From NCBI GenBank assembly GCA_920105625.2, contig OV050030.1, positions 98,520,152 to 98,584,151 of the forward strand: a stretch of 64,000 nt of DNA, read 5' to 3'. Below, piece after piece: positions 1-64,000 of this stretch. A model generated the notes under the pieces. The model was given only the letters and a program-made list of their open reading frames with translations. It did no database searches and was not told the DNA's origin. Within the stretch, counting starts at the first letter, position 1; the number at the start of each line of letters is the position of its first letter. The position numbers and the translations under genes were made by a program. This stretch comes from Clusia tigrina. Taxonomy: Eukaryota > Arthropoda > Insecta > Diptera > Clusiidae.

Positions 1-462
1 CATCGCAGAGATCCACTTACAAAGGAAATTTCAGAAATGCTCAGTAACTCTCACTCAGAGGTAAGTGCTCAGACAAATTTGGACAATAACGACTAAGCGA
101 ATCAAGCATTCGCGCCGAACGAACTTGAGCGGGCCAACACCCCGCGATGTACACGTAACTAACGACATAACGAATCAATCATTCGCGCCGAATGCACCTG
201 AGCGGGCCAACATCCCGCGCCGGACTTTTACTGACAACTTGAGCGAATCAATCAACACCCCGCGTTGACTGTCACTACTGGACTCGCGACATCGAGCACG
301 CCTTTAAAAGGAGTACACATTTCTTGTGTTAAAAGTTTGTAATAAAGATTATAAATAAATAAAATAAAATAATTTAAACAAAAGAGATATCTTTGAAACG
401 AACCCTGGTAAGCCGCTGAGTATACCTCAGCCTTAGAATCGAAAAGACCCTGTGTCGTTACA
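1..462 (+). repeat. 3' part of the 5' LTR of truncated gypsy element 1
   Basis: The stretch ends in a gtcgttaca terminus followed within three bases by a tRNA-type primer binding site, which marks the end of a 5' LTR. The U5 part carries the hairpin-like block cgctgag-tatac-ctcagc, which recurs near other gypsy LTR ends in this window (for example near 49590). A 73-bp unit containing cattcgcgccgaa and tgagcgggccaac is repeated from 98 and from 171. AATAAA-rich sequence at 341-365 could serve as a polyadenylation signal. The left end of the LTR lies outside the window. Confidence 0.8.
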
Positions 463-464
463 AG

Positions 465-482
465 TGGCGCCCGAGCAGGGAC
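465..482 (+). promoter_or_regulatory. Primer binding site of element 1
   Basis: The sequence tggcgcccgagcagggac lies three bases after the LTR end. It is the pattern expected from the complement of the 3' end of a lysine tRNA, used to prime minus-strand DNA synthesis. The same site follows the LTR of errantivirus D (32129) and, altered, the LTR of element C (31018). Confidence 0.8.
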
Positions 483-523
483 CCGAAAGAGAATTTACAA
501 GGTAGAACTAACAGGGTCACAAA

Positions 524-1490
524 ATGGTACGCACCAAGTGGGTGTACACACTACGGAAGGAAGAGCTAGTGGTAAATGAGGAGGAGTTTAACATCGATGC
601 TGCTGGTACAGTCGAGGAGCACCTCTGGATCTGCATTTTGGGATGTCGCAGCACAGCCAGAAAAGTAGCTCCGACGCCAAGCCACCCTCAGCCGTGTGAG
701 GCGTCCGTACCATCAGACGCCACAATTATGGACCAAGTACGAAAATGGTCAGTACGGTATGATGGAGGAAAGGACCCACTGGCGTTCATAGAACGTTTGG
801 AGGAATTAGCGGAAGCATATACTATTCCAAGGAACTCGTTACCAAAAACTATGCCCGAATTGTGCGAGGCAAGAGTCTAATGTGGTTTAGAAATAACAAC
901 GGGCAATGGCAAACATGGGAAGCATTTAAAAACGACTTCAGAGTATTTTTCTTACCTCATAGATTTTATGACCGATTGGATGACGAAATCAGGCAACGAT
1001 ACCAAAAGCGTAGAGAAAAATTCAAGGACTACGTAACTCTGTAATGAGTTTGATGAGACACACCAACTACTCGATGGAGGAGAAGCTAGAACGAATATTT
1101 CGCAACATTGCCCCAGAGTGCCAACTATACATAAAACGAAGAGACTTCCGAGACTTTGATGAGTTGGTAGGACTGGCTGACGACTTTGAGGATATACGCC
1201 CTAAGACTACTGAACCTCCAACGAGACCACTCCAACGAGGGCGGGACGTGCGACACCATATGGTGACTGCACCTATAGCTATGCAAATAAATCCAGTGAC
1301 AGCCTGTAGGCGCTGTGGGCACGATGGGTATTACACCACCAATTGCAGAAATCAACCAGTAATGTTCTGCTGGGACTGCGGTCCACGCGGAATCCTGACG
1401 AAGGAGTGCTGCCGGTCGGGAAACGCACGACAATCCCGCGGGAACCGAGGGCCGGCGGGGTCAACACTAAACCCTCCCCAAAGACAGTAA
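524..1490 (+). pseudogene. gypsy gag, broken (element 1)
   Basis: This is the structural capsid/nucleocapsid gene of a Ty3/gypsy retrotransposon. It starts with ATG at 524; the N-terminus has the WVYTLRKEEL motif shared with the gag of elements A (4046, minus), C (26730) and F (49955). The frame changes near 870 and again near 1044, so three overlapping open pieces cover one protein. The middle holds the capsid-like block with KWSVRYDGGKDPLAFIERLEEL. The C-terminal part has cysteine clusters (CRRCGHDG, then CWDCGPRG) that are degenerate zinc knuckles for RNA binding. The protein would be about 300 residues if intact. Identity as gag is firm from the shared motifs; the frame breaks show it is dead. 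Confidence 0.85.
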
Positions 1491-1494
1491 GTTG

Positions 1495-1948
1495 CATCCG
1501 ATGCGAAGAAGATCGCCTCCTTGCATCTGTTACCATCGATCAGCATTGCATGGAAGCGACAGTAGACACCGGGGCAACTCGTAGTTTCCTGAACAGTAGA
1601 TCTGCACAACGCTGTAACCTGAGTAAAGTCAGCCCAATCGATGTTACCATACGATTAACGGATGGTACCATGAGAGTAGTACAGGAGGTTCCGAAAATAT
1701 CTATCCAGCTAGGAGAAGAACAACACACCATGCCGTTCCTGATACTACCAGAGGCAACTGATGCCGTTATTCTAGGAATGGATATCTTTGCGAGGTGTAA
1801 GGCTACTCTAACATGTGGAGGTATTACCACAGAAATACGAAATAATGCACCAGGACCCACGACGAGAAAAACCGTTGGCTTCATTTCGGAAATCCCTGAC
1901 TGCGGAGGTACTATGGATAGTCTTGGCCTCAGAGCTGAAATGATTTGA
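1495..1948 (+). pseudogene. gypsy aspartic protease (element 1)
   Basis: The reading frame includes VDTGATRSFL, the DTGA active-site motif of retroviral-type aspartic proteases, at about 1563-1592. The flap and second-half motif VILGMDIFA follow at about 1767-1793. The frame is open from 1343 and ends at 1948, so protease is preserved but cut from the RT by a stop and frame change. The enzyme would mature Gag-Pol. Homologous proteases with the same DTGATRS signature occur in elements A, C and F. Confidence 0.85.
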
Positions 1949-2945
1949 AGTACTGCAGGGTCCTACATCTATTGCGAAACACCGCATAGAGATGAGAGAT
2001 GAAACCCCCATTAAAGAGCGATACTTCCCAAGGAATCCTGAAATGCAAGCTATCATCAATAAGGAAGTCAACGAATTAACTGAAAAAGGCTGCATTAAAC
2101 CATCCAAGAGCCCACACAGTGCCCCCAACGTGCTTGTTAAAAAGAAGGCAGGGTCGTGAAGATTATGCGTGGACTATAGGCAGCTGAATGCGAAATCGGT
2201 ACCAGACGCCTACCCCCTACCCCGCATTCAGCACATACTGGATCGACTGCGGGAAGCCAAATTTATCAGTAGCCTAGACCTTAAAAATGGCTACTGGCAA
2301 ATACCAATGGAACCCCAAAGGAAACAGTATACGGCCTTTACTGGGCCTGGACGCGGACTGTATCAGTGGAAGATCATGCCTTTTGGACTCCACTCAGCTC
2401 CGGCGACATTCCAGAGAGCACTAGACACAGTAATCGGACTGGATATGGAACCTCACGCGTTCGCTTACCTGGACGATATCATCGTCACTTCACGGAACGA
2501 GAAGTAACATAAAATCAATCTTTAGGAGTTATTCCGACGACCTCGAGAAGCAAATCTCAAAGTGAAAGTAACAAAGTGCGGATTCCTTGACGAACGCCTT
2601 AAATATCTCGGACAGCAAAGACGGGATACACCCCGATAAAATAGCCGCGATTCAACAGCTAGTACCGCCAACAAACCTGAAGGAAGTACGTCGCTGCCTA
2701 GGAATCGCTTCGTGGTACCGTCGTTTTGTGCCGGAGTTTGCAGACATTGCCAACCACTAACGCTTCTACTTAAGAAGGGCAAGCATTGGAGCTGGACCAC
2801 TGCACAACAGGATGCCTTTGAGCTACTTAAACAACGCTTGACCGAAGCACCCATACTAACTTGCCCCGACTTTACGGAAAAATTCACGTTACAAACGGAT
2901 GCCAGCGACTACGGCCTAGGAGCAGTGTTAAGTCAGGCATTTTAA
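1949..2945 (+). pseudogene. gypsy reverse transcriptase and start of RNase H (element 1)
   Basis: The frame around 1990-2160 contains the RT N-terminal region, broken by a stop just before the palm. From 2169 the fingers/palm block follows (YRQLNAKS, then LDLKNGYWQIPM) and the catalytic YLDD motif lies at about 2467-2478. A frameshifted stretch (2507-2710) covers the thumb. From 2712 the connection and RNase H start appears, with [18 protein letters not shown]. At 2945 the coding sequence stops abruptly and Jockey LINE sequence begins, so the rest of RNase H, integrase and the 3' LTR are absent. Confidence 0.85.
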
Positions 2946-3864
2946 GGGAAGCGTGCTAGGTCCGGGGTTGTATCTACTATATACCTCAGATCTGCCTACC
3001 AATAAATACTTAACAACAGCAACTTTCGCGGATGATACGGCTATCCTTAGCATTCATCCAAATCCCAAAATCGCATCCCGTGACTTAGATGATCATCTGG
3101 TCCTAGTAACAAATTGGTTGGCTTACTGGCGAATTAACGTTAACGAATCAATAAGTACGCATATTACCTTTACTATAAAAAAGGTACATGTCCAGCCATA
3201 AAGCTAAATAACGTTCCTATCCCACTAGCAAAGGAGGTGAAGTCCTTAGGAATTCATCTTGACTCACGTTTGACCTGGAAGCGCCACATCGAAGCAAAAA
3301 TAAAAATAAATGACTTTGAAAGCAAATAACCTACACTGGCAGATGCACAAAAATTCCAGGTTGAGCCTAGAATACAAAACACTCCTGTACAAATCCATTA
3401 TAAAACCAATTTGGACTTACGGTAGCCAGTTGTGGATCTGTGCAAGCAACTCTAATATAGAATTGATACAAAGAGCACAGTCCAAAATTCTAAGAACCAG
3501 TACTGGCGCTCCTTGGTTCATAAAGAATGCCAACATTCACAACGATCTGAACATTCCGCTCGTAAAATATGCACAAAAAATCAAAAAGCATCCAAATCAT
3601 CTAGCTAGAATACTAGCATGTAACAGGGTTCCAAGTCGTCTAAAATGTACGAAATCACCAGCACAACTAACATCGACTCCTTAATCATGTACCAACAGTA
3701 ATATAACATTTATTACAGTAACTAACATTTAACATTGTGATTACTAAAAAGCACTAAGCATTGGCAAGGTGTATTGTTATTAATTATTTAGTTTGTAAGA
3801 TATGCTTACTTATTGTTAGTCTAGCTTAGAAGACACAATAAATAAATATATGGAGAAAAAAAAG
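2946..3864 (+). mobile_element. Jockey-type LINE, 3' part
   Basis: This is the 3' third of a non-LTR retrotransposon: the RT from its GSVLGP motif to the C-terminus, a short 3' UTR (3685-3850) with AATAAATAAATA, and a terminal A-run ending near 3864. It is followed by gcgagcct, which recurs at the 5' start of the Jockey part at 13535. This pairing suggests that both fragments come from one insertion into the gag of element A. The left edge at 2946 is an abrupt junction with element 1 and not a natural LINE end. Confidence 0.8.
2953..3684 (+). pseudogene. Jockey ORF2 reverse transcriptase, C-terminal fragment
   Basis: The first open piece (to 3201) has [10 protein letters not shown] and FADDTAIL, the conserved RT core including the catalytic FADD at about 3031-3042. 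A frame break in 3201-3310 is followed by the thumb/C-terminal part, with TYGSQLWICASNSN and IQRAQSKILR, typical of Jockey-clade ORF2 ends. It lacks the endonuclease and the RT N-terminus. The protein would copy LINE RNA at a nicked target. It is a dead fragment. Confidence 0.85.
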
Positions 3865-3867
3865 AGG

Positions 3868-3875
3868 CGAGCCTG
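3868..3875 (+). repeat. Target-site duplication of the Jockey insertion (copy next to the A-tail)
   Basis: The 8-mer gcgagcct follows the LINE A-tail here and is found again at 13527-13534 immediately before the 5' part of the Jockey. In both places it lies in minus-strand gag of element A: the gag N-terminus stops here and the gag C-terminus begins there. The duplication therefore marks one LINE insertion into gag. Confidence 0.75.
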
Positions 3876-4046
3876 CATTTCGTCCACACGGCGCTCCTGC
3901 TCTAGCGTGAATTTGGTGGAGTTCAGGTACTCCGCGAGTTTCTTCCGTAGTTCGTCTAGTGTTCCTGAGGCCTCCAACACAAACTCGGTATTAAAATTGA
4001 CCAGCTGCTCCTTTCGAAGTGTATACACCCAAATTGTCTTCGCCAT
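3868..4046 (-). pseudogene. gypsy gag N-terminal fragment (element A)
   Basis: The minus strand begins with ATG at 4046 and encodes about 60 residues with the motif IWVYTLRKEQL, the N-terminus of the gag family seen also in elements 1, C and F. The fragment ends at the Jockey A-tail. The missing remainder of gag, starting at the corresponding residue, is 9.5 kb away at 13534 on the same strand. The ATG context (cataggATG) matches the leader of element C (cgcaggATG), which supports the start. Confidence 0.8.
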
Positions 4047-4129
4047 CCTATGTTATACTCGGATGATGGAGAAGGCAGTGGGAGCATCTAATTGTATGTA
4101 AAGGGCTAGTGTTCAGGATTTTATGTCAG
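4047..4129 (-). other. Untranslated leader of element A
   Basis: On the minus strand this stretch lies between the LTR end (gttaca at 4130) and the gag start. The last 35 bases resemble the leader of element C upstream of its gag. A tggcgccc-type primer binding site is not present directly after the LTR; the sequence there is ctgacataaaatcctg, so the primer tRNA is unknown or the site has decayed. Confidence 0.6.
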
Positions 4130-5550
4130 TGTAACGTGACTGCGTGTTAATTATTTAGCTACTCCTTGTGCTTACACGTTTTAGGCTTTTATTTTTTCAG
4201 AGTCTGACGTAATATTTTCTTGTGATATAGTTTCTCTTTTCTCAGAGACCCTGAGGGGTCGTATACAGAAAATATAATAGACCCGCGAGTTAGATTTTTA
4301 TGGTGTTTATTTAAATTCAAAAAATTCTAACAAAACTACTTATTAATCCTATTCCTATACAATAGACTTAACCTTTGTATACTCGTTGTCAGTCTTTCTG
4401 TCTCGGCACCCCAGTAAAAAAACGATTGGAAACCTGATATTCTTACTGAGTTGCTATGTTCTGAATGTGTACGTGACTTAGTAAGAAATGGATTGGAAAC
4501 CTGATGTTCCCACTAAGTCGCGACGGCTCTGTATCGTGTTGGTCTTAGTAAAGTATGTGTCTCAGTAACATAGGTACCTCAGTAAGAAACCGATTGGAAA
4601 CCTGGTGTTCTTATTGAGTTGCTATGTCCTGGTTGTGTACGTGACTTAGTAAGAAATCGATTGGAAACCTGATGTTCATACTAAGTCTCGACAGCTTATG
4701 GTTCTGAAGGCTGTCGTCGGCTCGGAGGTTATTCCCTGAAGAAGAGACTGCTGTTTGGGCCACACGGCTTATATAGCCCAATTTGTCACAGCGGCTGGTG
4801 CATGTTGTTGTTGGCGGGCCACCGTTGTGTGATTTCACTTCCATTGGGCGTCCTCGCTTTCTGCTAATCGCCTCGCTTGTTGTTGTTGTGGCCAGGCTTG
4901 TTGTTATTATAACATTTTGCCTTTGGGCCACCTTTCTGGTTTGCCTGCAGTATTGTCGGCTGCAAGCAGCGCTGTCCGAAATCCTGTAGTGTTGTTGTTG
5001 TTAAATATTATTATATTCAATTCAAATTGGGGTTAGCATATTCGTTCTCATTCCTCCTTCTGCAATGTTCTTGTTGGCCGTTGGCGTGGTGGTCGCTCTG
5101 TCGTTGTCCCTCTTGTGCTTTGCACTCGTTGCTGCGTGTTCATAGTGTAAAATTTACCGAGCGAGCGTACTCGGCAAATTCCACCGATTGAGTGCGTACT
5201 CACCTTCTCTTGTCCTGCATTTATTTGTTGTATTCTTCGTTGCCGTGTTTTTCTCTCTTCGCAAGCGTGACGCTGGTTGGCAAGATCGTTGACTGTGGTG
5301 GTCGCTTTTGTTGTATTTGCTATTATTCCAACTGGTCTAATATGCTGCTGATGATCTGTGCTGATTGGTTACAACGTTTGTAGTTTTTCGTTAAATTTAT
5401 AATGCAGTTGCTTCGGTTTGTATGTGGGCGTTTCCTTGATGCAACTGTTCGGGTCTATTATCCGTGATGTGTGTGTGGATATAGCTGCATAGCGACTCTG
5501 TCACCTGTAGTGTGTGCGAAAATTTCCCTCAGAAGATTTTAGTCTTTACA
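4130..5550 (-). repeat. LTR of gypsy element A (about 1.42 kb)
   Basis: On the minus strand the LTR starts with TGTAAAGACTAAAATCTTC at 5550, directly after the purine tract aaagtggggagggcg that closes pol, and ends at 4130 with acgttaca. Its start resembles the LTR of element C (TGTAAGGAGGAAAATTTCCC at 29849). It holds a tctgtatacgacccc block (about 4258-4270 on the plus strand) like the U5 regions near 49570. It also contains long runs of gttgttgtt and the phrase ggccac..tttgcct, echoed in the isolated LTR at 19434. It serves as 3' LTR for pol on its right and as 5' LTR for the gag fragment on its left. Confidence 0.7.
4411..4700 (+). repeat. Two 168-bp tandem units inside the element A LTR
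   Basis: The core cgattggaaacctg, flanked by agtaagaaa and ttc(t/a)tactgagt, occurs at 4423, 4490 (first base g), 4591 and 4658. The spacing 67, 101, 67 shows a duplicated unit of 168 bp with an internal 67-bp subrepeat. Repeats of this kind inside an LTR could carry enhancer or insulator sites; no function is visible. Confidence 0.8.
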
Positions 5551-5938
5551 CGCCCTCCCCACTTTGCGGGTGAGAGACAGTAATCTTTTCACGGTGGCGC
5601 CACACTCGATACGGTGGTATGCTGAAGCGAACCCTACCGCCACTCCTTGGTACGTGGTTCTTTAATGCTTCTACCAGGCTGAGTGGTAGTTGGTCATCTT
5701 TAGGTCCGTCTAACTCCGCGCTGTTTTCGAACACAATTTTGGCCCACTGTGCCTCTGGTGGGTCTGGAGGGTAGTTATTTGTTGACTTTCGTGCGTTCGG
5801 AGTTTCTTTTTGCCGCTTCCAGACTCCTTCGTGTGAGCTGCCGGAGTCTGACGAGTTCCGTCTTTTGAGTTTGAGCCTCGTCGGGTGCCGTGAGTCTACA
5901 GGTTTGTGTAGGGTCAGTTGTTTAATGATGTGGATCAT
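5551..5938 (-). CDS. C-terminal tail of gypsy pol, in frame with the SENP-like domain (element A)
   Basis: The minus-strand frame is open from 5938 to the stop at 5546-5548. Its last third (AQWAKIVFE, then LPLSLVEALKN and a GRVRF-PPYRV stretch) matches the pol end of element C (WPDITFED, LPPELIQELLE, RIRFYRKPYK near 29660-29810). Its first part continues the last helix of the SENP-like domain without a break, then a basic serine-rich stretch (LKLKRRNSSDSGSS) follows. This shows that the captured domain was joined in frame to the end of the polyprotein. It is followed by the polypurine tract and LTR. Confidence 0.7.
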
Positions 5939-6510
5939 TTCTCGTCTTTTCTGCCTGATAACTTCGTCAGTGTCCCACTAACTCAGGTCGGCCGTTTCCC
6001 ATGCTTTGCTGCCTTTTGGTTGTGTGAAAAAGCTCTCTTCGTTTTGCAAGCAAAAGACACCGCAGTCTGTTTGGTTGTGCTGCTGTGGTGTCATTGTAGA
6101 ATACATTGGCACGTTGCCGACGTCAAATACGGCGGGTGGCGTACTTCTCATTCTGGTGTAAAACTCTTTGCCATGGACCCCTTTGCCATGGAGTGGAAGA
6201 TTAGGATGTTAGTGCCTCGACAACCTGACGCGGCTGCACCCGGGAAACACACTATTAGCAGATACCAATGGTGGTTACGGTTGACAGGGATCAGGATGAA
6301 AACTTTTTGGAAGATATCATCGCCTTTAGTCCATCTTCTGACACGCCGATGTTGCTTAGTGGGAGCGTCGAAGAGTCTCGTCAGGTTGGAGAAGAAATGG
6401 CTACTAAATTAGATTAGCTACTAATTAGACTTAGATTAGATTGATCTGAAGCCACTTCAGATACAAATCTATAAGTATGTCGTTCAATAGTTTCCCTTCT
6501 TGGAGGCGTG
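5939..6510 (-). pseudogene. SENP/Ulp1-like SUMO protease domain, catalytic half, in element A
   Basis: The minus-strand translation gives the hallmarks of a C48 cysteine protease of the SENP6/SENP7/Ulp2 type. ILIPVNRNHHWYLLIVCFPG (near 6245-6305) holds the catalytic histidine before tryptophan. PQQHNQTDCGVFCLQN (near 6041-6090) holds the oxyanion-hole glutamine and catalytic cysteine. The SENP-like end ESFFTQP and VIRQKRRE follows. The usual catalytic aspartate in the ILIFDS-type strand reads histidine here (ILIFHS). There are stops near 6400-6425 and near 5960, and a frameshift near 6180. From about 6110 to 5946 the frame is the one that runs into the pol tail. Such proteases remove SUMO from proteins. 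The assignment rests on motif recognition and has not been tested by alignment. Confidence 0.8.
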
Positions 6511-6548
6511 CGACGCACAGTGGGTTAGAATAGCATGTTTTCTTGGAT
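6511..6548 (+). repeat. Transib left TSD and terminal inverted repeat
   Basis: CGACG (6511-6515) is the target duplication; the inverted repeat starts CACAGTGGGTTAGAATAGC and runs to 6548. It matches the reverse complement of 9655-9687 except at one base (a/c at the twentieth position). Confidence 0.95.
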
Positions 6549-6739
6549 CAAATCAGGGAAGCTATGTTAGGATAATTTTTCTTTATTTTTCAGTTAATAC
6601 CATTAAAATAAGTAAAAAAAAATGTTTTCTAAGTATATTTGAGTATAATTTTATTAAGTAATGCCAAATATCAGTGTAGGTATATAGTGCAAGGAGTACA
6701 GTATGAGAACTTAAACATTACATTTTATACATCTTAAAG

Positions 6740-8918
6740 TTAATCATCCACATCATCATCATTATCATTATCATCATCATCATCATCATTATCGTTATCA
6801 TCATCATCATTATCATCATCATCATTATCATCATTATCATCATCCGCAGCATCAGCAACTTCAACATCACTGAAATAGTTCTTGTTCGGAGCTGCAGGTA
6901 CAATTAAATCAATTGCCTCCTCTGGCAAGCTTTGAACCTTCTTTGCAGGCAATTTTCGCATGCTTGAAATAATTGGGTCAGAGGTTATCAAAAACATATT
7001 AAAAATGTCTTGGTTTGATTTTTCGCGACTGCACTTTCGGGAATGAAACTCCCTATATTTTTTAAAATCTTTATTTCGAGCTTCTTGCGCTTCTTCTGAT
7101 AACTGCCCAATTTTTACCTATTGCATTTGACACAATTTCGGGTCCGTGAATAAAAATCTTGTGCAAAGTGGGAGGCATATTGTACCAAGGATACGTTTCA
7201 ACAAAAAGTTGTCCTGTATTGTGTGCATATATTTTAAATTTTTCATTATTAATTTCATGGCCACTGGATACAGCAATAAGCAACACGTGCATTTTTTTAT
7301 TAAATTAACATCCATTTTTGTTATTTCGGAAGATTTTTCAGCGTTTTGGAAAAAACGTCTTGCCGTATTCCCATCATTCGTGTTTCCAAAACCAGGTTTG
7401 GGTTGGTCAACTATTAATCCCATATTCTCTTTAAATTTATTCTGAATTTCTTTTTTTGTTTCAGCTACTGTTCTTTTTTCAGAATCAGTTCTAGCCTGCC
7501 ACTTTTGTAAAGGTATTTTATTTGCCACGTGCAAAAGACATTCAAAAAATCTAATCCAGCCATGAAGAATGGAAAGGCCAAATTTTAAATTGTCTACATG
7601 TACAGGTCTTTGGATCATGGCTTCTATATTATTAAAATCCTTACTTGTAGCGCCACATAAGTAACACCTTTGTGTTAATGTGGTTTCTGTTAAGGCATTG
7701 CAAACTTTTCCATCTACCATTGCCAAAATTAATTTGTGGGAAACATGTACAACTTTCTCACCAATCGTGACAGTTGAACAGGTTAAATTCTGTATTTCCT
7801 CTTCCACTCTTTTTTTTCACTTCTTCGGTTTCTTTGGCAAATCCAATTTTCAAGGGTCTGCAAAATCTAGTTGAAGACGGCCGTGGATTTTGCCAAATTA
7901 CCTTCTCCTCAAACATAACCCTAAGTGGTACAATTGTGGTTAAAAAAACTGATGAATCACTAGCATCCGATCCATGAAAGGCTTGTTTGTATGAGCTATG
8001 GCCAGAGCTTCCATCAAAGCCCCATTTTGAATATAATACTACATTCGAGTTCGTAATGCCTAATGAGTCAATAACAGTTTCTTGAAGTTCTATTAGTGGC
8101 TCCGCTGTGTGATTAAGAAGACTTTGTAAAGTTACTCCAACGGAGGTCTCGCTTATTTTAAAGCTGGTCGATTCTGGGTAAGTTTTTTGTTTTTCAGTTT
8201 GAATATTGTTGTAGGAGGGAAATATTTGAGGAGCAGCTTGTCTAACAACATTGTATTGATTTCGTGTTAGTTTAGCTTCTACAAAAACAGCCAAAGCTTT
8301 TGTATTCGATATTTTCAAGGTGGGAAGTGATTGTTTAAATTTTTTTCTTAAATTTATTCCCTTGCAACACTTTTCATATATAGCTCGCAACACTTTTGAT
8401 TCCTCGACATAACCTTCGCTTTGTAATTTAACCTGTGAAGCGTAAAGTAACTCTGGCAATGACATGATGTCTCTTACAATCTTTGTTTTTTTATATTTAC
8501 TCCAACCACTGGACTCGGTAAAACTAATTTCTTTTCGACCACATTTTGCAGTCGGGGCAAGAGTAAAACCAATAGAGGATTCCAACCAGATTTTATTTTG
8601 AGTAATAAACCTCATTTCAATTCTATGCGCTCTAGTCCACCTAGATTTAAATTCATAAAAGAAAACATCAATTCTTTTATTTAAATCACACATATTATCC
8701 TCAGAGCAGTTGGTGCGTTTTTTGATTTCTTCAGCTAAAAATGTCATCTTGTCATTCATTGTTTGAGCGCTTGAATTCATCATAATATCAAATAAGCTTC
8801 GACGAGTATAAAAAACAACGTTCGAACTTGTTTCTATAAAAAAAAAAAATAATGCTAATACAAAAAAAAACCTTTCAAAAATCCCTTTTACCCGATTACT
8901 TGAAACTGCACAACACAA
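6740..8918 (-). pseudogene. Transib transposase (RAG1-related)
   Basis: The minus strand encodes a RAG1/Transib-family DDE transposase in four frame pieces. The first (8918-7758) holds SKWGFDGSSGHSSYKQ with the first catalytic aspartate. The second (to 7118) holds MVDGKVCNALT with the second aspartate, the zinc pair CYLCGATSKDFN, the block LHGWIRFFECLLH, and NDGNTARRFFQN. The third (near 7292-7071) has PPTLHKIFIHG. The last (6997-6740) has FLITSDPIISSMRKLP. Frameshifts lie near 7808 (an A-run), near 7270 and near 7095. The true start is unclear; a methionine near 8790 may be more natural than the hydrophobic stretch before it. Family assignment is strong because the TIR and TSD agree. Confidence 0.9.
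6743..6845 (-). repeat. ATC/GAT trinucleotide tract encoding the acidic tail of the Transib transposase
   Basis: About 100 bp of catcat-type repeats is translated on the minus strand as a run of aspartate and asparagine (DDDDNDDDD-like) at the C-terminus of the transposase. Such a tract is prone to length change. Confidence 0.85.
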
Positions 8919-9654
8919 TCACTATTTGTCAAAACAAAGAATATTATTAAAATAAACAAAAACAAAATATTATTGTAACAACGAATATTATTAAAAGAAT
9001 CAAAAATAACAACATTAATATACGGAAAAGAAGAGCACAAATAAATAGAAAAAAGTAACATGAAAAACAACAAAACACAACACACAACAACAGCACCAGT
9101 CGCGAGATCAATGTGACTTTTAGCTAATTTGACTGCTGCAACACTTGTATTAAACAATGCATGGCTTCTAAAAGGCACAAAAGGGCAGCGTAAAATTTTG
9201 CAATATAACACAGATTTATGTCCTCTTTAATATAAACTACAAATTATGACACGAATGTGGACGAATAATAACTATATATCCATTTAAAATATAAAAATAT
9301 AAATTTTTTTGGCATTTTCAATATAAATAACTAAATCTAAATCACTTCCACACACAATTTGATACACAAATGTTAACGAAGTATTTGCAAAATAACCTGA
9401 ACTTGATGGTTCCATTGAAAAATTTTTAACTTTTACAATACTTTTTAAAATAAATAAATTTTTCAACGGGAACGTTTTCACTTTTTTCAGCCTTTTTTGC
9501 ACAAAAATTTCTATGAAGTTTGACTTTGAAGTTTCACTACAAAAACACCAGAGCACTTTTGACATTTATTTTAACGACAAGTGATGTAGAATTTTATATA
9601 CTGTAACCGGGTGCAAAAAATTTTAACGATACTTAAATTTTTTTTTTTAAATTA

Positions 9655-9692
9655 ATCCAAGAAAACAGGCTATTCTAACCCACTGTGCGACG
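9655..9692 (-). repeat. Transib right terminal inverted repeat and TSD
   Basis: The repeat reads, in reverse complement, CACAGTGGGTTAGAATAGC, then CTGTTTTCTTGGAT. It ends at 9687 and is followed by the target duplication CGACG (9688-9692). Confidence 0.95.
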
Positions 9693-9815
9693 TCACTTTT
9701 CTGGATGGTGACTCCCCCTATACCGGGTAGAACCGTTAATAGGACTTCCGCTTGTTGTGCTTCGCCCTCCTCGTCTCCTGAACTGACTTGTAGGGTAATT
9801 AAGTTTCCTAGATTT
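9688..9815 (-). pseudogene. SENP/Ulp1-like domain, N-terminal edge (element A)
   Basis: Just upstream of the Transib insertion the minus-strand frame reads LLTVLPGIGGVTIQKSDV. Across the Transib, after removal of one target duplication, it continues as ARLQEGKLLNDILIDLYLKW. This is the entry strand and first helix (LND-IIDFYLKW type) of SENP6/7-like catalytic domains. Upstream the sequence changes within about 90 bases into gypsy integrase (the block ending NERTTQLKE, equal to NERAERLKE of element C near 29310). The capture boundary therefore lies near 9815, in the integrase C-terminal region. Confidence 0.75.
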
Positions 9816-10712
9816 CTTTTAGCTGAGTCGTTCTCTCATTGGGGCTTTTGTTCGCTTGTCCAGTGCCCATGGTGGTCTCGTCAAACAATGCTTTCGGTAG
9901 CTTTGGCTCTCGTCCTTGTACCAGGTAAGCAAGGCTTTATCCCGTAGTTTCCGAGACGCTGGAGTTTATCGCCAGTGTGAGCTCTGGCAGCAGAATAGTC
10001 CCAAGTTCGCTGTTGTTTGTTGGCGAAGTGCGCTATCATTGTTTTCAGTTTACGATTAGTACGCTCAACTGCGTTCTCTTGAGGCGTATAAGGTGCAGTG
10101 AATTGATGACGCATGCCGTAGTACTGTGTTAATTTGTGAAACGCTTTACTGGTGAACTGGCATCCATTATCTGTAATTAGCACCTTTGGGATCCCAAAAC
10201 AAGCCATAATGCGTTCTCGGAATCCTCGTTGTAGGATTTCAGTGGTGGCTTTCTGAAGTGCTACCATTTCGGCCATTTTGTAAACTTATCATGGAACACA
10301 ACTAACATGGTGTTTCCATGCGTGGAGCGAGGTAATGGTCCCACAAAGTCCGCACAGAGAATGGCCTATGGTTCTTCAGGTATCTGAGTTAACATATTCC
10401 CTGCAGGGAAAGCAGGGATCGGCTGCTCTTGTATTCTTGACACAGTTTACACTGCCTTACGTATAGGCCAACGTCTCGAAAACTCCCTGGCCAATAATAT
10501 CGGTTAGCAACTCGGGCAATAGGTTTCCTAATGCCCAGATGCCCAGCTGTTGGCGCGTTGTGGTTCTCCATTAGGACGCGCTCCCTCAATGGTCGTGGGA
10601 CGCACAGCTTCCACGGGCTGCAATCTTCATCGCCCGTTCGATTTGGAATATGCCGGTAAAGCTGTCCATTCTGCATGGTGTAATCGGCATACTTTATGGG
10701 TTCGGCTAGCAC
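9816..10712 (-). pseudogene. gypsy integrase (element A)
   Basis: The zinc-binding region (10712-10389) has HLGIRKPIARVANRYYWPG and CKLCQEY, the HHCC-type domain. The catalytic core (10276-9881) has VLITDNGCQFTSK with the second aspartate and a PQENAVERTNRKLK stretch with the catalytic glutamate. The first core aspartate falls in the frame-broken stretch 10277-10388. After the core the frame shifts, giving QGREPKLPKALFDE, then NERTTQLKE, after which homology to integrase ends and the SENP-like segment begins. It would insert cDNA into the genome. It is inactive. Confidence 0.85.
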
Positions 10713-10814
10713 TTCTGCTGTTCGCTTTTTCCACCTGCTGCAGTTCGGTTAAGGCTTAGTCTGCACTCTGATGCCACGCGCAGGTTCTACCGGCTGTCTT
10801 GAGAGTGCGTCGGC

Positions 10815-11888
10815 TTACACGTTAAGCTTACCCCGCCTGTATTGTATCTCAAACGAGTGCTGTTGCAGTTCCAGTGCCCACCTGGCTACGCGACCCGATG
10901 GACTCTCAATAGAATTTAACCATTTAAGCGACAGATGGTCTGTAATCACGGTCAACCTGTAGCCCTCGAGATATGGCCGCATCTTCCTTATATCCCACAC
11001 TATGGCTAAACACTCTTTTTCTGTCGGTGAATAATTCTGCTCTGCTCCATTTAAGTGCCGGCTGGCATATGCTATTACTCGCTCTGCTCCGTCGATTTCT
11101 TGGGTAAGTACAGCACCCAAACCATAGTCACTGGCGTCCGTCTGCAATATAAACCGTTGCGTGAAGTCAGGACAGGCGAGAATTGGGTCCTCCGTTAACT
11201 GTTGCTTTAGCTGCTCGAACGCTGTTTGCTGGTCTTTGGTCCACTTGAAGTGCTTACCCTTCTCTAGCAGTGCTGTCAGGAGGTGTGTGGTTTCAGCAAA
11301 ATCAGGTACGAAGCGTCGGTACCAAGATGCAATGCCTAGGCACCGTTGCAGTTCTCGTATATATTTTAGGGGTTTTAATTCCCGGATGGCTGCCACCTTA
11401 TCAGGATCCGTATGAATGCCTTTTTCGCTAACCCTGTTTCCGAGATATGTGATTTCCTTGCGGAAGAGGGCGCACTTTTCTCGATTGATCCTCAAGTTTG
11501 CTTCCCGCAATCTCCTAAAAACTTTAGCAAGGTTCTTCTCGTGCTCCTCCAGTGTTTTCCCCGTGACGATTATGTCATCCAAGTAAGCGAAGGCGCGGGG
11601 CTCCATGTCAGGGCCGATTACGTGATACAGCGCTCGTTGGAAGGTTGCTGGTGCAGAGTGTAGTCCGAAGGGCATGACTTTCCATTGATAGAGTCCTCTT
11701 CCTGATACTGGGAACGCCGTGAATTGTTTACTTCCTTGATCCATGGGTAGTTGCCAATACCCATTTTTTAGGTCCAGGCAGCTAATGTATTTTGCTTCTC
11801 GTAAGCGGTCCAGGATGTGGTGTATGCGTGGTAGGGGGTACGCATCGGGAATAGATTTCGCATTAAGTTGCCGGTAGTCGATACACAA
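10815..11888 (-). CDS. gypsy reverse transcriptase - RNase H, long open frame (element A)
   Basis: An uninterrupted frame of 357 codons carries the RT palm (YRQLNAKSIPDAYPLPRIHH, LDLKNGYWQLPM), the catalytic YLDD (FAYLDDIIVTG), thumb and connection, and the RNase H domain (FILQTDASDYGLGAVLTQEI, then ITDHLSLKWLNS). It ends in the linker QYRRGKLNV. This is the best-preserved enzyme of element A; the flanking parts are frameshifted, so it is not a functional polyprotein as it stands. Confidence 0.88.
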   Translation of the reverse strand: MCIDYRQLNAKSIPDAYPLPRIHHILDRLREAKYISCLDLKNGYWQLPMDQGSKQFTAFPVSGRGLYQWKVMPFGLHSAPATFQRALYHVIGPDMEPRAFAYLDDIIVTGKTLEEHEKNLAKVFRRLREANLRINREKCALFRKEITYLGNRVSEKGIHTDPDKVAAIRELKPLKYIRELQRCLGIASWYRRFVPDFAETTHLLTALLEKGKHFKWTKDQQTAFEQLKQQLTEDPILACPDFTQRFILQTDASDYGLGAVLTQEIDGAERVIAYASRHLNGAEQNYSPTEKECLAIVWDIRKMRPYLEGYRLTVITDHLSLKWLNSIESPSGRVARWALELQQHSFEIQYRRGKLNV

Positions 11889-12518
11889 CCTCCACCTCCC
11901 ATCCTTCTTTCATACGAGCACGATTGGGACACTGTGAGGGCTGTGGGATGGCTCTATGCAGCCTTTCGCCAACAGATCATTTATTTCTGCATTTATTACC
12001 TCTCGCTGCGCTGGGTTTCTGGGATAATACCTCAGTTTAATCGGTCTATCGTCGTGGATCACGATCTTGTGGCTGGTGATGTGGGACATTCCTGGTTCTT
12101 CATTGAACTTGGTCAGTTCTGTAGCCAGAAATTCTTCGAGCCTTGCCTTCTCCGTGAAGGCCTCCACTCAGATCGTCGTACATAATGTAGAATCTCGGGG
12201 TTGTACGACACCGGTATGGGATCCTAGTATATTGTCATAAAATCCAGTCCCAAGAGTAGGTCCTCTGTGGAATCGGGCATCAGTAGGAGATCCAGCTCGC
12301 AGTTTTGTCACTCGGAGTGCTTCTGTGATTTCTCGCGTGTGCAAGTCTGCCATACGTGCGCGTATGTGTGTGGGAGTTACGCCACCTGTAATTGCACGTA
12401 ACTGGCGACTAAGGCGTTCGCTGAACAAGCTCCGCGTAGCTCCGGTATCGATGGTGGCTGTGATTTGGATGGTGCCGATGCTGGCTGCGGCACATATACG
12501 CTGCCCATCGCAACGCAA
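11889..12518 (-). pseudogene. gypsy protease and RT N-terminus (element A)
   Basis: The piece 12518-12168 has the protease active site TIDTGATRSLFSERL. Its second half is frameshifted near 12300 (the DxLLGLD-type strand is partly lost). The piece 12167-11910 carries the RT entry with DDRPIKLRYYPRNPAQ and KGCIEPSHSPHSVPIVLV. The short stretch before the RT core frame (about 11900) is again shifted. The order protease-RT matches elements 1, C and F. Confidence 0.8.
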
Positions 12519-12539
12519 CGCACTTAATGCTTTTGAGGA

Positions 12540-13534
12540 CAGTGGCGGTAGGCTGCGCCCTGGCTCGCTCTTGACGGCAGCCCCGTTCGTTTCCCCCCTG
12601 TGTCCGACAGCATTCTATGGTCCGAATTCCACGCTTCCCGCAGTCCCAGCAGAATAGGACTTGCGCATTGCGACAGAAGCGTGCCACGTGCCCACTTTCC
12701 CTACACCGTCGGCAGGCGGTCCGTACATCTATTGCTGCCTCAGCTTTAGTGCTATTGACTGGAAGGATTTGTCGGTTTCTTGTCTCCCGGGGCTTAGTAT
12801 GGTCGACTCTGGGTGATGCCGTGGGTGTCCTGGATGTATCTTTGTTGTTCCGTATGCCCGCTATTTCTATCCACTCACCAAGTGTCGTGAAATCTTTCCG
12901 ACGTACGTACCATTGGTACTCCTCCAACAGTGGAGGCTGTTCCCAAATATACGCTCCAGTTTTTGTTCCTCTGTATGCCCGACATGTCGCATGAGGTTCT
13001 AGAGTTCCACAATATATTGTTTAAACGCTTCTCTAGGGCGTTGTAAGCGTTTCCTGATCTCATCCTCGAATTTCTCCCAGTAACGTGCTGGCAAAAAGAA
13101 CTTCAGAAAGTCTTTTTTGAACGCATCCCACTCAGTCCAACTGCAATTGTTGTTTCGGAACCAGAGTAACGCGCGGTCTTTCAATAGTTCTGGCATCGTC
13201 CGTGGGAGTAGATTCGTATTTATCCCATAGACATCTGACAACTCCTCTATGCGTTCAATAAACGCCAGTGGGTCTCGTTCCCCATCGAACTTCACTGACC
13301 ACTTCCTTACATGATCAATCACGGTGGAGTACGTGGTAGTTCCACTTCTGGGGAACTCGGGTACAGCTGTGCGCAGGGCGTCACGTGATGTCCCGGCTTG
13401 CTCGTCTCTCGACGGTAGTAGCAATTCTCGGCTCGCACTCAGGTACTCATCGGAGACTCGTGGTCGTTCCAAACTGTATGGAATTTGGGGTTGCCTGACC
13501 AGTGTAGGTAACAAACTCTTCATGAAGCGAGCCT
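12540..13534 (-). pseudogene. gypsy gag C-terminal part (element A)
   Basis: The frame from 13534 to 12999 has KWSVKFDGERDPLAFIERIE and the capsid-like FLKFFLPARYWEKFEDEIRK. A frame change near 13000-12930 is followed by EEYQWYVRRKDFTTLGE and by a zinc knuckle with canonical C-x2-C-x4-H-x4-C spacing (CRRCRESGHVARFC), then CWDCGKRG. The N-terminal 60 residues are missing here: gag is cut at gcgagcct (13527-13534) by the 5' end of the Jockey, and the missing residues are at 3868-4046. Confidence 0.85.
13527..13534 (+). repeat. Target-site duplication of the Jockey insertion (5' side)
   Basis: gcgagcct precedes the first base of the Jockey 5' part and is identical to 3868-3875, which follows the Jockey A-tail. 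If one copy of the 8-mer and the LINE are removed, the gag frame runs on without a shift. Confidence 0.75.
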
Positions 13535-13768
13535 CGAAAGCAAGAGAGTTCGGATGTGTTTTTCGGTTGCTCCTCGATTGTATGGTGATTTAAAGTGAAA
13601 TAATTTAATGTTTCAAGTTTTAAGCCCAGCGAAATAGACGCATAATAAAAGTCAGTGAGTGAAATTGGCAAAAGGAGTTTTTGCGATATATCAAATATCA
13701 GTTTTTAAACTTAAAATTTGAATTTGTGTTAGCTTCTAATAAAGAAGCGGAACTATAGCGGTCAGTGG

Positions 13769-15284
13769 ATGAGCGTATTGCGCTCTACCACTCCCCCAGT
13801 GCGCTCTCCTGTTCAGCGCATGCGCTCTCAAAGTGTGCCTGCACTTGCACCAACACCTGATCTGCCTCAGTCGCTTTCCCAGCAGCGTCCGGTAATCGCG
13901 CAATTGAGTGAGTACAGAATGTTACCTTCTCTCACCAATGCAAGGTCGGATGTTCTCGGCATGACTGTCGATAGCGGTTTGACGACGAATGTGTTTCGCC
14001 AACACGTTTGCCTGCAAAACAGAGACAAGCGAGCGGAGGTAGCATGTCCCACAACGGCGAGCCGCCGGGCAGCGGCCCTCATACGACTGCAATTCCACAG
14101 CGTTCAATTGCGACTGCATTAACAATGCAAGTGCAAGTACACACAGTTTGCACTCAAACCCGAACCAATGTGCAACTCTCTACGCATGCGCCCTCTTGGA
14201 GCGCTCAATGTTTCTACACCCAGCCCAACGGCGTCCACAACTAAAGAGTGCAAACAGGTTCCATCCACGTCTCTCTTTCACTCGTCCGATCGTGCTAGAA
14301 CAAATTCGCCTACAGTGGCTGAGCGCACTTTCAATACTGAAAATGCACTCACACCAACCATCAATGCAAACCACTCAACCAAACATTTTTCAAGCAACCC
14401 AGCAGGGAAAAGTATATCCTTATAAACCAGCGCAAACGAAGCCCAAAATCGAGTGGCATCAAAACTAACATCGCAAAAATGAGCAAAACTAGCGAGAGCC
14501 TACTCTCTAGTAATAATCGCTTCGCACTACTTCAAAGTGCTGAGGAGGCAGACGCACCCAAACCTAATATTGTATTTAAACCACCTCCCATTTACCTACG
14601 AGAACGTTACTCCAGTAAATTAGTTGCAAAGCTTTCCGAGCTCATTGGTCCTAAAAATTTCCATGTCACCCCTCTTGTTAAAGGAAATATCCAGGAAACG
14701 AAAATCCAAATACATACTAACAGCAATTACAGAATGGTTATAAAAAACTTCGAAACTGATAAAAAAAAAAGCTTAAGAGTAGCAAAGGCCTTACCATTGT
14801 CATAAAGGGACTTGAAGCGGATATTCCCCCTGCTGAAGCAGGGTTCGCTGCCCGCTCTATTATAAATATAATAAATCGCAACAGAATCCCTCAGCCATTG
14901 TTTCGCGTAGAATTGGAGCCTCAAACCCAAAAGCTTAAAAAAGGAGAAGTGCATGGTATTTATAATCTCCGCTATCTTATTCATCGTAGAATTCCAGTGA
15001 GGAGCCTCTCAAACGGCCCAGTTCTATGTTCTAATTGCCAAGAATTTGGGCGCACACTTCGTTGTGTATGTGTTGCCTGTGGTGATTTACACCCCACATC
15101 AGAATGTACGAAGATTAAAACTGATAGAGCTGCTAGGAAGTGCAGTAATTGTGGTGGTAACCATACTGCCAACTACAGAAGTGGCCCTGTTTACCAGGAA
15201 ATTAAGAACAATGACCCTCAGTTAAAGAATAAGCGCACTCAATCTACTCCAAATATACCGCCCATTGCACAACCACAGAAGTAA
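13769..15284 (+). pseudogene. Jockey ORF1 (gag-like RNA-binding protein)
   Basis: A serine/proline/glutamine-rich N-terminal region (13769-14460) is spread over two frames. From 14479 the conserved part begins (PPPIYLRERYSSKLV, FHVTPLVKGNIQETKIQ). A frameshift in an A-run near 14762 breaks it. It resumes with KGLTIVIKGLEADIPPAE in another frame and from 14898 with LFRVELEPQTQKLKKGE. Zinc-knuckle cysteines follow (CSNCQEFGRT, CVACGDLH, CSNCGGNH). Such proteins coat LINE RNA. The cysteine spacing is partly degenerate, so this is a dead copy. Confidence 0.85.
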
Positions 15285-15402
15285 ATTCCATACCCCGACA
15301 CAGGGACGACGTATGCAGGGGTACTTAAGTTAGGGAAGGATCAGCAGTCCGGGACTGGTTCAAATTGCATAATTTTGAAGGAATGACAGACACGCTCACA
15401 CA

Positions 15403-15955
15403 ATGTCTGACGCAGTTCATGACCTCCATACAAATAATGATTCAAGAAATTATGAGAAACCAAAACCAGCTCATGCAGCTTCTGCTTTCTCCGAAATTAA
15501 CGTACTTAAGATCTGTCAATTGATTGCAAATGGTGTAAGCCAGCACAAGTTAGAAATCAACAAATTTTTAATCACTAATAAAATCGACATACTTCTAATA
15601 TCCGAAACCCATCTTACCGAAAAATACAATTTTTACATACCGGGATATAAATTCTATGATACAAAGCATCTCGCTGGTAAAGCCCATGGTGGCACTGGAA
15701 TCCTAATCAAACAAAGAATAAAACATTTCGGAATGGAAGAATACAACAAGCAGTACCTACAAGCAACATCAATTTGTCTGGACGGATGGGAGGATAACTT
15801 AACAATATCCGCTGTGTACTGCCCACCTTGATTTAAAATAACAAGTAACCAGTTCTCAGATTTCTTCTCCACACTTGGAACAAGTTTTCTTGCTGCTGGC
15901 GACTACAATCCCAAGCACACTTACTGGGGCTCACGGCTAACAACACCAAAAGGAA
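15403..15955 (+). pseudogene. Jockey ORF2 endonuclease, 5' end
   Basis: The frame shows the apurinic-type endonuclease N-terminus: NKIDILLISETHLTEKYNF with the catalytic glutamate, GGTGILIKQRIKH, and SAVYCPP. A stop follows at 15829. Beyond it, FLAAGDYNPKHTYWGS (a GDFN-type motif, here GDYN) continues to the junction near 15955. The expected start ICQWNANG reads ICQLIANG. The RT part is missing here. Confidence 0.85.
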
Positions 15956-15969
15956 ATCCCATCTCGCAG

Positions 15970-16580
15970 CGACCTGCCTTGACGCATTTTGTTGTCAGGA
16001 TCTGGTTGCGGCAGAGATTAGTTTTAAGAGTATGCACGGATGGTCGAGGTTCGTGATTGCATCTGCTTACTTTCCTCACGATGCTTTGGAGGCGCCACCA
16101 CCTGGGAAGTTCGCTACTCTCGTAGGGTTCTGTGAGCGGCGCAGTCTTGGTCTGGTTCTTTGTTGCGATGCTAATGCCCAGCATACGACCTGGGGCAGCA
16201 GCAAGTGCAATGAGCGGGGCTCTCGACTTTTCGATTATATCGCCTCCTCCAGCCAGAACATCCACAATGTAGGCAGGCAGCCTACTTTTGTGACTACGAG
16301 AAGGCAGGAGGTAATTGACGTCACCCTGTCAAATCCAAGACTGGGGTGGTCGATCAACAACTGGAGGGTCCTCACCGAAGGCTCGTGCTCGGACCACAGA
16401 TACATTGAGTTTCAGTGTGGGGAGCGGGCGCAGATGCCATTGCCCACCAGAAACCCAAGAAAGACAGGTTGGCCAAAGTTCAGGGAGGCACTGCGTAGCA
16501 ATTACGTGACGCCACTGAAACTTCGCAAGGAGCAGAATATTGAGGCGGCTTTTGAACATCTCAACACCGCTCTAACCTAA
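15970..16580 (+). pseudogene. R1-like ORF2 endonuclease domain
   Basis: The frame contains FVIASAYFPHD, LGLVLCCDANAQHTTWGS (the GDxNAHHxxWGS motif of R1-type endonucleases), FVTTRRQEVIDVTLSN and the catalytic SDHRYIEF at its end. Codons upstream of 16032 are in the same frame, so the domain is 5'-truncated and not naturally started. It would nick target DNA. Confidence 0.85.
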
Positions 16581-16660
16581 CAAACAGCTTCGAGCTAGCC
16601 TGTCCAAGGAGACCTCCTCATAGCCAGACTCCTGTTCCATGGTGGAATCGAGATATTCAG

Positions 16661-18304
16661 GTGCTGAGGCGTGAGTCTAGAAAACTCCTCAACCGGGCCC
16701 TCAAGACTAATCTTGTTGAGGACTGTGAACGATATCGACGTGTTCAGAGGGACTACAAGAAGCTAATTTGGGACTCGAAAAGGGCTGCTTTTAGAGATTT
16801 CTGCAGTGATATCGAATCCCTAAGTGACACGGCAAGACTGGTGAAGGTCCTGAAAATGGACAAAACCGCTAAGCTGGGGTCGCTCAGGAAACCTGATGGC
16901 TCCTATACGAAGAGGCAAAGTGAGACACTCAGCTTGCTGTTGGAGTCACACTTTCCAGGAAATCAGGTAAGCATAGCCCGTCAACAACCACCTTTGGTTG
17001 AAACTGTTGTCAGGGCAGCTACACCCTCTCGACATGATTGGTATGTCGCCAGAACTGTGGCGAATGAGGCTGCTATTAGATTTGCTATCAAATCCTTTGA
17101 CAGCTTCAAGTCGCTCGGACTGGATGGCATATATCCGATTGTGTTGAAGGAAGGCATTGAATTAGTGTTGGCAGCACTGAAGAAAATCTTCACTGCATGT
17201 CTCTCGCTGGCCTATGTATCACGCTCTTGGAGGATGGTGAGGGTTGCTTTGATTCCTAAGGTTGGAAGAGACGACTACACCAATCCCAAGAGTTTCAGAC
17301 CTATAAGTATGACCTCGTTCATGCTAAAGAGTTTAGAACGGCTGGTGGAGCTTCGTATGTGTAGGGAGTCTCTGAAGAGGCATCCACTCTCTCCATTTCA
17401 GCATACCTATCAAAGTGGAAAATCCTGCGAGACGGCTCTGTAAAACCTATTTGGAAGGATAGAGCTAGCCATCGACATGAAATAGGCATCTTTGTGGACA
17501 TAGAGGGTGCGTTTGACAATGCTGCTTTCGACAGTATGTGCGGCTCTGCTAGGCGGCATGGCGTAGTCCGGGCTTTAGTAAATTGGATGGTTTCAATGCT
17601 GGCCCAGAGAATCATAACAGTGCGGGCGGAGGAAGATATGCTGGTGCCGTCTGGAATTAATAGAGGCTTTCCCCAAGGTGGCGTACTGTCTCCATTGCTC
17701 TGGTGCATGGTAATCGATCCCCTGCTTAACGCCATTAATGACTGGGGTGTATACGCTCAGGCATATGCGGATGATGTTGGCTGTCTTGTGACAGGTCCAT
17801 CCCTTATGATTGTCTGCAGAAGGGTGCAGAGAACTATGGATATGATTGACACTTGGTGCAGTGCGAATGGGCTATCGGCTAATCCTGTCAAGACTGGTAT
17901 TGTCCTCTTTACCAGAAGGAGAAAGCTTGATGGACTTATTCTGCCTAACTTAAAAGGAGTCACTATCCAGCTATCCAAGGAAATCAAATATCTTGGAGTC
18001 ATCCTTGATAACAAACTTCTTTGGAAAACACATGTCGACCTGAAGACATCCAAAGCACTGTCAGTTTTCTGGCAGTGTAAGAGTGTTTTTGGTAAGACAT
18101 GGGGTCTTTCCCTAGTAAGGTCCTATGGATCTATACAGCTATGGTAAGACCTATTATCACCTATGCATCGATGGTTTGGATGAGCAGACTCTCTCTTGTA
18201 GGGGTCAAAAAAGCTCTATCAAAACTACAACGTGCTGTGGCCATATGTTGTACCGGAGCATTTCCGACTACTCCAGGCCCAGTTGATGCTTTGGTGAATC
18301 TCCC
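16661..18304 (+). pseudogene. R1-like ORF2 reverse transcriptase
   Basis: The first piece (16661-17443) has KSFDSFKSLGLDGIYP, VALIPKVGRDDY and FRPISMTSFMLKSLERL. The second (17494-18147) has VDIEGAFDNAAFDSM, GFPQGGVLSPLLWCMV and the catalytic YADDVG. The third (from 18099) has KVLWIYTAMVRPIITYASMVW and RAVAICCTGAF. Frame changes lie near 17445 and 18120. The last frame runs on into the mariner transposase. Confidence 0.85.
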
Positions 18305-19247
18305 GGATCAAAGAAACTGTATTCAGTTTTGTGTAAAAAATGAAATTAAATGCGCATGGACATTTGAAATGTTGACTGTGGCCTTTGGCGAGTCTACTAT
18401 GAGCAGAATACAAGTTCAATTGTGGTATAACCGGTTTAAGGAAGGCCGAGAAGATGTCAATGACGATGCTCGTCCTGGTCGCCCGAGCACGTCAACAACC
18501 GATGAAAACATTGACGCAGTGAAGAAAATGATTTTGGATAGTCGTCGAATCACTATCAGAGAGGTTGCTGATGATGTTGGCATATCGTTCGACTCATGCC
18601 AAGCAATTTTTACGGATGTTTTAGGCATGAAACGTGCGGCAGCGAAGATTGTTCCAAAATTCCAAAATTTTGAGCAAAAACAGCGTCGCATGGACATCGC
18701 TCAGGAGCTGTTGAACATCGTCCACGACGATCCAGATTTCCTCAAAAATATCATAACTGGTGACGAATCGTGGGTATATGGCAATGACATTGAAACCAAA
18801 GCCCAATCATCCCAATGGAAACGTCCAGATGAGCCAAGACCGAAAAAAGCACGTCAAGTTCGGTCGAACGTAAAGGTTTTGCTGACAGTTTTCTTTGATT
18901 GCAATGGCGTGGTGCATCATGAATTCTTGCCACAAGGTCGTACGGCCAGCAAGGAATACTACCTTGAAGTTATGCGCCGTTTGCGAGAAACAATTCGTCA
19001 GAAACGCCCAGAAGTGTGGAAAAACCAATCATGGATTTTGCACCATGATAACGCACCAGCTCACACATCGATGCTTGTGCGTAATTTTTTGGCCAAAAAC
19101 AAAACCGTTATCATGCCTCAACCACCGTATTCACCGCACTTGGCCCCCGCTGACTTTTTCCTCTTTCCAAAACTGAAGACACCGATGAAAGGAAAGCGTT
19201 TTGCTACGATTGAGGAGATAAAAGAAAAATCGAAACAGGAGCTGTAG
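18305..19247 (+). pseudogene. mariner transposase, irritans type
   Basis: The N-terminal helix-turn-helix region (DQRNCIQFCVKNEIKCAW, then GREDVNDDARPGRPSTST) is followed by the catalytic D,D34D triad: ITGDESWVYG, ILHHDNAPAH and HLAPADFFLFPK, with WVPRL-type WKRP and YSPHLAP motifs. A TAG at 19245 cuts off the last 38 codons, which continue in frame to a TAA near 19362. The same TAG occurs in the copy at 60089. The frame is continuous upstream with the LINE RT C-terminus, giving a fused frame of 382 codons (18099-19247). Confidence 0.92.
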
Positions 19248-19419
19248 GCGAGACCAAAAAAAGCGTTTCAGAAGTGTTTCGAGGATTGGAAAAAACGCTG
19301 GCATAAGTGTATTATATCTGAGGGGAATTACTTTAAAGGGGACAAGATAGTTGTTGATGAATAAATAAATACTTTATTTTTTGATCACACAATAACGGTT
19401 ATTTATTGATCACACCTCG
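18305..19419 (+). mobile_element. irritans-type mariner, 5'-truncated
   Basis: The element begins abruptly at the second codon of its transposase, lacking the 5' inverted repeat and UTR. It ends with the right inverted repeat (reverse complement cgaggtgtgatcaat, then aaccgttatt) at 19419, followed by TA. The same family has a copy with the left repeat at 59334. Confidence 0.88.
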
Positions 19420-20275
19420 TATATGTATACATTATGAGGAGCAAATCTTTGGCGTAAATTTGCTCCTACATACTTATTTTTACCATAACGTATATATTTA
19501 ACATAGGGGCCAAGTGCTTAAACAACCAACCCTAAAAAAAACACGTAAGTGGTCCTAAGACTTTGGCACCTCCCACTTTCATTGCTAAAACCACACACAC
19601 AACCGCCATCATATTTAGTTAGTTAGAATATCACACAAACAATTGTGCAACCGGCTGACCACAGTTAAAATAATATGAATGTACAACCATAGTTCCCAAC
19701 GCACTGATATGAATTTACAACAACAGTGCCTAACGCAATGTTAGAAATTTACAAGAGATCGCGACAGAAGTTGCCGACTGCATTAGTTCGGAAAATAACC
19801 CACGAACAACACCCAAAATCGAAGGCCAAGCACAAAGGGGAAGACGACAGACCGATCGCTAAGCACACCAACAGGCCGGACAAAGCATAAAGAGGAGAAG
19901 CAGAATTAAATATCCAATATTTAATAATTTTAAATATTTTACGCCATCGATATAAAATATCAACAAGGTGGCCGAAGGACAAATAGAAACAACAACAAAC
20001 CACAGAAGGAACAACAACAAGATAAATCATCTCAACAACAACACAACATTGAAGGTGGCCTAAGGGCAAAAACTTACAAGAACAACAGCGAGAAAACAAC
20101 AACAATGTGCTGAAGGTGGCCGAAGGTCAAATTCAAACGAGAAGAACAATGCGGGAAACCGTAGCAACATGCCACAACAAACCACAGTTCCCGCACAACA
20201 ACAACTATTGGATGATCTACACTAAACCTGAAGCATAAAAGCAGGAGCAACTGGCAATACAGCCTTTTTCTTTCA

Positions 20276-20430
20276 TTCGGCGTCAGGCAGACAAGACGCT
20301 ATTTTTTTCTTTCGGCATCAGGCAGACAAGACGCTCTTTCTTTCTTCCGGCATCAGGCAGGCAAGACGCTCTTTCTTTATTTTGGCATCAGGCAGACAAG
20401 ACGGTTCTTTCTTTCAGCATCAGGCAGACC
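20276..20430 (+). repeat. Tandem gcatcaggcagacaagacgctctttcttt units
   Basis: About five imperfect units of roughly 30-35 bp, each with catcaggcag-caagacg followed by a pyrimidine run. They lie inside the isolated LTR. Confidence 0.85.
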
Positions 20431-20460
20431 AGACGCATCGTACTAAACAGAGTTATACAC

Positions 20461-20715
20461 ACTGACAAACGCTACAGCAGCTAGGGGAATCTAGAGGAGA
20501 TTATGGTTTATAATCGATTCTCTGCTAGAAACCCACACTGACAAACGCAACAGAAGCTAGGGGAATCTAGAGGAGATTTTGGTTTATAATCGATTCTCTG
20601 CTAGAGACCCACACTGACAAACGCAACAGAATCTAGGAGAATCTAGAGGAGATTATGGTTTATAATCGATTCTCTGCTAGAAAGCCACACTGACAAACGC
20701 TACAGAAGCTAGGGG
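20461..20715 (+). repeat. 76-bp tandem repeat in the isolated LTR
   Basis: Units start with actgacaaacgc at 20461, 20537, 20613 and 20689 and include ctagaggagatt, then ataatcgattctctgctag. The last unit is partial. Confidence 0.9.
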
Positions 20716-20906
20716 ACATAGAGTTCAACTGTGTCCGTATTTAAGTTTAGTAAAAATAATTGTATCAAGTAGTTAAGCCTTTTTTTAAATTAATAAAACA
20801 ATAAAATAATTAAATCCACGTAAACAATCTTTGAATACTTTGAGATTTTCTGTAAACAACTCCTGCCAATCCGACGAGCTTACCCCGGCGAAAACGAGTC
20901 GTTACA

Positions 20907-21019
20907 ACACATCTTTATACATATACTCGTATATGTAAATTTATATGTATAATTATATGTACATGTATATGTATATATTTATGTACATGCAAATACACAT
21001 ACATATGCATATACATATC
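20907..21019. repeat. Degenerate ATAC microsatellite
   Basis: AT-rich sequence of tatatgtatac and catatacat units between the isolated LTR and gypsy element G. Confidence 0.8.
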
Positions 21020-21273
21020 TGTAGTAACCTGCTATTTGACTAATACGATCCGGACTAAGCAACAATTAAACAAATACATTTATTTTCAATAATTAAACAA
21101 GATATATTTAAATTCAATAATTAAACAAGATATATTTAAAGTCAATAATTAAACAAGATATATTCTAGTTCTTAAAACACGCGTGTCACCTTTTAGCCAA
21201 ACTTAGTTAACTCTCTTCTTCTAGCGAGTTTCCAGAGCGAAACTATTTTCCTTATCTGCTTAGCGTTGCCACA
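21020..21273 (-). repeat. 3' LTR of gypsy element G (254 bp)
   Basis: On the minus strand it begins TGTGGCAACGC at 21273, after the purine stretch aggagggg, and ends GGTTACTACA at 21020, a TG-CA type LTR. It contains about four copies of a 27-bp AT-rich unit (ataattaaacaagatatattta, 21066-21165). The 5' LTR is not seen at the other end. Confidence 0.7.
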
Positions 21274-22690
21274 CCCCTCCTATATTTTTCAGCTTCAGCG
21301 TCATCACAGGATCTTTGGGTTGTGTCAGAGCTCTTTGCTGATCGTCCTCATGGTTCGGCGGTGAAGTACTACCAGATAACGATGGCGGTGATTTTGAGAA
21401 GTCCGGGACTGGTGACGGCGGTTTTTCGACGATTGCTTGCGGCGGTATCTTTTTAACATGACTGATCTTTCTTTTAAATGTTTTCCCATTACCAGTCACT
21501 TCCACTTCATTTCCATTCCTCTGTACTACCTCATATTCTGTTACGTCAAAGTTTGTTGTTAGCTTATGCGGGAATACCACATTCTTTACCAGGACTTTAT
21601 CTCCAACGGCTATATTCGATTCTTTTGCTTTTCGTCTTTTGTCACCTTTTTCCTTTCCTTTTTGTTTATTAATACCATCAAGATCCCTTGCTGATGAGTC
21701 GATCATATCTTCAGTTATGTCTTGAATTCCTGGTATTTTATCTCGTATCACTCGATTGAACATTAACTCCGATGGGGGTGATCCCGTCGTACCGTGAAGT
21801 GTTACAGTGTACATCAGGATAAATTTGTTGTCTTTCTTGTTTGTAGTTTCTTTTATTTGCGCTAGCAATTTTTAGCCGTTTGACCAAAGACTTGTTCATG
21901 TTTTCAACTTCTCCATTGGCTTGCGGCCAGTACGGTGGCGTTGTAATCTGAGCAATATTGTTCCGCCTGCAAAAGTTTTTAAAATCGGAGCTTACATATT
22001 GCCTGCCATTATCTGTTCTCAATGACTTCGGCAAACCGAGTCGACAAAATATTGCTTCCATGGCGCTTATGATGCTATCAGAGCATAATTTTTAGAAACA
22101 GCACTTCTTGATATCGTGAGTAGTAGTCTATGAGGACCAGAACAAATTCCTTGTTAGACAATGGTCCAAGTAATTCCGTTGCCACACACTGTCAGGGACC
22201 GTCTGGAAATGCATGCCTCCGCATCGGTGCCGGGTTTGATGTCTGCGAAACGATTAAACAGTCACGACACCGCTTAACCCAATTCTCTGCTTCCCTATCT
22301 ATTAGCGGCTACCAAACCTTGGCTCTCAATCTGCGTTTCATTGCCGACTCTCCTGGATGGCCCTCATGGGCTAATTGAAGGATCTTATCTCTGAGAGATT
22401 TCGGAACTACAATGCGTGTGCCACGCAGAATCACACTGCCAACTGCTGAAAGCTCAAAACGAAACTGGTAATAAATATTTGATGTGTCTGAATTCCATGA
22501 GTCATTGTTGATATGTGTTATAATATTGGAGATTTCTTCGTCTTCTATGCTTTGTTTTGCTATGCCAGTGATCGTAAGCGGCATTGGAACAGAGTTTGAT
22601 ACGATGCAAAACACATTTTCCTCACAATTTCCGTCGAATGAGCTTGTGTTAGAGACTTTACACAACCTGGACACGGAATCCGCAATATTT
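21274..22690 (-). pseudogene. gypsy integrase (element G)
   Basis: The zinc-binding region (22674-22309) shows HEGHPGESAMKRRLRAKVW. The core (22061-21738) has LGLPKSLRTDNGRQYVS (aspartate) and PPYWPQANGEVENMNKSLVK (glutamate). A frame change near 21850 leads to the C-terminal part (21868-21260) with GTTGSPPSELMF, VGDKVLVKN and FKRKISHVKKI, which holds the SH3-like fold of K02A2.6-type integrases. The end of this frame runs slightly into the LTR. Confidence 0.85.
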
Positions 22691-22692
22691 TC

Positions 22693-23538
22693 CTATCCGG
22701 CCCGATAGATGACTTTAAACTTAAACGCCTGCAGTGTCAGGAGCCATCGTTCAATCCTGGCAGGCGGTTTAGATGTTGGTTTATAAATGGCCTCCAACGG
22801 TTTGTGATCTGTTAACAATTCGAATTCCAAGCCAGCTAGATAGTAGTAGAATCTCTCAACTGACCATACTAATGCCAAACGTTCGTTTTTCAGTTTGGGA
22901 ATATCTCTTTTCGACTTCGGACAAGCTCTTGCTAGCGAAGGATATTATTTTTGGATTATCATTGGAATCGAATTGGATTAAAATGACTCCCAGAGCAATT
23001 GGGCTTGGTTCTGCTACCACGCGCGTTCGGTTTTTAGGCTCAAAGTATGATAAGTTTGGAATTTTTGATAGCTGCAATTTAAGGTTTTGAAAAGCCTTCT
23101 CTTGATCGTGTCCCCAAAAAAATTTTGTATCCGATTTCAACAGTATCCTTAATGGCTCAGTGATATCCTTCAAGTCGGAAATGAATTTTTCTACGTACGT
23201 GATCAAACCCAAAAAACTTCTCGTTTCTTCTTTAGTGTTTATGGCTCGAAAATCAGAGATCACCATAATTTTTCCTGGGTCTGCCGTGAAACGCACATCT
23301 GAGAGGATATGTACCAAAAATTTTACTTTCCAGGTTTTCCAAATGCATTTTTCGTCGTTAAGTACAATATTGTTTTTCTTGAATACCTGGAGTACATCTT
23401 CAACAGCTTTGTTATGCCCTTCTTCAGTCCTGCCAAATATGATTACGTCGTCTTTATAATTAAGGCAATTTCAACAGGTTTCTAACAGTCCTTCTAGTAC
23501 GCGCTGAAAAATTTCAGGTGCAGAGTTAACGCCGAACA
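22693..23538 (-). pseudogene. gypsy RNase H and RT C-terminal half (element G)
   Basis: The RNase H region shows FASKSLSEVEKRYSQTEK and LLTDHKPLEAIY. The RT part has FGVNSAPEIFQ directly next to the mariner insertion, then a catalytic box reading YKDD (near 23445) where YxDD is expected, then RFTADPGKIMVISDF. There is a stop near 23470 and further frame breaks. Confidence 0.8.
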
Positions 23539-23540
23539 TA

Positions 23541-24813
23541 CGAGGGCGGATTGATATTGAAGCGCTAGATGGCAGCACAAACACAAAAACTTTTTTTTCT
23601 AGAAATTGCGATCTGTTAAACTTCAGCTGTTAAAATTTCACCCAAATTCATCTATTAGTTTATTTGTTGTAGTCGTTTGAAGTAAGCAACTTATGTGTTT
23701 CTTGAAAAATGGGAAAAGCTAATTTCGTGATTAAACACTATTATTTGAAAGGGAAAACGGCGAAAGAGACAAAAGAAAAGCTCGATAAACATTACGGTGA
23801 GTCTGCTCCGTCAGATTACATGGTAAAATATTGGATTGCTGAATTTAAACGTGGCCGAACAAGCACTGCAACAATACCATCAACAGGAAGGACAAAAGAG
23901 GTGGTTACTTAAGAAAATATCAAGAAAATCCTCGATATCGTTATGAATGATCGCCTAGTCAAGTTGCGTGAGATTGTTGAAATGGTAAACATATCATATG
24001 AATGTGTGTTCAACATTTTGCATGAACATTTGCATATGAAAAAGCTATCGGCAAGATGGGTGCCGCGTTTGCTCAGTGTCGAACAAAAACGAGTTCGACA
24101 GACCACTTCACAGCGGTGTTTGGACATGATAAAGCGTAATCCTGTTGATTTTTGGCGTCAATTAATAACTGTTGATGGAACGTGGGTCCACCACTACACA
24201 CCTGAAACCAAAAATCAATCGAAACAATGGGTGGAAGCTGGTGGAAGTGCTCCGAAGAAGGCGAAGGCAGTGAAATCGGCTGGCAAGGTTATGGCCACTG
24301 TATTTTGGGATGCACACGGAATATTGCTCATCGATTATGTTGAAAAAGGATCCACAATCACAGGAAAGTATCGTGCATTATTGGATCAATTGATTGATGC
24401 AATCGAGGAAAAACGACCACATTTAAAGAAGAAAAAAATGCTCTTTCTTCAAGACAACGCACCGGTTCACACAGCATTAGGTACGATGCTAAAATTACGT
24501 GAAATACACTTCGAATTAGTTAATCATCCACCTTGTAGTCCAGATTTAGCTCCTAGTGACTTTTTCCTGTTTCCAAACTTGACAAAATGGCTCGCAGGAA
24601 AAAGATTCATCTCAAACGAAGAAGTGAGTACCGAAACTAACGCGTATTTTGAGGGGTTCCCGAAATCGTATTATTCAGATGGTATAAAAAAGTTGGAATA
24701 TCATCTTACTAAGTGTGTCGAAGTAAAAGGAGACTATGTCGAGAAATAAATGGTTTTAGAAAAAAAAAATGTTTTTTTCCTACTTAGGTAGCTTCAATAT
24801 CAATCCGTCCTCG
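23541..24813 (+). mobile_element. mellifera-type mariner, complete
   Basis: The 1273-bp element has inverted repeats cgagg(g/a)cggattgatattgaagc at both ends and the TA target duplication (23539-23540 and 24814-24815). It splits the RT of gypsy G and lies opposite to it. It holds one transposase gene. Confidence 0.93.
23709..24749 (+). pseudogene. mariner transposase, mellifera type, one premature stop
   Basis: One frame from ATG 23709 to TAA 24747-24749 encodes 346 codons interrupted by a single TAA at 23910. The N-terminal DNA-binding part (ANFVIKHYYLKGKTAKETK) is followed by WVPRLL, the first catalytic aspartate in ITVDGTWVHH (the usual glutamate after D is glycine), FLQDNAPVH with the second, and LAPSDFFLFPN with the third; 34 residues separate the last two, so D,D34D. 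Length and order fit a near full-length mariner. The stop makes it inactive. Confidence 0.93.
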
Positions 24814-24815
24814 TA

Positions 24816-25390
24816 AGTCTCTTATATCTAAATAACCCCTTATGTGTTATAAAAGTGGTTATTTCGTGACTGGATTCGTGTAAGTCAAGCTGATGATAAG
24901 CGCTCTTAAGATCTCATCTTGAAAATAGGCGTGCTCCTCTCAATTTCGTCATGAATGATTCAAAAGTCGGTAATGGATAGTTTTCACGTAGAATTGCTAT
25001 ATTCGCTAGCCGCATATCAATACATAACCTCATCTCGCCATTGCCCTTGAATACAAAAACTATTGGTGAAATCCATGGACTTGGGCCAAGAACTGGTTCA
25101 ATTATGTCCTGCTCGATTGCCTCCTCTAGCTTAGCCGCAACTTTTCCCTCGAGAGCAATTGGTATACGTCTTCATGGTTGCTGAACCGGTTTTATAGAAT
25201 GGTCAATAGATAATTTAATTTGTATGTTATTCATTTAGGGAATGGCCTTGCGTTGTCAATTTGATTTATATTCAAACCAAGCCGTAGAACTTTCAGTCTA
25301 ATTGATGTTTCACGACCTAGCAACGACTGGCTTCCATTTTCAATAACGTAAAATGTAGCAATCGCTTCAGAAACATTTCTGACTGCCACC
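24816..25390 (-). pseudogene. gypsy RT N-terminal half (element G)
   Basis: Minus-strand translation shows IIEPVLGPSPWISPIVFVFK, GEMRLCIDMRLANIAI and DLKSAYHQLDLHESS, the RT fingers and first palm aspartate, with stops and frame changes. It runs up to the mariner TA at 24814-24815, and the RT continues at 23538. Confidence 0.8.
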
Positions 25391-25413
25391 GGCGCATCAA
25401 AAACACAGAAAAC

Positions 25414-25965
25414 TTAAAGAAGCTGATTAGCCGCATATGCCTTGTATTGATTTGGTGAATGCGAACGAATATTCCATATGGCTGCAATTTTATTTTTCAA
25501 CATTATCCAATCATTCGCACTTAATAAATTAAATCGTGAGCCGGAATCAATTACCATGGAAAGTACTTGTCCTCCAACACGACACTCGATGCTTTCATCC
25601 CCTTTGCAGTTGTCGTTGATTTTGAAACAGTCAAATTCACGCAATGCACTAGCATCGTCATCGTTGGAGTAATTACCTCCTTCATCTTGAATGCATCGCA
25701 CTTTCGATGCCCCTAAGCGACGTCGCTTAGCATCGTTTCCCTCACATTCATCAAATATGCGTTTAAAGTTTCTGGTTTTGCATTTAATGGCAAAATGACA
25801 TAGAAGAGAGCATTTATTGCATTTTGCATTTCTTGCTGGCCAACTTATTGAGCTGCCGCTGTGACCGTGTCGTCCACATCTGCCACACTCAGCGTCGCAA
25901 TTTTGATCAAAGCGTTTCTTCGGCGAATTCATACTCACGACTTCATTATCAGCCCTGACAAGCAT
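25414..25965 (-). pseudogene. gypsy nucleocapsid end and aspartic protease (element G)
   Basis: The frame has two zinc-knuckle-like clusters (CGRCGRHGHSG and CNKCSLLCHFAIKC) followed by a protease with LSMVIDSGSRFNLLS, a DSG active site. Cysteine knuckles plus DSG are typical of the K02A2.6-like gypsy lineage. The first knuckle has lost its last cysteine. Confidence 0.85.
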
Positions 25966-26506
25966 ACTTTGGAATTTTTATTGATTTGTTCATAGATTTG
26001 GCAAGCTTCAATGAAATCGTCCAGGCTCTGCTCTTTCTCTAATAGCCTTTTCTTTAACTCAACAGGAGCCTACGAGTCTATTATTTTGTCTTTTAGACAT
26101 ATTTCTTCGATTTCCGTTCTTGTCGAGCCGAATGAACATTTTGTGATTTGCTGCCGCAGACGTAAGCGACATTTATTGAAAACCTCGCCATCAGCCGGTG
26201 TCTAACTTCTATACAAGTGCCTTTCAAATGTGGAGTTACGTTTAGGTGAAAAATATTTGTCTAATTTTGTACCAGAATTGACAACACATCATTTTTTTCC
26301 TGTGAATCGAATTCGACTAAAGCGCCTGGAATATTTAAAATAATCTCTTGGAGTTGAGGGCCACCCAAATGAAGCAGTTTGTTCTTCTTTTCCACTGTTT
26401 CTTCGGATGTGAGGTACAACTGGAAAGGCCGGTACCACTTTTCACATTCAGTCCGTAGTAAAGCTTTGTCTATGACATCCCAGAGAAACGGTTTTTTCTC
26501 CGACAT
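25966..26506 (-). pseudogene. gypsy gag N-terminus (element G)
   Basis: The start at 26506 gives KPFLWDVIDKALLRTECEKW and LLHLGGPQLQEIILNIPGAL, the N-terminus typical of K02A2.6-like gag. The frame breaks near 26260 and the remaining capsid (for example RLRLRQQITKCSFG and LDDFIEACQIYEQ) is in other frames to about 25970. Upstream, 26507-26640 holds a probable leader but no recognisable LTR, so the 5' end is lost. Confidence 0.8.
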
Positions 26507-26729
26507 CGTTACCTATACGTTGAGAGTTAAGCCTCCTCAATAACAGTGCACTAATATTTTATTGTAACTCACCGACGACACAATTTAGTGCGATTTTTCT
26601 GAGACACCTTAACCGGCCTGCACAGAATTTAATGCAACCACCCCGAGTAGTGCACTTTCGCAAGAAAACTAACAGAGTAACCAAAAGAGTTTTATCCAAC
26701 TTCGCCCCATCACCAGAATTCTACGCAGG

Positions 26730-27687
26730 ATGGAAAAAACGAGTTGGGCATACAGCCTACGCAAGGATCAGCTATTGGTGTATTGTATCGAGTTTGGTGT
26801 AGAGGCCACTGGCACAGTGGAAGAACTACGAAAGAGACTAGCCGAATTCACCAATGGTATGGAATTAAATCTACAGCAGGAATATCGATTGGCAGAGTTA
26901 CAGGCCCGGCATGCGAGAAGTTTTTCACACGGACCTAGTACCCACGGGAGGACTAACCCAGCACAGTTGAGCCGGTAAGCCCCAAAGTACCGACAGTAAT
27001 TAACAGAGACGCACTATCCCTGTCTGGAGACGACCAGGCGGTATCGTCGCGTACTACGATTCACCAGTAGTACCCGAAACAACGCGAAGCGGAAGTGATT
27101 TTTACTCGGCTGTTATTGACCATGTCAAAAAGTGATCAATCAAATACGATGGAGGGCGTGATCCCCTGGCTTTCGTCGAGCGAGTGGAGGAGCTTTCGGA
27201 GGTATACGGTCTAAACAAACATATGTTACCCCGAACAATGCCCGAAGTCCTTAAGGGGAGAGGTTTATTGTGATTTCGCAATAACAATCGAGCGTGGATA
27301 GGCTGGCCTTCGTTCAAGAAGGACTTTCTTAAATTTTTCTTGCCTACCAGATATTTAGAAAAGCTGGAGGACGAGATCAGGCAGCGGCAACAGCAACCAC
27401 GGGAAAGATTCAAGCAGTATGTGGTTGAACTACAAAATCTCATGCGGCAGGCTGGTTACTCGGAAGAAAACAAGCTTGAGCGCATTTTCCGGAATAGCCT
27501 CGAAGAGTACCAGTGGTACGTGCGAAGAAAAGACTTTTCGACACTGGACGAGTTGGTGGAAATGGCGGAAGACCTAGAGGGTATACATGGTGATCGCAAA
27601 ACTCCACGAGCAACACCACCGAGACCACCACAACGCCCAAGTCCTCTTCTGTTCGGAGTGCGGCAAGAAGGGAACCAGGACTATTGA
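26730..27687 (+). pseudogene. gypsy gag (element C)
   Basis: The N-terminus (SWAYSLRKDQL) opens at 26730 and stops at 26978. From about 27114 the capsid part continues, with KYDGGRDPLAFVERVEELSE, FLKFFLPTRYLEKLEDEIRQ and EEYQWYVRRKDFSTLDELVE, interrupted by TGA codons near 27137 and 27271. The zinc-knuckle region is shortened: VLFCSECGKKGTRTIECC appears in another frame, and the first knuckle is gone. The leader and ATG context match the start of element A. Confidence 0.85.
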
Positions 27688-28530
27688 ATGCTGTTGGACA
27701 TCAGGGGGAAACGAGAGGGGCTGCCGCCAGCAACGAGGCATGGAGCAGCCCAGCAAAAACAAGCCTCACACACAGTAAGTACGCTTAGTTGCGATGGGCA
27801 ACGCATCTGTGCCGCCGTCACCATTGGCACAGATGAAATAACGGCCACGCTAGACACAGGCGCCACCAGGAGTTTTATCAACGAACGACTCGTCCGCCAA
27901 TTAACTGCTACCACCGGTAGAGTGACCTCTACAAACACTAGAGCACTTATGGCGGATGGGCGAGCAAGAGAAATCACTCAAGCGTTTGTGGTGTGTGTTA
28001 GGCTGGGAGGAAAGATATGCCAGCTGGAACTACTCATCATGCCCGACTCTATTGAAGACTTACTGCTCGGCCTGGATTTCAAACAAGGCATGTTCCTGAA
28101 ATGTGGAGACCACGAGATCAACCTAGGACCCCAGACGCATAGCGTGCAAACCCGAGTCACCGCATCGTGCACGACCATACAACAAGAAGTTACTATGGAC
28201 GAAGCAAAGATAGACATGTTCCAGTCCACAAAGTTGACAAAATTTACGGGCGAGCCAAGTGTATACAACCTGACGAACCAGAAGATCGTGACGCGCGATG
28301 ACCGGCCTATCAAACTTAATGTATTAGCGGATACATTGTCAAGACAACCTATCGAAGCTGCACGCACTGTCACATTGCAGGACCAACCAGAGCAGCACTG
28401 CATGTGGTGGCTTAAAAGAAAAGGCGAAGTACTCGCCGATCCGGTTAAATTCGCCGACTACACTATAGAAAACGGGCAACTGTACCGCCATATACCTAGC
28501 CGCACGAGAGACGAAGACTGCACACAATGA
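27688..28530 (+). CDS. Protease-integrase in-frame fusion left by an internal deletion (element C)
   Basis: One open frame of 280 codons starts in the gag-protease linker, contains TLDTGATRSFINERL and the second protease half LLLGLDFKQGM, and reaches the RT entry DDRPIKL. At about 28318 it jumps, in frame, to the RNase H end NVLADTLSRQP and the integrase N-terminal region (WWLKRKGEVLADP, GQLYRHIPSRT). About 1.1 kb present in elements A and F (the whole RT and most of RNase H) is missing. The joint falls in aaact, found in both parental positions. It ends at a TGA where F has TGG. Confidence 0.88.
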   Translation: MLLDIRGKREGLPPATRHGAAQQKQASHTVSTLSCDGQRICAAVTIGTDEITATLDTGATRSFINERLVRQLTATTGRVTSTNTRALMADGRAREITQAFVVCVRLGGKICQLELLIMPDSIEDLLLGLDFKQGMFLKCGDHEINLGPQTHSVQTRVTASCTTIQQEVTMDEAKIDMFQSTKLTKFTGEPSVYNLTNQKIVTRDDRPIKLNVLADTLSRQPIEAARTVTLQDQPEQHCMWWLKRKGEVLADPVKFADYTIENGQLYRHIPSRTRDEDCTQ

Positions 28531-29815
28531 AAACTATGCGTTCCTAGGCCTTTTAGGGAACGCATTCTACAGGAAAGCCATGACGCACCAACTGCAGGAC
28601 ATCTGGGCATCCGCAAAAGGATAGCACGAATTGCTAACCGGTACTACTGGCCTGGATTATTCAGAGACACCAGCCGGTACGTACGTCAATGTAAGCTGTG
28701 CCAATAATACAAACCTAGCCAGCAGCAACCGGCTGGAGAAATGCTGACGCAGATACCCCAGGAACCGTGGGCTATATTATGTGCTGACTTTGATGGACCC
28801 TTACCTCGCTCAAAGCACGGAAACACCATGATGGTATTCCATGACAAATTTTCCAAATGGACAGAAGTTGCTCCCCTCCAAAAGACCACCAATACGCTAC
28901 AACGGGCCTTTCGGGAGCGCATTTCAGCCCGTTTTTGAGTTCCAAAAGTCTTAGTGAGAGACAACGGTTCGCAATTCACGAGCAAGTCATTCAAACGTTT
29001 CGTCAAGAACTACTGTATCAAACATCAGTTCACCGCACCTTAAACGCCACAAGAAAATGCTGCTGAGCGTGCCAACCGCACTATAAAGACAATGGTCGCC
29101 CAATTTGCAAGAAACGAGCAACAAAAGTGGGATGAGCTATTGCCTGAATTAACCCTCGCTATCAACACCAGCATGTCAGAAACTACGGGCTATAGCCCCG
29201 CATTATTGATACAAGGACGGGAACCACGCCGACCAAGAGCCGTGTACGATGAAATTACCCCTGGAACGGGACAGCAGAAGCAAATGCCAAACGAGAGAGC
29301 CGAACGACTTAAAGAAGCATATAAGTTGGTTACAAGAAATCTGGAGCGAGCTACCCAAGACCAACGACGATTTTACAGCCTGCGACGTAGACCCTGGAAG
29401 CCCGAAGTTGGACAGTGGGTGTTAGCTAAACAGCACCATTTATCCACTTCGCCGCTAAATTAGCCCCTAGCTACGACGGGCCATACCAAATAGACACTTT
29501 TATCTCACCAGTCATAGTCAAGATGAAACGAGAAGGGGATAAGGAGACGAGGACAGCCCATATCACCGAATTAAACCATTCTACGCGGCTGACCACAAAG
29601 AGAGGTACCAAGAAACCAAAGAAAACTCCGATATCATCAAAGGAAATTCACTGGCCCGACATCACGTTCGAAGACATCGGAACTAACCGGACCAAAAGCA
29701 GTCGGCCTACCACCAGAACTAATCCAAGAGCTGCTCGAGACGGCAGCCACAAAGCAGGCGCGAATCCGGTTCTACCGGAAGCCATACAAAATCACCCTCT
29801 GCTAGCGTAGGATAA
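28531..29815 (+). pseudogene. gypsy integrase and pol tail (element C)
   Basis: The frame holds HLGIRKRIARIANRYYWPG and QCKLCQ (zinc domain), WAILCADFDGPLPRSKHG, VLVRDNGSQFTS and ENAAERANRTIK (DDE core). Stops lie at 28529 (TGA), near 28706, 28937 and 29041. From 29092 to 29463 the C-terminal part is open (ELTLAINTSMSETTGYSP, RPWKPEVGQWVLAK), then a frameshift leads to AAKLAPSYDGPYQ and HITELNHSTRL. The tail ends WPDITFED and, in another frame, LPPELIQELLE. This intact-length C-terminus is the reference for seeing the replaced region in element A. Confidence 0.85.
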
Positions 29816-29848
29816 TTATCGTCTATCATCCGCGAAGTGGGAAGGAAA

Positions 29849-31016
29849 TGTAAGGAGGAAAATTTCCCCATAAATTTTGCTCCAACATAATTCTTCTGCC
29901 ACACCATCAATTTTTCAAACCAAGCCACGAACCGCAGTCGATTGTTCTAGAAGAATGTAATTTATGCACTATTAGAAGCAATCGGCAAAACCCACCCCTA
30001 ATAAGCAGTATGATCGACGCGTCAGACATCTTCAACAACAACAACAGAGCGTGCAACAAGAAACAATGCCACGTGCTGGACAACAAGCCGAATTCAGCAG
30101 CGATAATGGCGGTTACGTTTGAATACAATTGATAAAACAACAGAACTTTCTGGAAGCTTTGCGACTGAAGCTGGGCTATAAAAGCAGCAGCAACAGAGGA
30201 GCTCACTCTTTTTTTTCTCCAGCAAGCAACGAAGACGCATCGACGAACAGAGCTCTCTCTCTTCATCAGCCATCGACGACTACGCATCGACAGTATCTCT
30301 TTTCCTGATCAGCCATCGACCACGACGCACCGACAGCAGCTCTTTCCATCATCAGCCATCGACGACTACGCATCGACATAGCTCTTTACATCATCAGCCA
30401 TCGTCGACTACACATCGACATAGCTCTTTCTTCTCCAGCAAGCAACGACGACGCATCGACATATCTCTTTCTTCTCCAGCAAGCAACGAAGACGCATCGA
30501 CATAGCTCTTTCTTCTCCAGCAAGCAACGAAAACGCATCGACGGAGAGAGCTCTTTACTTCATCAGCCATCGACGACTACGCATCGACGGTAGCTCTTTT
30601 CCTGAACAGCCATTGACGACGACGCATCGACGCATAGTTTTTTATCAGCCATCGAGGAAGAGATACAGACGCACAGATCTTTACGAAGAAAACATCGACG
30701 CACCTACACTTTTGACTCCAGCATCTGACGCAACTGTACTGAGAATATTCTGCATTAGTGGATTATATGAATTGTAATCGGTACTCCACTAATTCCCAGA
30801 ATCACCAACGTGTACCGAGACCTTGATACTGGACCAACTGTAGTAGTCTAGCTTAATAACTAAGCTTTATCTATTAACTCAAAGATTTAATTTAATTAAT
30901 TAAATAAAGCATTGAATATAACCAAGCTACGCAAACTCAAAGTTATTTTTCTGTAAACGACTCCTGGGAATCCGGCGAGCATTACTCAGGCGAAAGAAGG
31001 AAAAGGGTTCGTTACA
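29849..31016 (+). repeat. LTR of gypsy element C (1168 bp)
   Basis: It starts TGTAAGGAGGAAAATTTCCCC after the purine-rich gaagtgggaaggaaa and ends ggttcgttaca at 31016. The part 30220-30700 is made of imperfect tandem units of 45-60 bp with catcagccatcgacgac and gcatcgaca followed by ctctttc. U5 holds tctgtaaacgactcctgggaatccggcgagc, shared with the isolated LTR and with element F. Confidence 0.85.
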
Positions 31017-31068
31017 GTGGCGCCCGAGTAGTGCACTTTCGCAAGAAAACTAACAGAGTAAACAAAAA
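31017..31068 (+). other. Primer binding site and leader of a second element C unit
   Basis: Directly after the LTR, gtggcgcccgagtagtgcactttcgcaagaaaactaacagagta repeats the leader at 26641-26685. A second internal region therefore once followed, as in LTR-sharing tandem copies. It is cut by the LINE fragment beginning near 31069. Confidence 0.75.
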
Positions 31069-31795
31069 TCCAGCAATGTGCGTACTTTGTAAAGGAGCAC
31101 ACGCTGCAGGTAGTGCAAGGTGCCCACAGTCCCAGGAGGCAGTAAATAAGAAACGAGCATGAGAATTATTCAGCTCAACCTCAATCACTGTGCGGCCGCT
31201 CAAGACCTCTTACGGAAAACCATGCAGGAGCACAGCGTAGATATTCCGCTATTATCAGAGCCATACGAAAGCATCGACGAATATTCCTGGATGTCTATTT
31301 TCTCGAACAATTCGGCGATATGGACAATGGTCAATTCAAATCCGCACAGTAAAATTACGTTAGCAGAACGTGGTTTCACCTGGGTCAAAGCTAGAGGCAT
31401 CTATCTTTTTAGTTGCTACGCTCCAATCAGTATGAAAGCGGAGGGGTACGAAAGAATGTTGGCAGCACTAGTAGCAGAAGCGCGGGGCAAACACCCACTC
31501 CTGATTGCTGGTGACTTTAACGCGTGGTCCACTACTTGCGGGAGCACGCGCTCCAACAGACGTGGCACAGCGCTGCTGGAGAGCATGGCTCTGCTTGATC
31601 TAGAGCTGCTCAATGTACCTGGCCAATGCTCTTTCGAAAATGGAAGAAACAGCTCCATCGTGGACCTAATGGACCCTGGAGAAATAGTAGTTTGGTTCGG
31701 GCTAAAGTCCCACTCTACGGCTTCGGCCATTCTCTTTAGATGTTTCACATCCTCAGCACAAATAAAAAAAATATATAGATATATACGAGTATATA
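31069..31795 (+). mobile_element. R1-like LINE fragment with ORF1/ORF2 overlap
   Basis: It carries the last codons of ORF1 with a zinc-knuckle remnant (CVLCKGAHAAGSARCP) ending at TGA 31160-31162, which overlaps the ORF2 start ATG 31159-31161 as ATGA. After the endonuclease part, coding similarity fades near 31690. The stretch to 31795 has a small A-run and (TA)n. The RT is absent, so the copy is truncated on both sides or internally deleted. Confidence 0.75.
31159..31690 (+). pseudogene. R1-like ORF2 endonuclease fragment
   Basis: It begins MRIIQLNLNHCAAAQDLL, the usual R1-clade endonuclease start. It continues with VDIPLLSEPYE (catalytic glutamate region), SCYAPISM and LLIAGDFNAWSTTCGS, the GDFNAW motif, then ends in SIVDL. 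The SDH motif and the RT are missing. Overlap of its ATG with the ORF1 stop suggests coupled termination-reinitiation in the parent. Confidence 0.85.
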
Positions 31796-32129
31796 AGTTA
31801 AGAACAAACACATTGAAATATTCAGGTATCCAACTCATTAGCAAACGTGTACCAAAATCTGCTGACGCTATGTCTACGGTACTTCCGTGGGAGCAGTGAT
31901 AAAAACACCTTCCACGCTTGCATCAAATAACCAACATAAGCAGAGCACCACAACAGTGATAACGGCAATAAAAATAACTAATACAAACACAGCTTGAGGT
32001 TAGCATTAAGGTATTAATAAAATGTTAAGTTAGTCTAAGTTTTGGATTCAATTAAATAAAACGAAAGACATCAGAGTTCTCTCTGATGTGTTTTTTAAAA
32101 AAACTAAATAAATACAATTTAGTTTAACT
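31796..32129 (+). repeat. 5' LTR of errantivirus D
   Basis: Starts AGTTAAGAACA and ends TTTAGTTTAACT (short inverted repeat AGTTAA/TTAACT). It is preceded by TATA. AATAAAA near 32055 may be the polyadenylation signal. Confidence 0.95.
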
Positions 32130-32147
32130 GGCGCCCGAGCAGGGACC
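32129..32147 (+). promoter_or_regulatory. Primer binding site of errantivirus D
   Basis: tggcgcccgagcagggacc overlaps the last LTR base. The match to a lysine-tRNA 3' end type is the same as in element 1. Confidence 0.85.
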
Positions 32148-32618
32148 AGCGAAGTCACTAGTAAAATCGTGAATAAAAAAGTGAGAAAAATAATAAGAAA
32201 AAAGTATCGCTAAGTTTACGTGTTACAAAAAAAAAACGAGAAACCAAACAGTATCGTTGGTGACAAGTGCTAGAGAAAGCTGAAAAAAAGTAGCAGGAAA
32301 GAGGCCCCCAAGTAGACGTATCATCGTAGGAACAGGAGCTTTTGACAAGCAGCCGCCTGCCCAAAATATTCAACAAAACAAAGCACCGCTGGGAAAAACC
32401 ATGAAGAATACTTTAAGCATATTTCTACTGTATTTGTATGTAAGTCATAAACATTTAAAAAAAAAAAAAAAAAAAAAATACAAAGGAAAAAGTTAAAGTA
32501 AACGAAAAAGAGTAAAGAAATAAATAATCAAAAGATAAGTTCAAGTTAAATTTTTTCTAAATAAAAAAAAAGTGAAAGTAAATAAAAAATAATAAGAAAA
32601 CTAAGAAATAATTACAAG

Positions 32619-32664
<46 letters not shown>

Positions 32665-32741
32665 CTATTATAAATAACGTTTGGTGAAGGAATCAAAACA
32701 TTTCTTTAATTTTTTTTTATTTTTATCCATTACTTTTAAAC
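32148..32741 (+). other. Untranslated leader of errantivirus D
   Basis: A 600-base leader with long A-runs (32459-32480, 32628-32656) and no supported coding frame. It would hold the splice donor for env and packaging sequences, neither of which can be fixed by eye. Confidence 0.6.
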
Positions 32742-34150
32742 ATGTCGACTCCAGAAGAACAACTTAGTGAAAAACTAGCACAATTAAGGGTTACTAATAG
32801 TCTGATCAATAATTCTAACCAACACCCACCTAGTACAAGTCATAATCCTCAACCACTAATACTGACAGAAGCACTAACCAGACAGATTACGGAACTGATT
32901 ACATCGACAGTACAGAACCTCCATAACCCGTTTGTCGAAAACGACGAAAGAGACTATACGGTCCAATTTAATTCGACAAATTTGGATGAATTGGATAGGA
33001 TCCCAGACATTGTAAAGTGCTTACGCGAATTTTCTGGGCAACCAGGAGAATTTAACTCCTGGCGTAAAACCGTGGACAGAATATTTACTGCATACGAACA
33101 TGTTAAACGAACACCAAAATATTACGCAATATTACACACCGTCAGACACAAAATCATAGGAGAGGCAGATACTGCCTTAGAATCATACAGAACTCCGCTA
33201 GATTGGTCTAAAATAAAAAAATGCCTAATGATGCATTATTCGGACAAGCGCGACATCGGCACGCTTGAATATGAAATGACCACACTAACGCAACGAAACA
33301 GTACTATAACAGAATTCTACCAGCGAATTTACCAATACCTATCGCTGATATTAGACAAAATCGCTTGCTTAGAATTAAGCGAAGAGTCACTTCAAACAAT
33401 GACTAATGCATATAGGGAAAAAGCATTAGACACTTTTATTCGGGGACTCAACGGTGAACTTCCTAAACTTTTAAGCGTTCGAGAACCAACGACACTGCCA
33501 CAGGCCCTACATCTGTGTCAAAAATTAGATAACATGGCATATAGAATGAACTCCATGCAGAGGCCAAATATTCCCAGAAAACCCGATTATCCATTGCCGC
33601 CTTTGCGACCACCACGTCAAAACCATCCTCCCATGCAACCTATTAGAAATAGATTTTTCCCAGAACTAACACATTTGCCTCAGTTCAGATACGATAATAG
33701 TCCACATAATAGATTCCAGCCCAATAATAACAATTACCAACATAATAACTCATACGGGTTTCAACCAAAACCCCATTTCGGTCATTCAGGATTCAATAAC
33801 CGACCATACCTTCCACCTAAACCTCCCGTACTATGGAAGTTGACCCTTCGGTACACTCCAGGCAGGTAAACTACCAAAACCGACCACAGAACAACTATAA
33901 TAGACCTCAAATTGCCTTCAATCAATACCAAAACCCAGCACAAAAACGACAATTGCCACCTTTTTCTCAGCAAAACCATCAACCCAACAAAATTCAGCGA
34001 ACATTCTTTACTCACACAGAAGATCCGTACTATGAGTCTGAGGGATTTTATTCCGAAGAACGTCTGGAAGATAACTTCGAAGCAAATCACCACCCGAAGA
34101 CAGAACAAGAAGACATAAAACAAACCGATGACGTTCATTTTTTAGACTAA
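32742..34150 (+). pseudogene. gag of errantivirus D, one frameshift
   Basis: ATG 32742 opens 375 codons of errantivirus-type gag: capsid-like helices with LREFSGQPGEFNSWRKTVDR and LDTFIRGLNGELPKLLSVRE, then an asparagine/proline-rich basic tail without zinc knuckles, as usual for this group. Near 33828 a one-base change shifts the frame. The remaining about 105 codons run to 34150 with SQQNHQPNKIQRTFFTH. The frame of protease lies -1 relative to this end, consistent with ribosomal frameshifting. Confidence 0.88.
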
Positions 34151-37100
34151 AAGACTCTTCGCTACCATACTATGAATTCGTAGCGAAGAATGGACATAAA
34201 TACAAATTTCTACTTGACACCGGTTCCAATAAAAATTACATACAACCAAATCTCATTCGCAGACCACAAAAAAATTCAAAATTATTTTTTGCAAATTCCA
34301 TAGCAGGAAAAGTACAATTTCACACCATGCATATGTAGACATATTTCATGAAGAAATTGAGAAAATCAAATTCTTCTTACTACCTGGATTAGAAACATTC
34401 CACGGTATCATTGGTAATGATACGCTTAAAGAGCTCAACGGGATTATCCATACAGATAAAAATTACTTTATTTTAAGGAATAGATTAAAATACCCATTAA
34501 AACAATTTAAAACGGACTCAGTAAACAACCTAGAAATTAGAACAGATCACCTTCCAAAGCAACAAGAAAAAAGGCTACAAGCCGTTCTAAAATCATTTCC
34601 TACACTTTTCTCTGATCCCGACAAAAAACTTACTTACACAACAACTGTTCAAGCCGAAATTCGCACTACAACAGAAACACCAGTATATTCCAAAGCATAC
34701 CCCTATCCAATGGCACTCAAGGACGATGTGGAAAGACAAGTCCGAGAGATGCTCGATCAAAACATCATAAGGCCATCAAAGTCGCCATACAATTCTCCAG
34801 TATGGATTGTCGTGAAAAAAGGTGACGCATCCGGCGAAAAAAAATACCGGATGGTGATCGACTACAGGAAATTAAACTCTGTAACCATAGCTGATAAGTA
34901 CCCTATCCCCGAGATAAATGAAGTTTTGTACAATCTCGGTAAAAACGCCTACTACACCGTAATCGATCTTAAGAGTGGTTTCCACCAGATACCTCTTAAG
35001 GAATCTGACAGAGAAAAAACAGCATTCTCTATCAATAACGGAAAATTTGAGTTCAACAGACTCCCATTCGGACTTAAAAATTCCCCCTCCATTTTCCAAC
35101 GTGCCCTTGACGACGTTATTAGAGAACATATCGTCGTTAGATGTTATGTCTATATAGACGACATCATTATTTTCGGCAAAACGGCAGACGAACACTTCAG
35201 AAATCTTCAAATGGTCTTTGAAACCCTAGAAAAAGCCAACTTCAAAGTCCAATTGGACAAATGCGAGTTTCTGAAACAGTAAGTTGAGTTTTTAGGTTTT
35301 ATCGTCTCACAGAACGGTCTCAAAACCAACCCTAAAAAAGTTAAGGCTATTATAGAAATCCCTCAACCAAAAACGCTAAAAGATTTAAGGTCCTTCCTGG
35401 GAATGACCGGATACTACCGCAGATTTATAAAAGGATATGCCGACTTGGTAAAACCGTTAACTTCTCTCCTACGAGGAGAAAACGGACGCCTGTCCAAAAA
35501 TATCTCCAAAACAAAACCAATCAATATGAATAGCGAAGCAATTGAAGCATGGAATAAGGCAAAAAGTTGTCTAATCTCCGAAGATGTTATGCTCTCATAT
35601 CCCGATTTTCGAAAATGTTTTGAATTAACAACAGACGCTTCTAACCAAGCTCTAGGAGCGGTGCTCTCACAAGACTCAAAGCCAATTACATTCCTATCCA
35701 GGACATTGAGTAAAACCGAAGAGTCGTATGCAACGAACGAGAAAGAGATGCTCGCCATAATATGGGCTCTAACATCTCTACGCAGTTTCCTTTACGGGTC
35801 TAGAAAAGTCAAAATTTATACAGACCACCAGCCGTTGACATACGCGCTGAGTAACAAAAACAATAACTCAAAAATGAAACGCTGGAAAAGCCTTTTAGAG
35901 GAATATAACTACGAGTTGCAATATAAACCAGGCACAACTAACGTTGTCGCGGACTCGCTATCTCGTCCTCCACCTACACAAGTTTTTTCTCTCACACCTA
36001 CAGAACACAGTGATGACAGCTCATCACACAATTTAATTCCATCCGTCGAAACTCCTATCAATGCTTTTAAAAATCAAATTTTTCTTAAAATAGACGAATC
36101 CTCAACATACCGATTTAAAATAGTTTTTCCCGGATATCACCGCCATATAATTACCGAACCTTTATACAATCAAGAGAAACTAATTAACATCTGCAAAAGA
36201 TATCTGAATCCATCAGTTATAAACTGTATTCAAACACAAGAAAGTATTATGGGAATATTGCAGGAAGTGTACCCACAACACTTTAGCAATTACAAAATAA
36301 GATTTACACAAATCCTCGTAGAAGACATAGTCAACGAGCAACAACAAGAAGATATAATTATCAATACACATAATAGAGCACATAGAAACGCGAAAGAAAA
36401 CAAACTACAAATCTTAAAAGCATATTATTTCCCAAGTATGAACAATAAAATCCAAAGAATAACAAAAAGTTGCGTAACTTGTAAACAGCAGAAATATGAA
36501 AGGCATCCCAACCAACCGAAATTAAGCGAGACACCCATACCCAACTATCCTGGTCACACATTACACATAGATATTTACTCGACAGACAAAAAACTTGTAA
36601 TGACTAGTCTAGATAAATTTACGAAATACGCCCAAACTAAAATAATACCTGGAAAATCAATAGAAGACATAAGAAGACCCCTTAGAGACTTATTATTTTT
36701 TTACGGCATTCCAAAATCAGTAATAATAGATAACGAAAAATCCTTAAATTCAGCAACCATAATGTTTATGATGAAAGATGAGTTAGGAATAAATGTTTAC
36801 GTCACTCCCCCATATAAGAGCGAAATCAATGGGCAAGTCGAACGATTTCATTCGACTTTGTCAGAAATAATGAGATGTCTCAAGTCTGACGGGACAAACA
36901 GGAACTTCGAGGAACTTCTAGAAAGGTCCACAAATGAATATAACCATAGCATCCATTCTACTACTGGAAGAAAACCAGTAGACCTTTTCTTCGGTAGAAC
37001 CGTTGATTTCAGCCCACAAGATTACGAAAAAACTCGACAGGACAACATAGAAAAACTAAAACAAAAACAGCAAACTGACTTACGATATCACAACAAAAAG

Positions 37101-37274
37101 AAACACACAATCAAGGATTATATACCAGGACAAGTAATCTACGTAAAGCAAAACAAAAGATTAGGAACAAAACTGTCAGCAAAATTCAAAGAAGAAATAG
37201 TAAAAGAAAATAGAAATACTACAGTAGTTACAGAATCAGGAAAAATAGTTCACAAAAGCAACATACGCAACTAA
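34151..37274 (+). pseudogene. pol of errantivirus D (protease, RT, RNase H, integrase)
   Basis: The protease has LLDTGSNKNYIQPN (near 34210-34250) and is frameshifted near 34325. From there one frame runs to 37274 with a single TAA at 35281, where neighbours suggest a glutamate codon. RT shows WIVVKKGDASGEKKYRMVID, LKSGFHQIPL and the YIDD box (near 35150). RNase H shows ELTTDASNQALGAVLSQ and TDHQPL. Integrase has CVTCKQQKYERHPNQP, LHIDIYSTDKKL, VIIDNEKSL and NGQVERFHS for the zinc and D,D,E residues. From 35403 on, 623 codons are intact. Confidence 0.92.
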
Positions 37275-37304
37275 GTTCTCTTATAAACAATTATAATTTT
37301 CCAG

Positions 37305-38850
37305 ACCATATGCAACGCAGAAATACAAATACTGGACTACACGAATTCACAACTAATCACGATAGACACAGGAACGGCTAGACTGCAGACAGGAACATAT
37401 AAAATCATCCACGTGATCGAATTTGAAAAATATCAAACGTTTATTGACGAAACGGAAATAGCAATAAAGAGAACAATGAAAGAAAATCACTCCTTATATC
37501 CTTTCCTACTCCATACCATATCCCAGATCCGAAATAATATCGATAGAATGATACCTAATAAAAGGACACAACGGTCACTAGATTTTATAGGCACAACATG
37601 GAAATGGATCGCAGGGAATCCAGACCATGCTGATTTTAATATTATCGAAGAAAAAATTAATAACGTTTTAGAAAACAATAACAAGCAATTTATTATAAAT
37701 AAACTTACAATTGAACAAATTAATAAATTAACAAAAATAACAAACGATATTTCAAAGAATATGAAAAACGAAAATATCTTTAAAGAAGAATTTATTTTGA
37801 AAATAAAATATCAACTAGAAATAATAAAAGAAGAAATTGTGAACATAGAATATGCCTTAAATTGGGCCAAAGCTGGAATAGTTAACTCTTTCATATTGTC
37901 AAATGAAGAAGTCAATATCACAAAAATCTTTATTGAGAAAGAAAAGGCCCCATACTCGAATATAGGAAGAGGCTCTCGAATTTGCAGATATAAAAATAGC
38001 CAGCAATAGGACAACTTTGATTTATATAATTAATATACCTACCACTACATATAATCACTGTAATAAAATTATGATAAAGCCCATAAAAAAAGGCAATGTT
38101 ATTAATAAAATTGATTATGAAAACATTTTGAATTGCAATAATAAATTGTATGGAATAAAGAATAACTGTAAAACCTATAATAAGTTATCAATTTGCCCAT
38201 ATGGCAATATAATAGACATAAGTAATACTTCATGCATACCAAATCTAATAAAAAGTCGACCGGAGAGGTGCACAATAATTAACAACCAACATGTTCCTGA
38301 CGTAGAAGAAATCTCAACAGGTCTCTTGCTTCTTAACCAATATAATGGGTCATTAATAATGAACAATGAAACTATACCACTTAAAGGAAGTTTTATAATA
38401 AGCTACCAAAACACGAGCGTAGAAATCAACAATAGAACATATTCGACAAAAGAAGTTAGTATTCATAAGCCACTGCCGGCATTACTACAACCAACCTCCA
38501 AATCAAAAGCAGTTGAGGAAATCCTGTCATTAGAAATGATCAAGGAATTGAATATTAATAATACTGAACATATTAATTTACTAGAAAATAGTAACGAAAT
38601 TTCGCTAGCTGCTAACTTAACTCTAACAACCTTGGTAATTATTTTAATAATCATTATAGCCAGGAAAACCTGTTTTTCAAAAAAATGGCAACAGATAAAA
38701 ATCATCAGGATATCAAGGGATAAACTAAAAAAGGATAACAAATCGCCACTAGATTGTCCGACAGCAAAAACTCCCGAACTATCAATTTCCACAATAGAAG
38801 GCCTAAATCAAATTTTCAACAAGGAAACCATTTCAAACGAGGACGTTTGA
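37305..38850 (+). pseudogene. env of errantivirus D, one frameshift
   Basis: A splice-acceptor-like ttataattttccag ends at 37304 and env is open behind it, as expected for a spliced env mRNA. A basic processing site (NKRTQRSLDF) precedes FIGTTWKWIAGNPDHADF, the conserved block of insect errantivirus envelope proteins. The frame shifts near 37970. The second part runs to 38850 with a membrane segment near 38610-38675 (TLTTLVIILIIIIARK) and a basic cytoplasmic tail. Homologues derive from baculovirus-like fusion proteins. It is defective here. Confidence 0.88.
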
Positions 38851-38853
38851 ACT

Positions 38854-38865
38854 TAAAGGGGGAGA
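38854..38865 (+). promoter_or_regulatory. Polypurine tract of errantivirus D
   Basis: aaagggggaga directly before the 3' LTR; it primes plus-strand synthesis. Confidence 0.9.
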
Positions 38866-39199
38866 AGTTAAGAACAAACACATTGAAATATTCAGGTATC
38901 CAACTCATTAGCAAACGTGTACCAAAATCTGCTGACGCTATGTCTACGGTACTTCCGTGGGAGCAGTGATAAAAACACCTTCCACGCTTGCATCAAATAA
39001 CCAACATAAGCAGAGCACCACAACAGTGATAACGGCAATAAAAATAACTAATACAAACACAGCTTGAGGTTAGCATTAAGGTATTAATGAAATGTTAAGT
39101 TAGTCTAAGTTTTGGATTCAATTAAATAAAACGAAAGACATCAGAGTTCTCTCTGATGTGCTTTTTAAAAAAACTAAATAAATACAATTTAGTTTAACT
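38866..39199 (+). repeat. 3' LTR of errantivirus D
   Basis: It has the same length as the 5' LTR; I see differences only at attaat(a/g)aaatg and gatgtg(t/c)tttt. It is followed by tata, the target duplication. Confidence 0.95.
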
Positions 39200-39228
39200 T
39201 ATACATAAGCATATACATACAAATATAC

Positions 39229-39259
<31 letters not shown>

Positions 39260-39345
39260 CATTTACATATAAAAATACTTATACATATACTGTTACATAA
39301 ACATATACATATATATATATACATAAGCATATACATACACATATA
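39200..39345. repeat. ATAC microsatellite
   Basis: Imperfect tatacata and (ta)n units between errantivirus D and the next LINE. The errantivirus inserted at its left edge. Confidence 0.9.
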
Positions 39346-39768
39346 CATAGAGGGCAAGTACGGCCCATTAAGGCCGAGACCGGTAAGGTCTTAATTACGA
39401 TATACCGGGAAATGTGAGGACTTTGATACTGCGGGCTGACGATAATGGTATGCTGTCACTTCAGTATGCAAGGGTGAAACGTTGCAGAAATGGCGGGCAG
39501 CTTAATGCCACTGTCGCCCCCCGGCCCGTTAAAACCATGGCAGGTCTCGTGGAGCGCTCTATATCTCGTCACCATTAAGTTGGCAGTGCAGGTTCGGATG
39601 TCACATTCCCGATTAACGCTGGTCTGGCACTGAACGTAAGTACTCATGAGGTCTTACGTCAACCCTTCCATGGCCTCCCTGCTGCGGCATAGATAACCAT
39701 GGGACCAAGAAAGTAACTGCACAACGATCATAGATAGCGGCCACGAGCGGGGACCACATTAAAACAAA

Positions 39769-40137
39769 ATGTACAACATACAAACACAACAGGGAAAGAA
39801 AAATGATGCGGAGAAGGATCCCTTCAGTAAGAGATCCGCTCATCTAAGGAGTCCGGAATGGACAAAGGATGTGGTGGGGAGAAATTCACTGGCAGACCCC
39901 AGTGAGCTCCGACCTACATCGACTACGAAAACCGATGCAATGGCGCTTTATCCCCCAGACGAAGTCGTTGCCAAAGGCAAGATGGCGGTGTTGGAGTGGC
40001 ACGTCGAGGCTTTAATTGCCTTCGTGGGGCCACGCCATAATGTCCATGCGGATATCAAGCGGAAGCCGGCCAAAATCCGATACATTTGCCTTCAGATCCA
40101 TCAGGAGCAGGACGCGGTGATGATTGAAAAGCCATAA
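39769..40137 (+). pseudogene. LINE ORF1, N-terminal remnant
   Basis: An open frame of 122 codons beginning MYNIQTQQGKKNDAEKDPFS, hydrophilic and without zinc knuckles. It stands where ORF1 of this LINE is expected. No specific motif is visible; the assignment rests on position and on the RT that follows. Confidence 0.45.
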
Positions 40138-40239
40138 CAATCGGAGCGAGTCGGTAAGTGGACCCAGACTGACAACAAAATGCTGCACAAAGCTGCCCCG
40201 ACTTGCTCTGACGTATTGAAAGGACTACGTGCCTGGCCA

Positions 40240-41905
40240 ATTCCCCCTCGAGTTGCACGAAGAAATACCCAGTGTGACCACTGACGAGGTGATGGAAGAT
40301 TTGGGGACCAGACGGCACCTGGCTCGGATGGAATAACCAACCAAGTGCTCAAAACGGCAGCAGCGCTAAACCCAGAGTCACTGAGGTCTCTTTACGAGGC
40401 CTGTTTTAGACAAGGTGTCTTCCCAAAACGGTGGAAAAGGCAGCGGCTGGTCCTGATGCCGAAAGCTGACAAGCCAACGGAAGACCCATCAGCCTATCGT
40501 CCCCTATGCATGCTAGATACGGCAGGGAAGGTCCTGGAGCGGATTATTTGCAACCGGATTCACGAGGCTTTAGTGGAGGCTGGAGGACTGGCGCGACGCC
40601 AATATGGATTCCGGAAAACAAAATCGACAGTGGACGCCATTGACGACGTCATCCAAATGGCGAAGGGTGCGATACGAGGACGAAGAAGGAAGGGGGGCTC
40701 CAAGAAGTATTGCCTTGTGGTCACCCTTGATGTCAAGAATGCCTTTAACTCGGCGAGCTGGGCGAGCATAGCGATTTCGCAGGCAGTGTTTGGAGTGCCC
40801 GTCTACCTAAGACGGATGATTGCCGACTACTTTAACGACGGGATGCTGCTATACGGAGTCCGAGTGAGGTACGGAAACGCATAAGGTCACCGGAGGAGTT
40901 CCCCAGGGGTCTGTACTGGGTCCACTATTTTGGAATGTTATGTATGATGGCATTCTCCGCATACAGGTGCCCCATGATGTAAAAATCATCCGATATGCGG
41001 CCGACATAGCGTTAGTGATCGCGGCGAAACATCTGGAAGAGGTAGTAGCGGAGGCAAATCGCACAGTGGCCATTGTCGGGGGATGGCTGGCGAATGCAGG
41101 ACTTCGACTGGAGGAGCAGAAAACGGAGGCCATCCTTATTTCGATTCGAAAGGTTCAGGAGGTCGTGGAGATAAAAAGTTGCAAACTGCACCATTACATA
41201 CTTGAAGTAGCTAGGCGTCTGGATAGACTCCAGATTAACATTCAAGGAACACTTGAGGCGGGAAGGCGAAAAGGCGGCTCGGATCTGCTCTTCGCTTTGC
41301 CGGATAATGCCGAACCTTGGAGGACCCCGGCAGCGGAAGAGACAGCTCTTATCAGGAATTGTCAAATCCGTAATGCTGTATGGGGGCGCCCATATGGGCT
41401 GATAAGGCGAATGTCAGGGCATACGTTCGCACCATAGAGGCAGCCTATAGAAGAAATGCACTTCGAACGATCTGTGCCCATCGCACTGTGTCCACAGACA
41501 CCGCGCTGGTGATTGCTGGTATGATCCCTGTGGACCTGCTGGCCAAGGAGTCGTGCAGGCTATACTAAGGCAGAAGCACGCGCGAGTCTATCGCGTAGTA
41601 GCCATCAGACAGCGCACCATACGGGAGTGGCAAGCCCGATGGGATGCGTCTGAGAAGGGCCGTTGGACGTGGAGACTGATTCCTGACCTCCAACGTTGGA
41701 AGAACAGGTCGCATGGCGACATGAACACGGAGGTTTTCGCGCATATTTGCACAGATTCAGAGAGTTTGCGGAGAGCCCGTGACCCCTGACAATATCGTGC
41801 ACCATATGCTCGAGTGCCCCAAGAAATGGGAAGTGGTCTGTGACGCTTCGGCAGAAATAATGCGAGACCTCCGCCACTTGGAGTGGCGACGACGTTCAGG
41901 GAATC
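40240..41905 (+). pseudogene. R1/LOA-like LINE reverse transcriptase and C-terminus
   Basis: The region before 40345 (SVTTDEVME) is frameshifted. From 40345: RLVLMPKADKPTEDPSAYRP, RRQYGFRKTKSTVDAI and VTLDVKNAFNSASW. A frame change near 40880 gives TGGVPQGSVLGPL. The catalytic box reads YAADIA (near 41000) where YADD is expected. The C-terminal part continues in further frames with NALRTICAHRTVSTDTALVI and, near 41800, HHMLECPKKW, the C-terminal cysteine motif of R1-type proteins. It is dead. Confidence 0.82.
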
Positions 41906-42091
41906 CATAGAAGGGGTCCTTTGACCATTGCCCTCCCCGAATGAAGTATTGCTTAGCGGTTATGTACCGTCGGGGAGGCGTCCGTAGGAGTGGTTTTAGT
42001 GGGTGAGAGCCCCACACTACTGGCGCGGCGTCCAGTGTCTGGTTGCAGATTTCCACCTCCAATACACAAACAAAAAAAATAAAAAAAAAAC

Positions 42092-42370
<279 letters not shown>

Positions 42371-42593
42371 ATTGTGATGATGAAATTTGTCCACTGACAA
42401 ATTTCACTCACACAAACCTTTTACTTGCTCCAAATTGGAAAAAGAGAGAAGTAGGCGACAAAAATCTATAAAGTCGATTAAACGCGCAGTAGTGAGGGGG
42501 GTCATTGCAAGAATAGAGAGCTGAAATATAGAAAACAATCCACAATCGGTATTCTAAATAAATACACCGAGCAAATTTAACTCGCAGGACTTT
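42371..42593 (+). repeat. Left part of a gypsy LTR interrupted by element E
   Basis: Sequence from tgtgatgatgaaatttg to ctcgcaggacttt. It resumes at 49554 after element E (target duplication cttt) and leads into a U5 block of the gypsy type. The left limit is a guess because the AT tract adjoins it. There is no coding content. Confidence 0.55.
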
Positions 42594-43075
42594 TGTAATG
42601 CACGTATATTGTGTGCGAGATAAATACCAATATATATATTATATATTATATATTAGAGCGTTGCTCGGCAAGACGCCATTGAGCAAATTCTAACTGTGAG
42701 CCGAAGAAAGGCTGAATGCAATAAAAATGCAAATGTTTGAGTTGCTAGTTGGTAACTGATTAGTTTAATTCCCGAGCAGGGTTTTTATATGGTTTATTAG
42801 AGTTACAAACTCGATAACAAATCTCGATTAATTTAATTGTTTATTTCTAATCCCTTTCGCTTCAGTCTAACTCAAATTCCACTCAATTGTAAAACAAACC
42901 AATTCACCAATGACCGCGTGCCAGGATTCTAATTACACTGCACATGTCAAGTGTCATAGTATTGCAGTGCGGCGGATGGGTGTGTCTTATGTATTGGTAT
43001 GGTTTCGATGTGTAGTTTGCGTAGGTAGACTTTGTGCTACACTACGTTTGTGCGCAATAGTGCACATGCACTACA
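42594..43075 (-). repeat. 3' LTR of element E
   Basis: TGTAATGCACG to CACTACA on the plus strand. On the minus strand the polypurine tract ttaaagagtgaggg (43076-43090) directly precedes it. The next 350 bp to 43432 are AT-rich 3' untranslated sequence. Confidence 0.95.
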
Positions 43076-43432
43076 CCCTCACTCTTTAAGAAAAAGTTTA
43101 CAGTTGTTTGAAACAAAAAAAAACAACTTTAAATGTTTATGTGTTTGTGTGTGGTGGAAATGAGTTCTAACTTATTTGATTTTAATTTTTACTTATTGGA
43201 TTTAATGTAATACTAAGTTGTTACTTATTAGATCTGTATTTAGTATATATATATTTTTATATGAGAAGTAATTTGTCTTATGCGCTAGTATTGTAATATG
43301 AATAAAATTAACATTTTCAATAACTATAAATTTACAATATCTTATAATAGTGGTTTAATAAGATTATACATATATTTTTAAATATATATATTTTTATTCT
43401 TACATTATTTTTTATTTTCTATATTTGTATTC

Positions 43433-44658
43433 TCATATCAGAAAATTGTATCGTTTTAACATATTGTTATGCATTTTCTTCTCCATGCCGTTTATTAATA
43501 TAAATGAATTTACTCCTTCTTGTTTTGAAATTCTATACGGACCATGGTATGGACTTTGAGACTTTTTACGATTACCTAATTTTACTAATACCAGGTCTCC
43601 TATGGTTGCATTAAGTGCATTTTCATTTGTTTTGCTTTCAATGCTTATTTTCTTTTTCAAAACTTCGATCAGTTCCCTTGCTTTATTTATTGACGTTCTC
43701 ATTCTTAACTTCAGTTCATTCGCATAATTTTCAATATCATAAATTGGTTCTCTTGTTTCAATTAGGTCGCTTGGTAAGTGTGACAGTTTACCAAACACAA
43801 GCTCATATGGTGAGTAACCCGTGTCGACATGCGGCGTCGTATTGTAAGCAAAAGTGTAAAATGATATCCAATTGTCCCACTCATTACCGTTTGCGAACGT
43901 CAACATAAATTCATTAAGAGTGCGGTGGTTGCGCTCTACTGAACCCAGTGATTCGTGATGATAAGGAGTTGAAAATATTTGATTCATTTTTAGATTTTTA
44001 CACACATTTTTCATTAGCTCGTTTACGAACTCTGTGCCCTTGTCCGATTTCAAATTTTTGAAATTACCATACTTGAGAATGAATTGGTCAACAAGTGTTT
44101 TAGCTACAGTGTCGGCATCTTTTGTTTCCATAGGGTGCGCTATCACAAATTTTGTCAACTCGCACTGCGCTGTTAAAATATATCTGTACCCATTTGAAAT
44201 TCTTAGCTGACCGACAGTATCAATTGCTACAGTTTCAAAACTAGTCTGTAAGTGTCTGTAATAACCATCTGTTCTTTCGTATGTCGTATTTGTTTATTCT
44301 TAGCACAATGTTTACAATTTCTGATACAATTTTTCACCATTTTTCCCATATTCTTCCAAACGTATTTTTGTTTCAATTTTAAAACGGTTTTTCTTACACC
44401 AAAATGCCCTCCGTAAGGCGAATCGTGATCTTCTGCGATTAGTTTATACATAATTACGTTATCTACTATTCTGTGGGGACTTATATATATCAACATATTC
44501 AACTTTGAGCTTTCATTATTTTCTTTATTCTTCTGTTGCAACTTATTATATTCCTCTTTTAATTTTTCTTTCGGTACGTACCTAAATATATCATCATTCT
44601 CATCTAGCGCTAGTTTTTTAATATTTGACTTGTTTATTCTTGATAGTAGTTTTTCCAA
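43433..44658 (-). pseudogene. Integrase of element E
   Basis: The zinc-binding part (44658-44227) has DHDSPYGGHFGVRKTVLKLK and CIRNCKHCAKNK. A frame break in 44160-44226 covers the first core aspartate region. The rest (44158-43433) has LKSDKGTEFVNEL (aspartate), ESLGSVERNHRTLNEF (glutamate), NTTPHVDTGYSPYELVFG, and a C-terminal GDLVLVKLGNRKKSQSPYHG domain. It ends LKRYNFLI. Apart from one break the protein is well kept. Confidence 0.9.
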
Positions 44659-45437
44659 TAGCGAACCTGGATTCGATGGAGTATCACTGCTATCACAAGT
44701 ATCTCATCTTTATTTATTTTAATATGGGTACCCTTCTTATTGCTCATAAATACAAATTTCAATTTTCTTACATTCCTGACGTCAGATATGGACGTGCAGT
44801 CCCAAATGTGAAGTTGATCAGACTTCGAATGAGAGCTACATTTCTCCTGATTTATGTCTGTGCTCTTTTTATCAGACATGCCCCTCGTAATTACTAATGC
44901 TTTGTTAACGGATTCATCGTTTTCTTTCGGGATAATTGATTTTAGTATGTCAGAATCGATTTTAATTCTTGACAGTGCATCCGCATTGGTGTTTATTTTT
45001 CCCTTTTTATATATAATGTCGAAATCATAGTCGGACAAATCTAACCTTATTCTGGTTAACTTGGAAGATGGGTTTTTGTGTGTAAACAATGCGACTAACG
45101 GTCGGTGGTCTGTCACCACTGTAAATTTCCGTCCATAGAGGTAAGGTTTAAAAAAATGTATGCCCCAGTGTATTGAAAAAAGTTCCTTTTAAATCACTGA
45201 TTTATTCATCTCATGTTTATTCAGAGACTTACTTGCATAAGAGATAAGTAAATCTTGTCCTATTTCTCCCTGCGAAAGTATTGCACCTAAAGCAAAATTT
45301 GATGCATCTGTGGTTAAAATAAAATCTTTGTCAAAATTAGGATACTGAAGTATTGGCGGATTTATTAATTTCTTTTTCAAAACCGTGAATGCATCTTGAC
45401 ATTCGTTTGTCCATAAAAATGGTTCAGTTTTCTTCAA
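44659..45437 (-). pseudogene. RNase H and linker of element E
   Basis: FILTTDASNFALGAILSQGE and LISYASKSLNKHE lie in one frame (45437-45189). A stop near 45190 follows, then VVTDHRPLVALFTHKNP and YKKGKINTNADALSR (45119-44634). This is the connection/RNase H region typical of mdg1-like pol. Confidence 0.87.
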
Positions 45438-45445
45438 TAAATTGT

Positions 45446-46247
45446 TTAAACACTTAGCTTTGCCGCGAAATTTTGAATAAATTTTCTATAATAGTTGCAG
45501 AAAGCTACAAATCTTCGGACATCGTCTGAATTCTTTGGAGTTGGGTATTCCTCGATTAACTTATGTTTGTTTGGATCTGTTCTTACGCCTTCACTAGCTA
45601 TTAAATGGCCCAAGTATACAACTTCTGATTTTAGAAAACTACATTTTTGAGGATTTAGTTTTAAATTGTTTTGACATAAACGATCAAATACTTTAGTCCA
45701 GTTCTCGTTGTGATGCTTTATACTACAACCGAATATTATAATATCATGCACATATAGAAATGCTCTCGAGTCAAAACGCCTGAGTGCTATAGTCAGCATC
45801 CTCTGGTAACTATTAGAAGAAATCTTTAAACCACAAGGTAGTCTCTTAAATTGATAATGTCCATTGGATGTGGAAAATGCTGTCAATGGTCTCGAATTCT
45901 TGCATAGCTCTATTTGATGGAAGGAACTCGTCATATCAAGAGTTGAGAAATATCTTGCTCTTTCTAGACGATCTAGAACATCTTCCATTCTTGTTGACGT
46001 TTTTTTTATTCAGTTGTCGGAAGTCTACTACTAATCTCCATTTCTTTTCACCTGATAAAGCTTTCTTTGGAACTATGAGTAAAGGTGAGTTGTATGCACT
46101 CGTTGATGGTTCTATTAAGTCTTCTTGCAACAGTTTGTCGACTTGTTTTTCTATCTCCTCATGGTGTGCTTGTGGCAATCTATAGTTTTTTATGTATACT
46201 GGTGTTTTTTCGGATAACTGTAACTTTTGCGTGTAGAAATTGTTCAC
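45446..46247 (-). pseudogene. Reverse transcriptase of element E with altered catalytic box
   Basis: 46247-45936 carries EDLIEPSTSAYNSPLLIVPK and KKWRLVVDFRQLNK. A frameshift near 45990 leads to RYFSTLDMTSSFHQIEL and RLPCGLKISSNSYQRML. The catalytic box reads YVHD (near 45750) where YVDD is required, so the second metal-binding aspartate pair is broken. The thumb CSFLKSEVVYLGH follows, and the frame ends near 45446. Confidence 0.9.
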
Positions 46248-46444
46248 AGTGAGCGGTTCGTCATCAACATGAAAAATTTGTTGATATTTACGAAATATAC
46301 CAATTATTGAGTTTCTGTCAATCTCATTTGTTGCTTCAATTTCAAGTGTCTGTAACAGCTTTTTAAATCTAGAATTACATTTTCAGTATTTCGTTGCGTG
46401 TAATTTAAAATATTATAATTTTCTAACGGTTCAGTCTGTATATT

Positions 46445-47038
46445 TCAAATGTCCAATTCTGTAAGAGTAACTCCATATTCATTAGTATTTAAAACTTTAA
46501 TATGCGTTATACCTCTCGATGGTGCTAAAGAATTTGCTACAAAAATTCCTTTTGCTATTTCTTTATTAAAAACTACGCTATCTTGATTTAAACGTAAATC
46601 GATAGGACATATTACTTCCGATCTTGGAGGTACACGGATTTGTCTTAACTGGGTGTGCCTTATTTTGATCGGTAAAACTATGTCATCTTCGTGAATATTT
46701 ATCGTGATAGTAAAAGTCTCGTAATCTATTTTGAAAAAATATTTCTGTAAGAAATCTCTTCCTATTATGCCATCGGTTGGTATTGGAAAATCTGAATCTA
46801 CTATGTGGAATGTGTGGACTATATTGTCATTAGCTATTTTTAGTTTCAATCTAGTAGTTCCTTTTGATTGAATTTCCTGAGAAGTTATCCCTGTAAGTGT
46901 GCACTTTTCTTCTGCATAAATATTCTGATCTGTTATATTACTATGTGTCTTGCAGATTGAAATATCTGCACCTGTGTCAATAAGAAATGTGAATTTTGTT
47001 TCAGCTGTCTCACAATTTAAAGTGATGTAATTCGTCAA
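46445..47038 (-). CDS. Aspartic protease region of element E
   Basis: Open frame of 197 codons with FTFLIDTGADISIC at its start and the flap/second-half motif DGIIGRDFLQKY. The start lies within the end of the gag frame on the other side of a short gap (47039-47061), suggesting a frameshift between gag and protease. The frame stops at 46445; 46248-46444 has no open frame but encodes the broken protease-RT linker. Confidence 0.88.
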   Translation of the reverse strand: MTNYITLNCETAETKFTFLIDTGADISICKTHSNITDQNIYAEEKCTLTGITSQEIQSKGTTRLKLKIANDNIVHTFHIVDSDFPIPTDGIIGRDFLQKYFFKIDYETFTITINIHEDDIVLPIKIRHTQLRQIRVPPRSEVICPIDLRLNQDSVVFNKEIAKGIFVANSLAPSRGITHIKVLNTNEYGVTLTELDI

Positions 47039-47061
47039 ATTGTGGGAAATTGTGTATATTT

Positions 47062-48278
47062 TTACATTTCTTGCCCCGGAAAGTCGTTCTGCAAACCCCC
47101 CGGGTGATGCTCGTTTTCCGAATGATTCATTACACGTATACGTCTGAAGTTATTGCTACCGTTATTATTGTAATTGTTGTTACTGTTTCTGTTATTATTA
47201 TAGTTGTTGTTGTTGTTGTTAAAATTTCTATCTCTGAAATTTCTTGGATTATTGCCTCTTTGTCCTACGTTTGAATTGTATCTATTGTATCCATTGACTC
47301 CTCTGGTAGTGTTCGGTCTACTATTGTTTTGATAATTTTGAAAACTGTCGCCACGAAAAGTATTCTGATTTCGTTGATGTTGGTTATTTTGGAACTGTCT
47401 TGGATTTCGAAAGTTAGCTCTATGCTGTGTATTTCTATTAAAATGCATTACACTTGCTGTTTGATGATTTTTTTCTAGTTCTAAAGCTAGAGTAACTGAT
47501 TCAGATAAAGTTTTTGGTTGGGCTGCAAACACTGTTGCCTTATACTGTTCGCCCAGTCCATTCTTAAATATTGTTAAAGCATAATTATCATTCATTTTGC
47601 TTATGACCTGTTTCTCAATATCGCTTGCAGTGGGTTCCAATTCTTTTACTTGTAAACTGTTAAGTTCACTTATGAGAATCAATAAATTGTCACTGTAATT
47701 AGTTATGGAACTATTACGCTGTGAGAAATTGGTCAAAGTTGTGTGAATTTGTGCGATTGACTTCGTGCTTTTGTATCTATCTTGCAGCCTTTAGTAGGCT
47801 GAGAAATTGAAGTTATCGCTGTTTTAACGCTAATTGACAGTTTGACTTCACAGACAAACTGTATTAGTATTAATTTGCTGTCATTATTGAAACTTGCATC
47901 TAAAAGTTCTACCACTTTAAGAAATGCTGGCAATTCTTTGTATTGACCAGAAAAAGTTGTTATGAGTTTCAGAGCCACTTCTAGATTAAAATTGCTCATA
48001 TTTTGGTTTGGTGGTTCTTCTATAAATTTTTCTTCTTCTGCCGTTAATCTTTCGGTAAGTAAGACTTTGTTCTTGTGATATGTTTCTTTAAAATTGATCA
48101 AAAGTTCTGCACGAACTTTGTGATCACCTGGTGGTTTAATTTGTAGTTCTATAAATCTGTTTCTTAATTGTTCTACCTCTTCTACTTTTTCTAGTAGTGT
48201 CTCCTTTTTATATAGTCTATGAGGAGTTTTTTTTAAGTTTGCGTAAATGCGTTTCAAAATTGCAATTATTTCTTCCAT
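47062..48278 (-). pseudogene. gag of element E
   Basis: ATG 48278 opens a helix-rich N-terminal part (RLYKKETLLEKVEEVEQLRN, LITTFSGQYKELPAFLKVVE). A frameshift near 47740 leads to the second part, with VISKMNDNYALTIFKNGLGE and LSESVTLALELEKNH. The tail is very asparagine-rich (runs from atta/ttgttgtt repeats) and has arginines for RNA binding but no zinc knuckle. The order fits mdg1/412 gag. Confidence 0.85.
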
Positions 48279-48406
48279 AAATGGATTTTATTTGTAAAAC
48301 ATTTTTAATATTACTAAATCTTATACAATAAAATTATAAAGTATTTATCAATATAAACATTTTAAATAAAAATTTTTTGTTTTATTTTTTATTATTAAAC
48401 TAAATT

Positions 48407-48955
48407 TTAAACATTATTTACTTTATTTACGCACTTATGTACGTATTGCTTAAAATAGTTATTAAGTTTCAAAAATGTATATAGTATTAATATTATAACT
48501 GCTATCGTCGATGCTGCTCCGGTCAGAATTCCCGTTGTGGTAAAGTTGTTGTTGTTAGTATTCGCGAAATTCTCCGTAATTACCGTAGTCTCTTTCGACT
48601 GAGGGTACCCCATTACTGTTTTTGCTTTGACCAGCCGCGTCTTTGCTGTTCCTGTTCTATGTCGTTTATCTTCATCCACAATTGGGTGGCCTCGTTCCAA
48701 GTCGGAAGTCATAGTGTGTCGTTCACTAGTGATAACAGGTGAGCGTGCTGCTTCCTTAGGTAGACCTGTCTGCCACCTTTTTGACGCTTCGGTTGTGGTA
48801 CTGCTACTTTCTGAATTCTGGTCAGCTTCTCTTCTTCTCCGCGTTTTATCCGTTCGCGGTACTCCTGGAGCGTTAATGGTTTTGGACCAGCCGCTGGTAA
48901 GGCCGCAATCGCTTCTTCTACTGTTGACATCAAATCTTAATTCGGAAAAATTCAA
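48407..48955 (-). CDS. Leader ORF of element E with a membrane segment
   Basis: Open frame of 182 codons between the 5' LTR and gag. It is hydrophilic for 125 residues, then has an asparagine-rich spacer and a hydrophobic stretch (ASTIAVIILILYTFLKL) that would span a membrane, then a short basic-cysteine end. It overlaps in another frame with the ORF at 48709-48933. I do not recognise a family for it. Small extra ORFs upstream of gag are known in 412/mdg1-type elements. Confidence 0.45.
   Translation of the reverse strand: MNFSELRFDVNSRRSDCGLTSGWSKTINAPGVPRTDKTRRRREADQNSESSSTTTEASKRWQTGLPKEAARSPVITSERHTMTSDLERGHPIVDEDKRHRTGTAKTRLVKAKTVMGYPQSKETTVITENFANTNNNNFTTTGILTGAASTIAVIILILYTFLKLNNYFKQYVHKCVNKVNNV
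48709..48933 (-). CDS. Small leader ORF of element E
   Basis: Open frame of 74 codons starting near 48930 (MSTVEEAIAALPAAGPKPLT) with an arginine/glutamate-rich helix (LQEYRERIKRGEEEKLTR) and a basic end. Alanine/proline codon content and the early ATG after the 5' LTR make it a plausible first ORF of the genomic RNA. It lies fully inside, and in another frame than, 48407-48955, so at least one of the two may be chance. Confidence 0.5.
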   Translation of the reverse strand: MMSTVEEAIAALPAAGPKPLTLQEYRERIKRGEEEKLTRIQKVAVPQPKRQKGGRQVYLRKQHAHLLSLVNDTL

Positions 48956-49071
48956 AAGTATTTCAGAAAATCTGCAGGAACGAGTTTGGCATCAGAGCTG
49001 GATAACAGTTTCCTTGCAGGATACAATACTGTATAGGAAGATCTACAAGCTCGAGTTTGGCAGGATCGCCA

Positions 49072-49553
49072 TGTAATGCACGTATATTGTGTGCGACATA
49101 AATACCAATATATATATTATATATTATATATTAGAGCGTTGCTCGGCAAGACGCCATTGAGCAAATTCTAACTGTGAGCCGAAGAAAGGCTGAATGCAAT
49201 AAAAATGCAAATGTTTGAGTTGCCAGTTGGTAACTGATTAGTTTAATTCCCGAGCAGGGTTTTTATATGGTTTATTTGAGTTACAAACTCGATAACGAAT
49301 CTCGATTAATTTAATTGTTTTTTTTTAATCCCTTTCGCTTAAGTCTAACTCAAATTCCACTCAATTGTAAAACAAACCAATTCACCAATGACCGCACGCC
49401 AGGATTCTAATTACACTGCACATGTCAAGTGTCATAGTGTTGCAGTGCAGCGGATGGGTGTGTCTTATGTATTGGTATGGTTTGGATGTGTTGTTTGCGT
49501 AGGTAGACTTTGTGCTACACTACGTTTGTGCGCAATAGTGCACATGCACTACA
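49072..49553 (-). repeat. 5' LTR of element E
   Basis: It has the same length as 42594-43075. On the minus strand the internal region begins directly at 49071 with tggcgatcctgcc, the probable primer binding site; the tRNA type is not clear to me. Confidence 0.95.
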
Positions 49554-49857
49554 CTTTTTATTAATAATTTCTGTATACGACCCCGAAAGCCGCTGAGTTT
49601 TTACCTCAGCTCTGAAAAGTGCGTTGCAGGAAATAGTAAAGTTCGTTACACAGGAAATAAAATCAGAGATAACGCAAAGAAATTATCAAGTCGAAGCACT
49701 AAATAATATCCAAGGATAATTCAAGGACTTGTTGTAACTAAGGACTTTCAAGGACCCACGAAGAACTTCAAGGATCCTTGAGGCTTCTGGATATATTTCT
49801 GTAAACGACTCCTGGCAATCCGGCGAGCTTACCCCGGAGGAAATTTGAGTCGTTACA
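49554..49857 (+). repeat. Right part of the gypsy LTR upstream of element F
   Basis: Two U5-like blocks are present: tctgtatacgaccccgaaagccgctgag ending gttcgttaca (49651), and tctgtaaacgactcctggcaatccggcgagc ending gagtcgttaca (49857). Between them are imperfect caaggac/caaggatc repeats. The second end is followed by the leader of F. The doubling may reflect a nested or recombined LTR. PBS-like tggcgccc is absent; gtggacctcaag follows. Confidence 0.6.
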
Positions 49858-49953
49858 GTGGACCTCAAGTTAAAAAGTATACTGGAGCAAGGAAGGATCG
49901 TCGAAGAAATTCGTTCGACGAACACCGAGGACTATCGAGTGATCCTTCAACCA

Positions 49954-51100
49954 TGGTGCACACAACGTGGGTGTACAGCTTACGGAAGGAGGGCCTAGTA
50001 GCTATCACTGAGGAATTCGGCCTCGATAGCACAGGTTCGGTAGAGGACCTACGAAGTAGGCTCGTATCGTGCATTCAAGGATATCAAGTTAAAGCTGAGA
50101 CGGAACAAAGGCTACGAGAAATAGAAGCAGAATGTGCAAGGACCTCTCACCCTATCATGTATCCCAGTACAGCTGAACAGACACGACTAGGCCTAGAGAC
50201 ACCATCGAATCAAACATCTGTCCCGCCAATGAACACGGCAGCGGCCAAGGCGTTTACAAATGTGGGAACCTACTATATCATCGTATCCAGCCGTCATAGA
50301 CCAGGTTAGGAAATGGTCCTTGAAATATGATGGAGGGCGTGACCCGATCACTTTCATAGAGCGGGTGGAAGAATTGTCGGAAGTCTATGGACTAAGCAAG
50401 CACATGCTGCCTCGAACTATGCCAGAAGTCCTAAAGGAGCGTGCTCTGCTCTGGTATAGAAACAATAACCGAGCATGGGTCGATTGGGAGCTATTCAAAA
50501 AGGACTTCTTGAAATTTTTCCTACCCACCAGGTTCTTCGGAAAGCTGGAGGATGAAATTCGCCAACGATGCCAAAACCCACGTGAACACTTCAAATAGTA
50601 CGTGGTAGAACTTCAAACCCTGATGCGTCCCGCAGTATACACGGAGGCCCAGAAATTAGAACGAATCTTTCGCAACAGTCTGGAGGAATACCAGTGGTAT
50701 GTCCGGCGAAAGGATTTCGATACGCTGGAAGAACTGGTGGAAATGGCGGAAGACCTCGAGGGTATACGTAGTGACAGCGAAACTTCACGAGCAGCACCAC
50801 AACCACCACCAACACGTCACGAGATACAACCAAGGGTCGAGCGTATGTTCCCGCGAAACCAGGAACCGACAAGTAGCACCGGCCAACTGTACCAACAATG
50901 AGGTATCCACGAACAGCATGCAGACGATGTGATCAGTCAGACCCCATAGCGCGATACTGACGCAATGCCCAAGTACTTTTCTGTTGGGAGTGCGGAAAGA
51001 GAGGCACTAGAACAGTTGAATGCTGTAGGACGGTAGGGAGAAACGAGCGGGGCTGCCGCCAGCAACGAGGCATGGAACAGTCCACCGACAATAAGCCTTA
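49954..51100 (+). pseudogene. gag of element F
   Basis: The likely start is the ATG at 49953-49955, from which the family N-terminus WVYSLRKEGL follows; the frame is also open upstream. A frame change near 50290 leads to KWSLKYDGGRDPITFIERVE and FLKFFLPTRFFGKLEDEIRQ, a TAG at 50596 and EEYQWYVRRKDFDTLEELVE to 50901. The zinc-knuckle region (50902-51060) has CRRCDQSDPIARY in which the last cysteine is lost, then VLFCWECGKRGTRTVECC. Confidence 0.87.
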
Positions 51101-51684
51101 AACGCAGTAAGTGCACTACGCTTCGATTGACAGCGTATCTATGCCGCCGTCACCATTGGCACAGAAAACATCACGGCCACACTGGACACAGGCGCCACAA
51201 GGAGTTTTCTAAGCGAGCGACTCGTCTCCCATTTAGGTGCTACCACACTAGAGCACGGATGGCGGATGATCGAACAAGAGATATTAATTACTCAAGCGTT
51301 TGTGACGTGTGTCAAGCTGGGAGGAAAGGTATGTCAGCTGGAGCTACTTAGCATGTCCGACTCCATCGACGACTTACTGCTCGGCCTGGACTTCATGACA
51401 CAGCAAGGCCTATCCCTGACGTGTGGAGGCCAGGAAATCCAGGTAGGCCCCCAGACGGATGTTGTGCAATCATAAGTTAGGCATCGTGCACAACCATTCG
51501 ACAAGAAGCCGCTTCGGACGAATCAAAAATAAAACTGTTTCTGGGCACAGAGTTGGCTAAATTCACAGACGGGCCAAACGTGACCAATCTCACAAGCCAC
51601 AAGATAGTAATGCGCGATGACCGACCCATCGAACAGCGATACCACCCGAGAAATCCAGCGTAGCAAGAAATCATTGGCGCGGAA
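51101..51684 (+). pseudogene. Protease and RT entry of element F
   Basis: TLDTGATRSFLSERL is readable near 51182-51226 in one frame, the second half LLLGLDFMTQQGLSL in another (51266-51475). A stop region follows, then FTDGPNVTNLTSHKI and DDRPIEQRYHPRNPA near 51560-51660. At least two frameshifts and two stops are present. Confidence 0.8.
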
Positions 51685-52567
51685 GTGGACGACTTGATAG
51701 CTAAAGGCTGTATCGAACCATCGCATAGCCTCTACAGCGCACCGATTGTGATAGTAAGGAAATGGGATAGTAAATGGCGTCTGCACTGCGGCGTCGACTA
51801 TCGGCAACTCAACGCCAGGTCCATACCCGACGCATACCCACTGCTGCGAATCCACCACATCTTAGACCGATTGCGTGAGGCTACATACATCAGTAGTCTC
51901 GATATGAAGAACGGGTATTGGCAGATACCAATGGAGGAGCACAGCAAGCAGTATACCGCATTCACGGTACCCGGCAGAGGCCTCTTCCAGTGGCGTGTTA
52001 TGCCTTTCGGACTACACTCCGCACCAGCAACGTTTCAAAGAGCACTGGACCAAGTTATTGGCCACGACATGGAGCCACACGCGTTTGCCTACCTTGATGA
52101 CATTATTGTCAAAGGGAGAGACCTAGAAGAACACATGAGGAACCTGCAAGAGGTGTTCCGAAGGCTGAGGGAGGCAAATTTAAAACTAAATCTGGAGAAG
52201 TGTGCATTATTTTGGAAGTAGCTAAAATATCTGGGACACGTGGTCAGCGACAAGGGAATACATACTGGCCATACGGGAGCTGCAACCACCAGAGAACATA
52301 CGACAGCTACGCCGCTGCTTGGGCATCGCATCTTGGTACCGCCGTTTTGTACCCGACTTTGCCAAAGCAGTACACCCTTTAACGGCGCTGCTAAAGAAAG
52401 GAAAACATGTCCTATGGGGTACCGAACAACAGGAGGCTTTTGAATTACTGAAGCAACGATTGACGGAAGCTCCGATCCTCGCCTGCCCAGACTTTAATCA
52501 GAAGTTCACGCTCCAGACCGACGCCAGTGACTACGGGTTGGGAGCAGTGCTTACGCAGGAGATATAG
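51685..52567 (+). pseudogene. RT and RNase H start of element F
   Basis: From 51685: KGCIEPSHSLYSAPIVIV, YRQLNARSIPDAYPLLRIHH, LDMKNGYWQIPM and YLDD (FAYLDDIIVKG, near 52090). A TAG at 52219 and a short deletion before 52319 break the thumb. IASWYRRFVPDFAKAVHPLT and FTLQTDASDYGLGAVLTQEI follow up to a TAG at 52565. Confidence 0.88.
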
Positions 52568-53621
52568 GGGGCGGACCGAGTAATAGCGTACGCTTGCAGA
52601 CACCTGATGGGAGCTGAGCTAAATAACTCCCCAACTGAGAAGGAGTGTCTAGCCTTAATATGGGGCATCCGGAAAATGCGGACATATCTGGAGGGCTACC
52701 ACTTTACCCTGATCAGCGACCACCTATCGCTGAAGTGGTTAAATTCCATCGAGAGCCCTTCAGGACGCATAGCACGGTGGGCGCTAGAGCTCCAGCAGCA
52801 TTCATTCGAGGTACAGTATCGCAAGGGGAAACTAAATGTACTAGCGGACGCACTATCAAAGCAACCGGTCGATGCTGCATGCACTGTCACTGTGCAGGAC
52901 CAAGCAGAGCAAAATTGCAAGTGGTGGCTCAAGCGTAAAGGAGAAGTACTAGCCAACCCGGCTAAATTTTCCGACTACACACTGGAAAACGGGCAGCTGT
53001 ATCGCCATATACCAAATAGCATGGGTGATGAGGACTGTACACCATGGAAGCTATGCGTACCCAGGCCTCTGAGGGTACGCATTTTACAAGAGAACCACGA
53101 CGCGCCAACCTCAGGACACCTAGGCATCCGGAAAACGATAGCCCGAGTTGCAAACAGGTACTACTGGCCAAGACTGTTCCGGGACACTAGCCGCTACGTT
53201 CGTCAGTGCACACTATGCCAGAAGTACAAGCCCAGCCAACAACAACCTGCTGGAGAAATGCTGACGCAAATACCCCTGGAGCCGTGGGCCATATTGTGCG
53301 CGGATTTTGTTGGGCCCCTACCCCGCTCAAAGCATGGCACAATGTTACTAGTTTTCCATTACAAGTTTTCAAAATGGACAGAGATGGCGCCTCTTCGGAA
53401 GGCCACCAACGAGACTCTACAATGGGCCTTTCGGAACCGCATCTTAGCCCGTTTCGGAGTTCCAAAGGTCTTAGTGACGGACAACAGTCCGCAGTTCACA
53501 AGCAAGTCCTTTCAGCGCTTTGTCAAAGACTACGGTATCAAGCACCAGTTTACCGCACACTACACACCACCGGAAAATGCCACCGAATGCGCCAATCGCA
53601 TAATCAATACAATGATCGCCC
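52568..53621 (+). pseudogene. RNase H end and integrase of element F
   Basis: The frame open from 52607 has NNSPTEKECLALIWGIRKMR, ISDHLSLKWLNSIES and LNVLADALSKQP (RNase H), then HLGIRKTIARVANRYYWPR and CTLCQKYKPS (zinc domain), WAILCADFVGPLPRSKHG, VLVTDNSPQFTSKSF and ENATECANRIINTM. In the last motif the catalytic glutamate of the family's ENA-ER pattern is followed by cysteine. The reading frame runs on past 53622 into Helitron antisense sequence, so the final 84 codons are not integrase. Confidence 0.88.
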
Positions 53622-53629
53622 AATACTGC

Positions 53630-54100
53630 TCGTTCTGCTGCAATTTATTCAGTAAAATATACTCGTTGGCCGTTTCCGAGGTGAATAGCCAAATGAACGA
53701 CAACTTGATCTATTTCATGAATAGGGAAAGGAAGAATTCGCCATACAGCTTCAATGCTGCTGATGTATCTGCCCATTCGGTAGCATGCAACCTCATCATT
53801 TTCATTCACACCTTCTACAGCGAAAACGGCCATGTCGCTACCTTTATGTACATATTTACAGATGTATTTAATTGACTTAACGGAACTGCAATATTCAACA
53901 TTAATATGAGCTTTATATGATTTGAATAACAGTGGGGAGTATGATACAACCCATTTATTATCAATTTCTATATCATTTCTGGCAGTCATCATAAAGGAAT
54001 ATGCACCATCTTCAGTCGATCGTCTACGATACAAAGGATATCCATCATTTCCAGTGATTGTATACGTATAGTGTTTGTACGAAATGTATGAAAACAACTT
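53630..54100 (-). pseudogene. Helitron Rep-type replication initiator, C-terminal part
   Basis: The minus strand reads TGNDGYPLYRRR, then YSPLLFKSYKAHINVEYCSS and IKYICKYVHKGSD, where the Y-x3-Y pair is the HUH nuclease tyrosine motif of Helitron Rep. MGRYISSIEAVWRI and VVHLAIHLGNGQRVYFTE complete the fixed order. A stop follows TE, then IAAERA continues to the breakpoint. The upstream Rep part with the HUH histidines is missing. The next part of the protein (TTTLTDFFRLCQ) is at 56810 on the plus strand. Confidence 0.88.
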
Positions 54101-54310
54101 TTGTGGCGCCACCTGGCGGATAAAATATATACTATAGCCTCACAGGTCACGACACCAATATATGTTGTAAATTTAGTTATGATATCTTTTATGGTTCCGG
54201 AGATCCTTCGAGACGTACCTACGCACGAACGATTTTACATATTAAAATATGTACATGTATATGTATTTGTATATGTATTTGTATATGTATATGTATATGT
54301 AGATGTATAT
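54101..54310. other. Unassigned sequence beside the Helitron piece
   Basis: About 200 bp with no coding frame I can support. It includes the short near-palindrome tggcgccacctggcgg and passes into tatgtata repeats. Confidence 0.4.
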
Positions 54311-54575
<265 letters not shown>

Positions 54576-55510
54576 CGAGGTCTGTTCAAAAAGTATCGTG
54601 AAATTTTAATTTTAGCGGGCTATAGATGTGCGATTTTCGATATTTTTGTGGCGTTATGTTGGTACTTATGACCCTCACTTATGTTGACAATCTCGGGCAT
54701 TTTGAATGTTCTGTCAGTTTTTGACAGCTATTGTGCGTGGACGTGTTTTAGCTTGTCTTCTATTTTTGTCCATCTCCTCAATCGTGGCGTAGCGTCGTCC
54801 TTTCATGGGCCTTTTCAGTTTCGGGAACAAGAAAAAGTCACAGGGGGCCATTTCTGGGGAATAAGGTGGCTGCGGCATTATTACTGTGTTGTTTTTGGCA
54901 AAAAATTCTCGCACAAGTAATGTTGTGTGAGCAGGGTCATTATCATGATGCAAAAGCCAATTTTGTTCTTCCACAAGTCCGGGCGTTTCTGGCGGATTGC
55001 TTCTCGCAAATTGCACAATACTTGAAGATGAAATTCCTTTTTGACCACCACGCCCCTGCAATCAAAGAAAACTGTCAGCAAAACCTTCACATTCGACCGA
55101 ACTTGGCGTGCTTTTTTCGGTCGTGGCTCATGCGGCAGCTTCCATTGGGATGATTGAGCTTTGTTTTCTACGTCATAACCATGATTCGTCACCAGATATT
55201 AAAATTTCCAACAGTTCTAGAGCAATGTTTTGGTCGAAATTGAGTAATTTTGGTACGAATTTTGCGGCGACCCGCCTCATGCCCAAAGTTTTGGTGATAA
55301 TCGAATGACACGAGCCAATCGATATATTTAGGTCTCAGCAACTTTTCTTAGAGTTATTCGACGATTGGCCAATACTAGTTTCTTTACTTAATCAATGTTT
55401 TCGTCTGTTGTTGACGTGCTCAGGCGGCAGGAACGCTCTTCGTCGCTCACATCTTCTCGGCTTTCTGAAAACATTTTGTACCACCGAGAAAAGTTGCTTT
55501 GCATGCAATC
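54576..55510 (-). mobile_element. mariner, 5'-truncated, joined to a LINE
   Basis: The left end carries a mariner-type terminal repeat (cgaggtctgttcaaaaagtatcg) after TA at 54574-54575. The transposase on the minus strand is cut near its N-terminus at about 55510, where R1-like RT begins in the same direction. The family differs from the copies at 18305 and 59334. Confidence 0.85.
54714..55510 (-). pseudogene. mariner transposase (second irritans-like family)
   Basis: N-terminal residues RWYKMFSESREDVSDEE and STSTTDENID are followed after stops by a region without frame. Then come SSQWKLPHEPRPKKARQVRS, LREAIRQKRPDLWKN and, in another frame, WLLHHDNDPAHT (second catalytic aspartate) and EMAPCDFFLFPKLKRPMKG (third). 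The first aspartate motif is seen as a TNHGYD remnant. Several frameshifts; inactive. Confidence 0.85.
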
Positions 55511-56803
55511 TGTTATGGTAGAGTCAAACTTGCCTCTGACCATAATTACCAAATCATCCGCAAAGCCCTGAACTTCGTATCCGAGGTCATTGAGAGTTTG
55601 TAAGCGCTCGTCGATAACCAATAACCATAGGAGTGGTCCCCCTGGGGACATCCTTTGGTTGACCTGACAATTAGCTTAGCTGTCCCTGTTTCAAAGATTT
55701 TTGTTCTGTTTTTCAGCATATTGAGAACCCATGTTATGATCAGTCTTTGTATACCTTTCCTGTTCATTCCCTCCTCAGTTGATCTGAAAGTAGCATTGTC
55801 AAAAGCCCCCGTAATGTCAACTGATGTACAGAGAGTTATTTCTTTACCCTCAAACGCCTTTTCAATTTTGCTCGTTAAGCTATGTATGGCTGTCTCAGTC
55901 GATTTGCCTGCTTGGTAAGCATATTGTTCAATATGAAGAGGAGAATCTTTAAGATAAGTTTCCCTGATATATTGGTCCAGAATTTTTTCCATAACTTTTA
56001 GCAGGAATGACGTTAGGCTAATGGGCCGATAGGCTTTTGGCGTGTGGTCCGCCTTTTTGCCTGCTTTCGGTATGAAAGCCACCCTAGCCTTCGTCCAAGG
56101 TTTAGGCACTATGCCTAGTTCCAGGCTTATCCTGAAAATATTTGTTAGCACAGGTGCTAATACATCAACACCTTGCCGAAGTAGGCACGGCTGTATATTA
56201 TCGACACCTGGCGATTTGAATGGTCTAAAAGTGGAGATAGCCCATTTGGTTTTATTGACGGTGAAGATTCTGCGAGCCAGTGAGAGTTCCCTCCGTGTAG
56301 GCATCAAGAAACGAGTATTCTCGATGATTTCACTATCCTCTCCGCTAGTGGCAGAGCCTGGAAAGTGAGTGTCCAACAAAAGCTGTCCCGTCTCTTCCAG
56401 GCTCTCCGCAAAATTTCCGTCAGGCTTCTTGATTGTAGAAAGTCCGTTTGAGTGATCTTTATTGAGTGATTTCTGAGTCGGGTAGTTGCTGGGAGGGTTT
56501 CAATCTCCTCACAGTACTTTTTCCATGAGTCTCTCTTATATCTTCTCAACTCATTATTATAGGCCGTTAAGCACTTCTATAAGATGCCCAGTCACCATTA
56601 GAATTGGCTCTATTAAAGAGTTGACGGGCTTTTTTGAGCAAAATATTTAGCTCCCCACTCCACCAGGGTACGTTTCTAGAACGTTTCTTCACAACTAAAT
56701 TGCAACTACTTTCAAAAGCCTCAATTATTATATTACTTACTTTGTTAACTTCAAGATCTAGTTCCTGAGAGTTACTTATTGTTTCACTAAGGCACGCAGT
56801 ATT
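55511..56803 (-). pseudogene. R1-like LINE reverse transcriptase fragment
   Basis: The minus strand begins near 56700 with VPWWSGELNILLKKARQLFN. It continues (56379-55546) with KSPGVDNIQPCLLRQGVD, VAFIPKAGKKADHTPKAYRP, YAYQAGKSTETAIHSL, VDITGAFDNATFRS and, after a frame change, GGPLLWLLVIDERL and the catalytic FADDLVIMV near 55560. It ends in frame with the mariner N-terminal part. The endonuclease, C-terminus and 3' UTR are absent. Confidence 0.87.
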
Positions 56804-59013
56804 TCATCCAACAACAACATTGACTGATTTTTTTCGTTTATGCCAACAACAAAATGATTATGGTCGATTTGAGAGAATATTGCTCTATGCTGAACTACCA
56901 ACCTATTTCACGTGGAATAAGTCGAGAAAAACATGGGAACCCCGTAAAAGAGGAAAAGCTGTTGCCGATTATCCAGGAATATTTTGTACTAATGCATTAG
57001 GCTGACTATACTCAGTTCACCCAAACAGCGAGGATGCTTTTTTGTACGATTGTTGTTAATTAATATTCCTGGACCAACATCGTTCGAATATTTTAAATCT
57101 GTAAATGGTCAACTACATACAACGTATCATGATTCATGCTGAGCATTAGGATTATTAGAAGGAGATTTGCATTGGGATTTAACTCTTGCCGACGCTGCTG
57201 CCAGTTCAATGCCACGCCAAATACGAATATTGTTTGCCATTTTGTTAACAACATGCTATCCAAAAAATCCAACTGAATTATGGGAAAAATATAAGGATGC
57301 AATGAGTGAAGATTTACTGCAGCGCTTCGTACAATTCGTGCAGATCTTAGTTTAGATTTCACGGCAGAAATATATACTAAAGCTTTGATCAAGCTGGAAG
57401 ATTTATGCAGGAATATGTCGAATGAATCATTCATGAAATTGGGAATGCCATCCCCAAATCGACCAGTAAGTGATTTGTTTAACCGAGATATGCAACGTGA
57501 ACAATCATAAAATATTGATCAGTTGGTTGAATATGTTCAAGCAAATGAAACAAAATTATTACCAGAGCAAAAAAGAAATTTCACTACAATTATGCATGCA
57601 GTCGCTGCTGAAGGAGGTGGTTTCTTATTTTTGGATGCACCAGGCGGAACTGGAAAGACGTTTTTAATTTCGCTTCTATTAGCACAAATACGTTCTGAAA
57701 GTAAAATTGCTTTGGCCATCGCATCATCTGGAATTGCTGCGACATTATTAGACGGCGGCAGAATAGCACATTCTGCACTGAAATTGCCATTAAATATACA
57801 AACGAATGAAAATGCTGTATGCAACATTAAAAAGCATTCCAGTATGGGTAAATCGTACATCATTATCTGGGATCAGTGTACAATGGCACACAAATATTCA
57901 TTGGAAGCACTAAATCGTACATTACAAGATTTAAAAGGTAATGATAGACTTTTCGGTGGTGCTCTCATTTTGTTGTCTGGAGATTTCCGTCAAACAATAC
58001 CAGTTATACCACGATCACCTATGCAGATGAGATTAATGCATGTTTAAAATCATCATCATTGTGGCGCAGCGTTCATAAAATGAAATTAACAACCAATATG
58101 CGTGTCCAAGTTAAAAATGATACAACTGCTGCACGCTTTTCTAAACAATTGCTTGATATTGGTGATGGAAAAATTGCTATAGACCCAATAAAACAAACAG
58201 TGAGACTTCCAGATGATTTTTGTAATATAATGGATTCAAGAGATTCATTAATTGAAAATGTTTTTCCTAATCTTCGAGCAAACATCAATAATCATGGTTG
58301 AGCGAACGTGCGATACTAGCTGCTAAAAATGTTGATGTTGATGCTACAAACATACAAATCCAAAACATGTTGGAAAGTGAATTATTTTCATATAAATCAA
58401 TTGATACAGTGGTGGACGAAAATGAAGCCGTTAATTTACCAATAGAATTTCTAAATTCTTTGGATTTACCAGGTCTTCCGTCACATAATTTACAATTGAA
58501 AGTTGGTTCCCCAATCATTTTGTTACGAAATCTCAATGCGCCAAAACTTTGTAAAGGAACGAGATTAGTGATTAAAAAACTTGCGGAACACGTTATTGAG
58601 GCAACTATCATTAATGGAAACTTCAAAGGGGAACATGTTTTATTCCTACGAATTCCAATGATTCTAAGAAATTAAACGACTGCAGTTCCCGGTTCGTTTA
58701 GCTTCTGCCATGACCATCAACAAAGCACAAGGCCAGTCAATGCAAATCTGTTGTTTAGATTTAGAGAATTCGTGCTTCTCCCTTGGACAGGTATATGTAG
58801 CCTGTTCACGCCTTGGTAAACCCACCGATTTATTTGTTTATGCCGAAAATGGAGCAACAAGAAATATCGTGCACAGATTAGCATTACAATAATTTATTAT
58901 TTTATTTGTTTTCAATAAAAATTTTTATACTTTAAATTAATTCCAAACATTTTTTATTATTTAACATTTATTTTAAAAAAAATATAGCAAAACAACGCTG
59001 CCGGGTTAGCTAG
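56804..59013 (+). mobile_element. Helitron, helicase half with 3' end
   Basis: The segment begins in the Rep-helicase linker at the inversion breakpoint and runs to a CTAG end at 59010-59013 followed by T. Helitrons end in CTRR and insert between A and T. A GC-rich stem-like stretch (gctgccgggttagc) lies just before the end, as expected for the Helitron terminal hairpin. Confidence 0.85.
56808..58892 (+). pseudogene. Helitron PIF1-type helicase
   Basis: TTTLTDFFRLCQ and RILLYAELPTYFTWNKSRKTW come first. After frame breaks DLTLADAAASSMPRQIR appears. From 57523 the helicase frame has FLFLDAPGGTGKTFLISLL (Walker A near 57632-57666) and IIIWDQCTMAHKYSLEALNR, where the usual Walker B glutamate reads glutamine. 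ILLSGDFRQTIPVIPR follows. Further pieces: LTTNMRVQ, LQLKVGSPIILLRNLNAPKL (58298-58675) and MTINKAQGQSMQICCLDLE with VACSRLGKP (58710-58892). Stops and frameshifts are frequent. Confidence 0.9.
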
Positions 59014-59093
59014 TATATGTATACATACACAAATCCATATACATATACATATTCGTATACACATACACATACACAAAAACACATATGTATATG

Positions 59094-59168
<75 letters not shown>

Positions 59169-59180
59169 ATATGCATATAC

Positions 59181-59249
<69 letters not shown>

Positions 59250-59333
59250 CACATATACAGAGATATATATATATACATATATAGAGATATACATATACAT
59301 AGTCATATCCATATACTTATAAAAATACATATA
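59014..59333. repeat. ATAC and AT microsatellite
   Basis: catatacata, (at)n over about 59099-59158 and 59202-59242, and tagagatatac units between the Helitron end and a mariner. No gene. Confidence 0.95.
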
Positions 59334-60425
<1,092 letters not shown>

Positions 60426-60429
60426 GGGG

Positions 60430-62134
60430 CATATTTAAAAGAGCAATTCAAAGACTGGCACCATTATTCTCGGCAGATCATGACGACATCGAAGTAGATC
60501 CAGAAGAGCAACCAGTGCCAAAAAGGAGAAGAATAATACCAGCAATCACTAATGGTTTGGCATTGCTACTCACAATAATGATGTTACCAATAATATTGGG
60601 ATCTCCAGTGCAAGTTAATCGTTTTGGTTCAAAACTTGGCATCCACTTCGAAAATATAGGATCAGTTGCTATTTCATCTACGGAATGGAACTGGCTCGTA
60701 TACTACGATCTGAAAACATATTGGACAGAAGCATCAACGCTGTTCAACGGTACCAGCACCCTACGTCAACTTTGCCGAAAGATTAAACAAAACTACACTT
60801 GTAGTCATCTAACTGACAGCTTCGATCGACTTGAAAGAGAATTGCGTGTAGATATAATCTATTAAGAAGCAGTCGCACATACACTATTGTGCGTGTTAGA
60901 TTCAGAGTATTCCAAAAAGATGTCAAGGACAATATTAAACGTCAAAGAAAACAAGTCCAATTTGCTACATCTGCTGAAGAATCAAACATCCATCATTGAT
61001 TCCACCGTCAACATCATAAAGCAGGATCAGATAGCGGTTAAGACAAAATTTGATGAATTTGACCAACAAGTGAATCAAATGTGGAATCAATTGCAGAAAG
61101 AAGACGAAGAGCTGCAACAATCGAAATTGTTGGAACTATTCAACGCTCTGTCAATTCAACTAACTCTAATCGCAACCGATTTACATCGTACACAGTCAGC
61201 TATACTGGATGTTCTCACAGACACTCACCATGGTAAATTCAATCCGCTACATTTAGCTCCCGAGTAATTGCACACCGAAGTTGACAAAATTAAACTCCAC
61301 CTGCCATCATCATTAGAACTACCTGCAAATCAAGAGGACTTAATACAACTATATAGGATAATGAAGGTAAAGGGAGGACTCACTCAGGACCATGTTGTGT
61401 TTAAGATTACATTACCGTTGGTGGAACATGACCGATTTGAAATCTTTCTGCTCATTTCGGTACCAAATTGGATCAACAACACTATGGTGGCAATTGATAT
61501 ATGCACCAGCTTTCTGGCCACAAATGCTGCTCGCGATCAATACCTCCGAATTAGCTCCGACGACTTTGCATCATGTGAGCGAATCAATCAAAATGAATAA
61601 GTATGTTCAAATGTGCCAATCCGGTACAGCTATGCGGCTGAGATGTGTTCCTGCGAAATCAATTTGTTTAAGAACAACACTCAACCAAATTGAAAGCTAA
61701 AACCTGTGGCCAATAACATTACGTGGCTACCATTGAAGAAAAAAAATCAATGGATTTATGCAATTCCGTCAACTTCACGAGCCACAGCAGTCTGCGGCAA
61801 AGAAATCATCCCGTTGACACTGAAAGGCTCAGGACAACTGACACTTCACCCAGAATGCGTGCTGAAACACAATGCAATCTCAATACAAGGGCAAGAATCC
61901 GTGTCCAGTTCGTTAACAGCATCACGCACAAGCCTAGGAAAAATTACAGAATTATCTAATAGTGAACAAATAACCCCACTATTGCAGAAAATCAACGCGA
62001 TCACTACCTTACACAACACAACTGAAGAATCTCACAGAATTACACAATGCTCTGGCCAAGGAAAAACTGATGACACTGCACAAAATTCAACAACCAGACT
62101 ATTACCACCATGCGGTCAGTTTGTGAAGACCTAA
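60430..62134 (+). pseudogene. BEL/Pao-type env (baculovirus F-like fusion protein)
   Basis: A basic stretch ([11 protein letters not shown]) and a hydrophobic signal or membrane segment ([18 protein letters not shown]) precede [19 protein letters not shown] and YYDLKTYW, a block seen in roo-like env proteins. A stop near 60864 is followed by a coiled-coil-like region (IIDSTVNIIKQDQIAVKTKF) and DVLTDTHHGKFNPLHLAPE, then a TAA at 61265. The rest continues to 62134 with further breaks (near 61600 and 61697) and a serine/threonine-rich end. The gag-pol part is not present. The family is inferred from motifs. Confidence 0.72.
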
Positions 62135-62327
62135 ATTTTGTAACAATTTAAGGTCACACAAAGTACCGCCCTCACCATATACCAACACCATGCGAGCACA
62201 TGTAGCCAAACCACGCCACACGTGGTTATGCTCGAACATGACACAACGCCGAAATACGGGAATTCCGTATGTGCGAACACGACACAGTGCCGAAATACGG
62301 GACTTGTCGATGCTCGCATGAAAAATG

Positions 62328-62335
62328 TATAAAAG
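62328..62335 (+). promoter_or_regulatory. TATA box in the BEL/Pao-type LTR
   Basis: tataaaag in a GC-richer setting, with gaaccggtctcttgtg about 25 bases downstream as a possible start region. Confidence 0.5.
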
Positions 62336-62364
62336 GCCGGTGCACAGAGGAACCGGTCTCTTGT

Positions 62365-62645
62365 GATTTCAACAGCGGCGGCGACAACAGCGGACGAGCA
62401 CGAGCTCTTGCGACTTCAACAGCGGCGGCGACAGCAGCGGACGAACACGAGCTCTTGTGATTTGAACAGCGGCGGCGACAACAGCGGGCGAGCACGAGCT
62501 CTTGCGACTTGAACAGCGGCGGCGATAACAGCGGACGAGCACGAGCTCTTGCGATTTCAACAGCGGCGGCGACAACAGCGGACGAGCAGGCGCTCTCTTG
62601 CGATAACCAACAGTGGCGGCGACAACAGCGGACGAGCAGGCGAGT
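62365..62645 (+). repeat. 47-bp tandem repeat
   Basis: The core aacagcggcggcgac-acagcgg-cgagca starts at 62371, 62418, 62465, 62512, 62559 and 62609, that is six units with a period of 47 (last step 50). Frames through it are repeat-derived. Confidence 0.92.
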
Positions 62646-62695
62646 AAGTGGGTATAGTATTCGCGGACAGTGGCGACCACGGCAGACAATTCCTG

Positions 62696-62979
62696 ACTTT
62701 GAGACTTCTTACGTGATTGGTGGTGTGAGGTTTTAACCGACATCACTACCACGTAAGAGAGTGCTCCACCCTAGACGAAGTAAACGCGAAGTTTTAACCG
62801 GCGTTTCACTTCAAAGCAGCTATTGCTTCAAGTTAGACTTTTGAGACTTCTTACGTGATTGGTGGTGTGAGGTTTTAACCGACATCACTACCACGTAAGA
62901 GAGTGCTCCCCCCTAGACGAAGTAAACGCGAGGTTTTAACCGGCGTTGAATTTCAAAGCAGCTATTGCTTCTACGTCTT
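62696..62979 (+). repeat. 142-bp tandem duplication
   Basis: gagacttcttacgtgattgg at 62701 and 62843 starts two nearly identical units that include accgacatcactaccacgtaag and agacgaagtaaacgcgag. Each unit also contains the inverted pair cttacgtg and cacgtaag. Confidence 0.92.
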
Positions 62980-63182
62980 CCCCTACCCCACTTCACTGCC
63001 ATTAGACGAAGCGGAGAGAATACAGGATTAGTTATAATTAGTCTAAGATGAAGTTGTAATTTACTGAATAATAAAATAAAGTAAAACAAACTCCATCAAA
63101 CGTGTTGTGTTAAGGTCAAGAAAATAAATATTGTACAGGACTCTGGGAAGACTGAGCGTACCCCAGCTAGAGATTCCTTACA

Positions 63183-63370
63183 AGTTATACCGCACTGTTC
63201 CTGTCCGTGATACTTTTAATTACTGGGCTCATATGGAAAATACGAAGTCAACGTGGCGTCAATGTACCAGAAATCATCACGTCAACAGATACGGTGCCTC
63301 AGCCTCGCCCTCGCCACCAACCAATAGAGAATATTATATAGGTTGAGCTGTGCTCAACGCGCGGGAGAAA
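63183..63370 (+). other. 3' end of another BEL/Pao-type element
   Basis: A short frame ends PPTNREYYIG before a purine tract (cgcgggagaaa, 63360-63370) that abuts the next LTR. The order resembles the pol end and polypurine tract of a retroelement. The family is uncertain. Confidence 0.45.
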
Positions 63371-63996
63371 TGTTAATTGCATTAACAGTTGATGTGCAAA
63401 CCTCATTTGGAGGTATGTAACATTCAAACTTTTAATGCATAGCATCTTCTTTTGCATACAATTAGGCTTGTGTTAAGCAAACCTTGCCAGCTTAACGATG
63501 GAATTTGCATTGTTGACAAAAACTCCAATATATACTACATCAGCGAAGGCATTGCACTGGATGAAACATGATATCAAGTGCAATACGCTGAAAAACTCAA
63601 TTCAAGGCCAGCTTGCAAATTTGTCAATAATGCACATTTCATGGTTATGCTGTCAATTCAATAATACCTAATATGTATTGCCAAATTATATGTAATATAT
63701 GTATATAGAAAAATGAATAAATACCCACGATTGGCACATCCAAAAGTCAGTCAATCAGTAAGAGTTAACTGTGAGTCTTTTCATTTTAACTTAACATTGA
63801 TTGATTCTCCTTCTCCGACACCAAGGTTTATGTGCCTGTTGTCAAACCCACCATCAACTCGGTACAAGCACCGCTGTTGACATTAGGTCCTTTTTCAACG
63901 ATACCAAGGTTTACGTGCCTGGTATCAACTTTATAATCAACTCGGTACAAGAACCGTTGTTGAAATTCAGCTGTTAATTTTAGTTTAACACTCACA
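63371..63996 (+). repeat. LTR (626 bp), probably BEL/Pao
   Basis: It starts TGTTAATTGCATTAACAG after the purine tract and ends AACACTCACA at 63996. It contains a tandem unit of 83 bp (accaaggttta(t/c)gtgcctg at about 63820 and 63903) and aataaatac near 63715. Whether it is a 3' or a solo LTR cannot be decided because the window ends. Confidence 0.6.
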
Positions 63997-64000
63997 ATGA

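What the first reader, a model, noticed from the sequence alone, without database searches (positions are those of the whole stretch)
5939..9815. SENP/Ulp1-like SUMO protease domain fused in frame into the pol of a gypsy element
Seen: on the minus strand of element A, between the integrase core and the C-terminal pol tail, lie GGVTIQKSDV, LNDILIDLYLKW, ILIPVNRNHHWYLLIVCFPG and QTDCGVFCLQN. Known: this order with histidine-tryptophan and Q-x-DCGVF is the signature of C48 (SENP6/7, Ulp2) proteases. Inferred: the domain replaced about 280 bp of the integrase C-terminal region present in element C (29310-29590), and its last helix continues in frame into the pol tail. Elements C and F lack it where comparable. 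A retroelement that acquires a deSUMOylating activity could affect SUMO-dependent silencing (the piRNA and heterochromatin pathways use SUMO) or integration. I know of Ulp1 capture by plant Mutator elements but not by insect gypsy.
Basis: partly seen in the sequence, partly recalled or inferred. Interest (0 to 1): 0.88.

Follow-up and report, generated by a model that had tools for sequence, protein, structure and literature searches.

The report
Retrotransposons that carry a SUMO protease
A group of gypsy retrotransposons in this genome carries, as a separate third gene, an enzyme resembling the host proteins that remove the SUMO tag, a tag that helps keep transposons silent; the copy in this window is a broken relic of that group.

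Summary
The C48 (SENP/Ulp) domain is real, but it is not a fusion into pol. The window's own 1.21-Gb genome gave 150 scored PF02902 matches over the cut-off (of 343 candidates). In 38 of 40 loci that I picked from that list, the domain lies just downstream of this gypsy clade's integrase. In unbroken copies it is the core of a separate third ORF (386-428 aa) between pol and the 3' LTR, where env sits in retroviruses. Closest solved relative: SENP7 (E 1e-38). H-D-Q-C is kept in 16 of 18 aligned ORF3 frames. In nine between-family pairs synonymous sites are saturated while nonsynonymous change in the core is 0.17-0.40. A CCGTT...TATAAA module precedes ORF3 in 30 of 40 loci. Element A aligns with its nearest fetched relative L028 except for 569 missing bp (pol end to ORF3 start), so the apparent fusion is a deletion scar. 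I infer a deSUMOylase that counters SUMO-dependent silencing or protects element proteins; activity is untested.

The parts
12409..13523 (-). Element A gag, N-terminus missing: capsid-type gag 13002-13523 and zinc knuckle 12412-12927
   Evidence: Pfam Retrotrans_gag E 6.7e-6; zf-CCHC weak, E 0.027 and below its cut-off
12168..12518 (-). Element A aspartic protease remnant
   Evidence: Asp_protease_2 E 0.0012, below its cut-off
10815..11909 (-). Element A reverse transcriptase and RNase H, frame still open
   Evidence: RVT_1 E 9e-34, RT_RNaseH E 6e-40; open frame
9809..10748 (-). Element A integrase: H2C2 finger 10392-10712, core 9998-10276, continuing in another frame to 9811
   Evidence: Integrase_H2C2 E 2.6e-19; rve E 8.6e-10; 86.6% identical to L028 4737-5693 over A 10800-9809
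9808..9809 (-). Deletion scar: 569 bp present in L028 (5694-6262) are missing here: end of pol, intergenic promoter-like module, first 21 residues of ORF3
   Evidence: L028 sequence
9688..9808 (-). ORF3 (SENP-like), N-terminal piece, with GGVTIQKSDV
   Evidence: 87.6% identical to L028 6263-6383
6516..9687 (-). Later Transib-type insertion with CACAGTG ends and CGACG target duplication (6511-6515 and 9688-9692)
   Evidence: inverted repeat I1; ends printed; ORF 7761-8918 matches 6pqn at 7.1e-31
5547..6515 (-). ORF3 (SENP-like), rest: LND helix 6446-6511, His-Trp 6151-6306, Gln/Cys 5981-6148, last helix, linker and C-terminal tail to 5549; broken by frameshifts and a TAG at 5978-5980; the catalytic Asp position reads His
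   Evidence: A 6515-4738 aligns to L028 6379-8241 at 75.3%, LTR included
4265..5550 (-). LTR downstream of ORF3 (end approximate); the ORF3 stop overlaps its first bases
   Evidence: A 5550-4738 matches both LTRs of L028; A 4240-4202 matches the leader just after the L028 5' LTR
3880..4046 (-). Start of a second gag after the LTR, same orientation: head-to-tail neighbour, cut off by another element
   Evidence: sequence; reading by eye against the gag start of the element at 524-880
27065..29850 (+). Element C, relic of the same clade: gag, protease, integrase and pol end, ORF3 tail 29674-29844; most of RT and the C48 core are missing

Best explanation
A multi-family clade of Ty3/Gypsy retrotransposons carries a third gene, between pol and the 3' LTR, that encodes a SENP6/7-type SUMO protease: a short N-terminal region, the C48 core, a Ser/Lys-rich linker with an invariant Trp-Lys-Arg, and a conserved C-terminal tail. 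Element A is a decayed copy that lost 569 bp relative to its nearest fetched relative and received a Transib-type insertion. Shown by sequence: family membership, position, multiplicity, conserved catalytic residues, long-term purifying selection, presence in young copies, and a conserved promoter-like module upstream. Inferred: ORF3 is transcribed from its own internal promoter, enters the nucleus and removes SUMO chains from host silencing factors and/or from element proteins, which favours transcription or integration of the element. My own split: counter-silencing about 0.45, protection of element proteins about 0.35.
For:: 150 scored PF02902 matches, over the cut-off, of 343 candidates (one, L001, is a SENP1-type host gene); by my count of the printed rows 125 of 150 have no stop inside; clade integrase upstream in 18 of 20 and 20 of 20 loci that I picked; separate ORF3; true LTR pairs 99.92% (L023), 99.90% (L022) and 98.4% (L028) identical; in other loci the repeat runs into a head-to-tail neighbour; in the L014 family RT 98.3-99.2% and ORF3 core 98.2-99.6% identical between loci. 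PF02902 E 4.7e-24 to 1.1e-29 in 5 of 5 ORF3s scanned; the one pol scanned (L023) has PR, RT, RNase H, H2C2 and rve, plus an SH3_Tf2-1 match below its cut-off; sentrin-specific protease 7 at E 1.1e-38 and 2.4e-37, ahead of Ulp2 (8e-20, 5e-17) and SENP2 (5e-17, 2.7e-20). H-D-Q-C in 16 of 18; core pS 0.75-0.98 against pN 0.17-0.40 between families. CCGTT-TATAAA module before ORF3 in 17 of 20 and 13 of 20 loci; no match elsewhere in the 20 long loci. Background: SUMOylated Panx is needed for silencing in fly ovarian cells (PMC13195609, passages); in yeast, ubc9 and siz1 siz2 mutants derepress Ty1 (PMC8585004, abstract and section 8).
Against: No activity, expression or localisation data. In the same yeast paper, loss of the deSUMOylase Ulp1 itself also derepresses Ty1 (read there as decreased SUMOylation of host factors), so the direction of effect of a protease is not given by that work. 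The ~58-residue SENP7 insertion between the two halves of the core is absent. The family L021-L025 lacks the TATA module, so an internal promoter is not universal. Two of 18 ORF3 frames have lost a catalytic residue (L009 Cys, L020 Asp); L011 and L026 were left out of the 18 because their ORF3 start is broken. Nine close pairs give whole-ORF dN/dS of 0.35 to 1.8, no proof of constraint. The pairs were chosen by hand. Only one host genome was available. Matches were ranked by score, so intact copies are over-represented.
Confidence: 0.7

Rival explanations
1. One reading: the C48 domain was captured into pol in frame and replaced the integrase C-terminal region.
For: In this copy C48 follows the integrase core directly and its last part is continuous in frame with a tail shared with element C.
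Against: In L014, L016-L019, L022 and L023 pol ends with its own stop about 205-220 bp upstream of the ORF3 start; the L023 pol has an SH3-like end, below cut-off; A lacks 569 bp of L028 exactly there, with a frame mismatch.
Confidence: 0.02
2. ORF3 is a deSUMOylase but its targets are the element's own Gag or integrase (protection from SUMO-targeted ubiquitin ligation, or timing of nuclear steps), not host silencing factors.
For: SENP6/7-type enzymes act on SUMO chains (recalled); position next to the integrase gene; in Ginger1 transposons the domain is fused to a gypsy-type integrase and an effect on DNA repair during or after transposition was suggested (PMC2836005, passages).
Against: ORF3 is a separate gene with its own promoter-like module, not fused to integrase; no test of Gag or integrase SUMOylation.
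Confidence: 0.35
3. ORF3 has changed specificity (ubiquitin, NEDD8 or a protein substrate) and is not a SUMO protease.
For: Relatives of the C48 type have other substrates: the ChlaDub2 deubiquitinase/deneddylase appears among the weaker matches of the host SENP1-type gene.
Against: The matches of ORF3 at E 0.01 or better are SENP1, 2, 3, 5, 7, Ulp1, Ulp2 and, for L028, an Ulp1-like SUMO protease; catalytic residues are conserved.
Confidence: 0.1
4. ORF3 is a passenger gene without function for the element.
For: Old copies such as A and C lost parts of it; by my count 25 of 150 matches have stops inside.
Against: Saturated synonymous and limited nonsynonymous change between families; conserved catalytic residues; present in young copies.
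Confidence: 0.04

Closest known systems
Ginger1 DNA transposons (PMC2836005, passages read)
   Same: Gypsy-type integrase associated with an Ulp1 (C48) or OTU protease domain.
   Different: Ginger1 has terminal inverted repeats, encodes a single transposase and has the protease fused at its C-terminus; here there are gag, PR, RT, RNase H and LTRs, and C48 is a separate ORF with its own upstream module.
NeSL and Utopia non-LTR retrotransposons (PMC4640811, passages read)
   Same: Retrotransposons encoding an Ulp1-like cysteine protease (NeSL of nematodes, Utopia-1_TSP).
   Different: Non-LTR elements with the protease at the N-terminus; here LTR elements and a separate third ORF.
Mutator-type and Crypton F/S transposons with C48 (PMC2836005 and PMC3212892, passages read)
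   Same: C48 peptidases carried by transposons; in some CryptonS elements as an additional protein.
   Different: DNA transposons.
Insect errantiviruses (gypsy type with env; recalled)
   Same: Gag, pol and a third ORF between pol and the 3' LTR.
   Different: The third ORF here is a SENP-like protease; Pfam finds only PF02902 in the 5 ORF3s scanned.
SENP6/SENP7/Ulp2 SUMO proteases (solved structures 3eay, 7r2e, 5lnb)
   Same: C48 core with His, Asp, Gln, Cys; SENP7 is the top match of both ORF3s searched.
   Different: The ~58-residue SENP7 insertion is missing; own N- and C-terminal regions, including the Trp-Lys-Arg tail.

Membership tests
Peptidase C48 (Ulp1/SENP) | Pfam PF02902 over curated cut-off | tested here: met
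   ORF3 of L014, L017, L023, L027, L028: 85.9-104.2 bits against 20.7; in window A only piecewise, 22.3 and 20.6 bits
Peptidase C48 (Ulp1/SENP) | Catalytic His-Asp-Cys and oxyanion Gln | tested here: met
   16 of 18 aligned ORF3 frames (L011 and L026 not aligned); in window A His, Gln and Cys are present, the Asp position reads His. Roles of the residues recalled
SENP6/7/Ulp2 branch | Closer to SENP7/Ulp2 than to SENP1/2/3/5 | tested here: inconclusive
   SENP7 clearly first for both ORF3s; Ulp2 second for L023 (74.6 bits, SENP2 65.3) but behind SENP2 for L028. By score only, no tree
SENP6/7/Ulp2 branch | Long insertion between the two halves of the core, as in SENP7 | tested here: not met
   SENP7 143-202 corresponds to ORF3 154-159 in L028
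SENP6/7/Ulp2 branch | Cleaves SUMO chains | not testable with these tools
   needs a biochemical assay
Ty3/Gypsy LTR retrotransposon | gag, PR, RT, RNase H, integrase in this order between LTRs | tested here: met
   L023: Pfam domains, LTRs 452-1651 and 7495-8694
Ginger1 DNA transposon | no reverse transcriptase, terminal inverted repeats, protease fused to integrase | tested here: not met
   RT and RNase H present, direct LTRs, separate ORF3
Errantivirus / endogenous retrovirus | third ORF encodes an envelope glycoprotein | tested here: not met
   ORF3 matches PF02902 only, in 5 of 5 scanned

The most novel reading that the evidence does not exclude
A whole clade of LTR retrotransposons carries, under its own internal promoter, a deSUMOylase that strips SUMO from the host's transposon-silencing machinery: a transposon-encoded counter-defence against SUMO-dependent heterochromatin, exchangeable between families by recombination (mosaic L013) and changing about three times faster than RT at nonsynonymous sites.
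Probability: 0.35. Interest if true: 0.93.

Novelty: new variant of a known kind. Interest (0 to 1): 0.82.

Why it matters
SUMO takes part in transposon silencing in flies and yeast, and viruses attack SUMO pathways (recalled), but my ten library searches listed no LTR retrotransposon with a SUMO protease gene. If ORF3 is an active deSUMOylase, it would be a direct, testable case of a retrotransposon meeting silencing with an enzyme, and a reason why 'sentrin-specific protease' gene counts in insect genomes could be inflated by transposons.

Tried and rejected
Rejected: in-frame fusion to pol; retroposed host gene at one locus (many copies; no run of six or more A or T in the 396 bp and 211 bp examined around the element-A pieces); origin from the host SENP1-type gene (L001 matches SENP1 at 2.7e-60 and SENP7 only at 2.5e-9, the reverse of ORF3); capture by a second, distant gypsy clade suggested by L009 (its 38% RT lies in a different nested LTR element, LTRs 286-583 and 5109-5407). 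The linker shuffle test was weak (185 of 2000 shuffles open; its printed translation was in a wrong frame) and is not used. One search printed nothing (a slip in the script) and was redone.

Led nowhere: viral contigs and genome-contig scans (pattern matches, none confirmed); the N-terminal ORF3 piece of A and the SH3/GPY-F-like piece of element C against solved structures and, with the tail of A, against Pfam: no match, so the GPY/F label for element C is by eye. Rfam: no match in the window. Literature: ten searches of the open PMC library; I saw listings only, cut short in 13, 44, 45 and 98, with terms such as gypsy, Ulp1, C48, SUMO protease, sentrin-specific protease, integrase, third ORF; none listed showed by title or abstract start an LTR retrotransposon with a SENP-like ORF. 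Passages only were read of PMC6413925 (a whitefly SENP1 gene as piRNA target), PMC6338049 (accessory domains; 'Ulp' and 'OTU' absent) and PMC13269885. Repbase was not available. The host's own SENP6/7-type gene and the number of clade copies without ORF3 could not be determined.
Full report
Coordinates. For L009, L014, L016, L022, L024, L025 and L027 positions are given in the reverse complement of the stored locus, so that the element reads left to right; the other loci are as stored.

What was claimed.

The domain is real. Two pieces match Pfam PF02902 independently and in profile order, one just over and one just under the cut-off. Three pieces each pick sentrin-specific protease 7 as best solved structure, at residues 43-61, 122-143 and 254-317 of chain 3eay (weaker matches are unrelated viral proteins, E 0.035 and above). 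Element A carries gag, protease, RT, RNase H, H2C2 and integrase core on the same strand. The domain is cut by a Transib-type insertion at 6516-9687 with CACAGTG ends and a CGACG duplication, whose ORF matches transposase 6pqn at 7.1e-31. The copy is decayed: several frames, a TAG at 5978-5980 and a His where the catalytic Asp should be.

It is a gene of a whole clade. The window's own genome (1.214 Gb, 666 contigs) gave 150 scored PF02902 matches, over the cut-off, of 343 candidates; by my count 125 of the 150 printed rows have no stop inside. One of the 150, L001, is a SENP1-type host gene. I fetched 20 loci of about 10 kb, chosen to cover the classes, and 20 upstream stretches of 1.7 kb, spread over the remaining rows. 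The clade's integrase lies upstream in 18 of 20 (exceptions L009 and L020) and in 20 of 20.

Anatomy of the unbroken copies. L023 has LTRs 452-1651 and 7495-8694 (99.92% identical), a gag frame of 427 codons, a pol frame of 1083 and an ORF3 frame of 444, 428 aa from the start used. Pfam finds gag and zinc knuckle; PR, RT, RNase H, H2C2 and rve in pol, with an SH3_Tf2-1 match at its end that is below its cut-off; and only PF02902 in ORF3. In L014, L016-L019, L022 and L023 pol stops about 205-220 bp before the ORF3 start; the relative frame differs between copies (L014, L017, L022, L023 same; L016 different), so read-through is unlikely to be the mode of expression. True LTR pairs are 99.92% (L023), 99.90% (L022) and 98.4% (L028) identical; in several other loci the long repeat runs into a head-to-tail neighbour and does not date an insertion.

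What A and C really are. Against L028, A 10800-9809 matches L028 4737-5693 (86.6%) and A 9808-9688 matches L028 6263-6383 (87.6%). The missing 569 bp hold the end of pol with, by eye, a GPY/F-like motif, the intergenic module and the first 21 residues of ORF3 (L028 sequence). The 'pol tail' is the ORF3 C-terminus. Element C kept the pol end and the ORF3 tail and lost most of RT and the C48 core. The fusion is therefore a scar.

What ORF3 is. Full ORF3s match SENP7 at 1.1e-38 (L023) and 2.4e-37 (L028), ahead of Ulp2 and SENP2. The SENP7 insertion of about 58 residues is absent. His, Asp, Gln and Cys are kept in 16 of 18 aligned frames (L009 has Arg for Cys, L020 Tyr for Asp; L011 and L026 were not aligned because their start is broken). 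Six representatives share 53 invariant columns, among them Trp-Lys-Arg in the C-terminal part. In nine hand-picked between-family pairs core pS is 0.75-0.98 and pN 0.17-0.40, that is, purifying selection over a time long enough to saturate synonymous sites. Nonsynonymous change in the core is 3.0-3.8 times that of RT in the six pairs of four loci compared. Nine close pairs give whole-ORF dN/dS of 0.35 to 1.8 and prove nothing either way.

Upstream module. In six of seven family representatives CCGTT starts 11-26 bp before a GTATAAA that precedes the ORF3 start. The pattern CCGTT-(4-30)-TATAAA occurs upstream of ORF3 in 13 of 20 long loci (14 matches, L020 holding two ORF3 copies) and nowhere else in them on either strand, and in 17 of 20 short stretches. 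TATAWAW occurs in 18 of 480 overlapping gag-pol windows of the same size. The five loci of the family L021-L025 have CCGTTAC but no TATA; L009 and L011 also lack the module. A GTRAGT splice-donor-like site follows the TATA in several families and is unexplained. An internal promoter is my inference.

Exchange. L013 is 94.7-98.3% like L017 from 2.1 to 4.5 kb, and from 5.1 kb on, ORF3 included, 91-99% like L014 to 7.5 kb; its leader (1.5-2.1 kb) is also nearer L014. Its RT is 97.5% identical to L017 and its ORF3 core 94% to L014. In this one mosaic ORF3 and pol have different origins.

How it may work. In fly ovarian somatic cells SUMOylated Panx is required for piRNA-guided transcriptional silencing (PMC13195609, passages); a role of Su(var)2-10 is recalled (paper not held). 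In yeast, ubc9 and siz1 siz2 mutants raise Ty1 RNA, but so does loss of Ulp1 itself; the authors read all three as decreased SUMOylation of host factors (PMC8585004, abstract and section 8). An element-encoded deSUMOylase could therefore loosen silencing. Alternatively it protects Gag or integrase. Neither is tested.

Known neighbours. Ulp1 domains occur in Ginger1 (fused to a gypsy-type integrase), Mutator-type elements, NeSL/Utopia LINEs and some Cryptons (PMC2836005, PMC4640811, PMC3212892; passages). Ten library searches listed no LTR retrotransposon with such an ORF (calls in Tried and rejected). I file this as a new variant of a known kind.

Limits. One genome, no host name, no expression data, score-ranked and hand-picked sampling, no tree, no count of clade copies without ORF3, and no host SENP6/7-type gene for comparison.

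Noticed in passing
G000 C1:377923434-377939050, C1:360515360-360530957, C4:120392143-120419566, C1:61837601-61851804; L019, L024, L025, L026: C48 copies at regular spacings (about 7.54, 7.56, 6.7 and 6.1-7.6 kb): head-to-tail tandem arrays of these elements; long repeats 97.7-100% identical in the four loci. In the window, the LTR of A is also followed by a second gag start. Recombination between LTRs or an assembly effect; not resolved.
   Followed up: partly
L013: Mosaic element: central gag-pol part like the L017 family, ORF3, neighbouring pol end and leader like the L014 family, switching near 5.1 kb.
   Followed up: yes
L016, L017, L027, L028, L010, between the TATA and the ORF3 start: GTRAGT splice-donor-like site after the TATA in several families, seen by eye; no obvious acceptor before the start codon.
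   Followed up: partly
window 31795-39199: Another gypsy-type element with LTRs 99.4% identical (335 bp), long gag and pol frames and two further frames after pol that by eye could be an env region; PBS-like site at 32129.
   Followed up: no
window 42594-49554: Further LTR element, minus strand, LTR-like repeats 97.3% identical.
   Followed up: no
L001 1501-2031: SENP1-type host gene, open over the matched core in genomic DNA (SENP1 E 2.7e-60).
   Followed up: partly
L020: Two ORF3 copies 6036 bp apart with no gag, RT or integrase match of the clade in the 10-kb stretch: perhaps a deletion derivative that keeps ORF3 and its upstream module.
   Followed up: no
window 6516-9687: The terminal sequence CACAGTG equals the V(D)J heptamer as I recall it.
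   Followed up: no
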